DNA of 64,000 nucleotides from Pedobacter faecalis (GTDB lineage Bacteria > Bacteroidota > Bacteroidia > Sphingobacteriales > Sphingobacteriaceae), in NCBI RefSeq assembly GCF_030182585.1, contig NZ_JARXOW010000001.1, forward strand, positions 310,001-374,000, given 5' to 3'. This document shows, in pieces, positions 1 through 64,000 of this stretch. Position 1 is the stretch's first letter. The number at the start of each line of letters is the position of its first letter. The position numbers and the translations under genes are program-made. The notes beneath the pieces are model-generated. The model did not search any database. It was not told where the DNA came from and saw only the letters and a program-made list of their open reading frames with translations.

Positions 1-1261
1 CAAACTCCAGAACTATCCCTGCACCATCAAACTTAAACCTGCTCTTGGTAACCGCTTCCATAGGCAATGCCGATTGTCCGGAAGCCTGTGCAATAATTGA
101 ATTGCCATTTCTGGTCACCGTTATCGTAAAGGGAAGTCCGGCAGAACCATAAGTCCCGGTAAGTGGATCAAGTTCAGCCGGAGTCAGGTCCAGCGACTTG
201 AAGGAGGGGATTTGAAGCGGTTTGTTATAGGCTGCACTCAGCAGCGCAATGCTGATATCGTTTATCGGGTAATTGAGTCCATTAACGCAGAAAGCTATGG
301 AGATGCCGCCCTCTTTGAAATGATATAGAATGCTGTGCGTGCCGTAAGTGTCGCCTCCATGGCCCAAACCCCAATATTCATAAAAAGGAACTTTCATTAA
401 CCCTCTGGCAAGTCGACTTTGGCCGGTGAATGTACGCATATCAGCATAACGTTCCGCAGATAAAAGTTTGCCGCTGGCCAGGGCATTCATAAACACAAGC
501 AGATCGGAGGGGGTCGATAGTATGTCGCCCACGCCAATTACATTGGGAAAGTATATGTCCTTAATATCCGTCCATGAACTGATCCTCGCATACGGCATAG
601 CCTCGTTTTTGCTATTGTTAGGAACACCCGCCACAGTGCTTTTAAGGCCCAGCTTTTTAACGATGCGGGTCTCCAACAATTTGTTAAATGACTTTCCCGT
701 AATATCTTCAAGAATATAGCTCAAAAGCAGGTATCCCGAATTGGAGTATTGCTGCTTGCTGCCAGGCTCAAAATTCACTTTACGCTTCGCTATCGTATCC
801 AGAAGTTCATTTTTAGGATGAGCTTGAGTGATCCAGGCCCTGTTGCTTACCTCGCTGACATAATCGATCAGCCCGCTGGTGTGCGACAGGAGGTGATCGA
901 TGGTGATTTTATCACTGTTTGGCAGGGCTGGATAGAACTTAGACAACTTGGTGTCGAGCGATAGTTTGCCCTCATCGATAAGCTGGAAGATCATCACCGC
1001 AGTAAAAACTTTAGTAATAGAACCGATCCGGTATTGGGTATTGGCACTGGCCAGCACACTGTCGGGACCCAGCGACTGGTAACCTACAGACCTTTGATAA
1101 ACCACCTTGCCGTCTTTAGCCACAGCAAAACTGCCCATCGTTTTGTCGTTCGCAGCCAGTGCGTTAAAGAAACTATCAAGTTTGGCGGTGTTGACGGTCT
1201 GGGCATGAGATTGTGTGGCAAAGAGCACACCGAGAAGTAAGATTGCGATGATTTTTTTCAT
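1..1261 (-). CDS. Secreted serine hydrolase, beta-lactamase/PBP class C family (3' end outside window)
   Basis: The frame opens with an ATG at 1261 and runs off the left edge, giving at least 420 residues. A Sec signal peptide ends near residue 21 (MKKIIAILLLGV then SHAQ). The class C serine-hydrolase signatures follow: the nucleophile motif SITK in RIGSITKVF at about residue 80, the tyrosine motif YSN in QQYSNSGY at about residue 170, and a later HGGD stretch. The family covers periplasmic DD-peptidases, esterases and related hydrolases, so the substrate cannot be named. It is divergent from the DinB-like gene, with 75 bases between the starts. A second member of the family lies at 29805-31247. 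Confidence 0.88.
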   Translation of the reverse strand, partial: MKKIIAILLLGVLFATQSHAQTVNTAKLDSFFNALAANDKTMGSFAVAKDGKVVYQRSVGYQSLGPDSVLASANTQYRIGSITKVFTAVMIFQLIDEGKLSLDTKLSKFYPALPNSDKITIDHLLSHTSGLIDYVSEVSNRAWITQAHPKNELLDTIAKRKVNFEPGSKQQYSNSGYLLLSYILEDITGKSFNKLLETRIVKKLGLKSTVAGVPNNSKNEAMPYARISSWTDIKDIYFPNVIGVGDILSTPSDLLVFMNALASGKLLSAERYADMRTFTGQSRLARGLMKVPFYEYWGLGHGGDTYGTHSILYHFKEGGISIAFCVNGLNYPINDISIALLSAAYNKPLQIPSFKSLDLTPAELDPLTGTYGSAGLPFTITVTRNGNSIIAQASGQSALPMEAVTKSRFKFDGAGIVLEF

Positions 1262-1336
1262 GTGTATACGTTAATCGGGCATTAAGGTATAAAGAAAGGC
1301 GCGAATATTTGCTATCTTTATGAAAAGCGTTTGAAT

Positions 1337-1843
1337 ATGATTTTACAATATCTGACACAGGAATTTGAACATGAGGTAAACAGTACACGAAAGTTGTTGC
1401 AGGCTGTTCCGGAAAAGGACCTTGGCTATAAGCCTTCTGAAACCTCATGGAATATGGGCGAACTTGCCCAGCACATTGCTACAATTTATTATTGGTATGT
1501 GGGTACGTTTACACAAGATGTGTACGACATCACGGCCGATCACCTTGAGCGTGGCAGTACAGACGATATTCAGGCAACGCTTGTGCTTTTCGAAAGCAAT
1601 GTAGAGAAAGCCCGGGCAGCATTGCAGACACTAAAGGAAGAAGATCTGGCGGTGAACTGGACGATGAAAGCGGGGGATAAAGTACTTCTCGGCCCAATGC
1701 CGAGAGGCATCGTAGCCCGGGGATTTCTCTTCAATCACATCTATCACCACCGGGGTGAAATGATCGTTTACCTGCGTGCTACGGGTAACAAAGTGCCGGG
1801 TATGTACGGGCCAACGTACGAACAGAGTAATCCTGGAGCCTGA
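1337..1843 (+). CDS. DinB-superfamily four-helix protein
   Basis: This encodes 168 residues from the ATG at 1337; a TTG two codons upstream is less likely as a start. The DinB/YfiT-like four-helix fold is suggested by a histidine in the second helix (ELAQHIA, about residue 50) and the HHRGE motif near residue 136, which are the usual metal ligands of the family, followed by the characteristic LRATGNKVPGMYGP ending. Such proteins bind a divalent metal and include thiol-transferases, but most have no known substrate. It stands 84 bases upstream of the lactate dehydrogenase, which has its own promoter, so co-transcription is not required. Confidence 0.8.
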   Translation: MILQYLTQEFEHEVNSTRKLLQAVPEKDLGYKPSETSWNMGELAQHIATIYYWYVGTFTQDVYDITADHLERGSTDDIQATLVLFESNVEKARAALQTLKEEDLAVNWTMKAGDKVLLGPMPRGIVARGFLFNHIYHHRGEMIVYLRATGNKVPGMYGPTYEQSNPGA

Positions 1844-1860
1844 CGATTGTCATCGCTTTA

Positions 1861-1876
1861 AGTGATGGCTGTCACG
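1861..1876 (+). promoter_or_regulatory. CRP/FNR-type operator upstream of D-lactate dehydrogenase
   Basis: AGTGA-N6-TCACG forms the GTGA-N6-TCAC palindrome recognised by CRP/FNR-family regulators. Its centre lies about 42 bases upstream of the start point predicted from the TACCTTTG element at 1898, which is the usual class II activator position. The motif and its spacing are seen directly; the regulator and its signal are inferred. Confidence 0.45.
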
Positions 1877-1897
1877 GTCTTACGGCTTACCAACCGC

Positions 1898-1905
1898 TAC
1901 CTTTG
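1898..1905 (+). promoter_or_regulatory. Bacteroidota -7 promoter element for ldhA
   Basis: TACCTTTG matches the TAnnTTTG consensus and sits 22 bases before the ATG at 1928. No good -33 TTTG lies at the normal distance, which fits an activator-dependent promoter using the palindrome at 1861-1876. Confidence 0.5.
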
Positions 1906-1927
1906 ATCAACAATCTAAGGAGCAATT

Positions 1928-2890
1928 ATGAAAGCGTTGGTATACAGCAGCCGGAAAAATGAAAGAGAGATCCTTTCGAAGGCCAATGATGGTAAGCATG
2001 AACTTAGCTGGCAAACGGCCGCATTGAGCAAAGACACTGTTCAGCTTGCTGCCGGTCAGGATGCAGTAGTAGTCTTCACGAATGATGACGTATCCGCTTC
2101 GGTCATGAACCAGTTGGCCACACTTGGCGTAAAATATGTGATTACACGCTCGGCCGGAACCGACCATATCGACTTTGAGGCGGCAGCGAGAAACGGCATC
2201 CGGGTGTCTAATATTCCTGCGTACTCACCAAATGCCATAGCAGAACATGCCATTGCGCTTACGCTGGCGCTGAGCCGCCACCTCATCAGGGCCAATCGCA
2301 ACTGTATGCAATACGATTTTAGTCTGGATCACCTTACGGGCTTCAACTTAAATGGAAAGCAGGTAGGTATTGTGGGCATGGGACATATCGGGCTTATTAC
2401 AGCCCGGATCTTTCAGGGCTTTGGCTGCAATGTTTCTGGTTATGACGTGAATCCGGACGTAAGCGCTCCCGGTATTCCGCAGGTTCCATTGAACGACCTG
2501 CTGCAAAGTTGTGATATCATCTCCCTGCATGTGCCGCTAAACCGCCAAACCGAACATATGATCAACTCCGAAACGCTGAGCCTGATGAAGAAAGGAGCTA
2601 TGCTGATCAACACCTCGAGAGGGGGACTAGTGAACACGATTGATGTGCTGCAGGCCCTTGATGCTGGCCGACTGGGCTATTATGGTACTGATGTATATGA
2701 GTTTGAACGAGGTATCTTTTTTGAAGACCGGGAGTCTGACACCGTGCGCGATGCGCTGCTCACCCGGCTCATTGCACATCCTAAAGTGCTGCTCACCCCA
2801 CATCAGGCCTTCCTAACCGTCGAGGCCATCAGCGATATTACCACGCAGGTGATCAGGCTGCTGGATGATTACGCAGTCTCAGTTAGCTGA
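1928..2890 (+). CDS. ldhA: D-lactate dehydrogenase (2-hydroxyacid dehydrogenase family)
   Basis: The product (320 residues) should reduce pyruvate to D-lactate with NADH in the cytoplasm, a fermentative redox sink. Evidence is the two-domain D-2-hydroxyacid dehydrogenase layout: RSAGTDHID near residue 77, the Rossmann motif VGMGHIG near 148, the substrate arginine in NTSRGGLVN near 232, and the catalytic histidine in LTPHQAFLT near 294. The segment GTDVYEFERGIFFED is typical of the LdhA branch rather than of glycerate or phosphoglycerate dehydrogenases. A possible CRP/FNR site precedes it, which suits oxygen or carbon control. The 3' end overlaps the convergent DoxX gene by 22 bases. Confidence 0.88.
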   Translation: MKALVYSSRKNEREILSKANDGKHELSWQTAALSKDTVQLAAGQDAVVVFTNDDVSASVMNQLATLGVKYVITRSAGTDHIDFEAAARNGIRVSNIPAYSPNAIAEHAIALTLALSRHLIRANRNCMQYDFSLDHLTGFNLNGKQVGIVGMGHIGLITARIFQGFGCNVSGYDVNPDVSAPGIPQVPLNDLLQSCDIISLHVPLNRQTEHMINSETLSLMKKGAMLINTSRGGLVNTIDVLQALDAGRLGYYGTDVYEFERGIFFEDRESDTVRDALLTRLIAHPKVLLTPHQAFLTVEAISDITTQVIRLLDDYAVSVS

Positions 2891-3267
2891 TGTGGCGTGC
2901 CGACCTTTCGGTCGGCCGGCCGGAAATACCAGGAGACTATGGTCAGCACCAGCAACAAGGCAGGGCCGAAGTACTCTATGGCACCGTCGCCATGTGCCAG
3001 GTGACTAAATATGGCGCCTGTCATCAGAAAAAAGAATCCCGCATAGGTCCATTCTTTGAGCAGAGGTGTTTTAGGTAGAATAACCGCTATGGTGCCCAGT
3101 ATCTTCCAGATGCCTATAATGGTTAAAAAATAAGCAGGGTAGCCAAGTGCACTCATCTTCTGTACTTCCTCGTCCATTTGGATAAGTTGCACAATGCCTG
3201 TTGATGCCATGCCCAGCCCGAGCCATAGTGTGGCTACCCAGTAGATGATCTTGTGTGTCTTTTTCAT
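2869..3267 (-). CDS. DoxX-like integral membrane protein
   Basis: This 132-residue protein has four predicted membrane segments: residues about 8-27, 44-64, 73-92 and 98-116. The pattern (conserved glycines in the first helix, a GIWKILG motif in the second, LLKEWTYAGF before the third) is that of DoxX-like family proteins, which are often found beside an ArsR regulator and an SRPBCC protein, as here. It is the last gene of the operon, 3 bases after the SRPBCC stop codon. Its biochemical role is unknown. Its end overlaps the 3' end of ldhA on the other strand. Confidence 0.82.
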   Translation of the reverse strand: MKKTHKIIYWVATLWLGLGMASTGIVQLIQMDEEVQKMSALGYPAYFLTIIGIWKILGTIAVILPKTPLLKEWTYAGFFFLMTGAIFSHLAHGDGAIEYFGPALLLVLTIVSWYFRPADRKVGTPHQLTETA

Positions 3268-3270
3268 ATT

Positions 3271-3735
3271 CTATTTTAAAGCGTTTAGGGTGTCTTGCAG
3301 TTTGTTGTGTGCCCAGTTGAGCCCCTGCGCGAAAGGCATTTGAAGCAGCTGGTTGCGTTGGGCGGTCGATTTGAATACAATTTGCATGGTCAGCTTGCTG
3401 GTTTGGGCAGTGGGGGCTTCAAACTCCAGATATTCGAGCTGCACCGGAAATGGTGTATTTTCCATTTCAAATGTGCGGGTAATTTTCAGGTTGGGAACAA
3501 ATTCATGGATCGTTCCGTTGGCCCGGAAAGCCACCTGACCGTTATGCGAAGTTTCAAACGCGTAGGAGCCATGTTTGCGCATATCGAACTTGGTTACCTT
3601 AGTACTCATCCATTGCTCAAATAGCTCAGCCTCTTCATAAGCTTTAAAAAGCAGTTCGACCGGCAGGTCGAACACCCGGGTAATGATGATCTCCTGACTG
3701 CCTTCTTCGGCGTTTATTTTAGTTTTCTGTTCCAT
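3271..3735 (-). CDS. SRPBCC/AHSA1-type START-fold protein
   Basis: This encodes 154 residues. It begins with the AHSA1-like pattern [17 protein letters not shown], then EQWMSTK, a beta-rich middle with the [12 protein letters not shown] segment, and ends in a long C-terminal helix ([15 protein letters not shown]). The fold binds hydrophobic ligands in a cavity. It overlaps the upstream ArsR gene by 17 bases and precedes DoxX by 3 bases, so the three genes form one transcript. The ArsR-SRPBCC-DoxX arrangement recurs in many bacteria, but the ligand is not known. Confidence 0.85.
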
Positions 3736-4057
3736 CTTGCTTGCTTTTGTATTGTTTCATTACGGCTTCCAGCTTGTTAAATCGCTCGTCCCACATCTGG
3801 CGGAAAGGCTCTAAAAAGTCGGCCACCTGTTTCATTTTCTGAGCACTGATATGATAGTGGACCTCTCTGCCTGTTTGTTCCTGGCGTAAGAGTTCACACT
3901 CCGTAAGAATTTGCAAGTGCTTGGAAATGGTAGGTCTGGCAGTATCAAAGTTGGCCGCAATGGCACCGGCCGACAGCGACTGAGAGGCAACCAGCAAGAG
4001 GATGGCCCGTCGGGTCGGGTCGGAAATAGCCTGAAAAACGTCTCTTCTTAAATTCAT
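3719..4057 (-). CDS. ArsR-family winged-helix repressor
   Basis: This 112-residue product fits the small ArsR regulators. The N-terminus [17 protein letters not shown] is the family signature; the recognition helix lies around [13 protein letters not shown], and a beta wing with REVHYHIS follows. There are no cysteine pairs of the metal-sensing type, so it probably responds to another signal. It leads the operon with the SRPBCC and DoxX genes. Two 16-bp palindromes directly upstream flank its promoter, which points to autoregulation. Confidence 0.9.
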
Positions 4058-4060
4058 TAT

Positions 4061-4106
4061 GTAGTTATTTGGCTACAAATATATATGTAGCTATTTAACT
4101 ACGCAA
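4061..4106 (-). promoter_or_regulatory. ArsR operon promoter with paired operators
   Basis: On the minus strand a TTG (4104-4106) and a TATATTTG element (4076-4083) are 20 bases apart. Two GTAG-N8-CTAC palindromes share this space: 4087-4102 lies between the two promoter elements, and 4061-4076 covers the expected start point. The centres are 26 bp apart. Binding at both would block RNA polymerase; the ArsR at 3719 is the natural candidate. Confidence 0.65.
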
Positions 4107-4122
4107 GTTTTAAGAAGAATTT

Positions 4123-5040
4123 TTATTCGATAGGAATATAAAAATCTACGATGGCTTTCTGCTCAGGATGCTTACTAAAATCATTGTGATAGATTTCAAA
4201 GGGATTCTGACTAGCCTTTTTATAGCCGTTCTCATTCATCCAGATAAAGAGCCCGGTCCAGGATTTCTCAAATTCCTCTAGCCCGATCTCGAAACTGCCG
4301 ACTATGAACTTCCCGCCGGGGATTGTCGATAAAGTTACTTCGCCACTGACTTTTACGGGCTCACTTATCAACACACAAGCCTCCATGCGAACTTTGTTCG
4401 GATCTGTGATTTTAAAACTGTCGTGATAAAGGGTCGCCATTTTAGTATGCACTGAAAGCAATCCGAGCGGCGTTGCCCAGCGTATTAACTTCTGGTAGGC
4501 AGTCTGCACATTTTGAAGGCCAATGCAGGGTATGCAGGCCACCTGTATTTCCTGAATCGTTTTGATTTCAATTTTTGCGTTCATTGTTATCCATGTTTTT
4601 AGATCATTAATAACGCAAAGGTATTTCTCAACATCGGGGTAAACTTGACCGATCTTGCTGAGCATTTGGCTTATCTTGCTAAATCTGTTTGGGTTTTGTT
4701 TTCTGAATTCGGTGGGACTTACCCCATAGTACTTTTTGAAGGTTCTGGTAAACGAGGCATTGTCGCTGAAACCATATTTTACAAGAATCTCCGTGAGCGG
4801 ACCGTCCTTATGGAGTAGGTCGGACGCAGCTTTTTCTATTCTGCGACGGGTAATATACGCGCCAAGCGCTTCGCCTGTCACCATCTTAAATACGCGGTGG
4901 AAGTGAAATGCTGAGAAACTGGCAATTTCCGCAACCTCGGCTAGGGAAACCTGTGCGTCCAAATGCTCGTCAATGTATCTGAATACCTTGTTTATCCTGA
5001 TCTTGTAATCAACCTGGGTCTCGCTCTCTGGATTGGTCAT
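4123..5040 (-). CDS. AraC-family regulator with GyrI-like effector domain
   Basis: The gene encodes 305 residues from the ATG at 5040. Two AraC helix-turn-helix units occupy residues about 10-110 (SLAEVAEIASFSAFHFHRVFK, then ILVKYGFSDNASFTRTFKKYYG). The C-terminal half, about 155-305, resembles a GyrI-like small-molecule binding domain (GGKFIVGSFEIG, and the ending IVDFYIPIE). A longer frame reaches an ATG at 5115, but a TATTTTTG promoter element at 5058-5065 lies inside that extension and supports the shorter start. This domain order occurs in Rob/BmrR-like sensors of drugs and hydrophobic molecules. It is divergent from the next AraC gene. Confidence 0.82.
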   Translation of the reverse strand: MTNPESETQVDYKIRINKVFRYIDEHLDAQVSLAEVAEIASFSAFHFHRVFKMVTGEALGAYITRRRIEKAASDLLHKDGPLTEILVKYGFSDNASFTRTFKKYYGVSPTEFRKQNPNRFSKISQMLSKIGQVYPDVEKYLCVINDLKTWITMNAKIEIKTIQEIQVACIPCIGLQNVQTAYQKLIRWATPLGLLSVHTKMATLYHDSFKITDPNKVRMEACVLISEPVKVSGEVTLSTIPGGKFIVGSFEIGLEEFEKSWTGLFIWMNENGYKKASQNPFEIYHNDFSKHPEQKAIVDFYIPIE

Positions 5041-5057
5041 CTGCAATACTTTTGCGT

Positions 5058-5065
5058 CAAAAATA
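5058..5065 (-). promoter_or_regulatory. Promoter element for the AraC-GyrI gene
   Basis: TATTTTTG on the minus strand matches TAnnTTTG and lies 17 bases before the ATG at 5040. It decides the shorter start of that gene. Confidence 0.45.
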
Positions 5066-5144
5066 GCAAATTGGTTTTTGCATGTCTTACACAGTTTATA
5101 ATAGCTATTTTGCATTCGAGAATCATTGTGTCTAAAATCTGCAT

Positions 5145-5867
5145 ATGAACCCCTTTATATTAGCGCTTCAGGCAAGCAATCTTACGGTAGAAATCCATCA
5201 CCATGCGGCCTATCAGATCGTGCTGTCGACCGACACCCCATTTAACTCTACCATTAATGGGACGTTAAACGAGGGTATTTATGGCTTTCTTATCAAACCG
5301 CATGTCAGGCATTTATGCGTTGCAGAAAAGGGTACGCTAAGTGTGTTAAACATAGAACCCTATTCCAATCTCGGGCTTGAGCTTTCCGCCAGGTTTAAAG
5401 AAAACGAGGCTTTTATCATTTTCCGTTCAGCACAAGAGATAATCACTTTTTTCGGAACTCAGGAACATGGCCTGAGCGTTCCAGATGTTATCGAAACGCT
5501 GATTTCGAAGATTCCGGTGCTGCAATATGACGACCGGGTTGCCACCATCGTCGATTATATCCGGAGCAATTACTTCGAGTCTGATATTACGCCACAGACC
5601 TTTTCCGATAAGGTATTTTTGTCGCCCTCCCGTTTAGCCGCACTGTTTAAAGAACAGACTGGCAGCAGCCTTTCTAAGTACCTGTTGTGGACACGCCTGC
5701 GGCAGGCCATCTATCTGGCGCTTACGGAGAAAGACAAGAGCCTCACCGAGATTGCCTATGAGACAGGTTTTTACGACCTGCCTCAACTCAATAAATACAT
5801 GTACGAAATGTTCGGTATGCCGCCCAAGGCTTTGAAGATGAACAGCAATCTGATTCTGGTACACTAA
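5145..5867 (+). CDS. AraC-family transcriptional regulator
   Basis: This 240-residue protein has a cupin-like N-terminal half (EIHHHAAYQIVLSTD at the start) and a C-terminal AraC DNA-binding domain at about residues 140-235 (FLSPSRLAALFKEQTG, then EIAYETGFYDLPQLNKYMYEMFG). It lies 76 bases upstream of the MDR oxidoreductase in the same orientation and is a plausible regulator of the oxidoreductases that follow. The inducer cannot be deduced. Confidence 0.85.
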   Translation: MNPFILALQASNLTVEIHHHAAYQIVLSTDTPFNSTINGTLNEGIYGFLIKPHVRHLCVAEKGTLSVLNIEPYSNLGLELSARFKENEAFIIFRSAQEIITFFGTQEHGLSVPDVIETLISKIPVLQYDDRVATIVDYIRSNYFESDITPQTFSDKVFLSPSRLAALFKEQTGSSLSKYLLWTRLRQAIYLALTEKDKSLTEIAYETGFYDLPQLNKYMYEMFGMPPKALKMNSNLILVH

Positions 5868-5943
5868 AACAACATCAGTGTTTTGATACAAGTTTAGGCG
5901 TCGGCCGCTTCGCAACTTTGTGATATCATTTAAACATAATATC

Positions 5944-6897
5944 ATGAAAGCGATAGCATACGAAAAGTTCGGGACCACAGAGGTTCTGCAAATTGTAGAG
6001 AGGCAAAGCCCTTCGATCAAAGATGATCAGGTGCTCGTAAAAGTCAAAACATTTTCCATTAACCCTATGGATTGGAAGATCCGGAAGGGAGAGATGAAAC
6101 TCATGTCGGGGTCAAAGTTTCCGAAGTATACCGGCGCCGATTTTGCAGGGGTAGTTGTCGCCACCGGAACTTCCGTGAAAGAACTTAAAAAAGGAGATGA
6201 AGTTTTTGGTGTGGTAGGGAACATCATGAAAGACGGCGCATCTGCCGAGTATATCGCCGTACCCGCAAATCTGGTATGGAGGAAGCCTTCAGAATTGAGT
6301 TTCGCTCAGGCCGCATCTATCCCCGTCGTCGGCACTGCTGCGGTCACCACCTTCGAGAAAATGGGCCATACCGATTCACAAACCAGAATCCTGGTCAACG
6401 GTGCTACCGGTGGTTATGGTATGTTTCTGCTGCAGTTACTGGCACAAACCGATGCTGATGTAACGGCGGTTACAAGTGCAGGCGGGATGCGATATGCCAA
6501 ACAATGGGGTGCAGCCCGGGTGGTCGACTATAACAAAGAAGACATTCTTGCTCAAAAACACACCTACGATGTAGTGATTGATCTGTCGGGAAAAATGGGC
6601 TACCGGAAGGCTAAACAAATCATGAATCCCCGGTCGCTCTTCCTGAACCCAACGCCCAAACCCATTGAGATCATCCTGTCTAAAATATCCAACCTCTTTA
6701 CCGGAAAGAAACACCAGGTCGTCCTTTCCAGCCCATCTAAAAAATACGCCGATGCCTTATTGGCTGCCATAAGGAACGGCTTCGAAGTGGAGGTCAACCG
6801 GATATTTCCTTTTACGGAGTTCCGTCAGGCATATCAATACGCAGAGGCGGGTGGCTTCGTCGGTAAGGTGATTATTGAATTCCCAGAAGAAAGATAA
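5944..6897 (+). CDS. Zinc-independent MDR-family NADP-dependent alcohol dehydrogenase/quinone reductase
   Basis: This encodes 317 residues from the ATG at 5944 (MKAIAYEKFG). The N-terminal GroES-like domain has KVKTFSINPMDWKIR and the GADFAGVVVATG stretch, and the nucleotide-binding domain has LVNGATGGYGMFLLQL near residue 155, typical of the quinone oxidoreductase branch. The cysteine/histidine zinc ligands of true alcohol dehydrogenases are not present. It probably reduces enones or quinones with NADPH. An Old Yellow Enzyme gene follows 36 bases later, suggesting a shared operon for electrophile detoxification. Confidence 0.87.
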   Translation: MKAIAYEKFGTTEVLQIVERQSPSIKDDQVLVKVKTFSINPMDWKIRKGEMKLMSGSKFPKYTGADFAGVVVATGTSVKELKKGDEVFGVVGNIMKDGASAEYIAVPANLVWRKPSELSFAQAASIPVVGTAAVTTFEKMGHTDSQTRILVNGATGGYGMFLLQLLAQTDADVTAVTSAGGMRYAKQWGAARVVDYNKEDILAQKHTYDVVIDLSGKMGYRKAKQIMNPRSLFLNPTPKPIEIILSKISNLFTGKKHQVVLSSPSKKYADALLAAIRNGFEVEVNRIFPFTEFRQAYQYAEAGGFVGKVIIEFPEER

Positions 6898-6933
6898 AGA
6901 AATACGTCTTATAGCAATTTAACATCAGAAAAT

Positions 6934-8022
6934 ATGAAACTATTAGAGAAAGCAAGCTTAGGAAGTCTGCAATTGAAAAACAAAATGGCTATGTCGGCCA
7001 TGACAAGAAGTCGGGCCAACATCAACGGTGTGGTAGGCGATTCTACGGTAAAATACTACACGCAGCGGGTAAGTGCAGGCGTGATATTCACCGAAGCGAT
7101 CCGGATCAGTGAAGACGCAACCGGCAGCCCTTTTACTCCGGGAATTTTCACCGAGGAACAAATCGAAGCCTGGAAAAAGGTGACCAAAGCCGTACATGAC
7201 AAAGGCGGCCTTATCATCGCTCAGCTTTGGCACACAGGCAGGGCAGGACATTCCGTAGACCGAAATGGCAAATTGCCCCTTGCACCCTCGGCTTTGCCTA
7301 TAACAGGCATGCAACATTTTACCTCGCAGGGACTGAAGGACTATGAGGTTCCGCAGGAAATTACGGACGAGCAGATCGGACAAACCATAGCCGACTACGG
7401 TCGGGCCGCTAAAAAAGCGATAGAAGCCGGATTTGATGGGGTAGAGCTTCACGCGGCAAATGGGTATCTGCCCAACCAGTTTCTGGCCGAGAGCGCAAAC
7501 CAACGGACAGATAAATATGGCGGAAGTAATGCCAATAAAGCACGCTTTGTGCTGGAGGTGATGCAGGAGCTGATCGCTGCAGTAGGGGGTCAGCGGGTCG
7601 GAATTAAAATCTCGCCATTGCATCCCTACGGTAACATGGTGCTGGATAACCCGGTTGAAACCTACACCTACCTCATAAACGAATTGAACAAACTTGATTT
7701 CGCTTATGTGGAACTGATGAAGAGGAGTCCGTATTTCCCCGCACCGGAACATTATCCTGAAATAGATGAGATGGAAGTTTTCGGGAAGATGATTAAACAA
7801 GCAGTGATTGCCAACTCAGGCTACGACAGAGACACGGCAGAAGCAGAGCTTGAACGAGGCATCGCAACAGCCGTGTCTTTCGGGACCTTGTTTCTGGCCA
7901 ACCCCGATCTGCCGCAACGCTTTCTTGCCAACGCGGCACTGAATGAACCAGACAGGGCAACGATGTTTGGCGGCGGCGATCAGGGTTATATCGACTACCC
8001 TTTTTTAAGTGCGTATGCTTAA
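6934..8022 (+). CDS. Old Yellow Enzyme family NADH:flavin oxidoreductase (alkene reductase)
   Basis: The 362-residue product is an FMN TIM barrel. It begins with LKNKMAMSAMTRSRAN, has the GLIIAQLWHTGR segment near residue 90, the HAANGYLPNQF motif near residue 175 (the substrate-binding His/Asn pair) and the Arg-rich GGSNANKARF segment near 195. It would reduce activated C=C bonds of enals, enones, quinones or nitro compounds. It lies directly after the MDR reductase, and its last 4 bases overlap the convergent HxlR gene. Confidence 0.92.
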   Translation: MKLLEKASLGSLQLKNKMAMSAMTRSRANINGVVGDSTVKYYTQRVSAGVIFTEAIRISEDATGSPFTPGIFTEEQIEAWKKVTKAVHDKGGLIIAQLWHTGRAGHSVDRNGKLPLAPSALPITGMQHFTSQGLKDYEVPQEITDEQIGQTIADYGRAAKKAIEAGFDGVELHAANGYLPNQFLAESANQRTDKYGGSNANKARFVLEVMQELIAAVGGQRVGIKISPLHPYGNMVLDNPVETYTYLINELNKLDFAYVELMKRSPYFPAPEHYPEIDEMEVFGKMIKQAVIANSGYDRDTAEAELERGIATAVSFGTLFLANPDLPQRFLANAALNEPDRATMFGGGDQGYIDYPFLSAYA

Positions 8023-8345
8023 CCTACATATTCCACGCCCCATTTATAGAGCTCATTAATGATGGGCTCTAACTTTTCCCCTTTTGTCGTCAACGTATAT
8101 TCCACAGTAGGCGGCACAGTAGCAAAAACCTTTCTGGTCACGATGCCGTTTGCTTCCATATTCTTCAATTCCTTTACCAGCATTCGGGTACTGATGTTTG
8201 GTATGAGTCGTTCCAGTTCGCTAAAACGCTTTGTACCAGTAAACAAAGCATAAATGATAGACATCGACCATTTTCCGCCGATCACACCTAAAATTTCCTG
8301 AAGCGTGCATTTATATTCCGTTTGTTGCAATTTTCTTTTGCTCAT
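8019..8345 (-). CDS. HxlR-family winged-helix regulator
   Basis: This 108-residue regulator shows the HxlR signature: a YKCTLQEILGVIGGKW start, then FSELERLIPNISTRMLVKELK in the recognition region and the wing VFATVPPTVEYTLT. HxlR proteins of this type, with one cysteine near the N-terminus (YKCTL), often sense quinones or electrophiles. It is divergent from the SDR gene and convergent with the Old Yellow Enzyme, so its likely targets are its own promoter and the SDR promoter. Confidence 0.9.
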   Translation of the reverse strand: MSKRKLQQTEYKCTLQEILGVIGGKWSMSIIYALFTGTKRFSELERLIPNISTRMLVKELKNMEANGIVTRKVFATVPPTVEYTLTTKGEKLEPIINELYKWGVEYVG

Positions 8346-8384
8346 AACTAGTTGATAATGTTCAATTCTTTACCTGGTGTTATT

Positions 8385-8436
8385 ACTATACAATAGTGTA
8401 ACCACTTGCAAAAGTAAAGTATTGTAGGTTGCTTTG
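8385..8436. promoter_or_regulatory. Divergent HxlR/SDR promoters with operator palindrome
   Basis: On the minus strand TACTTTTG (8409-8416) gives the HxlR promoter. On the plus strand TTG (8406-8408), 20 bases, then TTGCTTTG (8429-8436, one mismatch) could serve the SDR gene. The perfect palindrome ACTAT-ACA-ATAGT at 8385-8397 lies just downstream of the HxlR start point and is a candidate HxlR operator. Confidence 0.5.
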
Positions 8437-8459
8437 CTAAACATTATTAAATAAATGAT

Positions 8460-9233
8460 ATGAATAATTCATTAAAAGGACAGGTTGCGCTGGTAACAGG
8501 CGGAACAAAAGGTATTGGCAAGGCCATTGCCGAAACATTAAGTAACCGTGGTGCTCAAGTGGTGATTACAGCACGAACTGCACCGGAAGAAAACATCGAG
8601 GGACAGCATTTTATATCCGCAGATCTGACCCAACCCGAAAGTGCAGCCACCCTTTCCAAAGAGATTTTAGAGAAATACGGAAGGATAGATATTATTGTAA
8701 ATAACGCAGGAGCGAACTTAAGTCCCGGAGGCGGTTTTAGCGTGCTGTCAGACGAACACTGGAACAACGACTGGCAGCTCAATTTTATGTCGGTAGTCCG
8801 CGTGAATAAAGCTTTGCTGCCCACCATGATCGAGCAAAAAAGCGGGGTGATCATCAACATTTCTACTGGTTCGGCAAAGCAACCGATCTGGGAAATGACC
8901 ATGTCCTATTCATCTGCAAAAGCAGCCCTAAACGTTTACAGCAAAGCACTGGCAAGCGAACTTGGCGCAAAAGGTATACGTGTAAACGTCGTTTCGCCAG
9001 GGGCGATAAAAACCCCGCTAATGATGGAGTTTATAGACAACATCGCAAAATCCTCAAACATCACATCAGATGAAGCCTTCAAAGCGGTAATGGATAAAGT
9101 AGGTGTTCCTCTCGGCAGGATGGGCGAACCGGAAGAGATAGCCAGCCTTGTAGCCTTCCTGGGCTCTCCGGAAGCGAAATATATTACGGGTGCAAATTAT
9201 TCGGTCGACGGCGGCGCATTGCCAACGGTCTAA
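8460..9233 (+). CDS. Short-chain dehydrogenase/reductase
   Basis: This 257-residue classical SDR carries TGGTKGIG (residues about 14-21, NADP cofactor), NNAGAN (about 81-86), the catalytic serine in INISTGS, and YSSAK (about 157-161). The C-terminus has the GGALPTV end common in the FabG-like branch. The substrate is unknown. Its position, divergent from HxlR and beside two other reductases, suggests a role in the same carbonyl/electrophile response. Confidence 0.9.
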   Translation: MNNSLKGQVALVTGGTKGIGKAIAETLSNRGAQVVITARTAPEENIEGQHFISADLTQPESAATLSKEILEKYGRIDIIVNNAGANLSPGGGFSVLSDEHWNNDWQLNFMSVVRVNKALLPTMIEQKSGVIINISTGSAKQPIWEMTMSYSSAKAALNVYSKALASELGAKGIRVNVVSPGAIKTPLMMEFIDNIAKSSNITSDEAFKAVMDKVGVPLGRMGEPEEIASLVAFLGSPEAKYITGANYSVDGGALPTV

Positions 9234-9241
9234 ATGGCCTG

Positions 9242-11302
9242 CTAGTCGTCGCGCTCAAATAATGAATTGCGTTTATCCACAAGCGCAGCGAAGTTAATGT
9301 TTAGCTGGTCGACATGTTTTTTCTGCTCATACACCTGATTTAGCTCTTTCATAAACTTGTCAAGTTCCTTTGCCACAGGATGCATTTGCCTGGCAAGGTC
9401 AAGAGCTTCATCAGGACTAAGATTGCCCTCGCTGATCAGCGTAGTTATGCCTAGCATTGAGCAGATCGGACGGCGCAGTACATGGGAAATATCATATAGG
9501 ATCTGTTCCGCGGAGGCGATATAGTCAACCAAAGCGGTGACATCGCGGGTTGCGCCATACCAAACAACTTTTCCTTCCTGATCTTTTTCCGGTACTGCCT
9601 GAAGCCAGCGCCAGCGAATCACACCGTCTACCACAATCCGGTATTGAAAGCTTATTGGTCTTTCCGTTTTATAGGCCTTCTTCATGTTCTCCACAAAAAG
9701 ACTGCGGTCGTCCTCATGCCAGACTTCCAGTATCTTGTCTGGATTTCTTGAAATATCCGCTAAATCGGCCGTAAAATTGTATTCCTCAGTTCCACGGTTT
9801 ACAAAAAGGAAATTCAGTTTGCCGGTTTCCTCAATTTCGAACATATAGGTATTTCCCGGTACCTGGCTCGTGATCTTTCTGATGAGCTGTTCGCTCTCCT
9901 TCGTCTTTTGTTCCGCTTTTACCCTGGCCGAAATATCGGTATGTGTACCTAAACTAATATTCGTAAGGTTGCCACGGTGGTCCTGGAGCTTCCTGGCGCG
10001 CGACCAGATCCAGACCCAGTCGCCCGACTTATGCCGCATCCGAAAGAAATTCTCATACAGATCGGTAGAAGTGCCATTCAGGAACTCATTGAAAATCCGC
10101 ACAGCATTTTCGCGGTCGTCGGGGTGAAGACGATCCACCCATGATATGCCCAGCGTATCCTCCCAGCTTCCCTCAGGTCTGTCGAACCCCAGCATAGAAA
10201 AATATTGTGAGCTATACCATACCCGCTGTGTGTCGAGGTCATATTCCCATGCGCCTATATTGGAAACCTCTATGATGGATTTGTATCTTTCTTTGTTTAT
10301 CCTAAGCTGCTGCACCGCCTCCTTTTTCGCCGTGATATCGCTGTTTATCGATATGTATTGATATACCTCGCCTTCGTCGTTCACAAACGGTACGATCGTA
10401 GTGTCGACCCAATAGTAGGAGCCATCCTTTGCCTTGTTGCAAAATTCTCCTCTGTAAGGCTTACCCTCCATAAGCGCGGCGCCTAATTCGTCGAAATACT
10501 CGGGTGGATGATATCCTGAAAAAAGGATATCGTGAGTCTTTCCTATAAGTTCTTCAGCGCTGTATTTGCTCACTTTGCAGAAATTCTCGTTCACGTACAA
10601 AAAGGCACCGTCAACATTAGATATCGCCACTATAGACGAAATGTCTAAAGCATATTTATAGTCTTCCAGTTCCTTTTCCCGCTCAACGAGTTCATTGAAG
10701 GCCTGTTCCCGCTGGGCTACAGCCGTTCTGCGCTTCAAGGTTTCCCGCTGCATCGATCTCAGGCTGCTCCGTAGATGGTTGATCGCGTAATACTGCATCA
10801 CCAATATGGTTATGATGGGAATCATAGCGCTGATCCACCTGCTGATCGGATCGTGAACTACCGTTGGCGCAGGTAACTGGCCCTTAACTTCGAGCAAAGC
10901 CAGTGCAAAATCTGCTGCGATGGTCAGCAGACCAATTGCCAGGCCGCCCCTTCGCCCGAGCAAAAACCCGGCAGTAAGAATGACTGCCATTTGCGATAAT
11001 ATTCCGGGCGCAAATATCCCCCCGGCCGAATAGCATGGCACGGTGATGTACAGCCATAGCATGATGGTGAGCGACCAACTCGCCTTGCGGGTGTGCCCAT
11101 AATAGTTCAGGCTTAGGTTAACTATAGCAATTAACAAGGTCACACCTAACAATATTGCCCATCTCGACTTCAGTTGCGGAAAGTAGAAAAGGCCGAACAC
11201 CACGACCAAAGCCGTGACTGCCGACCAAATAATGGTCAGCATAAAGACCATATAACCCTGATAGTTCTTGATCTTATCCGGTGGACGTAAAATATGGTTC
11301 AT
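9242..11302 (-). CDS. Membrane PAS sensor with DHp histidine box but no ATPase domain
   Basis: The gene encodes 686 residues from the ATG at 11302; a TTG at 11344 is a less likely start. About six membrane segments fill residues 15-180, then a short coiled coil, and three PAS/PAC units at about 215-335, 340-465 and 475-590 (FCNKAKDGSYYWVDTTIVP and FRMRHKSGDWVWIWSRA are PAC-like). Near residue 607 there is an H-box-like DISHVLRRPICSML, followed by a second helix. The protein stops about 80 residues later, before the N, G1 and G2 boxes of a histidine kinase ATPase domain. It therefore cannot autophosphorylate by itself, unless a partner kinase acts on it. It stands alone, convergent with the SDR gene. 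Confidence 0.82.
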   Translation of the reverse strand: MNHILRPPDKIKNYQGYMVFMLTIIWSAVTALVVVFGLFYFPQLKSRWAILLGVTLLIAIVNLSLNYYGHTRKASWSLTIMLWLYITVPCYSAGGIFAPGILSQMAVILTAGFLLGRRGGLAIGLLTIAADFALALLEVKGQLPAPTVVHDPISRWISAMIPIITILVMQYYAINHLRSSLRSMQRETLKRRTAVAQREQAFNELVEREKELEDYKYALDISSIVAISNVDGAFLYVNENFCKVSKYSAEELIGKTHDILFSGYHPPEYFDELGAALMEGKPYRGEFCNKAKDGSYYWVDTTIVPFVNDEGEVYQYISINSDITAKKEAVQQLRINKERYKSIIEVSNIGAWEYDLDTQRVWYSSQYFSMLGFDRPEGSWEDTLGISWVDRLHPDDRENAVRIFNEFLNGTSTDLYENFFRMRHKSGDWVWIWSRARKLQDHRGNLTNISLGTHTDISARVKAEQKTKESEQLIRKITSQVPGNTYMFEIEETGKLNFLFVNRGTEEYNFTADLADISRNPDKILEVWHEDDRSLFVENMKKAYKTERPISFQYRIVVDGVIRWRWLQAVPEKDQEGKVVWYGATRDVTALVDYIASAEQILYDISHVLRRPICSMLGITTLISEGNLSPDEALDLARQMHPVAKELDKFMKELNQVYEQKKHVDQLNINFAALVDKRNSLFERDD

Positions 11303-11390
11303 AAGGCGAAACCTGTTCGTATAAATATAAGCAAGTTTATACAAACTAATCTGCCTGATTTTCAGGAGGGACAGGCTGGAACTCTGATTT

Positions 11391-11442
11391 GTTATTAAAC
11401 TTTCAAAATATTTTGAAAGTTTAATAACATCTTTTATATTTG
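11391..11442 (+). promoter_or_regulatory. 38-bp perfect palindrome overlapping the GbsR promoter
   Basis: Bases 11391-11428 read the same on both strands over all 38 positions (half-site GTTATTAAACTTTCAAAAT). The -33 TTTTG (11411-11415) lies inside it, and the -7 TATATTTG (11435-11442) follows after 19 bases, an excellent Bacteroidota promoter. The predicted start point falls at or next to the ATG at 11447, so the transcript is probably leaderless. Repression by the GbsR/MarR product is the simplest reading. Confidence 0.75.
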
Positions 11443-11446
11443 TTTC

Positions 11447-11953
11447 ATGGAGCTAGTAGAAGCAAAGAAAAAGTTTATTGAGACGTGGGGCAAGTTAGGA
11501 TCTGAGTGGGGGATTAACCGAACCATGGCACAAGTCCATGCTTTGCTTCTTATAACACCCGAGGCTCTCACGACAGAGGAGATAATGGAAACGTTAAGTA
11601 TCTCAAGAGGAAATGCAAATATGACCCTAAGAGATTTAATAGGTTGGGGGTTGGTTGAGAAGCAACATAAGGCAGGAGAGCGTAAAGAATATTTTTTTGC
11701 TGATAAGGACACCTGGAACATTGCCCGTCAGGTAGCTAAAGAGCGAAGGAAAAGAGAATTAGACCCAGTTTTAAAAGCCCTGGATGAATTGTCAAAAGTA
11801 GAGGGGAATGCTAAAGATCCTGAATATGTGACCTTTAATAAGTCGGTTACCGATATACATAAGTTAGCTAAGAATGTAGATCGAACACTTGACACTATGC
11901 TAAAAGCAGAGGAAAACTGGTTTTGGGGATCTATATTCAAAATATTCAAGTAG
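11447..11953 (+). CDS. GbsR/MarR-family transcriptional regulator
   Basis: This encodes 168 residues. It has the GbsR-type winged helix at about residues 10-90: MAQVHALLLITPEALTTEEI, then the recognition helix SISRGNANMTLRDL and the wing KQHKAGERKEYFF. An amphipathic C-terminal helical region follows for dimerisation. It is the first gene of a run of four genes on the same strand and has a large palindromic operator over its promoter, so it likely represses its own operon. The inducer is not apparent. Confidence 0.88.
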   Translation: MELVEAKKKFIETWGKLGSEWGINRTMAQVHALLLITPEALTTEEIMETLSISRGNANMTLRDLIGWGLVEKQHKAGERKEYFFADKDTWNIARQVAKERRKRELDPVLKALDELSKVEGNAKDPEYVTFNKSVTDIHKLAKNVDRTLDTMLKAEENWFWGSIFKIFK

Positions 11954-12031
11954 AATATTTTTTTATCACAATCTTTCAGTTTTTTCTGAAAATACGAAAA
12001 GTTAAAAGAATTATTTTAATAGCTAAGTAAT

Positions 12032-12961
12032 ATGAAATACAACAAAATAGTGCTCGCCGGAGGCAGCGGATACCTAGGCCAGGTGTTAAGCAAATATTAT
12101 AGATATCTTGCAAAGGAAGTAATTGTCCTTGGCAGGAAAAATAAGGCCTCAGAAGGCAACATCCGGACGGTGCTTTGGGATGGAGTTAACGACGGGGAAT
12201 GGAAAAACACTTTGAACGGTGCTGACCTGCTGATTAATTTGTGCGGTAAAAATGTGAACTGCAGGTATACGGAAGAAAATAAAGCTGAAATTATCTATTC
12301 TAGAGTAATTCCAACCGCACTTTTAGGAAGTGTGATTGCCGAGTTGGAGCATCCGCCTAGGGTATGGATCAACATCACTTCCGCTACGATTTACAGACAT
12401 GCAGAAGATTGTCCACAAGACGAGGAAGCCGGTGATATTGGCTATGGATTCTCCATTGATGTGTGTCGGCAATGGGAAGAGACTTTTTTTAATACCAATA
12501 CGCCTCTTACCCGAAAAATTGCTTTGCGGATGGGCATAGTGTTCGGTCGTAAAGACGGAGCTTTCCCTCGTTTGCTCAATCTTGTAAAATTCGGCCTCGG
12601 AGGCAAGCAAGGAGATGGTCAACAGTATGTCTCCTGGGTACACGAGCAAGATGCCGCAAAGTGCACCGAATGGTTATTGAACCGCGAAGAACTTAATGGT
12701 GTAATTAATTGCACAGCGCCAGAACCCATAAAAAATTCTCAACTGATGGGATTGATCCGCAATGCATATGGCGTTCCGTTTGGTTTACCCGCACCTGCCT
12801 GGCTACTTGAAATTGGGGCAAAGGTGATTGGAACTGAAACGGAACTGATCTTAAAAAGTAGGTGGGTTTTACCTAAACGCCTTTTGGATAGTGGCTATTC
12901 TTTTCTTTTCCCAAAGCCGGAATATGCGGTTAAAGACCTTTTAAGTACTAGAACAAACTAG
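12032..12961 (+). CDS. TIGR01777-family NAD(P)-dependent epimerase-like protein
   Basis: The 309-residue product has an N-terminal Rossmann motif VLAGGSGYLGQVL (residues about 6-18) and the family motifs LINLCGKNV, RVWINITSATIY and LRMGIVFGRKDGAF, with the C-terminal DUF1731 region from about residue 255 (GVPFGLPAPAWLLE). It belongs to the YfcH/SulA-like extended SDRs, whose reaction is unknown. It follows the GbsR gene by 78 bases and precedes a membrane SRPBCC gene by 30 bases. Together with the luciferase-domain gene this looks like a conserved module. Confidence 0.87.
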   Translation: MKYNKIVLAGGSGYLGQVLSKYYRYLAKEVIVLGRKNKASEGNIRTVLWDGVNDGEWKNTLNGADLLINLCGKNVNCRYTEENKAEIIYSRVIPTALLGSVIAELEHPPRVWINITSATIYRHAEDCPQDEEAGDIGYGFSIDVCRQWEETFFNTNTPLTRKIALRMGIVFGRKDGAFPRLLNLVKFGLGGKQGDGQQYVSWVHEQDAAKCTEWLLNREELNGVINCTAPEPIKNSQLMGLIRNAYGVPFGLPAPAWLLEIGAKVIGTETELILKSRWVLPKRLLDSGYSFLFPKPEYAVKDLLSTRTN

Positions 12962-12991
12962 AATCTCACATATTACAACGTTATCTTCAGC

Positions 12992-13900
12992 ATGGACAAA
13001 CAAACACTCAAATTCGAAATAATCAAAGGTCTCATCCTTTCAAACGCTTTTGCATTTAGTAGCATAGCGATAGCAAGCTTTTTAAAGCCTGATTCAAACG
13101 TTCTGGTATATACAGAATTTGTTGTTGTCCCTTTATTGATGGGTATTATTTGCGCCTGGTGCTGGAGAGATTTGGGAATTAAAAGTAGGGTATTGGTTCT
13201 GCTTTCCTGCTTAAATGGGTTGATTGGCGTGCTTTTGAGTGCTGTCTTTCTCGGAGAAGGAGTGATCTGCCTGCTTATCGTATCTCCGCTCATTTTCACT
13301 TTCATTATTACGGGTCTGTTTACCGGCAGGGCGATATTTAAAAAGCGTAACCAGAACTTAAACGTGAGTGTAGTCTCGCTGTTGTTATTGCTGTTTTTTG
13401 TGGATACAGCGTCCAGACACCACTATGAAAATTTGGTATCGGATGTGATCATAGTTGATGCTCCGCCAGAAAAGGTCTGGAAGCATGTAGTAGCTTTCGA
13501 TAGAATAGAGGAAGAGGGAAATTACTGGTTATTTAAGATGGGCATGCCAAGTCCTGTTGCCGCCAGCGTTGATGGTTACTACGAGGGGGCCGGACGAAAA
13601 TGTATATTCAGCAACGGATACATTTTCGATGAAAAAATGGTTACTTACAAGCCCGCTGAGAATTTGACTTTTGAAATTGTTCAGCAACCACGCGACCCCG
13701 AAATTATGGGGCACATAGATATCCTGCGCGGGCAATTTATCTTAAAGGACAACGGGAACGGAACGACAACGCTGACAGGCAACAGCTGGTACAGGCTTCA
13801 TGTATTTCCTGTGTGGTATTATGATTTGTGGGCCAAAAGCATTACCCGGAATGTTCATCTGCGCGTAATGGATCATATAAAGTACCTTAGCGAAAAGTAA
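12992..13900 (+). CDS. Membrane protein with C-terminal SRPBCC domain
   Basis: This 302-residue protein has about four hydrophobic segments in residues 10-135, then a soluble SRPBCC/polyketide-cyclase-like domain at about 150-300, starting with IIVDAPPEKVWKHVVAFD and ending in a C-terminal helix (NVHLRVMDHIKYL). The domain probably binds a hydrophobic ligand at the membrane. It lies between the TIGR01777 gene and the luciferase-domain gene (4-base gap), in one operon. Confidence 0.78.
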   Translation: MDKQTLKFEIIKGLILSNAFAFSSIAIASFLKPDSNVLVYTEFVVVPLLMGIICAWCWRDLGIKSRVLVLLSCLNGLIGVLLSAVFLGEGVICLLIVSPLIFTFIITGLFTGRAIFKKRNQNLNVSVVSLLLLLFFVDTASRHHYENLVSDVIIVDAPPEKVWKHVVAFDRIEEEGNYWLFKMGMPSPVAASVDGYYEGAGRKCIFSNGYIFDEKMVTYKPAENLTFEIVQQPRDPEIMGHIDILRGQFILKDNGNGTTTLTGNSWYRLHVFPVWYYDLWAKSITRNVHLRVMDHIKYLSEK

Positions 13901-13904
13901 GGAG

Positions 13905-15107
13905 ATGTTTCAGTTTGTTGTCCGCCATTTCGGGTTTCTCAAGAATGTCCCCTTATTGCCGCATGTCTTTGAAAGTCTGCTAAAATTGCACACCTTTATC
14001 TTAAGAAGCCACCTTTTGGATGCTTTTGATCATATTGAAGCTGAAGTTATGCGCTGGGATGGAACCACAATTTGTATGCATAAGTATGGCGGAATGCAGT
14101 TTAATGTTGCTAAAAAGGAAATCGGACATTTGCATGGCAACGGAATACTGGATGTATTATATAGCCGAAAAGTTAAAACCTTGCTGGTTGAAGAAGGCAA
14201 GGTGACCGATCATCATACTTTTAAAAAGTCTGGTTGGGTTAGTTTTCAGATAGTTAGTCCGGAAGATACCGCTTATGCCATAAAATTACTGAAGCTTAGT
14301 TACTCTATGAAGCGTTTCCTCATATTCCTCATACTTTTAGTACCAGCAGCACTTTATGCGCAGAAGCCAACCGCTCAATACGTAAAAGCCCTTTACAAGA
14401 AATATCCTACCCAGAAATCTGACCTTTGTCCCTCTTGCTTGCTCTGGGTCAATCCTTATTTCAAGTCGATTGGCGACACGGTGGACCATAAGCCTGTTTT
14501 GACTTATTATGTTTACACAAAAGCGCATCGGATTGAACAGGAAAAAATCCGGCTTCCCCGGACTGGTGCTAACGCAGCCTGGCATTCTGTGTACGGCCAG
14601 CCCAACGAAACCGCTGTTTATAAGGAAGCAAATAGAATTATAGGTAAACCCAATTCGGCCGAGATGATCTCAAAAGGCCATTGCCAGGCCTGGATACTCA
14701 TGGCCTGGAATCAGGATGCGGCGATCTTGTCGAATACCTATACTTTTAACGCTGGTATGCAGTATCAGGGGCAGAATACCGGAACTCAATTTGCTACTGA
14801 AGAATTATGCCGCATGCTTACCGGCTATAAAACTAATGCGGTTACCGATAGCGTTAAGATCTGGTGTGGGACATTTGGGAGTCAGGCCACTTACAAAAAG
14901 CAGGAGGTTAAAGCAATTGTCCCTGAGTATTATTATAAGGTTATTGAATATAATGATAAGGTATCGGGTACGAAGGTCACTCAATGCTATTGGATGCCAA
15001 ATAGACCCGATGCTAAGCGCGCTAGTTTAATCAGCTGTCAGATATCCTACGCTGAGTTGACCGCTCGGTTGGGCTTCGACCCGAGGGCTATCTTTAATGA
15101 GTATTAG
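13905..15107 (+). CDS. In-frame fusion: luciferase-domain (DUF5519-like) protein and secreted NUC1-type endonuclease
   Basis: One uninterrupted frame of 400 codons joins two unrelated proteins. Residues 1-133 form a luciferase-domain protein: HKYGGMQFNVAKKEIGHLHG near residue 60 and KKSGWVSFQI near 110. At residue 135 (ATG at 14307) a textbook signal peptide begins (MKRFLIFLILLVPAALYAQ), followed by a DNA/RNA non-specific endonuclease-like domain. Its SKGHCQAWILMA replaces the usual DRGH, and QNTGTQFATEE carries the metal-site Asn region. A signal peptide in mid-protein is not useful, so the nuclease part is probably started separately at 14307, or a stop codon has been lost. The first part belongs to the GbsR operon. 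Confidence 0.75.
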   Translation: MFQFVVRHFGFLKNVPLLPHVFESLLKLHTFILRSHLLDAFDHIEAEVMRWDGTTICMHKYGGMQFNVAKKEIGHLHGNGILDVLYSRKVKTLLVEEGKVTDHHTFKKSGWVSFQIVSPEDTAYAIKLLKLSYSMKRFLIFLILLVPAALYAQKPTAQYVKALYKKYPTQKSDLCPSCLLWVNPYFKSIGDTVDHKPVLTYYVYTKAHRIEQEKIRLPRTGANAAWHSVYGQPNETAVYKEANRIIGKPNSAEMISKGHCQAWILMAWNQDAAILSNTYTFNAGMQYQGQNTGTQFATEELCRMLTGYKTNAVTDSVKIWCGTFGSQATYKKQEVKAIVPEYYYKVIEYNDKVSGTKVTQCYWMPNRPDAKRASLISCQISYAELTARLGFDPRAIFNEY

Positions 15108-15142
15108 GTGTTTAAAGCAAAATGGCTTTGGACTTAGAGTTT

Positions 15143-15171
15143 TATCTTTTGAAAAGATATGATTACTTTTG
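15143..15171 (+). promoter_or_regulatory. Promoter and palindrome of the orphan antitoxin
   Basis: TATCTTTT-G-AAAAGATA at 15143-15159 is a perfect palindrome, and TACTTTTG at 15164-15171 matches the -7 element, 24 bases before the ATG at 15196. This fits autoregulation by an antitoxin. Confidence 0.5.
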
Positions 15172-15195
15172 TGTTAACCAATAACGGTTCAGATC

Positions 15196-15348
15196 ATGAA
15201 AGTAATATTAGATATTAAGGCCAGAACCCTTTCTGATGAGAATGCCATTTTAGTTGACGAGATCAAAGAAGCAGTTGAAGACCTTAAGCTGGTTCGCCAG
15301 GGTAAACTGAAAGCACGTCCTGCAAGAAATCTCGTTAATGAGCTATAA
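15196..15348 (+). CDS. Small antitoxin of a RelBE-like pair
   Basis: The product is 50 residues, starting MKVILDIKARTLSDEN and ending GKLKARPARNLVNEL, a C-terminal pattern seen in short Bacteroidota antitoxins paired with RelE toxins. It has its own promoter and a palindrome that could be its operator. The toxin start at 15338 overlaps its last 11 bases, which is the usual coupled arrangement, but that toxin is broken. The antitoxin is therefore a solitary survivor and may still neutralise related toxins. Confidence 0.6.
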   Translation: MKVILDIKARTLSDENAILVDEIKEAVEDLKLVRQGKLKARPARNLVNEL

Positions 15349-15430
15349 TATATTTACCTTAAGGCCTTTTGACAAGCAGCTTAAAAGGCTCGTAAAAATA
15401 CCCTTTTAACCAAAAGTCTGCGCTCTTTTT
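15338..15430 (+). pseudogene. Frameshifted, truncated RelE-type toxin remnant
   Basis: The frame from the ATG at 15338 (MSYNIFTLRPFDKQLKRLVK) matches the start of a RelE-family toxin but stops at 15409 after 23 residues. Adding one A to the AAAAA run at 15393-15397 would restore the family pattern KRLVKKYPFLTKSL. Even then the frame runs into the 3' end of the convergent toxin gene, so most of the toxin is missing. It is a decayed partner of the antitoxin at 15196. Confidence 0.6.
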
Positions 15431-15431
15431 T

Positions 15432-15719
15432 TTAAAAAACAGGTTCCTGCCTGTTATCCCAAAAGAATAATATTTCAATTTGATGCTCAGTGACTTTATA
15501 GAAGAACGAGGATGCTTTCTTGATAAGTCCTTTTCGAATGTTGGGATCTCCGGCAGTTTCCTTAAACATATAGGGAGAGTTGCTCAACGTTTCAAACGTT
15601 CTGATCATGTTTTTCTCAAAGTCTTTTGCTGCTTTATTTCCTAGCCTTCCTCTAATTTGCTCCTGTATATCGCCAAATGTCGCTATGGCAGTTTCAGAGA
15701 CTTCAATATGTAGGCCCAC
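15432..15719 (-). CDS. RelE/ParE-family toxin
   Basis: This encodes 95 residues from a GTG at 15719; no ATG lies near the N-terminus. The RelE/ParE fold is suggested by an amphipathic helix pair (IQEQIRGRLGNKAAKDFEKN), then NIRKGLIKKASSFFYKVTEHQIEILFFWDNRQEP, which matches the terminal beta strands. Type II toxins of this family cleave mRNA or inhibit gyrase; which applies is not clear. The start codon follows the stop codon of the antitoxin directly, so the two genes are co-translated. Confidence 0.8.
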   Translation of the reverse strand: MGLHIEVSETAIATFGDIQEQIRGRLGNKAAKDFEKNMIRTFETLSNSPYMFKETAGDPNIRKGLIKKASSFFYKVTEHQIEILFFWDNRQEPVF

Positions 15720-15923
15720 CTACCGCGAAGCTAGTCTATGTTTAAATTCATCAAACGATATACTGCGACCTGCTTTTATATCTTCCTGACCTTTCTGGAT
15801 ACCATCAATTACATGCTGCGGCAATTTCTCTTCTTTTTCTTCAAAGGGAACATTCAGGGCTTTCAAAAAAGCCTTCACAGCTTTTAGTTGATCTTTCTCG
15901 GGGTGTACTACGATGGTTGCCAT
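15720..15923 (-). CDS. Antitoxin (DUF2683-like) of a type II pair
   Basis: This 67-residue protein begins MATIVVHPEKDQLKAVKAFLKALNVPFEEK and has a charged helical C-terminus (GQEDIKAGRSISFDEF), a common architecture of Bacteroidota antitoxins upstream of RelE/ParE toxins. The toxin GTG comes directly after its TAG. A TATCTTTG promoter element lies at 15946-15953 on the minus strand. The pair is apparently intact. Confidence 0.78.
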   Translation of the reverse strand: MATIVVHPEKDQLKAVKAFLKALNVPFEEKEEKLPQHVIDGIQKGQEDIKAGRSISFDEFKHRLASR

Positions 15924-15945
15924 ATTTAGATCTAATGGTTTAATA

Positions 15946-15953
15946 CAAAGATA
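15946..15953 (-). promoter_or_regulatory. Promoter element of the antitoxin-toxin pair
   Basis: TATCTTTG on the minus strand fits TAnnTTTG and lies 22 bases before the antitoxin ATG at 15923. Confidence 0.45.
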
Positions 15954-16002
15954 AACAATATGAGTGCCGTTAAGATAACGACAAGATAAAAAACTATTTT
16001 TT

Positions 16003-16215
16003 CTATCTAATCTGCTGCTTCAATAATTCCACTTTCTCTTGCTCGCTTTTCAACAAGCGTTCATAAAGGGCTTTATTTTCCTCCATAGCTGCTATGAACT
16101 TATCTAGAGGATTGAAAGAGCATTTGTAATTTTCATACTCCAAAGCCAAAGCCCTGTTGCATGCAGCCTCAACGCTGGATGAAAACGATAACGAAGAAAT
16201 AAAGTTATGGCTCAT
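16003..16215 (-). CDS. Small coiled-coil protein, possible remnant of an XRE-type regulator
   Basis: The 70-residue frame ends with NPLDKFIAAMEENKALYERL followed by a charged helix. This heptad-like tail resembles the C-terminus of XRE regulators in Bacteroidota. No helix-turn-helix precedes it, and none was found in the other frames upstream, so it may be a fragment. It sits next to the toxin-antitoxin genes. An 8-bp inverted repeat (16217-16224/16239-16246) lies directly before its ATG. Confidence 0.4.
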   Translation of the reverse strand: MSHNFISSLSFSSSVEAACNRALALEYENYKCSFNPLDKFIAAMEENKALYERLLKSEQEKVELLKQQIR

Positions 16216-16216
16216 G

Positions 16217-16246
16217 CGTCAGGCCATGAAGCAATTATGCCTGACG
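16217..16246. repeat. Inverted repeat, 8-bp arms
   Basis: CGTCAGGC and GCCTGACG face each other across 14 bases, immediately upstream of the small coiled-coil gene. It could be an operator or a leader hairpin; no T-tract follows. Confidence 0.35.
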
Positions 16247-16675
16247 TTTATTTTCAAAATGATCGGATACAAACCATCACAACATTCATTATCACACTTG
16301 CTTAATATCTGCCGCTGTATCACCCCGGTTTCTGATGACGTATTTCCGAGGGAAGGTATGCCGGCCCATAAACTCTTTAAAACGCAAAAAATCAGCATAC
16401 TCCATCGGCAATGTAAAGACTGGATGGAGAGAGCAAAGGAAGTGGTTATGCCGGGAAGTTAAGTTTGCCTCAATTTTTCAATGATTAGGTTAGGCATAGA
16501 TTTATGAGGAAGCTTGTTTCTTACTATCTGAATATTTAGAATATTCGCAATTGTTCAAGAATTTTGTAAATTCAACTGAATCGCAACTTATCGCTAGAAT
16601 GCGTTGAGTTGCTGCGAAAGCCATCAAGTTATTCTAACGGATCCTTTTAGATGTGCTAGAATAAATATAGAACCT
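16247..16675. other. Gap with no convincing gene
   Basis: About 430 bases hold no frame that can be supported. A 37-codon frame on the minus strand (16292-16405) has a non-random look (FMGRHTFPRKYVIRN), and could be a gene remnant, but matches no family I recognise. A palindrome GAATATT-TAG-AATATTC lies at 16540-16556, upstream of the lipoprotein gene. Confidence 0.4.
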
Positions 16676-18193
16676 ATGAAATTTATAAAATTCGATGTAC
16701 TTTGTCTAATCACCTTTCTCTTTTTATTTTCTTGTCGACAAGCTGAAGCGACTGTCATAGATACACCAGCAATAGTTTCAGGCACTGCGAAATTATCAGG
16801 AAGAATAATTACTCCCGAGGGAGCAATCAAAGATGGTACAAAAGTAAAAATTACCGTTCCCCATCAAGTCTCGGGCGAGTTTGTTAAATACGAGGCCGCA
16901 GTTGATCGGTCAGGGAATTTTTCGATTGATGCAGAAGTTGAGACAAGTGTTTCATATATCCATTTTTCTACAAGTCTGGATCCCTCAGCACCCCTTCTTC
17001 TCAAATTGAGGAGTGATACACTCACACATCTGGAGATTACTTACACCGAAAATTTGGATGTCTTAAGTGTCGGAGTTTCGCCAGAAATGAATTTGCAAGA
17101 CGTGAAGAGGGGCTTCGAGGTTATTAGGGACATGATTGAATATCCACCTCGTGGCATTCCGGAACCTTTGTATGATAAAAGCATAGATTATTTTTTGACA
17201 ACCTCTAAGTCTGAACTTTCGGAGAGATCAGAAGTTGTTAAAAATGATAAGTTGATATCAAAAGAATTGAAGCAAGTGTTGTATGATGACCTTCGGCTAT
17301 TATTTTATAGAGGTGCAGTTTTCAATTATGGCGCAGCCATGAAGGCTAACTACCGCAGGTCAGGTGGCGATACGAGTAAAGCCGTCGTTATACAGAAGAT
17401 CGACAGATCATACTATCGGTTCTTAAAGGATCTGGAGCTAAATAGCCCAGGATACCTGTATGCTTTTTCGTTCTGGGAATTCCAACGTGAGCTTCTTGAA
17501 AATGAGATATTATATATACCTCCAATAGGCGATAGCGACGTAGAGAGCTGGCTTTCAACGGTTAAAGGTGTGTTATCCGATCTGGTTGGTTTTGAGGGCG
17601 GGTTATATTATGATCTGCTTGCCGCAAACGCCTATGGCAAACAACTAACCGAAGGGCTAAAACCCTTCAACAAAAAGCAGGAAAAAAATATTCGAAATTA
17701 TTGGGGGGATGGAGAAATTGCTAAGATTCTATTTAGAAAAAATCAGAAAGTTGTCCAACTGGCTAAATTCAAGTCTCCTGTGGTTGTGAACGATGTCTCC
17801 AAAATGACGCCCGAGGAAGTCATCAATAATATCGTTGCTCAGCATGCAGATAAGGTCATTCTGATCGATCTTTGGGCAACCTGGTGTGGTCCCTGTCTGG
17901 AAGCAATGCAGCGCTTCAGACCGACAAAGGCTGAATTTTATGATAAAGACGTCGTATTTGTGTACCTGACAAACCCTTCTTCGCCAGTAAAGCTCTGGAA
18001 AGAGAAAATTGCGGGTATCGGCAGTGAACACTATTATTTAAGTAATGCTCAATGGCAATACATTATGAACCGTTACAAGTTTGACGCAATCCCTTCTTAT
18101 TTGTTATTTAATCGTGAAGGGAAACTTGTCCGTAAGTTTACCGCCTTTCCTGAAAATGAAGTTGTAAAGGATATGTTAATCAGCCTTTTATAG
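16676..18193 (+). CDS. Lipoprotein with C-terminal TlpA-like thioredoxin domain
   Basis: This encodes 505 residues from the ATG at 16676. The signal peptide ends in a lipobox-like FLFSC (about residue 18), so the protein is probably lipid-anchored in the periplasm or outer membrane. Residues about 40-110 form a beta-rich DUF4369-like region (SGRIITPEGAIKDG), the middle is helical, and a thioredoxin fold fills about 370-505 with the active site WATWCGPCLEAM and cis-Pro loop IPSYLLF. It would act as a thiol:disulfide reductase for extracytoplasmic proteins. It lies alone between the TA region and the tRNA fragment. Confidence 0.85.
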   Translation: MKFIKFDVLCLITFLFLFSCRQAEATVIDTPAIVSGTAKLSGRIITPEGAIKDGTKVKITVPHQVSGEFVKYEAAVDRSGNFSIDAEVETSVSYIHFSTSLDPSAPLLLKLRSDTLTHLEITYTENLDVLSVGVSPEMNLQDVKRGFEVIRDMIEYPPRGIPEPLYDKSIDYFLTTSKSELSERSEVVKNDKLISKELKQVLYDDLRLLFYRGAVFNYGAAMKANYRRSGGDTSKAVVIQKIDRSYYRFLKDLELNSPGYLYAFSFWEFQRELLENEILYIPPIGDSDVESWLSTVKGVLSDLVGFEGGLYYDLLAANAYGKQLTEGLKPFNKKQEKNIRNYWGDGEIAKILFRKNQKVVQLAKFKSPVVVNDVSKMTPEEVINNIVAQHADKVILIDLWATWCGPCLEAMQRFRPTKAEFYDKDVVFVYLTNPSSPVKLWKEKIAGIGSEHYYLSNAQWQYIMNRYKFDAIPSYLLFNREGKLVRKFTAFPENEVVKDMLISLL

Positions 18194-18310
18194 ACCGATA
18201 ATTAAATCGTAACGATGGTACTTTGTCTAGCCTCATTGTTTAGAGTTAGTTCGCATGGCCCGTTCAAACGGTGGACGAGCGACTACTTCTTTATACTCGG
18301 GCAGATATCA

Positions 18311-18338
18311 GATCCCGCTGGGATTCGAACCCAGGACC
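18311..18338 (-). repeat. Duplicated 3' end of tRNA-Lys (candidate att site)
   Basis: These 28 bases are identical to 34374-34401, covering the 3' acceptor strand and T arm of the tRNA-Lys gene, in the same orientation. The rest of a tRNA is absent here: sequence upstream of the T arm does not fold into D or anticodon arms. A direct copy of a tRNA 3' end 16 kb from the intact gene, on the side its 3' end points to, is how tRNA-targeting elements leave att sites. Confidence 0.75.
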
Positions 18339-18406
18339 CTTGGTGAAATTTTTAGAAGTGCTTAAGCAGATTGATTTAGATGTAACTGCTCGTTCGTGAA
18401 TACCCT

Positions 18407-19321
18407 TTAGTTAAAAGACCTCCTAAAATCCAAAGGCGACATATTCGTCTTCAGCTTAAATAGCTTACTAAACGAGGGCGGGTGTTCAAATCCTAGTTCG
18501 TAGGCGATCTCGCTTATCGATGCTTCCGTTGTCGATAGCTGTTCTTTCGCTTTTTCGATCAGGTGGTTATGGATGTGCTGTTGAGCGTTTTGCCCGGTAA
18601 GAGATCGCAGCATATCGCTTAAATAACTTGCGCTCACGTTTAATTGCGCGGAGAGGTATTGGACGGTCGGAAGTCCCTGGGTTTGTGTTTGGGGCGACTG
18701 AAAATAACCGCGCAAATTATCTTCTACTTTTTGAAGCAAATCGCTGCTTACGGTTTTTCGGGTAATGAATTGCCGGCTGTAGAACCGGTTGGCATAATTG
18801 AGCAGCAACTCAATCTGGGAAATCACCACATCCTGACTGAAATTATCGATTCTGCCTTCCAGTTCTTCTTCGATACTCTCGAAAACAGTAATAATTGTGG
18901 TTTTTTCCTTCTCAGACAAGTGCAATGCCTCATTGATGGAATAGGAAAAGAAGCCGTACGTTTTAATTTTCTTAGCGAGTTCATAACCCAGTAAGAAATC
19001 CGGGTGGAAAAGTAAGGTATAACCAGATTGATCGCTTAGTGGTTCGTGACCTCCTGTGATCTGATTTGGCGAAACGAAAAACATTCCTCCTTCTTCAAAG
19101 TCGTAATAGTGCTGGCCGTATTTGAACTTTCCCTGGAAGTTCATCTTATAGGATATCTTGTAGAAACTTAAGATGTGAGGAGTAGGGAGGTTCTTGAGCG
19201 GAATGGTTCCGTCGGCATTATTTATTAAAGTTACCAATGGGTGCATAGGTGCCGGCATGTCCAGCGCCTTATGCAACCTTGATAAGGAATTAAATCTGTG
19301 GTTAGACATTTCATCCTTCAT
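18407..19321 (-). CDS. AraC-family transcriptional regulator
   Basis: This encodes 304 residues. A cupin-like sensor half (HYYDFEEGGMFFVSPNQI near residue 75) is followed by an AraC DNA-binding domain at about residues 205-304, with the motifs LNVSASYLSDMLRSLTGQ and ISEIAYELGFEHPPSFSKLFK. It follows the alpha/beta hydrolase gene on the same strand with a 9-base gap, so the two are co-transcribed and the hydrolase is the likely regulated function. Such regulators usually bind a small aromatic or sugar-like ligand; none can be named. Confidence 0.87.
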   Translation of the reverse strand: MKDEMSNHRFNSLSRLHKALDMPAPMHPLVTLINNADGTIPLKNLPTPHILSFYKISYKMNFQGKFKYGQHYYDFEEGGMFFVSPNQITGGHEPLSDQSGYTLLFHPDFLLGYELAKKIKTYGFFSYSINEALHLSEKEKTTIITVFESIEEELEGRIDNFSQDVVISQIELLLNYANRFYSRQFITRKTVSSDLLQKVEDNLRGYFQSPQTQTQGLPTVQYLSAQLNVSASYLSDMLRSLTGQNAQQHIHNHLIEKAKEQLSTTEASISEIAYELGFEHPPSFSKLFKLKTNMSPLDFRRSFN

Positions 19322-19330
19322 ATTGTCTGT

Positions 19331-20260
19331 TTATGATTTGCTTTCAATACTGCCTAACGCACCTTCTACGCCATTAAGGCTTTTCTTTGCTTGTTCCCAA
19401 CTCCGATCGTTCGGATCGAAGTTACTTCGAATATACGCAAGAATGGTTTCGCATACAAAGGAAACACGCTCCGGATTTTCATCACTTGTCTCACGGGCAT
19501 CATAACCTGATATGCCACCAAAGATATGTTCTGCGCCAAAAACGGTCAGCAAGTCCTTAGGTCCGGGACTTTGATAATAGGCATCCGCACGCCAGTTGTC
19601 TACATCAGAGAACATGAGGTTTACGTCCTTGTCGCCATTCACAATAAGTGCGGGTAGAGTCATCGTACTGAAATCGCCTGCAGCCAGCACAGGATAGAGC
19701 CCTCTGGCAGCTCCGGTAAATCCTTCGGGTCCGCCAGGTGCGCCCATAATCACACGGGCCTTTAATCTTGGCTCTGCGGCATTCACTATTTTACCTGTTA
19801 CCGGATCAGTTACCTCCATACCGGCCAGCATAGAGACGGTCTGCCCGCCCATAGAATGGCCTACAACGGCAACGTTCGTCTTGTCCACTCTTCCGGTTAA
19901 CCCTGGTACCGTATCGATAATCTCATCCAGATGATCGAGAATAAAGCTGATGTCGGCCGGTCGCGAACTCCAGAACAATGGTGCTTCGGGAAGGGATGGA
20001 GAAAGCGCTAGCGCTTTAGAATTTTGATGGGTAGGCTGGATGACTACAAATCCTTCTGCGGCAAAATAATCTGCCATAGGGCCATAACCTTTGTACGAAG
20101 ACAGAAAGTTAGACGGGCCATGTCCGTGCGAAAGAAGAATAACGGGCAGGTTGTTTCCGTTCGCGGGAACAGAAACTTTCATTTCAAGGTCTACATGACG
20201 GCCGGCAACCGGTAACACAACCGGACTAAAGCTGATGATGGGTGTTTTTGACTGTTTCAT
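19331..20260 (-). CDS. Alpha/beta hydrolase (dienelactone/acetylhydrolase-like)
   Basis: The gene encodes 309 residues from the ATG at 20260. The fold is shown by the oxyanion segment LLSHGHGPSN, the nucleophile elbow VVGHSMGGQT (Ser near residue 138), the acid in LIVNGDKDVN and the histidine in FGAEHIFGG. No signal peptide is seen, so it is cytoplasmic. The large cap insertions resemble platelet-activating-factor acetylhydrolase or polyester hydrolase relatives; the substrate is open. It leads a two-gene unit with the AraC regulator. Confidence 0.85.
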   Translation of the reverse strand: MKQSKTPIISFSPVVLPVAGRHVDLEMKVSVPANGNNLPVILLSHGHGPSNFLSSYKGYGPMADYFAAEGFVVIQPTHQNSKALALSPSLPEAPLFWSSRPADISFILDHLDEIIDTVPGLTGRVDKTNVAVVGHSMGGQTVSMLAGMEVTDPVTGKIVNAAEPRLKARVIMGAPGGPEGFTGAARGLYPVLAAGDFSTMTLPALIVNGDKDVNLMFSDVDNWRADAYYQSPGPKDLLTVFGAEHIFGGISGYDARETSDENPERVSFVCETILAYIRSNFDPNDRSWEQAKKSLNGVEGALGSIESKS

Positions 20261-20655
20261 TTTTTTTAATTTTGATATAGTCAAAGATCATCAGGTCTAA
20301 GCTTCGCGGCATAGCCAAAACGGGGAATTGTATAGCCAAAGTCGGAGAGTCATAAAGTGGCCACCTCATTGCTATTGAGTAGAGAAAAAGCAGGTAATAA
20401 TTAGATAATAAATAGGGGGTTGGTATATCCTTGGTATATCGTTGGCATATGGTTGGTATATCCTTGCTATATCTATTTGATATAGCAAGGATAGATCAAT
20501 GATATCTTAACTATACACTAATTATCCAGTTATTATCTACTTATATTCTAATAACTACCTAATTATTAGTAACTAGGTAGCCAGGATGTAAAAGGATAGG
20601 TGCATTTGTTGCAGGATTAATATTTTTATAATATTGCGTGGCATTCCTTGATTAG
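20261..20655. other. 395-base intergenic region with repeats
   Basis: No gene is supported. Notable parts are the 11-bp tandem repeats and large inverted repeat (20420-20493), and a second inverted repeat with 7-bp arms, CTACCTA/TAGGTAG, at about 20555-20580. The region separates the divergent hydrolase and sigma-factor genes and is AT-rich. Confidence 0.6.
20420..20493. repeat. Five 11-bp tandem repeats running into a 15-bp inverted repeat
   Basis: Five near-identical units (TTGGTATATCC type) start at 20420, 20431, 20442, 20453 and 20464, a period of one DNA helical turn. The last unit becomes the left arm of a perfect inverted repeat: 20459-20473 pairs with 20479-20493 across TATTT. The in-phase spacing would place bound proteins on one DNA face. 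The block lies about 160 bases upstream of the ECF sigma gene. Confidence 0.7.
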
Positions 20656-21267
20656 ATGGGAACAACCTTAGTATACATGATCAGGAAACCCGTTATAGAG
20701 GAAAAAAATCTACTTGTAAGAGTTAGCGAGCGTGACGAGTCCGCTTTCAGAATTATTTTTGATGCCTATCACGCTCAGATTCTCACTTTCGCAAACAAGT
20801 ACCTCAAGTCGCGGCAACTGGCAGAGGAAGTGACCCAGGAGGTGTTCCTCAAGATTTGGAATCTTGGTGATAAACTGAACTCGGTTAATGATCTTGAAAA
20901 TTATCTGCTTACCATTACGCGGAATCGGACGTTCGATATACTGAGACAACTGAAACGGGAAGTGCGCTATGTCCAACCGATAGGGGAGGTGGATGATGTG
21001 CGGGAAAACATTACTGAAGAAAGTATTTTATTGAGCGATACCCGACAGTTGCTGGAAAGGGGCATAGCGTTGTTGCCACCTCAACAGAAGCAAGTATACA
21101 AGCTTTGTCATCAGCAGGGCTTAAAGTATGAGGAAGCAGCTAAAGAACTGGGAATTTCTCCTCAAACGGTACACCGCCACATGAAACTTGCCCTAAAATC
21201 GCTCCGATCTTTTATGGCTAAGCATACTGATTTATCTGTTTTACTGATTATTTTAAAATTATTTTAA
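20656..21267 (+). CDS. ECF RNA polymerase sigma factor (FecI/RpoE-like)
   Basis: The 203-residue product has sigma region 2 at about residues 25-95 (FDAYHAQILTFANKYL, EVTQEVFLKIW) and region 4 at about 140-195 (LPPQQKQVYKLCHQQGLKYEEAAKELGIS, then TVHRHMKLALKSL). An ATG seven codons in (20677) is an alternative start. It precedes a FecR anti-sigma gene by 99 bases and a SusC/SusD pair, the standard outer-membrane signalling unit in which substrate binding to SusC releases the sigma factor through FecR. Confidence 0.93.
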   Translation: MGTTLVYMIRKPVIEEKNLLVRVSERDESAFRIIFDAYHAQILTFANKYLKSRQLAEEVTQEVFLKIWNLGDKLNSVNDLENYLLTITRNRTFDILRQLKREVRYVQPIGEVDDVRENITEESILLSDTRQLLERGIALLPPQQKQVYKLCHQQGLKYEEAAKELGISPQTVHRHMKLALKSLRSFMAKHTDLSVLLIILKLF

Positions 21268-21366
21268 AATAATTGAGTGTGCATTGCCCTTGTGCACATT
21301 CTTTTTACGTCCATCTATTAAATAGCTTTGGCGATTTCGGGCAATTATTGACCCGCACAAACTGAA

Positions 21367-22572
21367 ATGGATCAAAAAAAAATAGAATATCTGCATAAGG
21401 CCTATCTGGAAAACAGCTTGGATCCGGTTGAAATGGCGGAATGGGATGCATTGTTAAAATCTGACCTGGCAGAACAGCCTGTTAAACTATTCATGGAGGA
21501 AACCTGGCGCTCCATTCTTCCTGAAGAACGCATGATGCTGAGTTCTGAGGAGTCTGGAAGGTTATACGACCGCATTATTTCGCAGGCACGTAAAAAGTCG
21601 GTCCGTTTATGGCCAAAAATTGCGGTGGCAGCAGCGGCAGTTGCGTCAATTACTTTAGGCGTTTGGTTTTATACCAGCGATTCCGGATTTCTGAAAAGCG
21701 AACGTGATGGAATGGCTTCCGCAAGCGATATTGCACCCGGAAAAAATAGGGCGACGCTGACTTTGGCTAACGGGCAGACCGTAGCTTTGAGTGATGGCAA
21801 GACTGGGGTGGTGGTCGACCATGGCCTTGTCCGGTACTCTTCCGGGACCCTGTCTTCAGGTTCGCTGAAGGGCGGTACGGACACGGCTGGTCGTGATGTG
21901 GTGCACGCACTAGCTGGCGTCGAAATGCTGAGTGTAGCGACGCCGCGCGGGGGGACATATCAGGTTGTTTTGGCCGATGGTACGCGTGTGTGGCTAAACG
22001 CTGCTTCGTCCCTGAAGTTTCCGTCGAAGTTTATGGCGGCGGAAAGACGTGTGCAAATTACCGGTGAGGCTTATTTTGAAGTCGCTTCGGCATCATTGCC
22101 GGGGCGCATGAAGAAACAACCTTTTATTGTAGAAAGTGCGGGTCAGGAGGTGACGGTGCTGGGTACGCATTTTAACATCAACAGTTATAGCGATGAGTCG
22201 GCCGTGAAGACGACTTTGATGGAGGGGTCTGTGCGGGTTAAATCGGGTACAAACGTTCAGACGATCAGGCCGGGTGAGCAGGTCGTCAATAACGGTGCTG
22301 ATCTAAAGGTCTTGAAAGTGAATACCGCGCTGGTTACAGACTGGAAGGAGGAAGCGTTTAACCTGGACGGGGCAGATTTCCGCGTGGCGATGCGTGAGAT
22401 AGCCAGGTGGTATGATATAGAGATCGTGTACGACGAGAGCGTTCCGCAAGATATTGAGGCCTGGGGCTGGATTTCCAGAAAAAGCAAGTTGTCGTCGGTG
22501 CTGAAACTGATTCAGAATTCGGGTCAGGTTAAATTCAGATTTGAGGGCAAAAAACTATATGTGTATAAATAA
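21367..22572 (+). CDS. FecR-family anti-sigma factor
   Basis: This 401-residue protein has an N-terminal cytoplasmic helical domain (residues 1-75, sigma binding), one membrane segment (about 79-97, IAVAAAAVASITLGVWF), a FecR periplasmic domain (about 190-310, VATPRGGTYQVVLADGTRVWLNA and GEAYFEVAS) and a C-terminal DUF4974-type domain (DGADFRVAMREIARWYDIEI). It should relay a signal from the STN domain of the SusC protein encoded 187 bases downstream to the ECF sigma factor. Confidence 0.94.
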   Translation: MDQKKIEYLHKAYLENSLDPVEMAEWDALLKSDLAEQPVKLFMEETWRSILPEERMMLSSEESGRLYDRIISQARKKSVRLWPKIAVAAAAVASITLGVWFYTSDSGFLKSERDGMASASDIAPGKNRATLTLANGQTVALSDGKTGVVVDHGLVRYSSGTLSSGSLKGGTDTAGRDVVHALAGVEMLSVATPRGGTYQVVLADGTRVWLNAASSLKFPSKFMAAERRVQITGEAYFEVASASLPGRMKKQPFIVESAGQEVTVLGTHFNINSYSDESAVKTTLMEGSVRVKSGTNVQTIRPGEQVVNNGADLKVLKVNTALVTDWKEEAFNLDGADFRVAMREIARWYDIEIVYDESVPQDIEAWGWISRKSKLSSVLKLIQNSGQVKFRFEGKKLYVYK

Positions 22573-22602
22573 CAGGGTGTTAACCATTAAAGCAAACAAA
22601 GA

Positions 22603-22662
22603 ATGAAGAAATTTTACTAGAACCAGCTTGAGAAAAGCAACCAGTTCTGAAAGAACTGGTTG
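22603..22662 (+). promoter_or_regulatory. SusC leader: five-codon frame and perfect hairpin
   Basis: A minimal frame, ATGAAGAAATTTTACTAG (22603-22620), is followed by a perfect hairpin: 22638-22647 pairs with 22653-22662 around TGAAA. The hairpin lies 98 bases before the SusC ATG. It could be an attenuator or mRNA-stability element. Whether the five codons are translated is unknown. Confidence 0.4.
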
Positions 22663-22759
22663 AGGTTTGGCCAAGAGCCAGCTATTAAACCAGAACTAAA
22701 CCGCAATATCCTGTTTCCTGGAAAGATGAAGGATGTTGCTTTAACCAAACGCTAAACAA

Positions 22760-25700
22760 ATGTATCAAATTATTAAGGAAATTGGTATGCCGGAGCGGCT
22801 GTACCATAAATTATGGCGTATCATGCGATTAACCACCGTTTTATTGATAGCCTGTCTGATGCAGGTCAGTGCATCAGGACTCGCACAGCGCATTACTTTA
22901 AACCAACGTAATGTCCCGTTAAGTACGGTACTCACAGAGATCCGCAAGCAAAGCGGTTATGATCTGTATTCAGACGGAAAAACGTTGCCTAAGAACCACA
23001 GGGTGACGGTTGTACTTAGCAATGCTTCTGTGGAGGAAGCCCTCAATGCAGCTTTGAAAGGATTGAACGTCGTTTATAAGATCGAAGGAAACACCATTGC
23101 GGTGCTTCAAAGGCCTTCTCCATCCATCCTGGACCGGGTAATTGCGAAATTTCAATCTATTCACGTTACGGGCAGGGTGGTAAATAGCGACGGCGAGGGT
23201 ATCCTCGGTGTAACGGTGAGTATAAAGGGTAAAAATTATTCGATCATTGCCGGGTACGATGGGAACTTTATGCTGGACGCAGATGAAAAGGACGTTTTGG
23301 TCCTTTCGTATGTTGGCTATAAAACAAAGGAGGTTCCGGTAAAAGAAAAGATGGGCAACATTGTGTTGGAAGCACTTGTTTCTCCGCTCGACGAGGTGCA
23401 TGTAATTGGTTACGGAACAGAGCGCCGACGGGTATCAATTGGCGCTGTTAATACCGTATCTGCAAAAGACATCGAAAACCAACCGGTGATGAACCCGCTG
23501 CAGGCTTTGCAGGGGCTGGTACCGGGCTTAAATATCAACTCAACATCTGGCGCGCCGGGAGCTGCCGTGAGGGTTCAGGTTAGGGGACAAAACTCGTTAT
23601 CGCAAAACAGCAATACCACATTAAAACCGTATGACCAGCCATTGTTCATCATTGATGGCGTGCCTGTAGCCGCCCAGAATACCAATATCAACTCTTTAGC
23701 GTCGCTGGGCGGGTATGATGGAACCATAAACGGCGTAGGAGGCTTTAGTCCGATTAACAGCCTTAACCCGGCAGATATAGAGAGCATTACTGTTCTGAAG
23801 GATGTTTCGTCGACCGCTATTTATGGTACACAAGGTGCAAATGGGGTTATATTGATTACCACTAAAAAAGGCAGGGCGGGGAAAACCAGGGTGCAGGCCA
23901 GCTTCAATTCTGGATTAAATACGGCCACGAGAAAGATCAAACTGCTGAACACGGAGCAATATTTAGCCTACAGGCGGGAAGCATTGGCAAACGATGGCAT
24001 TGATCTTTCTACAGCGGATCCTTTGTCTTACCCCGACCTGCTTCTTTTCGATCAGCAGAAAAACACAGACTGGTTTGAGAAATATCTGGGAGGTACCTCA
24101 CATAACAACGACGGGCATGTAAGTGTATCGGGCGGGGCCGACAGAATGAACTTTCTGATCTCAACGGGCTATACTAAAGCGGAATACAATATTCCGGGCG
24201 ACTTTGATGATAAGCGTTTAACCCTGCACTCGAACTTAAATTATAAATCTTCAGATGATCGCTTCTCGGTAGGCTTTGGCTTTGATTTCAGTCATGAAAA
24301 AAATAATACGGCGGCCTCTGCCAATATCCTGAACACCATCATGGCACCTCCCAATTTCCCGGATCTTGTGGACGCCAGTGGTAATCCGGTCTGGAATTAC
24401 AAGGGGTACAATACAGGTTCCTTTGCACAGTACGCCGCGAATTTAATGCAGCCTAGCGCACTGTCGGTACACAATATGAATACCTCGCTTTCGCTGGGCT
24501 ACCAGATAATCCCCGACCTAAAGTTTAATGTAAACCTGGGATACAACAGGCTTATGAGTGCCGAAGATCAGCGTAGGCCTGCAAGTACCATTAACCCGAG
24601 CAATTTCCCTGCTTCAAAAGCAACGTTTACAGACAATACGTTTGAAACCATAAACGTGGAGCCGCAACTTAACTATCAGCGGAATTTAGGACGAGGTGTA
24701 TTTACCGGTCTTTTGGGGGCAACGTATAAGCAGAATGATATTGAGAGAATTCAGCTCGAGGGAACAAACTATGCGAACGAGGCGCTGTTGGGTTCGATTG
24801 CGCAGGCGGGTACTATTCTGGGCACAGATTCCTATGATCCGTACAAATATATAGGTGTTTTTGCGCGACTTGGCTACGTATACGACCAGCGTTATATTGT
24901 TCAGGTTTCCGGCAGAAGAGACGGGTCAAGCAACTTTGGCCCTGGTCGGCAGTTTGGTAATTTCGGTTCTGTTGGTTTAGGCTGGATTTTCTCGGAAGAG
25001 CAGTTTTTTAAAGGTCCGCTTCAGTTCCTGTCGTACGGCAAATTATCAGCTAGCTATGGTACTGTTGGTACCGACTCAACCTTGCCATATGGCTATCAGC
25101 AATCTTTTTCCGGAAATACTCAGCCCAACTTTCAGGGGATAAAACCATTGTTTGTGGAAAACCTGTACAATCCGGATTATGGATGGGATACTAAGAAATC
25201 ATGGAACCTGGGCTTGGATCTTGGCTTTTTTAAAGACAAGGTGTTGTTGAATGCGAATTATTATCGCGACAGGATCGGTAACCAACTGGTAAATTATACT
25301 TTGCCTTCTCAAACCGGCTTCGGCTCGGTGCTGGCAAATTTCCCGGCCGAAGTTGAGAACAAGGGGCTGGAATTTAACCTGACTTCTAAGAATGTTAACG
25401 GTAAAAACTTTTCATGGAGTACAAACTTTAATATTTCTGCCAACCGTAATAAACTGATCTCGTTTCCTGGACTGGAAGAATCTTCCTATGCGCTTAGATA
25501 TTCCATAGGAGAATCTGTAAACATCGTTAGAGGCTATAAGCTCGCAGGTGTGAATCCGCAGACGGGTACTTTTGAGTTCTATAAGGCGGATGGTACATTA
25601 ACTTCATCTCCTGCATATGGAATACCTTCGCAGGGAGGCGACTTTCAGACCATTGCCAATCTTGACCCTAAGTATATTGGCGGACTTGGGAATACACTTT

Positions 25701-26143
25701 CGTATAAACGTCTGAGCCTGTATTTCTTTTTTCAGTTCCAGCATAAGCAGCAAGAGAACTATCTAAGCAGCGTCTACTCAACAACATCGCCGGGATCTTT
25801 AGCGAATCAGCCTGTTGAGGTATTAGACCATTGGAGAAAACCGGGGGACATTTCTTCTATCCAAAAGCTAACGACCGGCTTCAGCTTTTTCGGGTATAAC
25901 TTCATCAGTTCATCAGGTGCGTATAGCGATGGCTCGTACGCCAGGTTGAGGACAGCAGCGCTGTCTTACATGCTGCCCTCCGGATTTTGTGAGAGACTGG
26001 GTATCTCAGACGCCAAGGTGTATGTTAACGGACAGAACCTCTTTCTTATAACAAATTATAAAGTTGGTGATCCTGAACTGGGCAAGTTGTTCAGTTTCCC
26101 TATCCAGCGGACAATAAATTTTGGTCTTACAATTAATTTATAG
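22760..26143 (+). CDS. SusC/RagA-family TonB-dependent outer-membrane transporter with STN domain
   Basis: The 1127-residue protein has a long signal peptide ending near residue 43 (CLMQVSASGLAQ), an STN signalling domain at about 45-120 (VPLSTVLTEIRKQSGYDLY), a carboxypeptidase-regulatory-like beta domain at about 132-205 (VTGRVVNSDGEGILGVTVSIKG), a plug domain at about 210-380 (LQGLVPGLNI, FIIDGVPV, VLKDVSSTAIYG) and a 22-strand barrel that ends in the usual aromatic-rich strand (TINFGLTINL). It imports a ligand through the outer membrane with its SusD partner. The STN domain ties it to the upstream FecR/ECF pair. The substrate cannot be read from sequence. Confidence 0.95.
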   Translation: MYQIIKEIGMPERLYHKLWRIMRLTTVLLIACLMQVSASGLAQRITLNQRNVPLSTVLTEIRKQSGYDLYSDGKTLPKNHRVTVVLSNASVEEALNAALKGLNVVYKIEGNTIAVLQRPSPSILDRVIAKFQSIHVTGRVVNSDGEGILGVTVSIKGKNYSIIAGYDGNFMLDADEKDVLVLSYVGYKTKEVPVKEKMGNIVLEALVSPLDEVHVIGYGTERRRVSIGAVNTVSAKDIENQPVMNPLQALQGLVPGLNINSTSGAPGAAVRVQVRGQNSLSQNSNTTLKPYDQPLFIIDGVPVAAQNTNINSLASLGGYDGTINGVGGFSPINSLNPADIESITVLKDVSSTAIYGTQGANGVILITTKKGRAGKTRVQASFNSGLNTATRKIKLLNTEQYLAYRREALANDGIDLSTADPLSYPDLLLFDQQKNTDWFEKYLGGTSHNNDGHVSVSGGADRMNFLISTGYTKAEYNIPGDFDDKRLTLHSNLNYKSSDDRFSVGFGFDFSHEKNNTAASANILNTIMAPPNFPDLVDASGNPVWNYKGYNTGSFAQYAANLMQPSALSVHNMNTSLSLGYQIIPDLKFNVNLGYNRLMSAEDQRRPASTINPSNFPASKATFTDNTFETINVEPQLNYQRNLGRGVFTGLLGATYKQNDIERIQLEGTNYANEALLGSIAQAGTILGTDSYDPYKYIGVFARLGYVYDQRYIVQVSGRRDGSSNFGPGRQFGNFGSVGLGWIFSEEQFFKGPLQFLSYGKLSASYGTVGTDSTLPYGYQQSFSGNTQPNFQGIKPLFVENLYNPDYGWDTKKSWNLGLDLGFFKDKVLLNANYYRDRIGNQLVNYTLPSQTGFGSVLANFPAEVENKGLEFNLTSKNVNGKNFSWSTNFNISANRNKLISFPGLEESSYALRYSIGESVNIVRGYKLAGVNPQTGTFEFYKADGTLTSSPAYGIPSQGGDFQTIANLDPKYIGGLGNTLSYKRLSLYFFFQFQHKQQENYLSSVYSTTSPGSLANQPVEVLDHWRKPGDISSIQKLTTGFSFFGYNFISSSGAYSDGSYARLRTAALSYMLPSGFCERLGISDAKVYVNGQNLFLITNYKVGDPELGKLFSFPIQRTINFGLTINL

Positions 26144-26146
26144 CTT

Positions 26147-27541
26147 ATGAAAGCTTTTAGTGTTATCAACAAAATATCGACGGTTGCTATCATTCTGACT
26201 GGACTAGTTGCCAGTTCGTGTAAGAAACTCATAGAAATACCGTCAAATGCAACAAATAAGGTTTCTGCTGAATTCGTGTTCACGGATAGTGCAAGTATCG
26301 TTTCCGCCGTGGCAGGGGTGTACACGAATTTTGGACTGTCTGCCTTCAGCCCGCTATTTGGAAGTGGGGCAGTCACCATATACACCGGACTGACGGGCGA
26401 CGAGCTTACCGTGGGGGCGAGTACCTATACGGGCACGGACTTTTACAATAACCAGATTACGCCAGATAATAGCACCAACAGGTCAATATGGGCTGATGCA
26501 TACAAGAACCTCTATCAGATTAATATTTGCCTAAACGGCATTGAGGGCTCTAATGCGATAAGTTCGAAGTTGAAAAATCAGCTGATCGGCGAGTTGAAGG
26601 TGGACAGGGCACTTTACTATTATTATATGGTTAACCTTTGGGGACCGGTTCCGCTTATCACTTCCACGGATTATAAGGAAACTCAGCGTATGCCGCGGTC
26701 TTCAGTAGAAGATGTTTTTAAGCTGATTATGTCAGACCTGACCGACGCACAGCAGAGATTGACGGCTGAGTATCCTTCTGCTGGTCGGATACGACCAAAT
26801 TTGCATGTGGCGCAGGCGTTATTAGCCAAGGTGTACCTCTACCTCGGTCAGTATCAGAATGCGATTGATGCGTCCAGCAAAGTGATTTCTTCGCCACTAT
26901 ATAGCCTAACAGCGCTAAACAATGTGTTTTTAAGCGGGAGCGAAGAGGCCATTTGGCAATTACCTGCCAATGGCGTCTACTACCAAACGGTAGAGGCGTC
27001 TACGTTTATACCGTATAGCCCAACCGCCCAGCCAAATTATGTGCTTTCTCCGCAGTTACTCGCCGCTTTTGAAAGTGGTGATCCGCGCGTAGCGATCTGG
27101 ACTGGTGTAAACACGGTAGGCAGCGCTACCTATTATTATCCACGTAAATATAAGAATACCAGTGCTGGTCAGACCCCTGCAGAGGATTACATGATTTTTA
27201 GGCTCGCCGACATTTATTTAGTCCGCGCCGAAGCCTATGCGCAACTGGATAAGTTGCCCGAAGCGCTGGCTGACTTAAATAAAATCAGGGATAGGGCGCA
27301 GGACCGCGTTGATATCAGTACAGATTCGAAGGCAACGGCGCTAAGCGCTATTCTTCATGAACGGCAGGTCGAGCTCTTTTGCGAATGGGGAAACAGATGG
27401 ATCGACCTGAAACGTACAAAAATGATAGATGCGGTTCTCGATCCGGTAAAACCATTCTGGAAGAGCAGCGCCGCAGTGTTTCCTGTTCCGCTAGCAGAGC
27501 GGCAGGCCAATCCGGCTTTAGACCAAAACGACGACTATTAA
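26147..27541 (+). CDS. SusD/RagB-family surface lipoprotein
   Basis: This encodes 464 residues, 3 bases after susC. The signal peptide ends in a lipobox (LVASSCKKL). The TPR-rich SusD fold is indicated by KNLYQINICLNGIEG, LKVDRALYYYYMVNLWGPVPLI, VAQALLAKVYLYLGQY and the conserved C-terminal IFRLADIYLVRAEAYAQL and LHERQVELFCEWGNRWIDL. SusD lids the SusC pore and binds the ligand on the cell surface. Confidence 0.95.
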   Translation: MKAFSVINKISTVAIILTGLVASSCKKLIEIPSNATNKVSAEFVFTDSASIVSAVAGVYTNFGLSAFSPLFGSGAVTIYTGLTGDELTVGASTYTGTDFYNNQITPDNSTNRSIWADAYKNLYQINICLNGIEGSNAISSKLKNQLIGELKVDRALYYYYMVNLWGPVPLITSTDYKETQRMPRSSVEDVFKLIMSDLTDAQQRLTAEYPSAGRIRPNLHVAQALLAKVYLYLGQYQNAIDASSKVISSPLYSLTALNNVFLSGSEEAIWQLPANGVYYQTVEASTFIPYSPTAQPNYVLSPQLLAAFESGDPRVAIWTGVNTVGSATYYYPRKYKNTSAGQTPAEDYMIFRLADIYLVRAEAYAQLDKLPEALADLNKIRDRAQDRVDISTDSKATALSAILHERQVELFCEWGNRWIDLKRTKMIDAVLDPVKPFWKSSAAVFPVPLAERQANPALDQNDDY

Positions 27542-27565
27542 TATTTGACAAAACTTATAAAGAAC

Positions 27566-29728
27566 ATGAATATAACTAAAATTGGGATTTCCTTGTGTGC
27601 ATTAGCTTTACCGCTATTCGCTGCCGCACAAGGTCGGCAGTATGTGGTAGAGGGCAAGATCGGTAAACTAAATCCCCCTGCCAAGGCTTATTTGTTCCTG
27701 GCAAATGGAATTGATTCTACGGTAATAACCAAGGGGTCCTTTAAATTTACCGGCAACGTTGATGGTGCAATGCCTGCGCATATCATTATCAACAAAAAAG
27801 GTACGGGCTTACAATCTAATCAGATTGGAGGTAGCCCCTTTACGTTTAACTTTTATATAGAACCGGGGAAGATATCCATCACCAGTCCGGATTCGCTACC
27901 AAACGCTAAACTTACTGGTGGACCCTTAAATATGGACTATGTCAGGTTGAAGGCGCAATTGAGACCGACGGACAAAGCCTTGGGTGATCTTGTTGATAAG
28001 CTATTGAATGCGACACCGGAAACCAGGAACTCAAAAGCGTTCAATGACAATTTCCAGCAAGAAAGTTCTGCTATCGGCCTTCGGCAAAAGAAGATATGGC
28101 TGGATTTTATAAAAAACAATCCCAATTCATTGATGAGTTTAATGGTACTAAAGTCCTATTCGGGCGTTAGCTCCCGTTTGTTATACAATTCGATACCGGG
28201 CAGCCCTGCACTCGAGGAGGTGGACTCACTGTACCATACACTCGGTGAGCAGGTACGCCTGAATCCGCTGGGGAAAGATTTCGGCGATGTATTAGCGAGG
28301 CAGAAGTACATGAAAATAGGTGCTATTGCACCGGACTTTTCTCAGACTGATGCTAATGGCAAGCTGGTTTCCCTAAAGGATTTTAAAGGCAAATATCTTT
28401 TGATAGATTTTTGGGCGAGCTGGTGCGGGCCGTGCCGGGCAGAAAATCCTACAGTAGTTAAAGCCTATCATAAATATAAAGCTAAGGGTTTTGATGTGTT
28501 GGGTGTATCGCTGGATTTTGCGAACGGCAGAGAAGCATGGCTCAAAGCTATTGAAGACGATCAGTTGACCTGGACGCAAGTCACGGATTTAAAAGGCTGG
28601 CAGAACAAAGTTGCGGATTTGTACATGGTTAGAGCAGTTCCTCAAAATTACTTATTGGATCCGGACGGAAGGATTATTGGAATTAACCTGAGAGGGGAGG
28701 CCCTGGAGAACAAATTACAAGAAGTTCTGGGGGCGGTTTCATCTGTCGACCTTGATGCTGATACATTCGAATACGTCGTAAAGGGAAAGTTGCCAAAAAG
28801 CTCGATACCTAAGCGTGCTTTTTATGTGTATACACATGTTGATGGCACTATAGCTACCGACTCTACAGATGTTAAAGACGGTGTGTTTTCGTTTAAAGCG
28901 TCTACCAATAAAAAGGAAAGTTTAGGATTTGTGAGAGTCTCCGATCTGGTGAAAGGTAAATCTTCCACAAGCGGAAAGTTTATCCAGTTTTATACGGATT
29001 CTACGACCATTACCTTGACCAGCGCCGGTACTATTGATCAGGCAAAAATTGCCGGAGGAGAGCTAAACAGGGATGAGCAAGCACTCGCAGAACTCGTTAA
29101 AAAAGAGCCAGAAGCAGGCCATTTGAAGTTCCTCCAGTCGCACCCGAACTCCCTGATCAGTATAAATGCGCTTCAGAAATTGCGGGAAAGTTCACCTGAC
29201 ATCGATGTTGAATCTCATTTTAACTCCCTATCTGCCCGTGTGCGCGCATCGGAAAAAGGCAAAGCTTATGCCGCTAAGATATCGGAGTGGAAAAAGGTGA
29301 TGATTGGCGCTTATGCTCCGCAGTTTACCGCAGCTGACACCGCAGGCAAGCCAGTGTCTTTAAAAGAATTTAAAGGAAAATATGTACTGCTGGATTTTTG
29401 GGCAAGCTGGTGTCCTCCTTGTCGTGAGGAAAGTCCGTTTTTAAGAGCTGCGTTGAACAAATATGGTAAAGATAATTTTATCATATTGGGTATTTCATTA
29501 GATAATCCCAGAACCGGTAAGGAAGGCTGGATAAAAGCGATAAAAGATGACAAGCTCACCTGGCCACAGGTATCAGATTTAAAATACGAGAATGAGGTAG
29601 CCAAGTTGTATTCGGTAACTTCCATACCACAAAACTTCCTGCTGGATCCGGATGGAAGGATTATCGCCACAAATCTTAGGGGGGAGGGGGTTGACCGGAA
29701 ACTCGGGGAACTTTTGAAGCCTTTATAA
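27566..29728 (+). CDS. Secreted protein with two tandem DUF4369-TlpA redoxin units
   Basis: The gene encodes 720 residues from the ATG at 27566, with a signal peptide ending near residue 22 (LPLFAAAQG). The protein is an internal duplication. Unit one (about 25-395) has a beta-rich DUF4369-like region, a helical linker and a thioredoxin fold with WASWCGPCRAE. Unit two (about 405-720) repeats the plan with WASWCPPCREE. Both end with the same signature, FLLDPDGRII (YLLDPDGRII in unit one) then NLRGE. Most family members have one unit. It follows SusD by 24 bases and is likely in the same transcript, suggesting redox handling of an imported or digested substrate. Confidence 0.9.
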   Translation: MNITKIGISLCALALPLFAAAQGRQYVVEGKIGKLNPPAKAYLFLANGIDSTVITKGSFKFTGNVDGAMPAHIIINKKGTGLQSNQIGGSPFTFNFYIEPGKISITSPDSLPNAKLTGGPLNMDYVRLKAQLRPTDKALGDLVDKLLNATPETRNSKAFNDNFQQESSAIGLRQKKIWLDFIKNNPNSLMSLMVLKSYSGVSSRLLYNSIPGSPALEEVDSLYHTLGEQVRLNPLGKDFGDVLARQKYMKIGAIAPDFSQTDANGKLVSLKDFKGKYLLIDFWASWCGPCRAENPTVVKAYHKYKAKGFDVLGVSLDFANGREAWLKAIEDDQLTWTQVTDLKGWQNKVADLYMVRAVPQNYLLDPDGRIIGINLRGEALENKLQEVLGAVSSVDLDADTFEYVVKGKLPKSSIPKRAFYVYTHVDGTIATDSTDVKDGVFSFKASTNKKESLGFVRVSDLVKGKSSTSGKFIQFYTDSTTITLTSAGTIDQAKIAGGELNRDEQALAELVKKEPEAGHLKFLQSHPNSLISINALQKLRESSPDIDVESHFNSLSARVRASEKGKAYAAKISEWKKVMIGAYAPQFTAADTAGKPVSLKEFKGKYVLLDFWASWCPPCREESPFLRAALNKYGKDNFIILGISLDNPRTGKEGWIKAIKDDKLTWPQVSDLKYENEVAKLYSVTSIPQNFLLDPDGRIIATNLRGEGVDRKLGELLKPL

Positions 29729-29741
29729 CGTAATTCTTTTT

Positions 29742-29790
29742 CCTGCTATAGCTTGTTATTTAACTCTATTTAATAACAGGCTTTAGCAGG
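29742..29790. terminator. Long hairpin between convergent genes
   Basis: Arms 29742-29760 and 29772-29790 pair over 19 bases with two imperfect positions around an 11-base loop. It lies between the redoxin and serine hydrolase stop codons. No strong T-tract follows on either strand, so it may act as a bidirectional terminator or 3'-end stabiliser. Confidence 0.5.
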
Positions 29791-29804
29791 ATTGCAGGAA
29801 TGGC

Positions 29805-31247
29805 CTAATTGGTCTTCAACACCTTGCGGAAAACGATGTTCCTCACGCGTGGAGTGGTGAAACTTATTGCGGAAATGTTGCCGAGGTCATCCCTCAGTAT
29901 TTGTAGCGTCACTTTAGAATCCTGAATTCGGAAATTGCCGTCAGAGCTGGTTGCCAATTTAAATACTTCATTTGATTTCCGATGGATTTCCAATTGACCA
30001 TTATTGAGCTTAATGTCAAGTTCTGCCTGTACTTCGTCTGAATAATAATGACCCGTGACGGATTCCAGCGGAATCGGATCGATGGCATTTGGAACTGCGA
30101 CCACCTCAGGCATTTTCAACGGTTTTTGTGGCGGTTCCTGCCTCGCTTCTAACTTGACTTCCGAAGTTTTTTCCGGTAATAGCAGTTGCCTCAATTCATT
30201 TAGGCCGTCGGGCTTACCGTCAAAGGCCGAAGTGTTGGCCAGCCATGCAATGGAAAGCCCGGTTTCCGGATAATATTCCAGGGAACTGCGGTAAGCGGCC
30301 GTGGCGCCATCGTGGATGTATACTTTCCAGTTCCTGATCTGAACGATACGCAGACCTGCAGCGTAATCATTCGTTTGTCCATCATTCAATGGCGACCGCG
30401 AAATCTGCTTTTGCAGCAGCCCCGGTTTGCCCAGTCTATCACCGGTATAGTACTTGTTCCATTTTAACAGATCTTCGGCTGTTGTAAGCAAACCGCCGCT
30501 GCCATACACTTCTTCGTTAGGCATGTCAGGTAGAAAGCTGCTCTGATCTGGGGCATAGGCGATGCTTCTATTGCCGATGATCTCATTTGCATTCGTCCGC
30601 CAGCGCGTGTGCGACAGTCCGGCTGGTTTGAAGATAAAACGGCGTGTGAATTTTTGCAGGGTTTCTCCGCTCACGCGTTCGGCGATGATGGCAAGCAGCA
30701 CGTAATTGGTATTGCTGTACATAAATTCCGCTCCGGGCGAGTGGTTCAGGCTCTGGCGGGAGAGCAAATCAAGTATGTCCTGATTCCTGTAAATTTTGCT
30801 GCCCCTTGGCGCATCGGAAGGTGATAGAAGCGCCCAGCAGTCCTTAAGACCACTGGTGTGTTGCATCATTTGCCTCAAGGTAAGCTTCGAAGGATAGAGC
30901 GGTAGTTCGGGCAGGTATTTGTGTACGTCTTCATCCAGGGATAACTTCCCCTGCTGCTCCAGCAGGAGTATGGAGGCCGCCGTGAATTGTTTGGACACGG
31001 ATCCGGCTTCAATCAATGTCTGCGGGGACATTGCTTTTTGGTTTTCAAGATCTGCCATACCGAAAGCTTTCGAGTAAAGGAGCTGTCCGTTTCGGCTGAT
31101 TGCGATTTGACAACCTGGGCGATCTTTTTTGTAAATGTCGAAAATCTGATCAATCCGCTTCGCGGTATCCTGCCAGTCCTGAGCCTGGGTGCTTAAACGT
31201 ACCTGGCAAAGCAGTAATAAGATCAGTAAGATGTTCTTCATCTTCAT
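29805..31247 (-). CDS. Secreted serine hydrolase, beta-lactamase/PBP class C family
   Basis: This 480-residue protein has a signal peptide (MKMKNILLILLLLCQV to about residue 22). The catalytic SVSK lies near residue 85 (AGSVSKQFTAAS), the tyrosine motif YSN near 175 (FMYSNTNYVLL), and a histidine/glycine motif HDGA near 315. The last 100 residues form a separate beta domain often found in this family. It is convergent with the SusCD-redoxin unit and therefore has its own promoter. The substrate may be a D-amino-acid peptide or an ester; nothing in the sequence decides. Confidence 0.88.
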   Translation of the reverse strand: MKMKNILLILLLLCQVRLSTQAQDWQDTAKRIDQIFDIYKKDRPGCQIAISRNGQLLYSKAFGMADLENQKAMSPQTLIEAGSVSKQFTAASILLLEQQGKLSLDEDVHKYLPELPLYPSKLTLRQMMQHTSGLKDCWALLSPSDAPRGSKIYRNQDILDLLSRQSLNHSPGAEFMYSNTNYVLLAIIAERVSGETLQKFTRRFIFKPAGLSHTRWRTNANEIIGNRSIAYAPDQSSFLPDMPNEEVYGSGGLLTTAEDLLKWNKYYTGDRLGKPGLLQKQISRSPLNDGQTNDYAAGLRIVQIRNWKVYIHDGATAAYRSSLEYYPETGLSIAWLANTSAFDGKPDGLNELRQLLLPEKTSEVKLEARQEPPQKPLKMPEVVAVPNAIDPIPLESVTGHYYSDEVQAELDIKLNNGQLEIHRKSNEVFKLATSSDGNFRIQDSKVTLQILRDDLGNISAISFTTPRVRNIVFRKVLKTN

Positions 31248-31298
31248 GGGTTTCTTTTATCAATAGGCTAAGTTACTCAGAAAACGCATGTTTATGAG

Positions 31299-32219
31299 TT
31301 AAAGCTTCATCTTTAAACCGATGGAAGCATATGGAGAAACAGAAAAATGATAGTCATTGTCTCCTGCAAATACACCTTTCAAAGTTCTGTCGCTGTATGA
31401 CGCAGGACGAAATAGGTTAAGTCCCGCCATACCCGTTAAGGATGGCCCTTTTTTACCAAGCTTTACTTCGGGGCGAAATCCCGTAACAATGTATTGATGA
31501 GAGAATATAACGTCTTTACCATCCTTTTCCAATAGGGCTACCTGTCCGTTCATTTCAAGCGCATATGATAATTTGAATCTTTCGTTGACAGCATAACCTA
31601 TGGACACATCCAAGCCATCACCCAATTCAATATTCACATCGTATTTTCCCTCACGCCTCCAATTGACGTAAACGGCCGGAAATACCATCGGATATCCCAG
31701 AGAACTGTTTATAGCGACACCTCCTCCGATATCAAGATTGGGATTCAGATGACGGATAAAAACAATGCCCCCGCTGCCAAGCACATTTTTGAAACTGATT
31801 TCGGTAAAATCGGTGGACTGCGTAAATATCCCCATTCCGACACTTGCCCTCATGGACCATTTGTCGTTTAAAGGACGTAAATGATAAACGCCAAACTGTA
31901 AGTTCATGATTTCGGAGACCATATGTTCCGAAAAGTTTTGGTTATGCAAGGAGACGTATGCCCCTCCAAAACCAATTCCCCAAGCGGTAGGACGGTTATG
32001 CTCATTTGACTTCATGGACAAGGGCATATTGAAAGTTCCCTGATAAACCATGGCCGAGCCTTTAGCATCACCTATTTTTTCTCTTGGTTTTTCGCCGGGA
32101 GGCAAATAGTAGTAGCCCGAATTTCCGATGTACTCTGTCTTGAAGGATACTTGCTGTGCTTTTGCCTCCAGACATAAAAGCATAACCCATGTTGCAGAGA
32201 GTAATGATATTGTCTTCAC
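31299..32219 (-). CDS. DUF6268-like outer-membrane beta-barrel protein
   Basis: The product is 306 residues with a signal peptide ending near residue 21 (LCLEAKAQ). The rest alternates hydrophobic and polar residues in short strands and ends in a barrel-closing pattern (SPYASIGLKMKL). The general plan fits DUF6268 outer-membrane proteins, which are often encoded beside LytTR regulators. It lies 140 bases downstream of the response-regulator gene on the same strand, so it is a probable target or partner of that two-component system. Confidence 0.7.
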   Translation of the reverse strand: MKTISLLSATWVMLLCLEAKAQQVSFKTEYIGNSGYYYLPPGEKPREKIGDAKGSAMVYQGTFNMPLSMKSNEHNRPTAWGIGFGGAYVSLHNQNFSEHMVSEIMNLQFGVYHLRPLNDKWSMRASVGMGIFTQSTDFTEISFKNVLGSGGIVFIRHLNPNLDIGGGVAINSSLGYPMVFPAVYVNWRREGKYDVNIELGDGLDVSIGYAVNERFKLSYALEMNGQVALLEKDGKDVIFSHQYIVTGFRPEVKLGKKGPSLTGMAGLNLFRPASYSDRTLKGVFAGDNDYHFSVSPYASIGLKMKL

Positions 32220-32359
32220 GATTTTAAAATGTATTTATACTTATTTATTTCTTTGGGCAAAAGAACGGCGAACGCTGCGATCAAGAAATCTCTAAGCGAT
32301 AGACTTTAGATTTTGCTAAATGAAGTGCAATATAAAGGAGATGGATTTTCTGTATCAAG

Positions 32360-33115
32360 CTATTGTAGGATACCGTCCATCCATTTGAGAAAGTCTGGTA
32401 CTCGCATCCGACTAACCAAGACCTCATGTGGGCATTCCGGCGAAAAGGAAAGTTTAAGACGGCTGTTAAAGTATTTTGCAACATTTTCAATGGCTTTGAC
32501 ATTCCCGATGCAATTACGCGACACCCGGAAAAACAATCGGCCATCAAGCTGTTGATCCAATTGATCTAAAGTATAATTAATGATATACCGCCTGTCGTTG
32601 AACGTGTGGAGGAAGATGACCCCGTCTTCACTGTAAAAATGGGCAATATCCTTGGTTTCAATATAATGATAGTTTTCACCTTTGGATATCAGGAAACGGT
32701 TTTTGGTCTTGAGCGATAGTAGTTGCTCAAAGTTCTTCGGATCGCTTTTATAAGATCGGCTATAGAATATATGCTCAAATTTGTTTAGCGCTGTTTCCAG
32801 TTCACTTTCATCAAATGGTTTTAGGAGGTAATCGATACTGTTCAGTTTAAACGCCGCAATAGCATGTTCATCGTAAGCTGTTGTAAATATAACAGGTGTT
32901 GTAACATCTACATGGCTAAATATTTCGAAGCAGTTGCCATCTGCAAGACGGATATCCATAAGAATAAGATCGACAACAGATTCTTTCAGAAAACCAATGG
33001 TATCTATGACCGTTTTCGTTTGCATTTCCAAGAGATAGTCTGGACGTAACTTCATCATCATACGTTTCAGTTCTTCGTATGCAAACCGCTCATCTTCTAC
33101 GATCAGGTATTTCAT
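32360..33115 (-). CDS. LytTR-family response regulator
   Basis: This encodes 251 residues. A receiver domain fills 1-120, with the acidic pair EDE at about 7-9, the phosphoacceptor Asp in LILMDIRLADG near residue 55, the TTAYDEHA segment and the lysine in DYLLKPFD. A LytTR DNA-binding domain covers about 145-250 (FYSEDGVIFLHTFNDRRYIINYTLDQL and FFRVSRNCIGNVKAI). The gene overlaps the upstream histidine kinase by 4 bases (ATGA), so the pair is co-translated. Targets may include the DUF6268 gene. Confidence 0.93.
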   Translation of the reverse strand: MKYLIVEDERFAYEELKRMMMKLRPDYLLEMQTKTVIDTIGFLKESVVDLILMDIRLADGNCFEIFSHVDVTTPVIFTTAYDEHAIAAFKLNSIDYLLKPFDESELETALNKFEHIFYSRSYKSDPKNFEQLLSLKTKNRFLISKGENYHYIETKDIAHFYSEDGVIFLHTFNDRRYIINYTLDQLDQQLDGRLFFRVSRNCIGNVKAIENVAKYFNSRLKLSFSPECPHEVLVSRMRVPDFLKWMDGILQ

Positions 33116-34137
33116 GACTGTATGTAGGGGATTTTTACAATAAACAATTCCTCGGTATGATCAACCATAACTTCTTTAGCATAGATTTTATACTGCCTGG
33201 TAATGTATTTTAGCCCGATTCCACCTTTATCAGCACTGCCCGATGGCTGGATGTTGTTTTCGACTGTGATATGTTCGTAATCAATATTGATTGTGATATT
33301 TAATGTTGATTCTTCCGTTGCGATATTGTGCTTGAATGCATTTTCTATAAGCAGCTGCAGCGTTAGGGGGATAATCTTATGCTGTTTATTGGGCGATATT
33401 TTGTTTACCGTAAAAGTAAAGGAGTTCTCGAATCTCATCCGCATGAGGAATATATACGAATCCAAAGCATTCAATTCTTCCGTAATGGACACTATCGGTT
33501 GTTGCGTGAGGGACAGTACATAGCGATAGTTTTTTGAGAGAGCTTTCGTGAACTTGTTGGCATTTTCCTGATTTATATATATCAAAGATGACAATACATT
33601 AAGGGAATTAAACAGGAAATGAGGGTTTATCTGTGATCTCAATGTCTCGTGCTGAAACAGCAGAACCTCACGTTTGGCTTTTTCTGAATCGGCTATCGCT
33701 TTCTGTTCAGACTGGAAATAATGGATCAACTCAAAGACCAACAGAATAGGAATATTTGTTGACATGGCAAAAGCAAACTTAACGTGGAACGGGGGCAGTC
33801 CCTCCTGGGGAATGCGGAATACGTCATAAATCAGAAAATTAAATGCCCATAGTAATATCAGGCATATCAAGGTTATCCCCATAATATCTGCCATAATTCG
33901 CAAGAATATATTCTTTGAATAAGGTAGGTTTTTATTTAAAAACCTTAATAAGGTGTAATCGGCTATACACATAGCAAAGATTACCACATAATGGGCTGAT
34001 AGCTGTATATGAAAATTTCGCCATAAATCTTCTTTCATTAAAACAATGGTAAAAAGCATTTGACAAAGGGCATATACCAGTGTCGAAAAAAAGAAGATTG
34101 TGAGTCTCTTTATATTAATGTTTTTTATTCGAATCAT
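33112..34137 (-). CDS. LytS-type membrane sensor histidine kinase
   Basis: The gene encodes 341 residues from the ATG at 34137. Four membrane segments lie in residues about 10-150. The kinase core (PF06580 type) follows: the phosphoacceptor region LRSQINPHFLFNSLN near residue 175 and the N-box-like LQLLIENAFKHN near 258, then GIGLKYITRQY as the G-box. No large sensory domain is present, so it probably senses through its membrane helices. It pairs with the LytTR regulator, which overlaps it by 4 bases. Confidence 0.9.
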   Translation of the reverse strand: MIRIKNINIKRLTIFFFSTLVYALCQMLFTIVLMKEDLWRNFHIQLSAHYVVIFAMCIADYTLLRFLNKNLPYSKNIFLRIMADIMGITLICLILLWAFNFLIYDVFRIPQEGLPPFHVKFAFAMSTNIPILLVFELIHYFQSEQKAIADSEKAKREVLLFQHETLRSQINPHFLFNSLNVLSSLIYINQENANKFTKALSKNYRYVLSLTQQPIVSITEELNALDSYIFLMRMRFENSFTFTVNKISPNKQHKIIPLTLQLLIENAFKHNIATEESTLNITINIDYEHITVENNIQPSGSADKGGIGLKYITRQYKIYAKEVMVDHTEELFIVKIPYIQS

Positions 34138-34328
34138 TGTCCAAAAATATATTTTAGGTATCAAGGATGTGTTTTATTTATTCCGACTTTCCGATGAACT
34201 TCATTATTTAAGGGATGAATTCAAGGTGTCGCACTGAATGGTTGGGATTTGATGGAACAAGACATCGAACTCTGAGGCTAGGTTCTGCTATTGCTTTTAT
34301 TTGTCAGATTAACAGGAAATTGGAGGGT

Positions 34329-34367
34329 AAAAAAATGGGACAAATCCATATATTCAGATTTGTCCCA
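34329..34367 (-). terminator. Rho-independent terminator of tRNA-Lys
   Basis: Arms 34336-34346 and 34357-34367 are perfectly complementary (11 bp). On the minus strand they are followed by seven T residues. It lies 6 bases downstream of the tRNA 3' end. Confidence 0.85.
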
Positions 34368-34372
34368 AGACG

Positions 34373-34445
34373 TGATCCCGCTGGGATTCGAACCCAGGAC
34401 CACTACATTAAAAGTGTAATGCTCTACCAGCTGAGCTACGGAATC
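34373..34445 (-). tRNA. tRNA-Lys (anticodon TTT)
   Basis: This 73-nt cloverleaf has acceptor GATTCCG pairing with CGGGATC (one G-U pair), the D arm GCTCAGCTGGTAGAGC, an anticodon loop CTTTTAA with anticodon TTT, and the T arm CTGGGTTCGAATCCCAG. CCA is not encoded. A TATCTTTG promoter lies 20 bases upstream, and a strong terminator follows. Its 3' 28 bases are duplicated at 18311-18338. Confidence 0.96.
34374..34401 (-). repeat. tRNA-side copy of the 28-bp direct repeat
   Basis: Identical to 18311-18338. It spans the acceptor 3' strand and T arm of tRNA-Lys and would be the tRNA-proximal att site of a 16-kb island. Confidence 0.75.
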
Positions 34446-34465
34446 ATTCCCCTTTTGAGGAGGTG

Positions 34466-34473
34466 CAAAGATA
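34466..34473 (-). promoter_or_regulatory. tRNA-Lys promoter element
   Basis: TATCTTTG on the minus strand, 20 bases upstream of the tRNA 5' end, matches TAnnTTTG. Confidence 0.6.
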
Positions 34474-34648
34474 GAATTAAATGTTTATTTTGCTATAAAA
34501 ATTTTAAAAAGTTTGATGTCGGTTTGTATGTGCTGTATTGGCATCGCTTTGCAGGCGGGAATTTTTACAAAACGATGTTTGCAACTGAGTTGTTATACTG
34601 TATATTTGTTAGCAAGAGCAACCAATTATAAGTTAAACGACGAATACT

Positions 34649-34954
34649 ATGCTAAGTAAAATAGCAGGCATTTTCTTGTTGTTATCATTTGTTTTGGCAA
34701 AAGGAGTAGATCTGATTGCTGATTCTGGTTTGCCTGCTTACGCCTATCATGTAGACCAGTCTTCGGACGAGGTTCCTGATGAGGATTCTAAAGAAAATAA
34801 ACTGACGGAATATCCTGATGAACTTTATGCTGAGGTGGCGGCTACCGTCCCCTTTGTTGTTCTGTTTTCAACCTTTGATGGACGGGGTAATCCGAATACC
34901 CTGACGGTTCATCTTTCTACGTCTTGTCCGCCTCCGGACGGTGCCGCTGTTTAA
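34649..34954 (+). CDS. Small exported protein of unknown function
   Basis: This 101-residue protein is not recognised. Residues 1-19 (MLSKIAGIFLLLSFVLAKG) form a signal peptide or membrane anchor. The middle is strongly acidic (QSSDEVPDEDSKENK), and the end is a beta-like segment rich in Thr and Pro (LTVHLSTSCPPPDG). It lies 52 bases before the S74-like gene on the same strand. Coding is supported by the hydrophobic start and normal composition, not by homology. Confidence 0.6.
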   Translation: MLSKIAGIFLLLSFVLAKGVDLIADSGLPAYAYHVDQSSDEVPDEDSKENKLTEYPDELYAEVAATVPFVVLFSTFDGRGNPNTLTVHLSTSCPPPDGAAV

Positions 34955-35006
34955 ATAGCGCGACTAATTTTCTTTTAAATTTTATTAATCATTTAAATTA
35001 TACTTT

Positions 35007-35444
35007 ATGAAATATCCAATGTTGGGTAAAGTTTCTTTGATGGGACTTTTACTGAGTGTGACTGCTGTTGGTGCGAATGCACAGAAAATCGATGAAAAGG
35101 AGCTGAAGATTGGTGTGGGTCAGATTTCGAATACAACCCGCCAGCTGACCAGTCTACAGCCTGTTGTTTTTAAATATGATGTGGAGAAGTTTAAGCATCT
35201 GAATTTACCTGCCGGTGAGCATTATGGTTTTCTGGCTAGTGATGTTGCCGCGGCTTTCCCTGGGTTGGTGAAACAAACTTCTAAGCAGTATCCTTCGGGC
35301 AAAAACAGCCATAAGGTTGCTACGTACAGTGAAGTGGATACGAAGGAGCTCATTCCTATGCTTGTGGCTGCTATAAAAGAGCAGCAGGAGCAGATAGAAA
35401 GCCTTAAGGTTCAGCTAAACCAGTTGAAGCAAAAGGCCAAATAA
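35007..35444 (+). CDS. Exported protein with a stand-alone S74-like intramolecular-chaperone domain
   Basis: The 145-residue product has a signal peptide ending near residue 25 (AVGANAQK). The rest looks like a peptidase_S74 tail-fibre chaperone domain: LTSLQPVVFKYD, YGFLASDVAAAFPGLVK, ELIPMLVAAIKEQQ and a terminal coiled coil. In phage fibres this domain trims itself after trimerisation through a Ser-Lys dyad (SDxRxK). That motif is not seen here, and no fibre precedes the domain, so it may act as a trimeric surface module. A strong terminator follows. Confidence 0.75.
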   Translation: MKYPMLGKVSLMGLLLSVTAVGANAQKIDEKELKIGVGQISNTTRQLTSLQPVVFKYDVEKFKHLNLPAGEHYGFLASDVAAAFPGLVKQTSKQYPSGKNSHKVATYSEVDTKELIPMLVAAIKEQQEQIESLKVQLNQLKQKAK

Positions 35445-35468
35445 GTTTTGCCAGTGTTTTTAGTTTAA

Positions 35469-35496
35469 AGCATCGTGTTTACACGGTGCTTTTTTT
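35469..35496 (+). terminator. Rho-independent terminator after the S74-like gene
   Basis: AGCATCGTGT pairs with ACACGGTGCT (one G-U) around TT, and a run of seven T follows. It lies 12 bases before the glycosidase start. Confidence 0.85.
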
Positions 35497-35507
35497 ATAT
35501 TCAGGCT

Positions 35508-36782
35508 ATGAAACAAAATGTTGTTGTAGTTGCGCTGTTGCTCGTGGTGTCGCTGCCGTATGGTATGGTGCAGGCACAGAGCAGGCATGGTAAGGCTGGG
35601 TTGTTTAAGAGCTACTCGCGACTGGTTATGGCGGGTTATCAGGGCTGGCACAACGCAGAGGCTGATGGGGCTGGTCGTGGCTGGTATCATTACACGCGGC
35701 AGGGAAAGTTTGAACCGGGCTTTACCAACGTTGATCTGTGGCCCGAGGTCGGCGAGCTAAAACGTACGTATCAGACCAATTTTAAGCATGCTGATGGCAG
35801 TCCGGCTTTTGTGCACAGTGCCTATGATTCGTCGACCGTCGATACGCATTTTAAATGGATGAAGGATTACGGTGTCGACGGCGTGTTTATGCAACGGTTT
35901 GTTGTAGAAATAAAAGAGAAGAGGGGTCGGCATCATTTTAACCGGGTCTTGCAGAACGCGCTGGGCGCTTCGCAGAAATACGGTAGGGCTATCTCTGTAA
36001 TGTACGATCTATCGGGATGCCAGGGCATGGTAGATATGCAGGTGCTTATCGACGACTGGAAGAATCTGGTGGATAGCATGAAGATCACCCGGCAGGGTAA
36101 AAAGCAAACCTACTTGTTTCATAGAGGTAAGCCGCTGGTGGTGATATGGGGGGTAGGCTTTAACGACAAGCGTAAATACTCGATTGAAGATGTGGCGAGC
36201 GTGGTAGATTTCCTAAAAAATGACCCGGTATATGGGGGCTGTTCGGTGATGCTGGGTGTACCAACGTATTGGCGGGAAATGAGAGATGACACTGAGAACA
36301 ATCCGCTTCTGCATGAGCTGATCAGGAAGGCTGATATTGTGCATCCATGGACCATCGGGCGGTATGGAGATGAGGCTGGCTATGAGCGATATGCCGGGGT
36401 GCAGCGTGAGGATATGGCATGGTGTAAGGCTAATGGGCTGGATTATACGGCGGTAGTATTTCCTGGCTTTAGCTGGCATAACATGAATAGTTCGGCCCCA
36501 TCTGATCAGATTCCGCGTGAGCGTGGTACCTTCTTCTGGAAACAGATTGAGGGCGCGGTAAGGCAGGGTGCGCAGTCAATATATATCGCGATGTTTGACG
36601 AGATTGATGAAGCTACGGCGATTTTCAAGGTTTCTAAGAATCCGCCGGTAGGCGCGAGTACATTTGTTAGTTTTGAAGCGGATATACCGTCTGACTACTA
36701 TTTGTATCTTAGCGGCCATGCTGGTAAGATGCTTAGGAGGGAGCTGCCGTTCCGGGCAACGCCACCGCCTCCGATCAGGTAG
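35508..36782 (+). CDS. Secreted glycoside hydrolase, GH71/GH99-like
   Basis: This encodes 424 residues from the ATG at 35508, with a signal peptide ending near residue 24 (PYGMVQAQS). The opening RLVMAGYQGWHNAEADG, then FKWMKDYGVDGVFMQRF, GKPLVVIWGVGF and IYIAMFDEIDEATAIF, follow the TIM-barrel pattern of GH71/99-like proteins of Bacteroidota, where acidic residues in the last segment are the likely catalytic ones. These relatives act on alpha-linked glycans (endo-mannan or endo-glucan). The gene has no SusCD neighbours, so its substrate is not shown by context. Confidence 0.82.
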   Translation: MKQNVVVVALLLVVSLPYGMVQAQSRHGKAGLFKSYSRLVMAGYQGWHNAEADGAGRGWYHYTRQGKFEPGFTNVDLWPEVGELKRTYQTNFKHADGSPAFVHSAYDSSTVDTHFKWMKDYGVDGVFMQRFVVEIKEKRGRHHFNRVLQNALGASQKYGRAISVMYDLSGCQGMVDMQVLIDDWKNLVDSMKITRQGKKQTYLFHRGKPLVVIWGVGFNDKRKYSIEDVASVVDFLKNDPVYGGCSVMLGVPTYWREMRDDTENNPLLHELIRKADIVHPWTIGRYGDEAGYERYAGVQREDMAWCKANGLDYTAVVFPGFSWHNMNSSAPSDQIPRERGTFFWKQIEGAVRQGAQSIYIAMFDEIDEATAIFKVSKNPPVGASTFVSFEADIPSDYYLYLSGHAGKMLRRELPFRATPPPPIR

Positions 36783-36810
36783 CTTTTATCAAAACTTCAA
36801 ACAATTTTAA

Positions 36811-37680
36811 ATGGTTCATGTAATTACTGGTATGGAATCTATAAACACAAAATATACATTGGTGAACGGGGTAGAGATCCCCGCTATAGGCTTTGGAACA
36901 TGGCAAACACCAGATGGCGAAACTGCGGTATCGGCTGTGAAAGCAGCATTGGAATACGGATACCGGCATATTGACACTGCAGCGGTTTATCAGAATGAAC
37001 ATAGCGTAGGAAAGGCAATCGCCGAATCGGGTGTGGCGCGGAAGGATATTTTTGTAACCAGTAAGTTGTGGAACAGTGAGCGCGGTTATGACAAAACGAT
37101 ATGGGCTTTCGAGAAGTCGCTTGCCGATCTTGGTTTGGAATATCTTGATCTTTACCTGATTCACTGGCCTGCCAATGAAAAGCAGTTTGCCAACTGGCAG
37201 CGACTGAACGAGCAGACTTGGAGGGCTTTTGAAGAGTTGTATAAGCAAAAGCGGATCAGAGCGATTGGAGTAAGCAACTTTTTGCCACACCATTTGGAGG
37301 CATTGATTCCGGAAGCGGAGGTTATGCCTATGGTAAACCAGATCGAGTTTCATCCGGGACAAATGCAGGAGGAGACGGTCTCCCTGTGTCGCGATAATAA
37401 TATTTTGATCGAGGCCTGGGGACCGCTTGGTACGGGCCGGATGCTTGACAATGCTGACTTGAAAGAGATTGCTGCGAAATATGATGTATCCGTTGCGCAG
37501 TTATGTGTGCGGTGGTGCCTGCAGAACGGTACTTTGCCATTGCCTAAATCTGTAACTCCCGAGCGGATAAAGCAAAACCTTGAAGTCGATTTTGCGATCA
37601 GCGAGGAGGATATGCAACGGATCAATGCTTTCCCGTATATAGGCGGGTCTGGATTGAATCCTGATGAGGTTGATTTTTAA
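36811..37680 (+). CDS. Aldo/keto reductase
   Basis: The 289-residue TIM-barrel reductase shows the AKR tetrad: Asp and Tyr in HIDTAAVYQNE, Lys in VTSKLWN and His in LYLIHWP. The C-terminal LPKSVTPERIKQNLEVDF segment binds NADPH. An ATG at 36832 is an alternative start. It likely reduces small carbonyls (AKR5-type). It follows the glycosidase by 28 bases and may be co-transcribed with it. Confidence 0.93.
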   Translation: MVHVITGMESINTKYTLVNGVEIPAIGFGTWQTPDGETAVSAVKAALEYGYRHIDTAAVYQNEHSVGKAIAESGVARKDIFVTSKLWNSERGYDKTIWAFEKSLADLGLEYLDLYLIHWPANEKQFANWQRLNEQTWRAFEELYKQKRIRAIGVSNFLPHHLEALIPEAEVMPMVNQIEFHPGQMQEETVSLCRDNNILIEAWGPLGTGRMLDNADLKEIAAKYDVSVAQLCVRWCLQNGTLPLPKSVTPERIKQNLEVDFAISEEDMQRINAFPYIGGSGLNPDEVDF

Positions 37681-37694
37681 AAGATAAGCCTAAT

Positions 37695-37724
37695 AAAAAA
37701 GGGAACAACCTGCGGGTTGTTCCC
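37695..37724 (-). terminator. Terminator of tRNA-Leu
   Basis: GGGAACAACC (37701-37710) pairs perfectly with GGTTGTTCCC (37715-37724), with six T on the minus strand after it. It also lies after the aldo/keto reductase and may stop both directions. Confidence 0.85.
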
Positions 37725-37728
37725 TTTG

Positions 37729-37812
37729 TGCCCGAAGAGAGACTCGAACTCTCAAGGATATTACTCCAACGGCTTCTGAGACCGCAACGTTTACCAATTT
37801 CGCCATCCGGGC
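37729..37812 (-). tRNA. tRNA-Leu (anticodon CAG)
   Basis: An 84-nt class II tRNA: acceptor GCCCGGA with TTCGGGC, D arm GGCGAAATTGGTAAAC, anticodon loop CTCAGAA (CAG), a long variable arm, and the T arm GAGAGTTCGAGTCTCTC. No encoded CCA. A TATATTTG promoter lies 28 bases upstream. Confidence 0.94.
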
Positions 37813-37840
37813 ATGACTAAACGATAACGTTTAATGGGCG

Positions 37841-37848
37841 CAAATATA
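37841..37848 (-). promoter_or_regulatory. tRNA-Leu promoter element
   Basis: TATATTTG on the minus strand, 28 bases before the tRNA 5' end. Confidence 0.6.
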
Positions 37849-37873
37849 GAAAAAGTATTATAAAAAACATGCT

Positions 37874-37881
37874 TATCTTTG
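37874..37881 (+). promoter_or_regulatory. HAD gene promoter, predicting a leaderless mRNA
   Basis: TATCTTTG ends 4 bases before the ATG at 37886. With the usual spacing, transcription starts at or next to the start codon. Confidence 0.55.
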
Positions 37882-37885
37882 TTTA

Positions 37886-38551
37886 ATGAATAAAAATCTA
37901 GCTGTAATCTTTGATATGGACGGAGTGATCTGTCACACAAACCCTTACCATTCTATTGCCTTCCGTGAGTTTTTTTCTTTGAGGGATTTGTCGCCCACCG
38001 ACGAAGAGTTTGCCCAGCATATGTTTGGCAAAAGCAACAGCTATATTTTAAGTCATTTCCTGAAGCGGCCTATTAGCGGACAGGAGTTGCTTGAGCTGGA
38101 GGATGAGAAAGAAAGCTTGTTTAGAAAAATTTATGAGCCTCATGTTGAGCCGGTAGGGGGATTGGAGGGTTTTATAGATGATCTGCACCTGAATGGTGCT
38201 AAAATAGGGGTAGCCACTTCTGCGCCTATGGCCAATTTGTTGCTGATCTTAAGTAAAGTGTTGATCCGCGAAAAACTGGGCTCTATTATGGCTAGCGAAG
38301 ATGTAAGCCGCCATAAACCAGACCCGGAGGTATATCTAACTTCGGCGAAGAATCTGGGTGTAAGTCCGGATAATTGTGTGGTGTTCGAAGATTCTTTTTC
38401 TGGTGTATCCGCTGCGCTAAATGCCGGAATGAAAGTAGTCGGGGTGTTAACATCACATGCCAAGGAGGAACTTCCTCCATGCGACCTTTATATACATAAT
38501 TATGAGGGTTTGACTTATCAGACTGTTGCTGCGCTGGTTGGCTCCCATTAA
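37886..38551 (+). CDS. HAD-superfamily phosphatase/phosphomutase (beta-phosphoglucomutase-like)
   Basis: This encodes 221 residues. HAD motif I is VIFDMDGVICHT (nucleophile Asp near residue 9), motif II is GVATSAP (about 110), the lysine of motif III lies in SRHKPDPEVY (about 148), and motif IV is VVFEDSFSGV (about 169). The helical cap after motif I is of the beta-phosphoglucomutase type. The substrate is an unspecified sugar phosphate. The EEP-family gene follows 16 bases later. Confidence 0.88.
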   Translation: MNKNLAVIFDMDGVICHTNPYHSIAFREFFSLRDLSPTDEEFAQHMFGKSNSYILSHFLKRPISGQELLELEDEKESLFRKIYEPHVEPVGGLEGFIDDLHLNGAKIGVATSAPMANLLLILSKVLIREKLGSIMASEDVSRHKPDPEVYLTSAKNLGVSPDNCVVFEDSFSGVSAALNAGMKVVGVLTSHAKEELPPCDLYIHNYEGLTYQTVAALVGSH

Positions 38552-38567
38552 TTTACTATCTTGTGCT

Positions 38568-39491
38568 ATGCTAAAAAAAGTATCAGTTTTCTTGTTGGGG
38601 TTGGTTTTTGCGGTGAACGGTTCGTTTGCGCAGCAATTGAATGTGGCCACGTTTAATATCAGATATAAAAACAGTGGCGATGCCAAAAATGGAAATGGCT
38701 GGGATCAGCGCATGCCTGTTGTTGCAGATCTGATACGGTTTCATGACTTCGATATCTTCGGTACACAGGAGGGACTTCATGAACAGCTGGAGGATTTGTC
38801 GGTTAAGCTTCAGGAGTATAAGTATATCGGTGTAGGCCGCAACGACGGGAAAAAGTCGGGCGAGCATGCCGCTATTTTTTATAAACCGGAAAAGTTCAGG
38901 CTGCTGCAGAGCGGCAATTTCTGGCTGTCGGAAAAAACGGATAGCCCCAACAGGGGATGGGACGCCGCGTTGCCAAGAATATGCACATGGGGTGAATTTC
39001 AGCATATTGAAACGGGAACCAAATTTTACTTTTTTAACACGCATTTCGACCATGTAGGCATTAAAGCACGCAGAGAAAGTGCAAAGCTCATTATGGCAAA
39101 AATCAGCGAGTTTGCTTCCAATGAGACGGTGATTTTGACCGGTGATTTTAATGTAGACCAGACCAATGAAATCTATGAGATCATGAATGGTTCAAATGTG
39201 GTGCGTGATGCCTACGAAACGGCGCTGTTCCGCTATGCCACCAATGGCACGTTCAATCATTTTGAAATAAATTCTAAAACGAATAGCCGGATCGACCACA
39301 TATTTTTGACTAAACAGGTGGTGGTAAAGCGCTATGGTGTGCTTACAGATAGCTACAGGGCTACGCGGGCTGATGCAGGGGACGTGAATACTTCGGGGAA
39401 TTTTCCGAGGGAACTGAGCTTGAAAGCCTTTGAGGCTAAACTTCCGTCGGATCATTTCCCTGTAATGGCTGTTATTGAGTTTAAAAAATAG
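38568..39491 (+). CDS. Secreted endonuclease/exonuclease/phosphatase-family protein
   Basis: The gene encodes 307 residues from the ATG at 38568, with a signal peptide ending near residue 22 (VNGSFAQQ). The EEP fold motifs are present: LNVATFNIRYKN at the start, FGTQEGLHEQ (metal Glu), FFNTHFDHVG (catalytic His), VILTGDFNVDQ (Asp/Asn) and the final LPSDHFPVMA (Asp-His). It is a metal-dependent phosphodiesterase or phosphatase acting outside the cytoplasm. The gene ends exactly where the convergent Lrp gene ends. Confidence 0.9.
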   Translation: MLKKVSVFLLGLVFAVNGSFAQQLNVATFNIRYKNSGDAKNGNGWDQRMPVVADLIRFHDFDIFGTQEGLHEQLEDLSVKLQEYKYIGVGRNDGKKSGEHAAIFYKPEKFRLLQSGNFWLSEKTDSPNRGWDAALPRICTWGEFQHIETGTKFYFFNTHFDHVGIKARRESAKLIMAKISEFASNETVILTGDFNVDQTNEIYEIMNGSNVVRDAYETALFRYATNGTFNHFEINSKTNSRIDHIFLTKQVVVKRYGVLTDSYRATRADAGDVNTSGNFPRELSLKAFEAKLPSDHFPVMAVIEFKK

Positions 39492-39962
39492 CTATAGAAA
39501 GTGATAGGCGGTTTCTTTTTTTACCTCCGACAGGACCAGGAAACTATGAATGCTGCCAACGTTGGGCAGGTTTGCCACCTTGGTTTTTAGAAACTCATTG
39601 TAGGCGTTCATGTTTGGCATCATGATTTTAAGCATGAAGTCGTAGTGCCCGGTCAGGTTATAGCATTCCATGACCTCGGGATATGCGGTAACAGTCTTTT
39701 GAAAGCTGATGATCGCCTCTTCTGAATGGGCCGTAAGGTTGATGTGCGGAAATGCGATGAATACAGGTCCCAGTTTGCTGTAGTCGACCATAGCCACGGT
39801 AGATCTGATATAGCCCTCTTCCCTAAGTCGTTTTACGCGTTCAAAGATGGCGTTTGCCGAGCGTTTGATCTTAAAACCTATTTCTTTATAAGATAAAAGT
39901 GCGTTGCGTTGTACCAGACGCAAAATGTCGAAATCTGTTTCATCAAGTTTGTGGTTGTGCAT
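39492..39962 (-). CDS. Lrp/AsnC-family transcriptional regulator
   Basis: This 156-residue protein has an N-terminal helix-turn-helix (ILRLVQRNALLSYKEIGFKIKRSANAIFERVKRL) and a C-terminal RAM/ACT-like ligand domain (about 70-150) with NLTGHYDFMLKIM. Such regulators bind amino acids. It is divergent from serC, 371 bases away, and a palindrome lies next to its promoter. A role in serine or general amino-acid control is plausible but not shown. Confidence 0.92.
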   Translation of the reverse strand: MHNHKLDETDFDILRLVQRNALLSYKEIGFKIKRSANAIFERVKRLREEGYIRSTVAMVDYSKLGPVFIAFPHINLTAHSEEAIISFQKTVTAYPEVMECYNLTGHYDFMLKIMMPNMNAYNEFLKTKVANLPNVGSIHSFLVLSEVKKETAYHFL

Positions 39963-40024
39963 CCTGGTGATTTTGGCTTAGTGTATTTCTTTTAGTAAGG
40001 TCTGGTTGTATCTGTCAGTACGCC

Positions 40025-40096
40025 CAAATGTATAAAATGCTCTGTTATATTGCAAATCAATTGGATTCTAATATTTTGACGTTTTGCTCAAAATAT
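40025..40096 (-). promoter_or_regulatory. Lrp promoter with upstream palindrome
   Basis: On the minus strand a TTTG (40053-40056) and TACATTTG (40025-40032) are separated by 20 bases, a consensus promoter with a leader of about 55 bases. A palindrome, ATATTTTGA-N8-TCAAAATAT, lies just upstream at 40071-40096 and could bind the Lrp protein. Confidence 0.6.
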
Positions 40097-40333
40097 ATGT
40101 ATTGTGATTACTTAGTGTATATTTTACATTATCTAGGCCGGCTTTTTATTTTGCTAAAAATTAAATTCTGCGTTCAGGCATTAAACAGTGTCTAACCAAA
40201 TAATATTGGTGATTCTGGTCTCGATTCCGTTTTTTTTACCAAAATGATACAGACATAAAGTAATAAATAATTTAACCTCTGAACTTTATCCTCGGAAACT
40301 CTGGGTTTCTGTTATTCAACTGACTTATTGAAC
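40097..40333. other. Upstream region of serC
   Basis: No gene is seen in this AT-rich stretch. No clear TAnnTTTG element was found near serC, so its promoter is not identified. Confidence 0.5.
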
Positions 40334-41440
40334 ATGAAAAAACACAATTTTGGTGCAGGCCCCTGTATTTTACCGGCGTCGGTCACGGAACGGGCAGCTC
40401 AGGCGGTATTGGATTGGAACGGTATGGGTCTGTCTATCCTGGAAATTTCGCATCGCTCTCCTGAGTTTGAGGCGGTGATTCTTAAAACACAACTCCTGAT
40501 CAGGGAACTTCTTCATGTTCCCGATAGCTACTCGGTGCTTTTTCTTCAGGGCGGGGCCAGTACGCAGTTTAACATGGTTCCGATGAATTTCCTGAAGCCG
40601 GGTTCGCGTGCCGACTATCTGGACACGGGTTACTTTTCTCAAAAAGCGATCCGAGAAGCCAGTTTATTCGGCAAGGTTAGGGTAGTGGCCTCTTCTGCAG
40701 ACAAGGATTACTCGTACATCCCGGATTATATTGACGAGACGCATGATGCGGCATATTTGCATTGTACATCCAACAACACCATTGAGGGTACAGAGATGTT
40801 TCATCTTCCAGAGACTAAGGTTCCTGTGATATGCGATATGTCGTCAGATATTTTTTCCAGGATCATTAACGTACGTGATTTTGACCTTATCTATGCTGGC
40901 GCACAGAAAAATATGGGTCCGGCGGGGCTGACGTTGGTTATCGTGAAAAACGCGCTACTGGAAAGAATTGATAAGGCCATACCTGCTATGAGCGACTATC
41001 GCGTATATAAAGACCATAACAGTTTGTATAATACCCCTCCTGTTTTCTCCATTTATACGGCGATGCTTAATCTGCTATGGCTTAAAGATCAGGGTGGGAT
41101 ACCGGCTATTGAGCATCAGAATAAGAAAAAAGCTGCAATGCTGTACCAGGAGATTGATCGTAACGCGCTCTTTTACGGATTGGCTACTCCGGCTCATCGC
41201 TCCAGAATGAACGTTACTTTTAAAATGCATGATGAAGGATTGGAGCCGGCCTTTCTTTCCTTTGCCTCCAGCCGGGGTATTGTAGGTATAAAAGGCTACC
41301 GGACCGTTGGCGGGTTCAGGGCTTCATTGTATAACGCGCTGCCCATATCAAGCGTGGCGCTCCTGGTAGAGGTTATGCAGGAATTTGAAGCAGAAATTGG
41401 TGTTGGGAAAATACAGGCTGAATATAATATGGCTATATAA
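40334..41440 (+). CDS. serC: Phosphoserine aminotransferase
   Basis: The 368-residue product converts 3-phosphohydroxypyruvate and glutamate to phosphoserine in serine biosynthesis (and can serve pyridoxal phosphate synthesis). The start MKKHNFGAGPCILP is the family signature. Further motifs are LFLQGGASTQFNMVPMN, the PLP-lysine segment IYAGAQKNMGPAGLT near residue 195, the Arg-containing HRSRMNVTF, and GIKGYRTVGGFRASLYNA at the end. The start at 40334 is favoured over a TTG two codons upstream. The serA gene is not adjacent. A sigma factor gene follows 12 bases later. Confidence 0.95.
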   Translation: MKKHNFGAGPCILPASVTERAAQAVLDWNGMGLSILEISHRSPEFEAVILKTQLLIRELLHVPDSYSVLFLQGGASTQFNMVPMNFLKPGSRADYLDTGYFSQKAIREASLFGKVRVVASSADKDYSYIPDYIDETHDAAYLHCTSNNTIEGTEMFHLPETKVPVICDMSSDIFSRIINVRDFDLIYAGAQKNMGPAGLTLVIVKNALLERIDKAIPAMSDYRVYKDHNSLYNTPPVFSIYTAMLNLLWLKDQGGIPAIEHQNKKKAAMLYQEIDRNALFYGLATPAHRSRMNVTFKMHDEGLEPAFLSFASSRGIVGIKGYRTVGGFRASLYNALPISSVALLVEVMQEFEAEIGVGKIQAEYNMAI

Positions 41441-41452
41441 TGGACCGCGGCG

Positions 41453-42310
41453 ATGAGAGAAATACGTATCGAAAAATCTTTTACAAACCGGGACAGCGAT
41501 TCGTTAAACCGGTACTTAAGTGAAATCAACAAAATAGATCTGATTTCAGCTGATGAAGAGGTCAGGCTTTCCAGAAAGATAAAACTCGGTGATGAGCAGG
41601 CATATGAGAAACTTGTTAAGGCCAATCTCAGGTTTGTTATCTCCTGCGCCAAAAAATACCAGGGCGTTGGTCTTTCTCTCGGTGACCTGGTGAGTGAGGG
41701 TAATCTGGGTCTAATGAAGGCGGCCAGGATGTTTGATGAAAGTAAGGGCTTCAAGTTTATATCTTATGCAGTCTGGTGGATCAGGCAGGCGATGCTTTCG
41801 GCAATATCCGAACACATGCGGATGATAAGGCTGCCTATGAACCAGATACTTACCATAAATAAAATAAAGCATAATGCTGCTAGCCTTGAGCAATCGCTGG
41901 AACGCGAGCCTACGATAGAGGAATTGGCGGAAGTGATGGAAACAGAGTCGGATATTATCGCGAAAACACTCGGGCAGGACGGGCATATGAAGTCGCTTGA
42001 TGAAAAGGTTTCTGAGGATAGTGATCTTGATATTGGCGGTGGACTGGCCGATCCCAATACGCTGGATGCGGATCACCTTGTGATAAAGTCATCGCTTGGC
42101 GTTGAAGCCGAGAGGCTTTTAGCTTCGCTTGGGAAGCGGGATGCCAATATTCTCAGGCAAATCATGGGTATTGGCTGCGAAGGTCCGATGACGCTTGAAG
42201 AGGTGGCCATAAGAAATGATCTAAGTAAAGAGAGAGTGAGGCAAATACGCGCGAGCACAATCTCCCAGCTCCGGAAAGCAAACCTGACCCGGCTAAAGGA
42301 ATATATTTAG
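41453..42310 (+). CDS. Group 2 RpoD-like sigma-70 factor
   Basis: This encodes 285 residues and lacks region 1.1, as usual in Bacteroidota. It has SDSLNRYLSEI (region 1.2), LVKANLRFVISCAKKYQG, LGDLVSEGNLGLMKAARMFDESKGFKFISYAVWWIRQA (2.1-2.4), a region 3 with EREPTIEELAEVME, and region 4 ending SKERVRQIRASTISQLRKA. It departs from the typical primary sigma at several places (SEHMRMIRLPMNQILTINKIKHN), so it is more likely an alternative, group 2, paralogue than the main RpoD. It follows serC by 12 bases. Confidence 0.85.
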   Translation: MREIRIEKSFTNRDSDSLNRYLSEINKIDLISADEEVRLSRKIKLGDEQAYEKLVKANLRFVISCAKKYQGVGLSLGDLVSEGNLGLMKAARMFDESKGFKFISYAVWWIRQAMLSAISEHMRMIRLPMNQILTINKIKHNAASLEQSLEREPTIEELAEVMETESDIIAKTLGQDGHMKSLDEKVSEDSDLDIGGGLADPNTLDADHLVIKSSLGVEAERLLASLGKRDANILRQIMGIGCEGPMTLEEVAIRNDLSKERVRQIRASTISQLRKANLTRLKEYI

Positions 42311-42519
42311 TAAAAGGACACTTCTTCGCAGTTGTAGCCGCGTTCTTTAAGCAGATACCGGACTACTTCTACGCATGGTATAGACGATACCACGCTTAGC
42401 AGTCTGTCTTCAAAAGCAAAGAGCCAGTTTTTTTCTCCAAACAGCATGTCAAAAACAGGCTCTATTTTTTTAATGTCCCTCTTATGCGTTAAACTTGTCT
42501 TAAAAATCGATGTGTTCAT
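42307..42519 (-). CDS. Small HMA-fold-like protein of unknown function
   Basis: The 70-residue frame starts at the ATG at 42519 (MNTSIFKTSLTHK). The pattern of beta-alpha-beta repeats (IKKIEPVFDMLFGE, then RLLSVVSS and VVRYLLKERGYNCEE) resembles small metal-chaperone-fold proteins that lack the CxxC pair and are common in this group. It overlaps the 3' end of the sigma gene by 4 bases on the other strand. The longer frame to 42600 is less likely. Confidence 0.6.
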   Translation of the reverse strand: MNTSIFKTSLTHKRDIKKIEPVFDMLFGEKNWLFAFEDRLLSVVSSIPCVEVVRYLLKERGYNCEEVSFY

Positions 42520-42656
42520 TTCTTCTTTGACCTGGAATGAGATAATTTGTTTCAAACTCTGGTTCAAAAATGAAGAAAAAGTAAGCATGAGGGAATACAC
42601 ATAAGGTCATCAGTAAGTGAGAGGCGGTAAAGACCCGCTATTTACCGGTGAAAACC

Positions 42657-43139
42657 TTAATTCGTGTTTTTGGCAATATTGACTACGAAATCGAGCACCG
42701 AATTTGCCGGTACCCGTTCGTTTGCAATATGTCCGTAACCGTAAAAGGATGGCAAGAACATACGGACAGTGCTGCCTTTTTTTACAAGCGGAAGAATGGC
42801 CTGCCACCCAAGCATAGCACCCTTTAAAGAGAATGTTTCTGGTGTTGAGCCGGTGGTTACAAACTCTGGTCCGTTTAATATTTTTCCTGTATAGGTGGCC
42901 GTTAGGGAACTGTTCAGTGTAATGGCCTCACCGTCTCCTTCCGTGGTAACCTGGTAAAATATGCCGGTATCTTCCTGTTTTATAACGGAAATACTGTTGG
43001 CTTTAACGTAGGCTCTTATGGCAGTAGTATCAATGTGAAACTGTGCAAGTTCATCGAAGGGTTCAACTTCATCTTTCTTGCAGGCTGCGATGCTGATCAT
43101 CACGCAGGCCAATATCAGGATGTGCTTCAGGTAGTTCAT
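42657..43139 (-). CDS. Lipoprotein FKBP-type peptidyl-prolyl isomerase
   Basis: This encodes 160 residues from the ATG at 43139. The signal peptide ends in a lipobox (ISIAACKKD, Cys near residue 20). The FKBP domain spans about 65-158: TATYTGKILNGPEF, then ILPLVKKGSTVRMFLPSFYGYG and the strand SVLDFVVNI. It would assist folding of exported proteins. Such lipoprotein FKBPs are frequent in Bacteroidota. It is divergent from the GH172 gene. Confidence 0.88.
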   Translation of the reverse strand: MNYLKHILILACVMISIAACKKDEVEPFDELAQFHIDTTAIRAYVKANSISVIKQEDTGIFYQVTTEGDGEAITLNSSLTATYTGKILNGPEFVTTGSTPETFSLKGAMLGWQAILPLVKKGSTVRMFLPSFYGYGHIANERVPANSVLDFVVNIAKNTN

Positions 43140-43212
43140 ATACAAATATACAAGTTAAGGATAATGTTTTTATATTGGTTTCGGAATATTCCGAAACACC
43201 AAATAAAACCAT

Positions 43213-44379
43213 ATGAAAAAGTTAGTCGCCTGCGCTGCATTATTATTTGCTGTATCGCACGCTGATGGGCAGACGCCTGAAAAGTTCAACGGACTTGACA
43301 TGAACCTGGGCAGTTTGTCGAGATTGTCTGATGCTAAAACCCGTTCTATAAGTCCCGAAAATTTTACCGGGGAAAAGGGAAAGGCTGCCATGGCTGATCC
43401 TGCGAAGCAGAAGGGTCAGCGTAATGTGGCAAATGCTGCGGATGCTGCGCGCGACCTGGGAGTAGGCTGGAAAGTGAATCCATTTATTATTGTAAAAAGT
43501 GGAGAAACGATCACCATTGCGGAAATGGAAGGTCCCGGAGCTATTCAACAAATCTGGATGACTCCTACAGGCAACTGGCAGTTTTCAATCCTCAGGTTTT
43601 ATTGGGACGACGAAAAGGAAGCATCTGTAGAATGTCCTGTAGGCGCATTTTTTGGAATGGGATGGGGAGAATACGCTCCTTTAAACTCTTTGCCGGTGAC
43701 CGTTAATCCAGGAAGTGCATTTAACTGTTACTGGAAGATGCCTTTCCGTAAGAAGTGCCGGATTACGCTCGAAAATATCAATCCGCGCGACGAGATGCGA
43801 CTGTATTACCAGGTGAACTATACTTTAACGACCGTAGGTGAAGACGAGGCTTATTTTCATGCGCAATATAGGCGTAGTAATCCCAACCTGACCTCAGTAC
43901 ACACCATTATAGACGGCATAAAGGGTAAAGGACATTATGTGGGGACCTACATGGGGCTGGGTGTGAATAATGTTGGCTGGTGGGGTGAAGGAGAGATTAA
44001 GTTCTATATGGATGGCGACAAAACCTATCCGACGATAGCCGGAACAGGTACGGAGGACTACTTTTGTGGTTCTTATAATTTTGACAGAGGCGGTAAATAT
44101 GTTGAGTTCAGCACACCTTATGCGGGCTTTCATCAGGTAATCCGTCCTGACGGCACTTACCGCTCACAGCAGCGCTTCGGTATGTATCGCTGGCATGTTA
44201 TGGATCCTATTCGTTTTGATAAAGATCTTAAGGTAACTATTCAGGACTTAGGATGGCGTGACGGTGGACGGTATCTGCCGCAAAAATCCGATATTGTGAC
44301 CGTAGCCTACTGGTATCAGCGTGAGCCTCATGCGCCTTTTCCTAAACTTCCGTCGAGAGATGATCTTGAGGTAAATTAG
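43213..44379 (+). CDS. Secreted GH172/DUF2961-family glycoside hydrolase
   Basis: The 388-residue protein has a signal peptide ending near residue 19 (AVSHADGQT). The DUF2961 core is recognised by KVNPFIIVKSGETITIAEMEGPG, IQQIWMTPTG, ASVECPVGAFFGMGWG, and PTIAGTGTEDYFCGSYNF (the acidic pair ED). GH172 enzymes act on arabinofuranose- or fructofuranose-containing glycans and assemble as trimers or hexamers. It has no SusCD partner here. It is divergent from the FKBP gene. Confidence 0.88.
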   Translation: MKKLVACAALLFAVSHADGQTPEKFNGLDMNLGSLSRLSDAKTRSISPENFTGEKGKAAMADPAKQKGQRNVANAADAARDLGVGWKVNPFIIVKSGETITIAEMEGPGAIQQIWMTPTGNWQFSILRFYWDDEKEASVECPVGAFFGMGWGEYAPLNSLPVTVNPGSAFNCYWKMPFRKKCRITLENINPRDEMRLYYQVNYTLTTVGEDEAYFHAQYRRSNPNLTSVHTIIDGIKGKGHYVGTYMGLGVNNVGWWGEGEIKFYMDGDKTYPTIAGTGTEDYFCGSYNFDRGGKYVEFSTPYAGFHQVIRPDGTYRSQQRFGMYRWHVMDPIRFDKDLKVTIQDLGWRDGGRYLPQKSDIVTVAYWYQREPHAPFPKLPSRDDLEVN

Positions 44380-44700
44380 ATAAAATAAAAAAAGGGTAGT
44401 TCCATCCAGACACAACCCTTTTCTAACCAAATATAAACCTGTATGAACGGTTTTCTCTTTTAATACAATCTCTGTACCAGTACATGAGATTGTGATTTAT
44501 TTTCTATCTATCAAACGCCTTTGTGAGCTTGTTATTACGTTCCGTAAAGGCTTTTGTTAGGACAAATATAAGTAATGCAACAATAGTGTACAATATACAC
44601 TAAGTTATATGACTTTAAACTAACAATTCTCGTGCCGGATAGCTTTGATTTTGTCAGCACCACAAATTAATTCTATTTTGGCGGCGTGAATACGCAAACA
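44380..44700. other. Intergenic region between GH172 and dgt
   Basis: No gene is supported over 320 bases. It holds a hairpin at 44466-44492 (CAATCTC/GAGATTG with an inner TGTAC/GTACA stem) and a palindrome at 44584-44602 (TAGTGTA-CAATA-TACACTA), which may be an operator for dgt. Confidence 0.5.
44584..44602. promoter_or_regulatory. Palindrome upstream of dgt
   Basis: TAGTGTA and TACACTA face each other across CAATA, about 100 bases before the dgt start. It is a possible repressor site. No promoter element was identified next to it. Confidence 0.3.
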
Positions 44701-46044
44701 ATGAACTGGGAGAAGCTGCTGTCGGCAAAGCGATGGGGCAGCGAAGATCGTTTCAAAGGCAATCAAAAAGAGGCGAGGTCGGAATTTCAGCGCGACTATG
44801 ATCGGATTATTTTTTCATCTCCTTTTCGGAGACTGCAAAATAAGACTCAGGTCTTTCCTTTGCCCGGGAGCGTTTTTGTGCATAATCGGCTTACCCATAG
44901 TCTTGAAGTGGCAAGTGTGGGCCGTTCGCTCGGCACGATATTTTATAATCGGATGCGCGACAGCGATCCTGACATAGACAACACTTGCCCTTTACTTGCT
45001 GAAATTGGAAATATCGTGGCATCGGCCTGTCTGGCGCATGACCTTGGGAACCCTGCATTCGGCCATTCGGGGGAATCGGCCATATCTTCCTACTTCATTA
45101 ATGGCGGCGGGCGTATCTATAAGGATCAGGTGAACGCGCAGCAGTGGAACGACCTTATACATTTTGAGGGTAACGCCAATGCCCTGAGGATACTTACGCA
45201 TCAGTTTAAGGGTAAGGGGTCGGGTGGATTTGCGCTAACGTACGCCACACTAGCCGCTATCGCGAAGTATCCATGCGCATCTTTGGCTGGTCACGATAAG
45301 ACAAAGGTCTACACGAAGAAGTATGGATATTTTGTTTCTGAGGAGAGTACTTTTGAGAAGCTGGCCATAGAAATGGGACTTATTCATGTGCAGCAGGATC
45401 CATCGGTATATATGCGGCATCCGCTGGTGTACCTTGTCGAGGCTGCAGACGATATTTGCTACAATATTATTGATCTGGAGGATGCGCATCGCCTTGGTAT
45501 ACTTAGCTACGAGGAGATTAAACAGTTGCTGCTGCCGTTGTGCAATGATGCCAATATAGAGAGGCGATTGGCTGAGATAGACGATCATGACGCGAGGATA
45601 ACGCTCATGCGTGCCAAGTCTATCAGTACGCTGATCGGCTTATGTTCTGAGGTTTTTTTCAACGAGCAAACGGCTATCCTTTCAGGCGAATTCAATAAAA
45701 GTTTAATGGATGCTATTCCGGCTACTTTCCATACGGTGATGAAAGATATTGAGCGCATATCTGTGAAGCGCATTTACAACGATTCATCAGTAGTCCAGAT
45801 TGAAGTGGCGGGCTACAAGGTCATGGAGGGTTTGTTGGAGGAATTTATTCCCGCGTATCTTGAGAACAAGTCGAAGTACCATAAAAAACTCATAGAACTT
45901 ATTCCAAGGCAGTTTCTAACCGATAGCACCGATCCTTACTCCAAAATCCAGAGTGTACTGGATTTCGTTTCGGGTATGACGGATATCTATGCTGTTGAGA
46001 TGTTCAGAAAGATAAAAGGCATTTCCTTCCCTTCAATCAGCTGA
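44701..46044 (+). CDS. dgt: dGTP triphosphohydrolase
   Basis: This encodes 447 residues from the ATG at 44701; a GTG at 44686 would add five. The HD-domain metal site is clear: HNRLTHSLEVASVGR near residue 65 and CLAHDLGNPAFGHSGE near 113. The start FSSPFRRLQNKTQVFPL is typical of the family. The enzyme hydrolyses dGTP (or other dNTPs) to the nucleoside and triphosphate, balancing nucleotide pools. The 3' end overlaps a convergent small gene by 12 bases. Confidence 0.93.
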   Translation: MNWEKLLSAKRWGSEDRFKGNQKEARSEFQRDYDRIIFSSPFRRLQNKTQVFPLPGSVFVHNRLTHSLEVASVGRSLGTIFYNRMRDSDPDIDNTCPLLAEIGNIVASACLAHDLGNPAFGHSGESAISSYFINGGGRIYKDQVNAQQWNDLIHFEGNANALRILTHQFKGKGSGGFALTYATLAAIAKYPCASLAGHDKTKVYTKKYGYFVSEESTFEKLAIEMGLIHVQQDPSVYMRHPLVYLVEAADDICYNIIDLEDAHRLGILSYEEIKQLLLPLCNDANIERRLAEIDDHDARITLMRAKSISTLIGLCSEVFFNEQTAILSGEFNKSLMDAIPATFHTVMKDIERISVKRIYNDSSVVQIEVAGYKVMEGLLEEFIPAYLENKSKYHKKLIELIPRQFLTDSTDPYSKIQSVLDFVSGMTDIYAVEMFRKIKGISFPSIS

Positions 46045-46278
46045 CAAGTTAAGATGTTTCTCGATGGCTTGTTCGATGTCAAGGAAAGCCTGGGCCGACA
46101 TGCTGCGTGTGCCGAAGTTTTCAATACTCCAGTTGCCTTCGGGGCAACGGTTGAGGATAATGGGATGCGGCTCGCCCGTTACCATCTCAACTTTAAAACG
46201 GTCGTTGTTTTCTGAGGCTGTAACAATGGCGTCAAGCTCAAGACAGCCTACGGTAAACGTGATCGGGAATATCTTCAT
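46033..46278 (-). CDS. Hypothetical small protein
   Basis: An 81-residue cytoplasmic protein, not recognised. It begins with a beta-rich part (FPITFTVGCLELDAIVTASE) and ends with a helix (AQAFLDIEQAIEKHLN). It follows the lipoprotein gene by 2 bases on the same strand, and so is likely co-expressed. Its end overlaps dgt by 12 bases. Confidence 0.6.
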   Translation of the reverse strand: MKIFPITFTVGCLELDAIVTASENNDRFKVEMVTGEPHPIILNRCPEGNWSIENFGTRSMSAQAFLDIEQAIEKHLNLSAD

Positions 46279-46280
46279 AT

Positions 46281-46919
46281 TTATTCGGCTTGTTTTATAA
46301 TCCCCTTTTGGGTCATGTCGTTAAATATTTTATCACTGAATTCGGTGGCTAGGGATTGTGGACTTGCAGGATCTACAGATCTGGCCTGCCCGGAGTAAAG
46401 GAGCTTGTCTGCATTCAGGTCATAGAAATTTGCCTCCAGCATAAAGTTGTTTGTGACCGTGTAATATCCTGGTTCGTAAATGCGGGTATACATCATGTTA
46501 TAGTATCCCCAAAACCGGTAAGGGCCGGGGTATATGCCCATCATTCCCGGAGTGTATCGCTTTTCTTTGCTCTTATCCAGAAGGGCAACGGTAAATGCAC
46601 CATCGTAGCCTTTTTCCTTGAGCTTGCTTAGGGCTGCTTTTTCTTCTAATTTTTCAAAAGCTTTGGGTCCGTATTCGGCATAGGCGGAACCGGCGTTTAT
46701 TCCGTAAGACTGCAGGCGCTTGACAATCACATTTTCTGTGTTTTCTCTTAAATTCCTGTCTCTGTCGCCCATCAACCCGATGACAAGCACTTTGTTGAAG
46801 CCTCGCAAAGAGGCATCAGGGGCGTTCCATGAGGAGACCAGTCTGGTGCTGCTGCAGGAGGAAACGATACATGTTACCACCGCACCGAAAATCAAACCCA
46901 ATTTATATATCCGTTTCAT
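46281..46919 (-). CDS. DUF4136-like lipoprotein
   Basis: This encodes 212 residues with a lipobox signal peptide (TCIVSSCSSTRL, Cys near residue 22). The body has the alternating alpha/beta plan of DUF4136-like or TolB-N-terminal-like lipoproteins: FNKVLVIGLMGDRDRN, VIVKRLQSYGINA, KGYDGAFTVALLD, then FMLEANFYDLNADKLLYSGQ. The role is unknown. It heads a two-gene unit with the small gene after it. Confidence 0.65.
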   Translation of the reverse strand: MKRIYKLGLIFGAVVTCIVSSCSSTRLVSSWNAPDASLRGFNKVLVIGLMGDRDRNLRENTENVIVKRLQSYGINAGSAYAEYGPKAFEKLEEKAALSKLKEKGYDGAFTVALLDKSKEKRYTPGMMGIYPGPYRFWGYYNMMYTRIYEPGYYTVTNNFMLEANFYDLNADKLLYSGQARSVDPASPQSLATEFSDKIFNDMTQKGIIKQAE

Positions 46920-47017
46920 AATATGAATATTTGCTTACAGGAATAACAATCCAGTAGAGGATTTGATTGCATTATTTACTAAACCCAATGTAAAATGGTT
47001 TGTTTATTACAAAAGGC

Positions 47018-47221
47018 ATGCCTTCAAGCGTTATTAAACATATAGATTATGATGCCGGTTTGAAAATACTTACGGTGGTGTTTCAGTCTGGAAAGGTATA
47101 TTATTACAAAAATGTACCGCAGGGTGCATATTTGTCGCTCAAAACTGCAAGATCGAAAGGCGCCTACCTCAACAAGTGCATAAAGGGCGTCTATGAATAC
47201 GAAAGCTCAGATCTGGACTAA
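47018..47221 (+). CDS. KTSC-domain protein
   Basis: The gene encodes 67 residues from the ATG at 47018 (MPSSVIKHIDYD). The KTSC domain fills it: LKILTVVFQSGKVYYYKNVPQGAYLSLKTA, then KGAYLNKCIKGVYEY. The domain is named for its KTSC motif, here KTAR-like, and is found in phage and bacterial proteins of unknown function. Confidence 0.82.
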   Translation: MPSSVIKHIDYDAGLKILTVVFQSGKVYYYKNVPQGAYLSLKTARSKGAYLNKCIKGVYEYESSDLD

Positions 47222-47256
47222 CCAAACCTGAGCTTTACAAGAACTAACTAAGTGCT

Positions 47257-47715
47257 TTAGTGACTTACGTGATCGCGCAGTGCTTTGATCTCATCATGCG
47301 ATCCACGAAGATCAAATTTTTGCTCCGATACAATTGTTCTAAGGTGTGCTGACAGACTTTCGTCTTCCAAAGCCATTTGATATGCTTTTTGAGCGGCGTC
47401 TTCCCCGAATTCGCAGTTGTTTAGTACTGTCTCGCGATCGTGTCCTGTAAACATCGCTTTTACATCCATCCAGGCACGGTATATTTTTCCGGAATTGGTT
47501 GTACCGGTTTCAACATCAGATCCAAGTACCTGTACTTCCTGTGCAAGTTCTGCTTTGAGGCGCTGACTTTGAACGATCATTTCGGTGAACAGTGTCTTAA
47601 GATCGCTGTCTTCGTCGCGGAGCTCTTCAATTGCTTTCTGATATCCGGCAACTCTGTCGTTGTTGATCTGGATCAGATCATTTAGAATTTCTGCATTTAC
47701 TTTATTGTTTTCCAT
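47257..47715 (-). CDS. PA2169/DUF2383-type four-helix bundle protein
   Basis: This encodes 152 residues from the ATG at 47715 (MENNKVNAEIL), chosen because the family starts here; a longer frame reaches 47796 and would overlap sodC. The ferritin-like helices hold NDLIQINNDRVAGYQKAIEEL, LFTEMIVQSQRL and ALEDESLSAHLRTIVSEQ. Related proteins are stress-induced, and their function is undefined. It lies downstream of sodC on the same strand, 58 bases away, suggesting a shared stress response. Confidence 0.82.
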   Translation of the reverse strand: MENNKVNAEILNDLIQINNDRVAGYQKAIEELRDEDSDLKTLFTEMIVQSQRLKAELAQEVQVLGSDVETGTTNSGKIYRAWMDVKAMFTGHDRETVLNNCEFGEDAAQKAYQMALEDESLSAHLRTIVSEQKFDLRGSHDEIKALRDHVSH

Positions 47716-47773
47716 GTCATTAAAGGTTTTGATGTATTTGTCTAACATCTCGACTTCGCAATGGTTTGTAAAA

Positions 47774-48298
47774 TTATTTTTTCTCGATGACGCCACAGCC
47801 TACTCGCGGACCAGAGTTGCCGGTTGGCTGAGTGGTGTAGTCGTCGGTTCCGCCATGTACGATAATTCCTCTGCCAATAATGCTGTTTACATCATTTTCT
47901 GTGACTGTCCACCGGTCGGTTACCACACTGATGTGACCTTTTCCGTTGCTGTCCAGCTGTATGTTCCCAATGTCCCCTGAGTGGTGGGCTCCAGAATCCC
48001 ATCTGCCATGGGGTTCCTTTGTGGGGTTCCAGTGGCCGTGGGCATTTTCGCCCATATTGCCACAATCGCCGTGTTCATGGAAGTGTACGGCCACAATACT
48101 GTCGGCCCGCGCCGGATAGTTAATTTCAAGTTCCATCCTGATTTTGTTGTCATCTTCGGCATAGAAGGTGGCCATCCCCATTTCTTTGTTATCGGCCGTA
48201 GCAGACAATTTCGCTGAGGCAATTTCGTGGTTGCCGCCAGCGCAGGAAGAAAGGAGCAGTGCGGCGCCCAATACGATAAGGCTTGAAAGATTTTTCAT
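47774..48298 (-). CDS. sodC: Cu/Zn superoxide dismutase lipoprotein
   Basis: The 174-residue product has a lipobox signal peptide (LLLSSCAGG). Copper ligands are seen in VHFHEHGDC and HGG near the end; the zinc site is formed by HGHWNP, the histidines in GAHHSGD and the Asp. Two cysteines (HGDCGN and RVGCGV) can form the structural disulfide. It removes superoxide outside the cytoplasm. It is divergent from the M1 peptidase. Confidence 0.93.
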   Translation of the reverse strand: MKNLSSLIVLGAALLLSSCAGGNHEIASAKLSATADNKEMGMATFYAEDDNKIRMELEINYPARADSIVAVHFHEHGDCGNMGENAHGHWNPTKEPHGRWDSGAHHSGDIGNIQLDSNGKGHISVVTDRWTVTENDVNSIIGRGIIVHGGTDDYTTQPTGNSGPRVGCGVIEKK

Positions 48299-48357
48299 AG
48301 TGAATATATTTTGATTTATATAGAAACATGGAGAACATATAATAGTTTCAGTTGTTA

Positions 48358-48365
48358 TATATTTG
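48358..48365 (+). promoter_or_regulatory. Promoter element for the M1 peptidase
   Basis: TATATTTG matches TAnnTTTG and lies 35 bases before the ATG at 48401. Confidence 0.45.
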
Positions 48366-48400
48366 GGTACTAAAAACCCGGGGGATTCGTTTAAAACCGC

Positions 48401-49981
48401 ATGAGAAAATTCTTATTTATGCTTATCTTTTCGATAAGCGCTGTTGCGTTCGGACAGGAAAATTACTGGCAGCAGCAGGTTAACTACAACATCGATGTAA
48501 CGCTGAATGATCAGGACAAGTCGCTTAAAGGATTTGAAAAGATCGTTTACAAAAACAATTCGCCGCAGACGCTTGATTTTATCTGGTTTCATATATGGCC
48601 AAATGCTTACAAGCACGATTCGACGGCGCTGTTTAAGCAGATTAAGAATGATACCGCTCGCGTAAAAAAGGCTGGGAACGTTACGCATGGCTATATCGAT
48701 CAATTATCTTTTAAGGCGGATGGTAAGGTTGCCGGCACGGAGCCCCATCCGAATCCGCAGTATATTGATGTGTTGAAGGTTAAACTCAACAATCCGCTTA
48801 AACCTGGAGATTCGGTGGTTATTACAACCGACTTCCGGGTAAAGCTGCCATCGTATTTTTCTAGGTCGGGCTTTGCTGATGGTCAGTTTATGGCTTGCCA
48901 GTGGTACCCTAAACCTGCAGTTTATGATAAGGACGGTTGGCATGAGTTTCCTTACCTTGACATGGGGGAGTTTTATGCTGATTATGGCAACTTCAGGGTG
49001 AATATTACAGTCCCCTCCGCTTATGTGGTTGGTGCAACGGGTGAACTGAAGTCGGCAGCGGAACTTGCCCAGTATAAGAAAATCGGCGCAAGCAATGCTT
49101 CGAACAGAACCAAGCGTCCGCAGTTATATGTTCCATCGGGCAAGGCTGCCACTAAAACGTTGACTTACGTAGCAGAAAACGTTCCCGATTTTGCCTGGTT
49201 TGCCGACAAAAAGTTTGTGATACAGTACGATACGGCAAAGCTTGGTTCAGGAAAGATCATTGATGTTTTTAATTACTATCACGATAAAACCCCAACGATC
49301 TGGAATAATAGCATTGATTATACAAAAGATGCTGTTAAGAAATACAGCGGTTGGATTGGAGAGTATGAGTATCCGGTAGTACAGGTTGTTGAGGGGCCGG
49401 CAAACAATTCAAGCGGGGGTATGGAGTATCCAATGATCACATTGATTACCAGTCCGGACGCCAAAAAGGAGTCGCTCGATGCGGTGATTGCACACGAGGT
49501 TGGGCATAACTGGTTTATGAGTATGCTGGGATCGAATGAGCGCAAGCATACCTGGCTGGACGAAGGTCTTAATACCTACTTCCAGTTTAGATATGAGGCT
49601 GAAAAATATAGATTGAATTCACTATTCGGGGATGCAATACCGGCGGAGATCCGAGCCCTTCCTGAAAGGGAGTTTCTGCAAAGTCTTTACGGTGCGCTGA
49701 GCAGCGTTCCGATGGATTCCCCAATTGATATACCGGCCGACCAATTTAAATCGTCTGAAGAGTATGGGCTTATCTCTTATGTGAAGACAGCGTTGTGGCT
49801 ATTCATCCTGGAAAGTCAGGTGGGTAGAGAGAAAATGGACGCTGCATTTAAGAGCTATTTCAGCAAATGGAAACATAAACATCCCCAGCCTAAGGACTTG
49901 CAGCAAGCTCTAGAAACGAGTTTGGGGATACCACTCGACAACTATTTTAACCTGCTTCATAAAGAGGGGGCGTTCAAGTAG
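48401..49981 (+). CDS. Secreted M1-family metallopeptidase
   Basis: This 526-residue protein has a signal peptide ending near residue 19 (SAVAFGQ). The M1 zinc site HEVGHNW lies near residue 366, with the second Glu ligand in HTWLDEGLN 19 residues later. The N-terminal beta domain (YNIDVTLNDQDKSLKGFEKIVYKN) fits. The exopeptidase motif GxMEN appears as SGGMEYP. It would cleave peptides in the periplasm or at the surface. The C-terminal helical domain is short compared with aminopeptidase N. Confidence 0.9.
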   Translation: MRKFLFMLIFSISAVAFGQENYWQQQVNYNIDVTLNDQDKSLKGFEKIVYKNNSPQTLDFIWFHIWPNAYKHDSTALFKQIKNDTARVKKAGNVTHGYIDQLSFKADGKVAGTEPHPNPQYIDVLKVKLNNPLKPGDSVVITTDFRVKLPSYFSRSGFADGQFMACQWYPKPAVYDKDGWHEFPYLDMGEFYADYGNFRVNITVPSAYVVGATGELKSAAELAQYKKIGASNASNRTKRPQLYVPSGKAATKTLTYVAENVPDFAWFADKKFVIQYDTAKLGSGKIIDVFNYYHDKTPTIWNNSIDYTKDAVKKYSGWIGEYEYPVVQVVEGPANNSSGGMEYPMITLITSPDAKKESLDAVIAHEVGHNWFMSMLGSNERKHTWLDEGLNTYFQFRYEAEKYRLNSLFGDAIPAEIRALPEREFLQSLYGALSSVPMDSPIDIPADQFKSSEEYGLISYVKTALWLFILESQVGREKMDAAFKSYFSKWKHKHPQPKDLQQALETSLGIPLDNYFNLLHKEGAFK

Positions 49982-50056
49982 TATCATATTGTTGTTTTAA
50001 CGCCATATAATCTAAATCAAAAGGCTTTGAAGTGCGTTTAATTTGCTGAAGAATCG

Positions 50057-50064
50057 TACTTTTG
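50057..50064 (+). promoter_or_regulatory. Promoter element for mqo
   Basis: TACTTTTG matches TAnnTTTG and lies 15 bases before the ATG at 50080, giving a very short leader. Confidence 0.5.
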
Positions 50065-50079
50065 CACAAAATTTCGGAA

Positions 50080-51594
50080 ATGACAGGTAAGACTAGTAAT
50101 CAGGAGCAAACGGTTGATGTGATATTGATTGGCGCTGGGATCATGAGCGCTACTTTGGGTGTATTGTTGAAAGAATTGCAGCCTGATCAGACTATTGAGA
50201 TTTTTGAAAGGTTAGATGTAGCTGCTGCAGAGAGTTCAGACGCCTGGAACAACGCCGGTACAGGGCACTCTGCGTTTTGCGAATTGAATTATACACCGCA
50301 ACGTGCGGATGGTACCGTTGAAACAAAGAAGGCTGTTTCTATTGCCGAGTCTTACGAGGTATCAAAGCAATTCTGGACCTTCCTGGTGAAGCACGGACTT
50401 GTGGGATCGCCGGCAGATTTTATAAAGCCCATTCCGCATATCAGCTTTGTGTGGGGGGAGAAAAATGTTGAATTTTTGCGTGAACGTTATAATAAGCTTC
50501 AGGAATGCAGGCTTTTTGAGGGAATGGTTTACTCTGAAGATCCGAAACAATTGGCTGAATGGATGCCTATTGTAATGGAAGAAAGGGACAGTAGCCAGAA
50601 AGTTGCGGCAACTTGTATGGATCTTGGGACTGACGTCAATTTTGGATCTCTAACAAGAATGATGTTTGGTCACCTGCAAAAGCAGGAGAATGTAAACATG
50701 TATTTCGCTCATGAGGTCCGCAAGTTGAAACAAAAGGATGGACTGTGGCACGTTAAAGTTAAGGATGAGACGAGCGGCAATAAACGTACATTAAAAGCTA
50801 AATTTGTGTTCATAGGCGCCGGAGGCGGATCTTTGCCATTGCTTGAGAAATCAGGGATTCCTGAGGGTAATGGTTTTGGCGGTTTCCCGGTGAGCGGGCA
50901 GTGGTTGAAGTGCACCAATCCGGAGGTGATTGAGCAGCACAATGCCAAGGTGTACGGCAAAGCTTCTGTAGGCGCGCCGCCTATGTCGGTACCGCACCTC
51001 GATACCAGGATGATCGACGGGAAAAAAGCGCTTCTGTTTGGCCCATATGCCGGGTTCTCTACGCGCTTCTTGAAGCACGGCTCGTTATTAGATCTGCCTT
51101 TGTCGATTAAGATCAACAATATACGTCCGATGATCGCTGCTGGCTTAGATAACCTGCAGCTGACCAAATACCTGATTGACCAGGTGAGGCAATCGCCAGA
51201 GGACAGGCTAGAAGCCTTAAAGGAATACTTACCAACGGCAAGGATGGAAGATTGGCAGCTTGAGACTGCCGGGCAACGTGTGCAGGTGATCAAGAAAGAT
51301 GAGAAACATGGGGGTATACTAGAGTTCGGTACGGAAGTGGTGACAGCTGCCGACGGATCGATCGCGGCATTGCTTGGTGCTTCCCCGGGGGCGTCAACAG
51401 CGGTATCTATCATGCTGACTTTAATGGAGCGTTGCTTCCCTGAACGCGTCAATTCGCCAGAATGGCAACGTAAACTGCAGGATATGATTCCGTCGTACGG
51501 ACAAAAACTGAGCGACAATCCTGAACTTCTGGACTCAGTCCGTAATGAAACATCCGCTGCTTTAGGACTACAGCCAAAGTCGGTGGCAGGATAG
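50080..51594 (+). CDS. mqo: Malate:quinone oxidoreductase
   Basis: This encodes 504 residues from the ATG at 50080. FAD binding is shown by VILIGAGIMSATLGVLL, and the family by SSDAWNNAGTGHSAFCELNYTP, KPIPHISFVWG, FVFIGAGGGSLPLLEKSGIPE and the C-terminal LLGASPGASTAVSIML. It oxidises malate to oxaloacetate at the inner membrane and passes electrons to quinone, replacing or adding to the soluble dehydrogenase of the TCA cycle. It is followed by an AsmA-like gene after 42 bases. Confidence 0.96.
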   Translation: MTGKTSNQEQTVDVILIGAGIMSATLGVLLKELQPDQTIEIFERLDVAAAESSDAWNNAGTGHSAFCELNYTPQRADGTVETKKAVSIAESYEVSKQFWTFLVKHGLVGSPADFIKPIPHISFVWGEKNVEFLRERYNKLQECRLFEGMVYSEDPKQLAEWMPIVMEERDSSQKVAATCMDLGTDVNFGSLTRMMFGHLQKQENVNMYFAHEVRKLKQKDGLWHVKVKDETSGNKRTLKAKFVFIGAGGGSLPLLEKSGIPEGNGFGGFPVSGQWLKCTNPEVIEQHNAKVYGKASVGAPPMSVPHLDTRMIDGKKALLFGPYAGFSTRFLKHGSLLDLPLSIKINNIRPMIAAGLDNLQLTKYLIDQVRQSPEDRLEALKEYLPTARMEDWQLETAGQRVQVIKKDEKHGGILEFGTEVVTAADGSIAALLGASPGASTAVSIMLTLMERCFPERVNSPEWQRKLQDMIPSYGQKLSDNPELLDSVRNETSAALGLQPKSVAG

Positions 51595-51636
51595 CCAAAC
51601 AAATTCAGGTGTTAAGCGTTTGATGATAAACGCTAT

Positions 51637-54069
51637 ATGCCAAAGTGGTCTAAAATTGCCATTAGAATATTCGGTGTGCTTGTCTTGGTTGTGCTTGTTA
51701 TGTATATGGCCATTGCGGCCTATGTTTACTTTAATAGGGAACAACTTCTCGTAAGTATAACAAAGAAATTAAATGAAAATCTGAACGGCAGGATGACCGT
51801 GGAAAGCATGGATCCAACCTTCCTGTCGGGATTTCCCTCTGTTTCCTTCAAACTAAAAAATGTGCTCCTTAAGGATCGGTATTGGGAAAAGCATCGACAT
51901 ACTCTGCTAAAAGCGGAAGATTTCGAAATCGCGGTAAACGCTTTAGCACTCGTAACGGGCACCATTGACATTAATAAGATCAGTATTCATAAGGCGGCCA
52001 TCTATCTGTATACGGATAGTACGGGTTACAGCAACAGTTCAATATTCGGACGGGGTGGCAGCGGTACAGACAAGTCTGATCGTGGGGCGGGAGATCTTGA
52101 GATCGGCAGGTTAAATCTAAGTGACGTCGACTTTGTACTCGACAATCAGAAAGGTTATAAAAAGTTTCACTTTAACGTAGACAGGCTAAATGCGGCGGTC
52201 GACTACAACTGGTCGGACTGGACAGCAGATATTCGTTTGAAGACGATGGCCAGGAGCTTGGCTTTCAACACAAGAAAAGGAAGCTTTATTAAAGACAAGA
52301 TACTGGAAGGGCCGTTCAAAATCAGTTATACCGCTAAGACAGGCATGCTGGAAGTTTGGCCTAATGAACTCAAGATCGGAAATCGCCCTTTTCTCATAAG
52401 TGGCCGTTTTGATACATCAGTGCCCGATACGCGGTTTGGAATTAATATTGAAGTCAACGATATACGCTGGCGCGAAGCCGCGGCTTTACTGGCCTCCAAT
52501 ATATCTGCTAAATTAAATATGTTTAACCTGGATAAGCCTATAGATGTATATTGCAATATAGCTGGGGATATGGGCCCGGGCGGTGATCCCACTATTAACG
52601 TAAAGGCGATCGTAAAAGATAACGTTTTAAGCAGTCCGGGTGGCGTGGTAAAGGGATGTGATTTTACCGGAACTTTCACGAATAAAAATCTCGCCTCTCA
52701 GCCGCAGGGGGACGAAAACTCGGCTATTAAACTCTATAAGTTCAGGGGCACTTATGAGGAGATTCCTTTTTCAATCGATACCGCGTCGATCGTGAACCTT
52801 GACGATCCGGTGGCTACAGGTGTGTTTAAGTCACGCTTCGCAATAATTAAGCTCAACAATGTGATAGGCGATAACATGCTTAAGTTTGGTGAAGGCACGG
52901 CGGATGTGACACTCGCATACAAAGCGGGTATTGTTGATTTTCAGCTCAACAAACCTTACTTGAAAGGGAAAGTTTCGATAACAAACGGTGATGTAACGTA
53001 CGTTCCGAGGAAAGTGCGTTTTAAGAACACAGCAATCTCGCTTGATTTCACGGATAACGATCTATTCATCAGAAACATAAAACTGCAAAGCGGGAAAAGC
53101 AAGGTGTTTATGGAAGGTTCTATCAAAAACTTTTTGAACCTTTACTACAACGCTCCTGAAAAAATTGTCCTTAACTGGCAGGTAAAAAGTCCGGAGATAC
53201 ATCTGGGAGAGTTCGCGGGCTTTCTTGGAACCCGAAAGCCTAAAGCTAAAAGGCGAACACCGCAGTCAAATTTTTCGGACAACCTTAATGAGGCGTTTGA
53301 ACGTAGTAACGTAGATATGAATGTAAGCGTCGACAAGCTTTACTATAATAAATTTCTGGCCAGCAATGTAAAAGCCATGCTGTTAGTTTCAGAATCTGGC
53401 ATTCAACTCAGGAATGTCAGGCTCAGCCATGCCGGCGGGTCTTTAACTTTGAACGGTGCGGTGACACAGCAACGGGGAGTCAACCGTTTTGGCATCCGCA
53501 CAGTATTGAATAATGTGGACGTGAAGCGACTTTTCTATGCGTTTGATAATTTTGGGCTAACGTCATTAACTGCAGCAAATCTCCAGGGTTTCATGAACGC
53601 GCAGGCTAAAGTAGGGGGGCTTGTGAACGACGAGGGCAAACTGGTCAGAAACTCGATGAATGGTAATGTATCGTTTCTTTTAAGAAAAGGTGTACTGAAA
53701 GATTTTGAACCGGTAAAGAACGTGGGCAAATTTGCCTTTCCGTTCCGGGATATGGATAATATTACATTCAGTGACCTGAAGGGGCGGTTCGACATACGTG
53801 GAGAGAAGATTATGATAAAACCTATGCAGATCAGTTCAAGTGTGTTGAATATGGACGTTTCGGGAGTTTATTCTATGAATGAGGGTACCAATATCGCGGT
53901 GGACGTGCCGCTCCGTAATCCAAAAAAGGATGAGGATCTCACAGATGAAAAGGAAATTAAAGCGCGGAGGATGAAAGGAATAGTGTTACATTTACTGGCA
54001 ACTGATGGCGAGGATGGTAAAATAAAGATTAAACTGAATAAAAATCGCGACAAATCAAAAACTATATAA
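51637..54069 (+). CDS. AsmA-family membrane protein
   Basis: The 810-residue protein has one N-terminal membrane helix (about residues 9-31) and then a long beta-rich body. It has the AsmA signature near the start, LNENLNGRMTVESMD with FLSGFPSVSFKLKNVLLKD, and an AsmA C-terminal-like part around 590-740 (LRNVRLSHAGGSLTLNGAVT, FDIRGEKIMIKPMQISSSVLNMDVSG). Such proteins bridge the envelope and are thought to move lipids between membranes. It runs into the OsmC gene with 2 bases between. Confidence 0.88.
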   Translation: MPKWSKIAIRIFGVLVLVVLVMYMAIAAYVYFNREQLLVSITKKLNENLNGRMTVESMDPTFLSGFPSVSFKLKNVLLKDRYWEKHRHTLLKAEDFEIAVNALALVTGTIDINKISIHKAAIYLYTDSTGYSNSSIFGRGGSGTDKSDRGAGDLEIGRLNLSDVDFVLDNQKGYKKFHFNVDRLNAAVDYNWSDWTADIRLKTMARSLAFNTRKGSFIKDKILEGPFKISYTAKTGMLEVWPNELKIGNRPFLISGRFDTSVPDTRFGINIEVNDIRWREAAALLASNISAKLNMFNLDKPIDVYCNIAGDMGPGGDPTINVKAIVKDNVLSSPGGVVKGCDFTGTFTNKNLASQPQGDENSAIKLYKFRGTYEEIPFSIDTASIVNLDDPVATGVFKSRFAIIKLNNVIGDNMLKFGEGTADVTLAYKAGIVDFQLNKPYLKGKVSITNGDVTYVPRKVRFKNTAISLDFTDNDLFIRNIKLQSGKSKVFMEGSIKNFLNLYYNAPEKIVLNWQVKSPEIHLGEFAGFLGTRKPKAKRRTPQSNFSDNLNEAFERSNVDMNVSVDKLYYNKFLASNVKAMLLVSESGIQLRNVRLSHAGGSLTLNGAVTQQRGVNRFGIRTVLNNVDVKRLFYAFDNFGLTSLTAANLQGFMNAQAKVGGLVNDEGKLVRNSMNGNVSFLLRKGVLKDFEPVKNVGKFAFPFRDMDNITFSDLKGRFDIRGEKIMIKPMQISSSVLNMDVSGVYSMNEGTNIAVDVPLRNPKKDEDLTDEKEIKARRMKGIVLHLLATDGEDGKIKIKLNKNRDKSKTI

Positions 54070-54071
54070 TT

Positions 54072-54482
54072 ATGAAACGTAATGCAACAGCCGTTTGGAA
54101 TGGCACAATTAAAGAAGGTTCTGGTCATTTAACAACTGGTAGTAAAGTACTTGATCAGACCCAGTATTCTTTCAATAGCAGGTTTGCAGAAGGTATAGGT
54201 ACCAACCCGGAAGAGCTTATGGCAGCAGCACATGCGGGTTGCTTCACCATGAAACTGAGCCTGGATTTAACTGAGGCTGGCTTCAATCCAGCGTCGTTGG
54301 AGACTACAGGCACCGTTACTATCGACAACGGGGTGATCACAAGTTCTAATCTTGTCCTCAAAGCAAGTATCCCCGGTATAGAGGAAGACAGGTTTCAGGA
54401 GATTGCCAAGGGTGCTAAAGAGAATTGCCCGGTGAGTAAGGCCTACAGCGTTGATATTTCACTGGATGCCACGCTGGTCTAG
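54072..54482 (+). CDS. OsmC-family peroxiredoxin
   Basis: This 136-residue protein has the two redox cysteines of the family: AHAGCFTMKLS near residue 56 and KENCPVSKAY near 118. The N-terminal RNATAVWNGTIKEGSG is typical of OsmC rather than Ohr. It reduces organic hydroperoxides in the cytoplasm. It ends the operon that begins with AsmA, and a strong terminator follows. Confidence 0.93.
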   Translation: MKRNATAVWNGTIKEGSGHLTTGSKVLDQTQYSFNSRFAEGIGTNPEELMAAAHAGCFTMKLSLDLTEAGFNPASLETTGTVTIDNGVITSSNLVLKASIPGIEEDRFQEIAKGAKENCPVSKAYSVDISLDATLV

Positions 54483-54502
54483 TACCTAAAAATGCCGAAC
54501 CT

Positions 54503-54538
54503 AAATCCTCCTGTGCGAAAGCTCAGGAGGATTTTTTT
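54503..54538 (+). terminator. Rho-independent terminator after osmC-like gene
   Basis: ATCCTCCTG and CAGGAGGAT pair, closed by an inner GC-GAAA-GC loop, with seven T after it. Confidence 0.9.
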
Positions 54539-54547
54539 ATGGAACTG

Positions 54548-54578
54548 TTTGGGCGTAAAGGTGTATTTTGTATATTTT
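54548..54578 (+). promoter_or_regulatory. proB promoter
   Basis: TTTG (54548-54551) and TATATTTT (54571-54578) are 19 bases apart. The -7 element has one mismatch to TAnnTTTG. A leader of about 35 bases follows. Confidence 0.45.
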
Positions 54579-54616
54579 CGCAAGGCAACCTAAATATTTT
54601 TTAAACAAACAAACTA

Positions 54617-55651
54617 ATGAGCAAGTCTATACTTGTTTTGAAGCTGGGTTCAGCTTCTATCACAACGCCTCAGGGAGAGATCGACGAAAGCGTTATTGCC
54701 GATATTACCAGACAGGTGGCTATCTTGAATGAAAAACACCACATTATCCTGGTGTCTTCAGGTGCTGTTGCGGCAGGTAAGCGTTATCTGACCAACTATC
54801 GCGGACGCATTACGGAGCGGAAAGCAGCTGCGGCTATTGGTAATCCGCTGTTGTTGAATATGTACGCTAAGTATTTCCAGCCCTATGGCATCTCCATTGC
54901 TCAAAGTTTGTGCGAACGGCAGCATTTTTCGAAAAGAGCGCAATTTCTTCAATTAAAACAAACTTACGAAGAGCTTTGGAAGAGCGGTATTATACCTATT
55001 GCTAATGAAAATGATGTTGTCAGTAACCTGGAACTTAGATTTTCTGATAATGATGAACTTGCCACCTTACTAGGTGTGGGTTTCGGCGCTTCTTTAATTC
55101 TTCTTGGCACATCTGTTCCTGGAGTACTGGATAGCGGGGGAGCGGTTGTAAGCCAGATTGACTCTATTAATGATGAAACATTCTCTCTTGCCAATAAAAA
55201 GACTTCAGACGTAGGATTAGGGGGTATGACTTCGAAACTCACCTTTGCTCATCTTGCATCGACGATGGGTATTGGTGTCGTAATATTTGGGGCCCGTACG
55301 CCGGATGGTGTATTGAAGGCTGTGGAACATCAAACAGGTACATATTGCAAGCCACGGAGCGCCTCGATCTCGGCCCGGAACAAATGGCTGGCGAGCGGAA
55401 GCCTGGTAACCGGTAGGCTGATGATAGATAGTGGTGCCTGCGAGGCTATCAGGAAGCGTAAAAGTTTGTTGGCAGTTGGCCTGAAATCAGTTATAGCGCA
55501 TTTCTCTGACGGGGAAATATTTGAAATCGTAGATGAACAGGAGCAAATCGTTGCCGTTGCCCGGGCAAGAATGTCTTCTGAACGATTTACTTCTGAACTT
55601 AAGAAACATAACCTGGAAATCGCTAATGCCAGCGACATTGTGATATTATAA
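54617..55651 (+). CDS. proB: Glutamate 5-kinase
   Basis: This encodes 344 residues and catalyses the first step of proline synthesis, phosphorylating glutamate with ATP. The amino-acid kinase domain covers 1-255 (VLKLGSASITT, ILVSSGAVAAGK, IANENDVVSN, GLGGMTSKLTFAHLAS). A C-terminal PUA-like domain runs about 265-344. Its TAA overlaps the proA ATG by one base (TAATG), so translation is coupled. Confidence 0.95.
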   Translation: MSKSILVLKLGSASITTPQGEIDESVIADITRQVAILNEKHHIILVSSGAVAAGKRYLTNYRGRITERKAAAAIGNPLLLNMYAKYFQPYGISIAQSLCERQHFSKRAQFLQLKQTYEELWKSGIIPIANENDVVSNLELRFSDNDELATLLGVGFGASLILLGTSVPGVLDSGGAVVSQIDSINDETFSLANKKTSDVGLGGMTSKLTFAHLASTMGIGVVIFGARTPDGVLKAVEHQTGTYCKPRSASISARNKWLASGSLVTGRLMIDSGACEAIRKRKSLLAVGLKSVIAHFSDGEIFEIVDEQEQIVAVARARMSSERFTSELKKHNLEIANASDIVIL

Positions 55652-56898
55652 TGAAAGTGATACAAGAACAACTGGATCGGGCACTGCGTGCAAAACCAGC
55701 AATAGCCGGCATGACAGATGCTGGCAGACAGGCTATTATAAGGCAATTGGCTCAAATGCTGAGCGCTAATAGCGGTGAGATCATCTCAGAAAACCTGAAG
55801 GACCTCGCGCGGATGAGTGGGGCGGATCCTAAATTCGATCGATTAAAGCTCAATGAAAGTCGTATTGCCGCGCTGCATGACAGTTTGTTGAAAATAGCGG
55901 CCTTGCCCGATCCCACTGGTTGCCTCATTTCGGAGCAGACACTGGATAATGGCCTCTTGGTTCAAAAGAAAACTGTAGCCCTGGGTGTTGTTGGTGTTAT
56001 TTATGAATCGCGGCCTAATGTTACCGTTGATGTTGCCGCGTTATGTTTGCGTTCTGGAAATGCGTGCTTGCTTCGTGGTGGGCAGGATGCACAGTTCACA
56101 AATGCCTTTATCATTAGGCTTATACAAGACGTTCTCAGCAAGGCCGGCGTGAACAGGGATGTAGTGCAGCAGTTGCCTGCCGACCGAAAGTACATCCTTG
56201 ACATCCTTAAGGCCAAACACTATATCGATGTGATTATTCCGCGTGGTTCTGCGCAGTTGATTAACTACGTCCGGGAAAATTCGCTGGTTCCCGTTATCGA
56301 AACCGGAGCAGGAGTATGCCATACCTATATAGAGCGAACGGCAGATATGCATAAGGCCGTAAACATTGTCGTGAATGCGAAGAGTTCGCGTCCGTCAGTT
56401 TGTAATGCATTGGATACAATATTGGTCGATGAATTCGTAGCTGCTGAATTTATCAAGGCTTTAGCCTTAGCTTTTTTACCATATAAAATCGAGGTTTTTG
56501 CCGACCCTTTAGGTTATGAATTGCTACATGAAGCCGGATATCCTTATCGTAAACGTGCAGGCGCGGAAGATTACGGGAGGGAGTTTTTGGATTTCAAGTG
56601 TTCCTTGAAAGTCGTGTCCGGATTAATTGAAGCGCTAGCACATATTGCGATGCATTCCTCGAAGCATTCTGAAGCGATTGTGACAGAAGATAACGAAGCG
56701 GCAGATCGTTTCCTGAATGAAGTAGATGCAGCAGCAGTTTATTTAAACGCATCAACACGATTTACAGATGGGGAAGTGTTTGGCCTGGGTGCGGAAATAG
56801 GGATTTCGACGCAGAAGCTTCACGCCCGCGGGCCGTTCGCATTAGAAAAATTAGTAACTGAAAAATGGATTATAAAAGGAGAGGGACAAATTAGATGA
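55651..56898 (+). CDS. proA: Gamma-glutamyl phosphate reductase
   Basis: The 415-residue product reduces gamma-glutamyl phosphate to glutamate semialdehyde with NADPH. It shows the aldehyde dehydrogenase-like fold: GVVGVIYESRPNVTVD, LRGGQDAQFTN, YIDVIIPRGSAQLI, the catalytic cysteine in SSRPSVCNALDT near residue 255, and the end HARGPFALEKL. It overlaps proB by one base and the LacI gene by 4 bases (ATGA), so all three are one operon. Confidence 0.95.
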   Translation: MKVIQEQLDRALRAKPAIAGMTDAGRQAIIRQLAQMLSANSGEIISENLKDLARMSGADPKFDRLKLNESRIAALHDSLLKIAALPDPTGCLISEQTLDNGLLVQKKTVALGVVGVIYESRPNVTVDVAALCLRSGNACLLRGGQDAQFTNAFIIRLIQDVLSKAGVNRDVVQQLPADRKYILDILKAKHYIDVIIPRGSAQLINYVRENSLVPVIETGAGVCHTYIERTADMHKAVNIVVNAKSSRPSVCNALDTILVDEFVAAEFIKALALAFLPYKIEVFADPLGYELLHEAGYPYRKRAGAEDYGREFLDFKCSLKVVSGLIEALAHIAMHSSKHSEAIVTEDNEAADRFLNEVDAAAVYLNASTRFTDGEVFGLGAEIGISTQKLHARGPFALEKLVTEKWIIKGEGQIR

Positions 56899-57917
56899 AA
56901 CCTACATCAATAAAAGACATAGCGACCCGCGCTAAAGTTTCTATCACGACAGTTTCTTTCATTCTTAACGGGAAGGGCGAGAAAATGCGGATCAGCAGAC
57001 CTGTCATCGACAATGTCCGGTCGATAATAAGAGAGATGGAATTCGTTCCGAACCAGGTAGCCAGAAGCCTGCGGACCGGAAATACCAAGACCATAGGCTT
57101 GATTGTGGAAGACATTTCTAACCCCTTTTTTGCCAGCATTGCGAGGAAGATTGAAGACAAAGCATATAAGCTTGGCTATAAAATCAGTTACTCAAGTACA
57201 GAAAACGATGTTCGCAAGGCCAAGGAACTGATCGACATGTTTAAGGCACGTAAGGTCGACGCTTATATTATAGCTCCGGTGCCGGGAATGGAGGCTGAAA
57301 TAAAGCAGCTGGTGGGTGAGGGAATCCCTGTAGTCATATTTGACAGGAACCTGCATGACCTGGATGTCAATTTTGTTGGTGTAGATAATTTTAACGGAGC
57401 ATATCTGGCTACTCAGCATTTAATAAACCAAGGTAAGAAGCATATCGGGTTTGTTACGGTTGACCTTGACGTTGATCAGATGAATAACCGCTTTCTGGGT
57501 TATAAACAGGCTCTGGCTGATGCTGGAATACCATTTAACGACGAGATTTACAGGGCAGTCGCGTTTGGTAGCAGTGATCTGGCTATCTCCGCTCAATTGA
57601 TTGAGCTTTTCAGTGAACAACCTGAAATTGACTCGGTTTTATTTTCGACCAACTATTTGGCAATAAAGGGCTTGGGTGCATTAAAAGATTTGGATAGATC
57701 GCTTGGTCCCGACCTTGATATTGTATCTTATGACGACCATGACGTCTTTCGCTTGCATACACCGCCGATTAGCGTTATAGATCAGCCCATAGAAGATATG
57801 GCTGAAAAGATCATTGATATTTTATTACAGGAGTTGACCCGTAATAAAACGGAAAAACAAATAGAGCAGCGAAGTATGGTAAAAATTGTTCTGCAACCTC
57901 GACTTATTGAAAGGTGA
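56895..57917 (+). CDS. LacI/GalR-family transcriptional regulator
   Basis: This encodes 340 residues. The N-terminal HTH begins SIKDIATRAKVSITTVSFILNGKG, with the hinge helix near residues 50-60 (PNQVARSLRTGNTKTIGLIVEDISNPFF). A periplasmic-binding-protein-like effector domain fills the rest. LacI regulators usually sense sugars. Here the start codon overlaps the proA stop codon by 4 bases, so it is translated with the proline genes, an unusual setting that leaves its effector unclear. Confidence 0.92.
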   Translation: MKPTSIKDIATRAKVSITTVSFILNGKGEKMRISRPVIDNVRSIIREMEFVPNQVARSLRTGNTKTIGLIVEDISNPFFASIARKIEDKAYKLGYKISYSSTENDVRKAKELIDMFKARKVDAYIIAPVPGMEAEIKQLVGEGIPVVIFDRNLHDLDVNFVGVDNFNGAYLATQHLINQGKKHIGFVTVDLDVDQMNNRFLGYKQALADAGIPFNDEIYRAVAFGSSDLAISAQLIELFSEQPEIDSVLFSTNYLAIKGLGALKDLDRSLGPDLDIVSYDDHDVFRLHTPPISVIDQPIEDMAEKIIDILLQELTRNKTEKQIEQRSMVKIVLQPRLIER

Positions 57918-57942
57918 TTTAGAGGTTAAACCTCTAAATCAC
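57914..57942. terminator. Bidirectional terminator made from both stop regions
   Basis: GTGATTTAGAGGTT pairs with AACCTCTAAATCAC around one base, a 14-bp perfect palindrome. It covers the LacI stop codon and the last codons and stop of the convergent phosphohexomutase. The plus strand continues into ATTTTTG. Confidence 0.7.
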
Positions 57943-59659
57943 TAATAATATTTTTGATTTTTGAACTGAGTTCAGTATTGACTGCTGCAAAAGCATCCCC
58001 GCTGGCCAACGGCGCGTTAACACTGCAGTAGAATTTAATTTTAGGCTCTGTGCCTGATGGTCTTGCCGAAATGATGCTCCCGTCTTCGGTCACAAACTGA
58101 AGCACGTCCGACTTAGGTAAAGCTAACTGAGACTTACTACCTGATTTTATGTCGGTTTCGATTCCCAATTCGTAGTCTTTAAGCGTGATAACGTCTGAGC
58201 CTCCCAATTTCGCAGGCGGATTTGTTCTGAATTTTTCCATCATGGCTTTTATTTCTTCAGCGCCCGACTTACCCTTTTTGGTTATCGACACAAGCTCCTC
58301 TTTATAAAAGCCGTACTTCACGTACATGTCAAGTAGCGCGTCATACAAACTGCTGCCCCTATCTTTATAAAACGCAGTCATTTCAGCTATGAATGCACAA
58401 GAAATAACTGCATCCTTGTCGCGCACAAGCTCGCCGATAAGGTAGCCATAACTTTCCTCGCCCCCGCCTATAAAGGTCTTCTTGCCTTCAAGTTCGGTCA
58501 TCATCTTGCCGATCCATTTAAAGCCGGTAAGTGTATTGTAACAGGTAACGTTCTTCGCAGCTGCTATGGTATCAATCAGGTTAGATGTCACAATCGTTTT
58601 CACAATATATTCTTCCCCGGTGAGTTTGCCTTTTTCTTCCCAGGCGCTCAATAGGTAATTGATGAGCAGGCTTCCAGTCTGGTTGCCGTTCAACAGCTCA
58701 AAATCTCCATTGCTGTTCTTTACTGCGATACCCACGCGGTCAGCGTCCGGATCTGTAGCCAGTACGAGGTCGGCGTCGATTTCTTTAGCTTTCTCCAGTG
58801 CAAGTGTAAGCGCTTCTTTTTCTTCCGGGTTGGGATATATTACTGTGGGAAAGTTTCCATCTGGTGTACTTTGTTCTTCAACCAGGGACACGTTTTCAAA
58901 GCCAAATTGCTTCAATGCCTGGGGGACAAGCGTAATACCGGTCCCGTGGATCGGAGAGAAAACAATCTTAAGATCTTTCTGCCGCGAGATCGCTTCGGGT
59001 GAAACCGACAGTGCTTTGATTTTATTCAGATAAAGCTGGTCGATATCTTCACCGATAAACTCAACATTCGCGTCGATGCGGTTAAAATTCACCTCATCTA
59101 TGCTTGTTATCGCCGCAACCTCTTCCATCACCATTTTATCGTCCGGGGAAGTAAATTGTCCGCCGTCGGCGCCATACGCCTTGTAACCGTTATATTCTTT
59201 TGGGTTATGAGACGCTGTAAGCATTACGCCACTTTTACAGCCTAATTCCCGAATGGCAAAAGACAATTCAGGTGTTGGCCTCAGGGCGCTGAAGAAGTAT
59301 ACGTGTATGCCATTGGCAGAAAACACATCAGCTGTTACCTTTGCGAATACATCTGAGTTATTTCGGCTATCGTGCGCTATGGCTACTTTAATTTTTTCCG
59401 CAGGGTATTTCTTTAAAAGATAGTTGCTCAATCCTTGCGTAGCAGTCCCAATGGTATAACGGTTTATGCGGTTAGAGCCGGCTCCCATAATGCCCCTTAA
59501 TCCACCGGTGCCAAACTCAAGGTTCCTGTAAAATGAGTCAGTAAGCTCAGTATAAGCCTGCTGATCCAATAAATCCTTGATTTCCTGCTTGGTAGCATCG
59601 TCATAATTACCATTTAACCACTCGTTTACCGTACGTTGGATTCCTGTTTCTAGCTGCAT
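57926..59659 (-). CDS. Phosphohexomutase (phosphoglucomutase/phosphomannomutase family)
   Basis: The 577-residue cytoplasmic enzyme interconverts sugar 1- and 6-phosphates. The four-domain family motifs are present: TGGLRGIMGAGSNRIN near residue 55, the phosphoserine loop MLTASHNPKEYNGYK near 145, the magnesium loop ATDPDADRVG near 305, the sugar loop GGGEESYGYL near 400 and the phosphate-binding SGTEPKIK at the end. It links glycogen, trehalose or cell-wall sugar pools to glycolysis; which substrate is main is not shown. Confidence 0.92.
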   Translation of the reverse strand: MQLETGIQRTVNEWLNGNYDDATKQEIKDLLDQQAYTELTDSFYRNLEFGTGGLRGIMGAGSNRINRYTIGTATQGLSNYLLKKYPAEKIKVAIAHDSRNNSDVFAKVTADVFSANGIHVYFFSALRPTPELSFAIRELGCKSGVMLTASHNPKEYNGYKAYGADGGQFTSPDDKMVMEEVAAITSIDEVNFNRIDANVEFIGEDIDQLYLNKIKALSVSPEAISRQKDLKIVFSPIHGTGITLVPQALKQFGFENVSLVEEQSTPDGNFPTVIYPNPEEKEALTLALEKAKEIDADLVLATDPDADRVGIAVKNSNGDFELLNGNQTGSLLINYLLSAWEEKGKLTGEEYIVKTIVTSNLIDTIAAAKNVTCYNTLTGFKWIGKMMTELEGKKTFIGGGEESYGYLIGELVRDKDAVISCAFIAEMTAFYKDRGSSLYDALLDMYVKYGFYKEELVSITKKGKSGAEEIKAMMEKFRTNPPAKLGGSDVITLKDYELGIETDIKSGSKSQLALPKSDVLQFVTEDGSIISARPSGTEPKIKFYCSVNAPLASGDAFAAVNTELSSKIKNIISDLEV

Positions 59660-59813
59660 ATTAAATTGTATCTTTTTTTATATGATGTTCTGGAAACAAA
59701 TAAAATAATCTGAAGGTTTGTTGCGTATTTTATTTAATTTCACGCCCTAATATAGGTATAACATCATTTACATAATATAAACAGACGATAAAATTTAAAT
59801 ATTCCGAAAGAAA

Positions 59814-61127
59814 ATGAAAGTATTAAAGTTTGGAGGAACGTCAGTAGGAAGCCCTGAGCGAATGAGAAGATTGCTGGATATCATTAATCCGGCTGAAGAG
59901 CAGATCGTAGTTCTTTCAGCAGTTTCCGGCACCACAAATAGTTTAGTCGAGATTTCAGCCAAACTTTTAGCAGAAGAGAAACAGAAAGCCTTTGATCTCA
60001 TTGGAGCATTGAAGGAGAAATATAACGAGTTTGTGGCCGACCTCTTGCCTGAGGGGCAATACCGGCAACAAGGTCAGGAGCTGATCGACTATCATTTCGG
60101 CTTTTTGACAAACCTGGCGAGTGATCTTTTCACACCGTTGGAGGAAAAGGTTGTTCTGGCGCAGGGCGAGCTTTTATCTACCACTTTATATCACATTTAT
60201 CTGAAGTCTATCGGCATTGCTTCGGTACTTTTGCCTGCGCTGGACTTCATGAAAATTGATGAAGACAATGAACCTGATATTCCTTATGCAACGACTCACC
60301 TTAAGCCTTTGCTGGATCAACATGCAGATAACAAGCTGTTTATCACTCAAGGGTTTATATGTCGGAACAGTTTTGGCGAAGTAGACAACCTCAGACGTGG
60401 CGGGAGTGATTACACGGCATCGCTCATAGGTGCGGCTATATTGGCTGAAGAAGTGCAGATATGGACCGATATTGACGGTATGCACAATAATGATCCGCGT
60501 ATTGTAAAAGGGACTAAACCCATTGCCCATTTAACATTTGATGAAGCTGCTGAATTAGCATATTTTGGCGCGAAGATTTTGCATCCGCAGTCGGTATTTC
60601 CTGCACAAAAATATCAGATTCCTGTGCGTTTGCTTAACACTATGGAACCGGGTGCCCCCGGCACGATGATTTCCACTCAAAGCGAAAAAGGGAAAATTAA
60701 ATCCATAGCTGCGAAGGACGGAATTACTGCAATTAAGATCCATTCAAGCAGAATGTTACTGGCTTACGGATTTTTAAGAAAGGTTTTTGAAATATTTGAG
60801 CGTTACAAAACACCGATTGATATGATTACCACGTCTGAGGTAGCCATATCATTGACAGTTGATATGACGGACAACCTGGAAGCAATTAAAGAAGAGCTGC
60901 TTGCATTCGGAACAGTAGAGGTTGACCGCGACCAGTCAATCGTTTGCGTAGTTGGAGATTTCAGTGCCGAAAAGCACGGATATGCGGCGCGTGTATTGGA
61001 TGCTATCAAGCACATACCGCTGCGAATGATATCTTACGGCGGAAGTGATTACAATATTTCATTGCTAATTAATACTGAGGATAAGGCGGAAGCGCTGAAA
61101 AGTCTGCATAACCGGCTTTTTGACTAA
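59814..61127 (+). CDS. lysC: Aspartate kinase
   Basis: This encodes 437 residues and phosphorylates aspartate, the first step towards lysine, threonine and methionine. The kinase motif KFGGTSVGSP is at residues 5-14, LRRGGSDYTASLIGA near 193, and IWTDIDGMHNNDPRIV near 220. Two ACT domains follow from about 305, suggesting feedback control by lysine. The homoserine dehydrogenase fusion is absent. The lysA gene lies 174 bases downstream with a small antisense-strand gene between. Confidence 0.95.
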   Translation: MKVLKFGGTSVGSPERMRRLLDIINPAEEQIVVLSAVSGTTNSLVEISAKLLAEEKQKAFDLIGALKEKYNEFVADLLPEGQYRQQGQELIDYHFGFLTNLASDLFTPLEEKVVLAQGELLSTTLYHIYLKSIGIASVLLPALDFMKIDEDNEPDIPYATTHLKPLLDQHADNKLFITQGFICRNSFGEVDNLRRGGSDYTASLIGAAILAEEVQIWTDIDGMHNNDPRIVKGTKPIAHLTFDEAAELAYFGAKILHPQSVFPAQKYQIPVRLLNTMEPGAPGTMISTQSEKGKIKSIAAKDGITAIKIHSSRMLLAYGFLRKVFEIFERYKTPIDMITTSEVAISLTVDMTDNLEAIKEELLAFGTVEVDRDQSIVCVVGDFSAEKHGYAARVLDAIKHIPLRMISYGGSDYNISLLINTEDKAEALKSLHNRLFD

Positions 61128-61300
61128 CGCCGTTTAAGCCAAAACAAAACTGCAGCTACAATTAGCAATAACAGAATAAAAAATCGTTTTCGCTTATTGT
61201 ACTCATAAGTGCTGATCCGCCCATTGCGATAGTCGATATAATTACCTGCGTAGATAAGTGCGCAAAATACAATAAAACTGATAATAAGAAACTTAAACAC
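61124..61300 (-). CDS. Small two-helix membrane protein between lysC and lysA
   Basis: A 58-codon frame starts at a GTG at 61300 and stops at 61124, filling the lysC-lysA gap on the opposite strand. It encodes two hydrophobic helices (residues about 2-18, VFKFLIISFIVFCALIY, and 40-54, FFILLLLIVAAVLFW) joined by a charged loop with YEYNKRKR and ending LKRR, a positive-inside pattern. No family was recognised. The GTG start and overlap with the lysC stop make it uncertain. Confidence 0.5.
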   Translation of the reverse strand: MFKFLIISFIVFCALIYAGNYIDYRNGRISTYEYNKRKRFFILLLLIVAAVLFWLKRR

Positions 61301-61301
61301 G

Positions 61302-62477
61302 ATGTTTTCTTCTAAAGATATTTCTGATTTTGCTGAGCTGGAAACCCCATTTTACTACTATGATCTCAACCTGCTTCAGCAAACTTTGCTAGCTTGCGCC
61401 GACGCGGCTAAGGTATATAATTTTCATGTGCATTACGCGATGAAGGCAAACTTTAACCCGAAGGTTCTGGATGCGATAAAGCTCGCCGGACTGGGTGCTG
61501 ATTGTGTAAGCGGTGGCGAGGTAAGTAAAGCTTTGGAGGTAGGTTTTGATAAGCGTAAGGTCGTTTTTGCTGGTGTGGGTAAATCTGATAAGGAAATTGT
61601 AGCCGCGCTAAACAGCGATATCTTCTGTTTCAATGTTGAATCCATCCAGGAACTGGAAGTCATTAACGGACTTGCTGAAATACATGGAAGGCGTGCCCGG
61701 GTTGCGATTCGTATCAATCCGAATGTAGATGCTCATACACATCATAATATCACTACTGGGCTGGATGAGAACAAGTTCGGGATCAATTCGTGGGATTTAC
61801 CGGCATGTGCCGAGATGCTTAAACAATCGGCTCAGCTCGACTTTGTTGGTATTCACTTCCACATCGGCTCACAGATTACCAATCTTGACGTATACAAAAA
61901 CCTTTGTGTACGCGTTAACGAGTTTGCTTCATGGTTTGAGGAGCGTGGGTTTCTTGTTAAAGTTCTCAACGTTGGGGGTGGACTGGGTATTGACTATCAT
62001 AATCCGGACAATCAGATTCCTGATTTTGACGCCTATTTTAAAATATTCCGTGATTTTCTGGAAGTTCGGCTTAATCAGGAGGTGCATTTTGAACTGGGGA
62101 GGGCACTGGTAGGTCAATGCGCATCACTGGTAAGCCGAGTTCTATATGTGAAGAATGGCAAAAAGAAGAATTTTGTCATACTTGATGCTGGTATGACTGA
62201 ACTGATGCGTCCGGCACTTTACCAGGCCTATCATCAGATTGAAAATCTGAGCAGGAGAGAGCACGTTCAGCTAGCCAACTTGATAAAATATGATATTGTA
62301 GGCCCAATTTGCGAGAGTACTGACTGTTTTGGGAAGGAAGTGGAGCTTCCGGAAACCTTTCGTGGCGATTTCGTTACGCTAAGAAGTGCGGGGGCATATG
62401 GAGAAGTAATGGCTTCCAATTACAACCTCAGAAATGAGCTGAGGTCAGTATACACGGTTAATGAGCTCGCGGACTAA
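61302..62477 (+). CDS. lysA: Diaminopimelate decarboxylase
   Basis: The 391-residue PLP enzyme makes lysine from meso-diaminopimelate, the last step of the pathway. The PLP lysine lies in VHYAMKANFNP near residue 48. The family motifs LGADCVSGGEVSKAL, FVGIHFHIGSQI, LNVGGGLGIDY, ELGRALVG (substrate) and the aromatic/cysteine site PICESTDCFGK near 345 are present. It completes the pathway that lysC starts. Confidence 0.94.
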   Translation: MFSSKDISDFAELETPFYYYDLNLLQQTLLACADAAKVYNFHVHYAMKANFNPKVLDAIKLAGLGADCVSGGEVSKALEVGFDKRKVVFAGVGKSDKEIVAALNSDIFCFNVESIQELEVINGLAEIHGRRARVAIRINPNVDAHTHHNITTGLDENKFGINSWDLPACAEMLKQSAQLDFVGIHFHIGSQITNLDVYKNLCVRVNEFASWFEERGFLVKVLNVGGGLGIDYHNPDNQIPDFDAYFKIFRDFLEVRLNQEVHFELGRALVGQCASLVSRVLYVKNGKKKNFVILDAGMTELMRPALYQAYHQIENLSRREHVQLANLIKYDIVGPICESTDCFGKEVELPETFRGDFVTLRSAGAYGEVMASNYNLRNELRSVYTVNELAD

Positions 62478-62486
62478 ACGCGAGCT

Positions 62487-62867
62487 CTATTCTTCAAAGA
62501 AATCAAGTAGTCCGCCAATGAAATATTCATTCAATCCTTCGGTAAAGTCAGCATAATCTTGGTCTGGGATATTCGTCTGAACAAATTCCATCGAAGTTCC
62601 CTTCTTATCCTCATGAAGTTTTATGGTAACAATTGATGCTTCCTCCTGGTCGCCGAAGTACCACTGCTGAACGATTTTTTTGCCATATTCAAAATCGAGG
62701 TTTTTGCCGCTTATGTCTCCATCCCACAAGGAAAATTCTGTGTCAGGGGCATCCGTAAACACAACTTCTGCTCCTGTCCATAGTTGTATGCTTTGTGCCT
62801 TGGTTAATGCCAGGTACACTTCCTCCGGTGAAGCGGTTATGTAGGTATATCTCTTAAATGTTCTCAT
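62487..62867 (-). CDS. START-like SRPBCC-domain protein
   Basis: This 126-residue protein is a small AHSA1/START-fold domain: ITASPEEVYLALTKAQSIQLWTGAEVVF, then SLWDGDISGKNLDFE, QQWYFGDQEEASIVTIKL and the final helix GLNEYFIGGLLDFFEE. Its role is unknown. It follows the membrane-protein gene, which it overlaps by 14 bases. It is convergent with lysA, 9 bases away. Confidence 0.85.
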   Translation of the reverse strand: MRTFKRYTYITASPEEVYLALTKAQSIQLWTGAEVVFTDAPDTEFSLWDGDISGKNLDFEYGKKIVQQWYFGDQEEASIVTIKLHEDKKGTSMEFVQTNIPDQDYADFTEGLNEYFIGGLLDFFEE

Positions 62868-64000
62868 GTTCTATTTCAGTAGCTTTTATCTCTACCTGAG
62901 GTTTCTGCTCATAAAGGTTTGTATAATATACACCGAGTGCCGACTGCCATGCAAATTTAGGATATGTGAACACAAATGTATCCCTGACTCGTTCAGATTT
63001 TAACAAATATAAAATCCAGGCAAAGCTGTAAAGAGTACCAAAGATCACCTGAACTACCGCTTCGGGTGTTGTAAAAGATACGTTTTGAGATCTGTTGATC
63101 AGCCCGCCTACCAAAAAGTCCGACAGCAAGAGTACTATATTGATCGCTGTCAGAATGATGAAATGTTTCGGAAATTCTCTCCTGCGCTGAAAGAAAATCA
63201 CCATGCAAAATATACTGTACGTAAAGAGGATTGAAAACAGAATTGTTTCAAGCAGGAAATAAGATTTGAGTGGAAGAGCCCAACTACCAAAGCTTGTGAT
63301 GTTCATCCATACTGTCTTGTTGAATACACCCGAGTTCAAAACTCCATGTATCAGTAGAATTGGGAGAACTACGATACGTATTGCAAGCAATATTAACCAG
63401 CCTTTGATCTCTGTTGCATTCGCAATAGCGTTTACATTAAAAGTGCTCGGTGTTTTAAACAGCCGGAAAAAGATAAAACCCGAGACCGCGGCAGCAAGCA
63501 TATACGTGATCGCGGTAAATTGATTCGGGCCAGTCGCTGTTTCAGCGTTTATGCTTCGTCTGACGTAATGAGTCAGATATTCGTCGATCTTTTTCACATC
63601 TTTTGCGTATGCTCTGGCTTTATCGGAAGCTAAAAAAGAAGACATGTTTCGATAAGTATAACTAAATCTTAATTCCCGGTCTCGCTGACTGGTGTAAATA
63701 TCAAAATGGTAGTCGCCGGTTTCAACCTGAAAACTGTCTTCAGATGGACTGACATCGTAAGGCATATCTACAAAGATATTCTGCTCCACATTCAAGTCTT
63801 CATCTAGCAAAACGGGCGACAATCTGGCGCTTATCGGGATCTTCCGAAGATTAGCGTTGATAATATCACCATAGAAATAAACCACCTTGTCTTTTATTTC
63901 GTCGTTGTCTGCCCAGATATTCTTGATTTCATACGATTCAGTAACTTCGATGGTATTCGATTCTTCATGATCTTCTACTTTTAGCGATTCTGCGACTGAA
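62854..64000 (-). CDS. DUF3857/transglutaminase-type protein with C-terminal DUF2569 membrane domain (5' end outside window)
   Basis: The frame stays open to the right edge, giving at least 382 residues. The first 130 visible residues resemble the last beta-rich part of DUF3857-transglutaminase proteins (IPISARLSPVLLDED, SYTYRNMSSFLASDKARAYAKDVKKID). The C-terminal 240 residues hold about six membrane helices with GWLILLAIRIVVLPILL, the DUF2569 signature. The catalytic part, if present, lies beyond the window. An internal GTG at 63885 is not the true start. It overlaps the START-like gene by 14 bases. Confidence 0.75.
   Translation of the reverse strand, partial: SVAESLKVEDHEESNTIEVTESYEIKNIWADNDEIKDKVVYFYGDIINANLRKIPISARLSPVLLDEDLNVEQNIFVDMPYDVSPSEDSFQVETGDYHFDIYTSQRDRELRFSYTYRNMSSFLASDKARAYAKDVKKIDEYLTHYVRRSINAETATGPNQFTAITYMLAAAVSGFIFFRLFKTPSTFNVNAIANATEIKGWLILLAIRIVVLPILLIHGVLNSGVFNKTVWMNITSFGSWALPLKSYFLLETILFSILFTYSIFCMVIFFQRRREFPKHFIILTAINIVLLLSDFLVGGLINRSQNVSFTTPEAVVQVIFGTLYSFAWILYLLKSERVRDTFVFTYPKFAWQSALGVYYTNLYEQKPQVEIKATEIEHENI

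Follow-up and report, generated by a model that had tools for sequence, protein, structure and literature searches.

A 28-nt copy of the 3' end of tRNA-Lys, which in Pedobacter faecalis stands some 16 kb away from the intact gene, may be the decayed attachment scar of an integration event within a zone of gene exchange, and the 16 kb between the two copies would then represent a mosaic and not the cargo that came with the scar; we give this interpretation about an even chance of being correct. The initial annotation had proposed that the same block is an integrative island whose genes were acquired together and whose integrase is missing. What we observe are integrases and repeat fragments at the tRNA-Lys genes of relatives, a mosaic make-up of the block, and a breakpoint between two strains at the edge of the fragment. 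The window, i.e., the whole stretch of 64,000 nucleotides that was analysed, belongs to a genome of 3.63 Mb in 6 contigs that is 96% complete, and its relevant features are collected in Table 1.

Table 1. Features of the window around the two copies of the tRNA-Lys 3' end (positions within the window).
Feature	Position	Strand	Remark
PAS protein, outside the proposed island	9242..11344	(-)	relative adjoins AraC/hydrolase in G101
Strain-specific DNA on the outer side of the fragment, with thioredoxin-like ORF 16604-18193	16463..18312	(+)	G073: 1.32 kb, two other ORFs
Isolated 28-nt copy of the tRNA-Lys 3' end	18311..18338	(-), tRNA sense	in G073 too, 2 substitutions
Module 1: AraC-type regulator 18407-19321 and alpha/beta hydrolase 19331-20284	18398..20343	(-)	paired elsewhere in Pedobacter
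Module 2: ECF sigma, FecR, SusC, SusD, double-thioredoxin protein	20656..29728	(+)	one related locus, G083
Beta-lactamase-family serine hydrolase	29805..31247	(-)	
Module 3: DUF6268 protein, LytTR response regulator, histidine kinase	31287..34224	(-)	together in four other genomes
Terminator hairpin adjoining the 3' end of tRNA-Lys no. 1	34327..34371	(-)	common to orthologous G101 site
Intact tRNA-Lys(TTT) no. 1	34372..34445	(-)	ARAGORN
5' side of tRNA-Lys no. 1: 101-aa, S74-type and GH99-like proteins	34649..36782	(+)	

Results

The 28-nt repeat

The repeat occupies 18311-18338 and 34374-34401 on the same strand with no mismatch (28/28), the copies being 16,063 bp apart. It is beyond chance, as it did not occur once in 100 dinucleotide shuffles, and the earlier claim of 28 identical bases in the same orientation was thereby reproduced. 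The right copy corresponds to the 3' part (variable loop, T arm and acceptor) of tRNA-Lys(TTT), and around 18311 ARAGORN predicts no tRNA. Fragment and tRNA are identical as far as acceptor base 72; an A follows in the tRNA, a T behind the fragment. Across the whole genome and with up to 3 mismatches, a search for other copies of the 28-mer, as had been recommended in the initial annotation, yielded one, which lies within a second intact tRNA-Lys (no. 2; C1:446671-446744, (+)) about 102 kb to the right of no. 1 and in the opposite orientation. Since this second intact gene exists, the fragment may stem from either of the two.

The 50 bases 5' of the fragment align to the 5' half of the tRNA no better than shuffles do (P 0.44), and the Rfam matches at the fragment are sub-threshold (E 0.056 and 0.71); consequently, the claim that the fragment is isolated from other tRNA parts holds. 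The fragment is also found in G073, the genome listed as the same species as the host, with 2 substitutions over 18313-18338 and a 25-nt match at 96%, and it is therefore not an assembly artefact. In G073, the same 5'-side alignment to the tRNA is borderline against shuffles (P 0.058) and Rfam gives no match. On the basis of these alignments and the Rfam results, the possibility that the fragment represents a decayed full tRNA was rejected.

tRNA-Lys genes and their fragments in related genomes

Among the 35 tRNA-Lys copies in the fetched relatives, one, with 6 bp downstream, was dropped from the count, and an integrase frame lies at most 250 bp behind the gene and in the same orientation at 12 of the remaining 34 sites (nine long and three short frames); a later, overlapping set gave 15 of 46 sites outside the host species, and neither figure is a rate for the genus because the genomes were partly chosen for extra fragments. 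All seven integrases that were scanned carry Arm-DNA-bind_5, Phage_int_SAM_5 and Phage_integrase. For G013, G019 and G082, the flanks on the 5' side could be grouped into sets of orthologues (~81-96% where pieces align, over up to 5 kb), and the 3' sides have mostly only an integrase end in common, sometimes between non-orthologous sites. A complete case is provided by L216, in which tRNA and integrase are accompanied by a 23-nt repeat 12.35 kb on. The tRNA-Lys 3' ends are true integrase targets in the fetched relatives, in agreement with the general claim, made for this DNA at the outset, that tRNA 3' ends serve as integration sites. At the cut-offs applied, genes of the window produced three weak matches (36-50% identity) beside tRNA-Lys in G003, G005, G007, G008, G015, G016, G017, G021 and G022.

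Besides the window, 13 non-tRNA matches were available for comparison, of which L315, a nearly complete tRNA, was set aside. All 12 remaining fragments have an arm motif ahead of the tRNA-identical part (in L228 as a variant), include A73 and have a terminator behind them (recognised by script in 11 and by eye in L217), and judged from these sequences the isolated tRNA-Lys 3' fragments of relatives look like attachment scars. The fragment in the window has no arm motif, no A73 and no following terminator and, since these hallmarks of the relatives are missing, may have another origin. A terminator was not retained as a sign that a tRNA is unoccupied, as integrase-bearing sites have terminators too (15/15); of the terminator evidence, we use solely that it is common to the window and G101.

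Ordinary recombination or decay of a tRNA-Lys copy could also have left the fragment behind as a stray duplicate or remnant, with no integrase involved. The missing hallmarks would be explained in this way, several Pedobacter genomes carry many tRNA-Lys copies, and in G073 the 5' side aligns to the tRNA slightly above most shuffles. However, the 5' side in the window has no such likeness, the fragment has a sharp 3' edge that falls on a breakpoint between the strains (see below), and the 12 fragments compared in relatives are without exception of the attachment type, so that we regard a stray duplicate as unlikely, though not negligible.

The orthologous tRNA-Lys site

The terminator behind tRNA-Lys no. 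1 is common to the window and G101 (88% over 121 nt, 34329-34449), and in G141 the 3' flank of the orthologous tRNA-Lys differs from that of the window. On the 5' side, relatives of the S74-type and GH99-like proteins are found in the same place in both genomes. In the window, the initial 210 bp behind tRNA-Lys no. 1 lead into the histidine kinase. In G101, some 4.5 kb separate the tRNA from the hydrolase/AraC pair behind it, and the PAS protein follows ~0.2 kb after AraC, whereas the PAS gene of the window lies outside the fragment, 7 kb from AraC. From this adjacency it follows that genes of the tRNA site cross the proposed island border. The homology to G101 covers 9258-11345 and is found again from 18398, 60 bp from the fragment. 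At four-fold sites, identity to G101 amounts to 0.69-0.71 for AraC/hydrolase, 0.40 for PAS, 0.33 for GH99-like and 0.29 for AsmA; hence the sharing of the AraC/hydrolase pair probably postdates the split of the species, and PAS and the pair did not move together.

The question arises whether the fragment could be the right end of a different insertion, namely of the 7 kb at 11346-18338 between PAS and AraC. The widening of the PAS-AraC gap from ~0.2 kb in G101 to 7 kb in the window, the stop of the G101 homology at 11345 with its restart close to the fragment, the low GC content (0.411 and 0.399, low tail 0.085 and 0.080) and the strain-variable small genes would all fit such an insertion. Yet its left end shows no repeat of the fragment and no integrase was found; moreover, homology stops where genes end, and the adjacency in G101 may thus be secondary, and PAS differs from AraC/hydrolase in its four-fold-site identity to G101. 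We consider this origin quite improbable.

Comparison with a second strain

The window and G073 align in collinear pieces with 95.5-98.1% identity, and the block (18313-34521) is present in both strains. With regard to an empty site, G073 is occupied and other species offer no synteny, and an empty site was found neither in G073 nor in the other Pedobacter genomes compared. The closest relatives of the AsmA-like protein at 51637-54069 among 143 other Pedobacter genomes, those of G140 and G141, reach only 65%.

The homology between the strains breaks at the outer edge of the fragment, where 1.85 kb here (16463-18312) stand against 1.32 kb in G073; the thioredoxin-like ORF is absent from the G073 stretch compared (tblastn). 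On the block side, about 7 of the 22 bases adjoining the fragment differ between the strains. At tRNA-Lys no. 2, homology ends one base past the gene, with 35 bp here versus 2.59 kb in G073. Strain breakpoints accordingly lie within 2 nt of the 3' edge at both the fragment and tRNA-Lys no. 2. That two of three tRNA-Lys 3' edges are breakpoints has a P of 1.5e-4 (0.015% of 20,000 random placements) in a post hoc test that drew 28 breakpoints into the intergenic DNA of 193 kb, with only 16 of the 28 falling within the intergenic mask and ~8 kb (374001-382009) left out. The breakpoint at the end of tRNA-Lys no. 2 could be explained by selection on the gene alone. Similar or larger strain differences are also seen away from tRNAs, such as 405373-420033 (14.7 kb), which is absent from G073 and whose ORFs resemble, by eye, ABC-transporter and SusCD-type genes.

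Given that breakpoints lie within 2 nt of two out of three tRNA-Lys 3' edges in the 193 kb compared, one could speculate that in the host species the tRNA-Lys 3' end, even where a 28-nt copy stands alone, acts as a live junction for the swapping of small ordinary gene modules that lack their own integrase, perhaps with an integrase acting in trans; we hold this to be very unlikely. Between the strains, four-fold-site identity varies along the block and beyond (AraC 91/106, SusC 447/522, SusD 220/220, kinase 113/120, AsmA 331/343), and the variation along the block is in keeping with separate histories.

Modules, integrase search and composition of the block

Relatives of the hydrolase with at least 82% amino acid identity occur in 8 of 143 other genomes, two of them with an internal stop, and matches of any kind at 1e-50 in 29 of 145 genomes. 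AraC adjoins the hydrolase in 8/8 genomes, and the nucleotide similarity of the pair extends from near the AraC stop to ~60-80 bp before the hydrolase start. The pair adjoins tRNA-Lys in G101, is 32 kb off in G020, far from it in G141 and on other contigs in G016 and G004 (distances for five of the eight genomes, the others being G054, G084 and G068). DUF6268 proteins at 77% or more were found in 4 of 143 other genomes, each time with the regulator and kinase nearby (4/4). At 1e-120, a relative of the redoxin protein was found in one of 143 other genomes, G083, where it lies by SusC, SusD and a weaker FecR, and the gene order of module 2 was accordingly seen in one relative. Among 16 module loci from other species (L230, L286-L300), only L300 has relatives of two modules, AraC at 58% and DUF6268 at 53%, which lie 5.4 kb apart and are both distant. 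The 16-kb block is hence not encountered as one unit of cargo; its modules recur apart.

An integrase was not visible to the initial annotation, and our searches of the window confirm this: a model built from five tRNA-Lys integrases gave no match at E 1, tblastn with integrases returned nothing significant, and Pfam scans of 49 of the 59 window ORFs of at least 90 aa revealed no recombinase family. At E 1, the same model found none in 100 kb of G073, 99 kb of G101 and 81 kb of G141. An earlier integrase may since have been lost from the block. A short reverse frame at ~18224-18300, first taken for an integrase end, was discarded, as no similar sequence was found; when 18194-18345 was compared with 119 genus genomes, only the 28-mer part appeared among the matches listed, the query's own place aside.

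The composition of the interval, which had been put forward as a check on its origin, proved ordinary. GC is 0.444 against a background of 0.468 (sd 0.025; 40 pieces from 400 kb of the genome), the tetranucleotide distance is average (19/40 background pieces being as far or further), and the Markov-corrected correlation lies in the lowest 10% of the background. The DUF6268-LytTR region (31287-34224) alone stands out, mildly (GC 0.389, P 0.04). A foreign origin by composition was rejected for the block as a whole.

When an element is integrated, the attL next to the tRNA carries element DNA and the native 3' flank is moved behind the fragment. Least probable of all is, from our point of view, a single island that entered tRNA-Lys no. 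1 with 18339-34371 as its cargo, the fragment as attR and an integrase later lost: the correctly oriented 28-nt direct repeat, the use of the tRNA-Lys target in the genus and the presence of the block in both strains agree with it, but the terminator is shared with G101 where attL should carry element DNA, the fragment is devoid of terminator, arm motif and A73, genes belonging to this tRNA site lie on both sides of the border, the modules recur separately, the composition is ordinary and no integrase was found. Of the features expected of a tRNA-integrated island, the direct repeat and the target are seen, whereas a unity of the cargo, element DNA behind the tRNA and a foreign composition are not. 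Joint acquisition as one element is not supported in view of the separate recurrence of the modules, the G101 terminator, the PAS adjacency and the strain difference on the outer side of the fragment.

Discussion

We favour, with the reservation expressed at the beginning, a decayed attachment scar in a zone of gene exchange located 3' of tRNA-Lys no. 1. An integrase which targeted the tRNA-Lys 3' end and has since been lost would have made the 28-nt fragment. The modules between the copies would have separate histories and would have been swapped mainly through recombination in flanking DNA, independently of an integrase. The DNA just left of the fragment would be the part that is swapped in the host species, and tRNA-Lys no. 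1 keeps the terminator that is also found in G101.

The altered fragment of G073 and the ~7 of 22 differing bases next to it are not accounted for by this explanation. It also has against it that neither an integrase nor a second fragment was found in the window.

Islands of the Islander/tRNAcc type are described as comprising a tRNA, an integrase and a displaced tRNA fragment (PMC6917214). The locus resembles them in that an intact tRNA is accompanied by a displaced 3' fragment in the same orientation and in that mosaic accessory genes lie by the tRNA; unlike them, it yielded no integrase, and the DNA between tRNA and fragment does not act as one unit. With the tyrosine-integrase elements at tRNA-Lys in Pedobacter, such as L216, it shares the target, i.e., the T-arm/acceptor end. 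In these elements, however, the integrase lies ~100-290 bp behind the tRNA and the fragments combine a 20-26-nt identity with an arm motif and a terminator, whereas in the window no integrase frame follows the tRNA and the fragment has neither arm motif nor terminator. Our search of the literature on tRNA-Lys in Bacteroidetes or Pedobacter genomic islands, which covered few subscription journals, retrieved only work on another genus. In Tardiphaga, an operon is reported near tRNA-Lys (PMC7701988).

Overall, the DNA next to a displaced-tRNA repeat need not be the island, even if the repeat is perfect and such repeats usually count as the hallmark of one. A second strain and an orthologous tRNA site change which side of such a repeat appears mobile. 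Finally, among the Pedobacter genomes that were fetched, tRNA-Lys is targeted by integrases repeatedly.

tRNA-Lys loci and the isolated 3' fragment

Three other Pedobacter genomes (G013, G019 and G082; loci L301-L318 and L216-L221) carry at least five tRNA-Lys loci each, at which the 5' flanks are orthologous and the 3' sides change, with integrases, and similar integrase ends are found at non-orthologous tRNA-Lys sites. Directly behind the second intact tRNA-Lys of the window's own genome (G000), the same-species genome G073 holds 2.59 kb with two ORFs, in which no integrase was seen, whereas G000 has 35 bp.

Beside the isolated copy of the tRNA-Lys 3' end, 7 of 22 bases differ between the window strain and G073, and the DNA further in is ~96% identical. 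The ORF listed first below looks truncated in the window strain, as its match is confined to the C-terminal part of a 275-aa G073 protein.

Positions of the features compared (in the window unless C1, its contig, is named)
Feature	Position
ORF matching G073 protein	16157-16462
Sequence beside fragment	18339-18365
AraC/hydrolase module	18398-20343
Repeats and palindrome	20418-20521
SusD	26147-27541
GH99-like gene	35475-36782
Junction behind tRNA-Lys no. 2	G000:C1:446745

Probably exchanged or mobile genes

SusD is identical to its G073 counterpart as a protein and at 220/220 four-fold sites, while the adjoining SusC agrees at only 447/522, which marks SusD as a recent exchange tract between the strains. 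For the GH99-like gene, only 126 of 177 four-fold sites are identical between the strains, with far higher values in its neighbours; an allele replacement is likely here.

The stretch that separates the hydrolase gene from the ECF sigma gene contains four repeats with 11-bp spacing and a 43-nt imperfect palindrome, and G073 has a similar stretch. The two-gene AraC/hydrolase module recurs in eight further Pedobacter genomes, where its borders at the nucleotide level are unchanged and its surroundings differ; we regard it as a frequent traveller among Pedobacter genomes.
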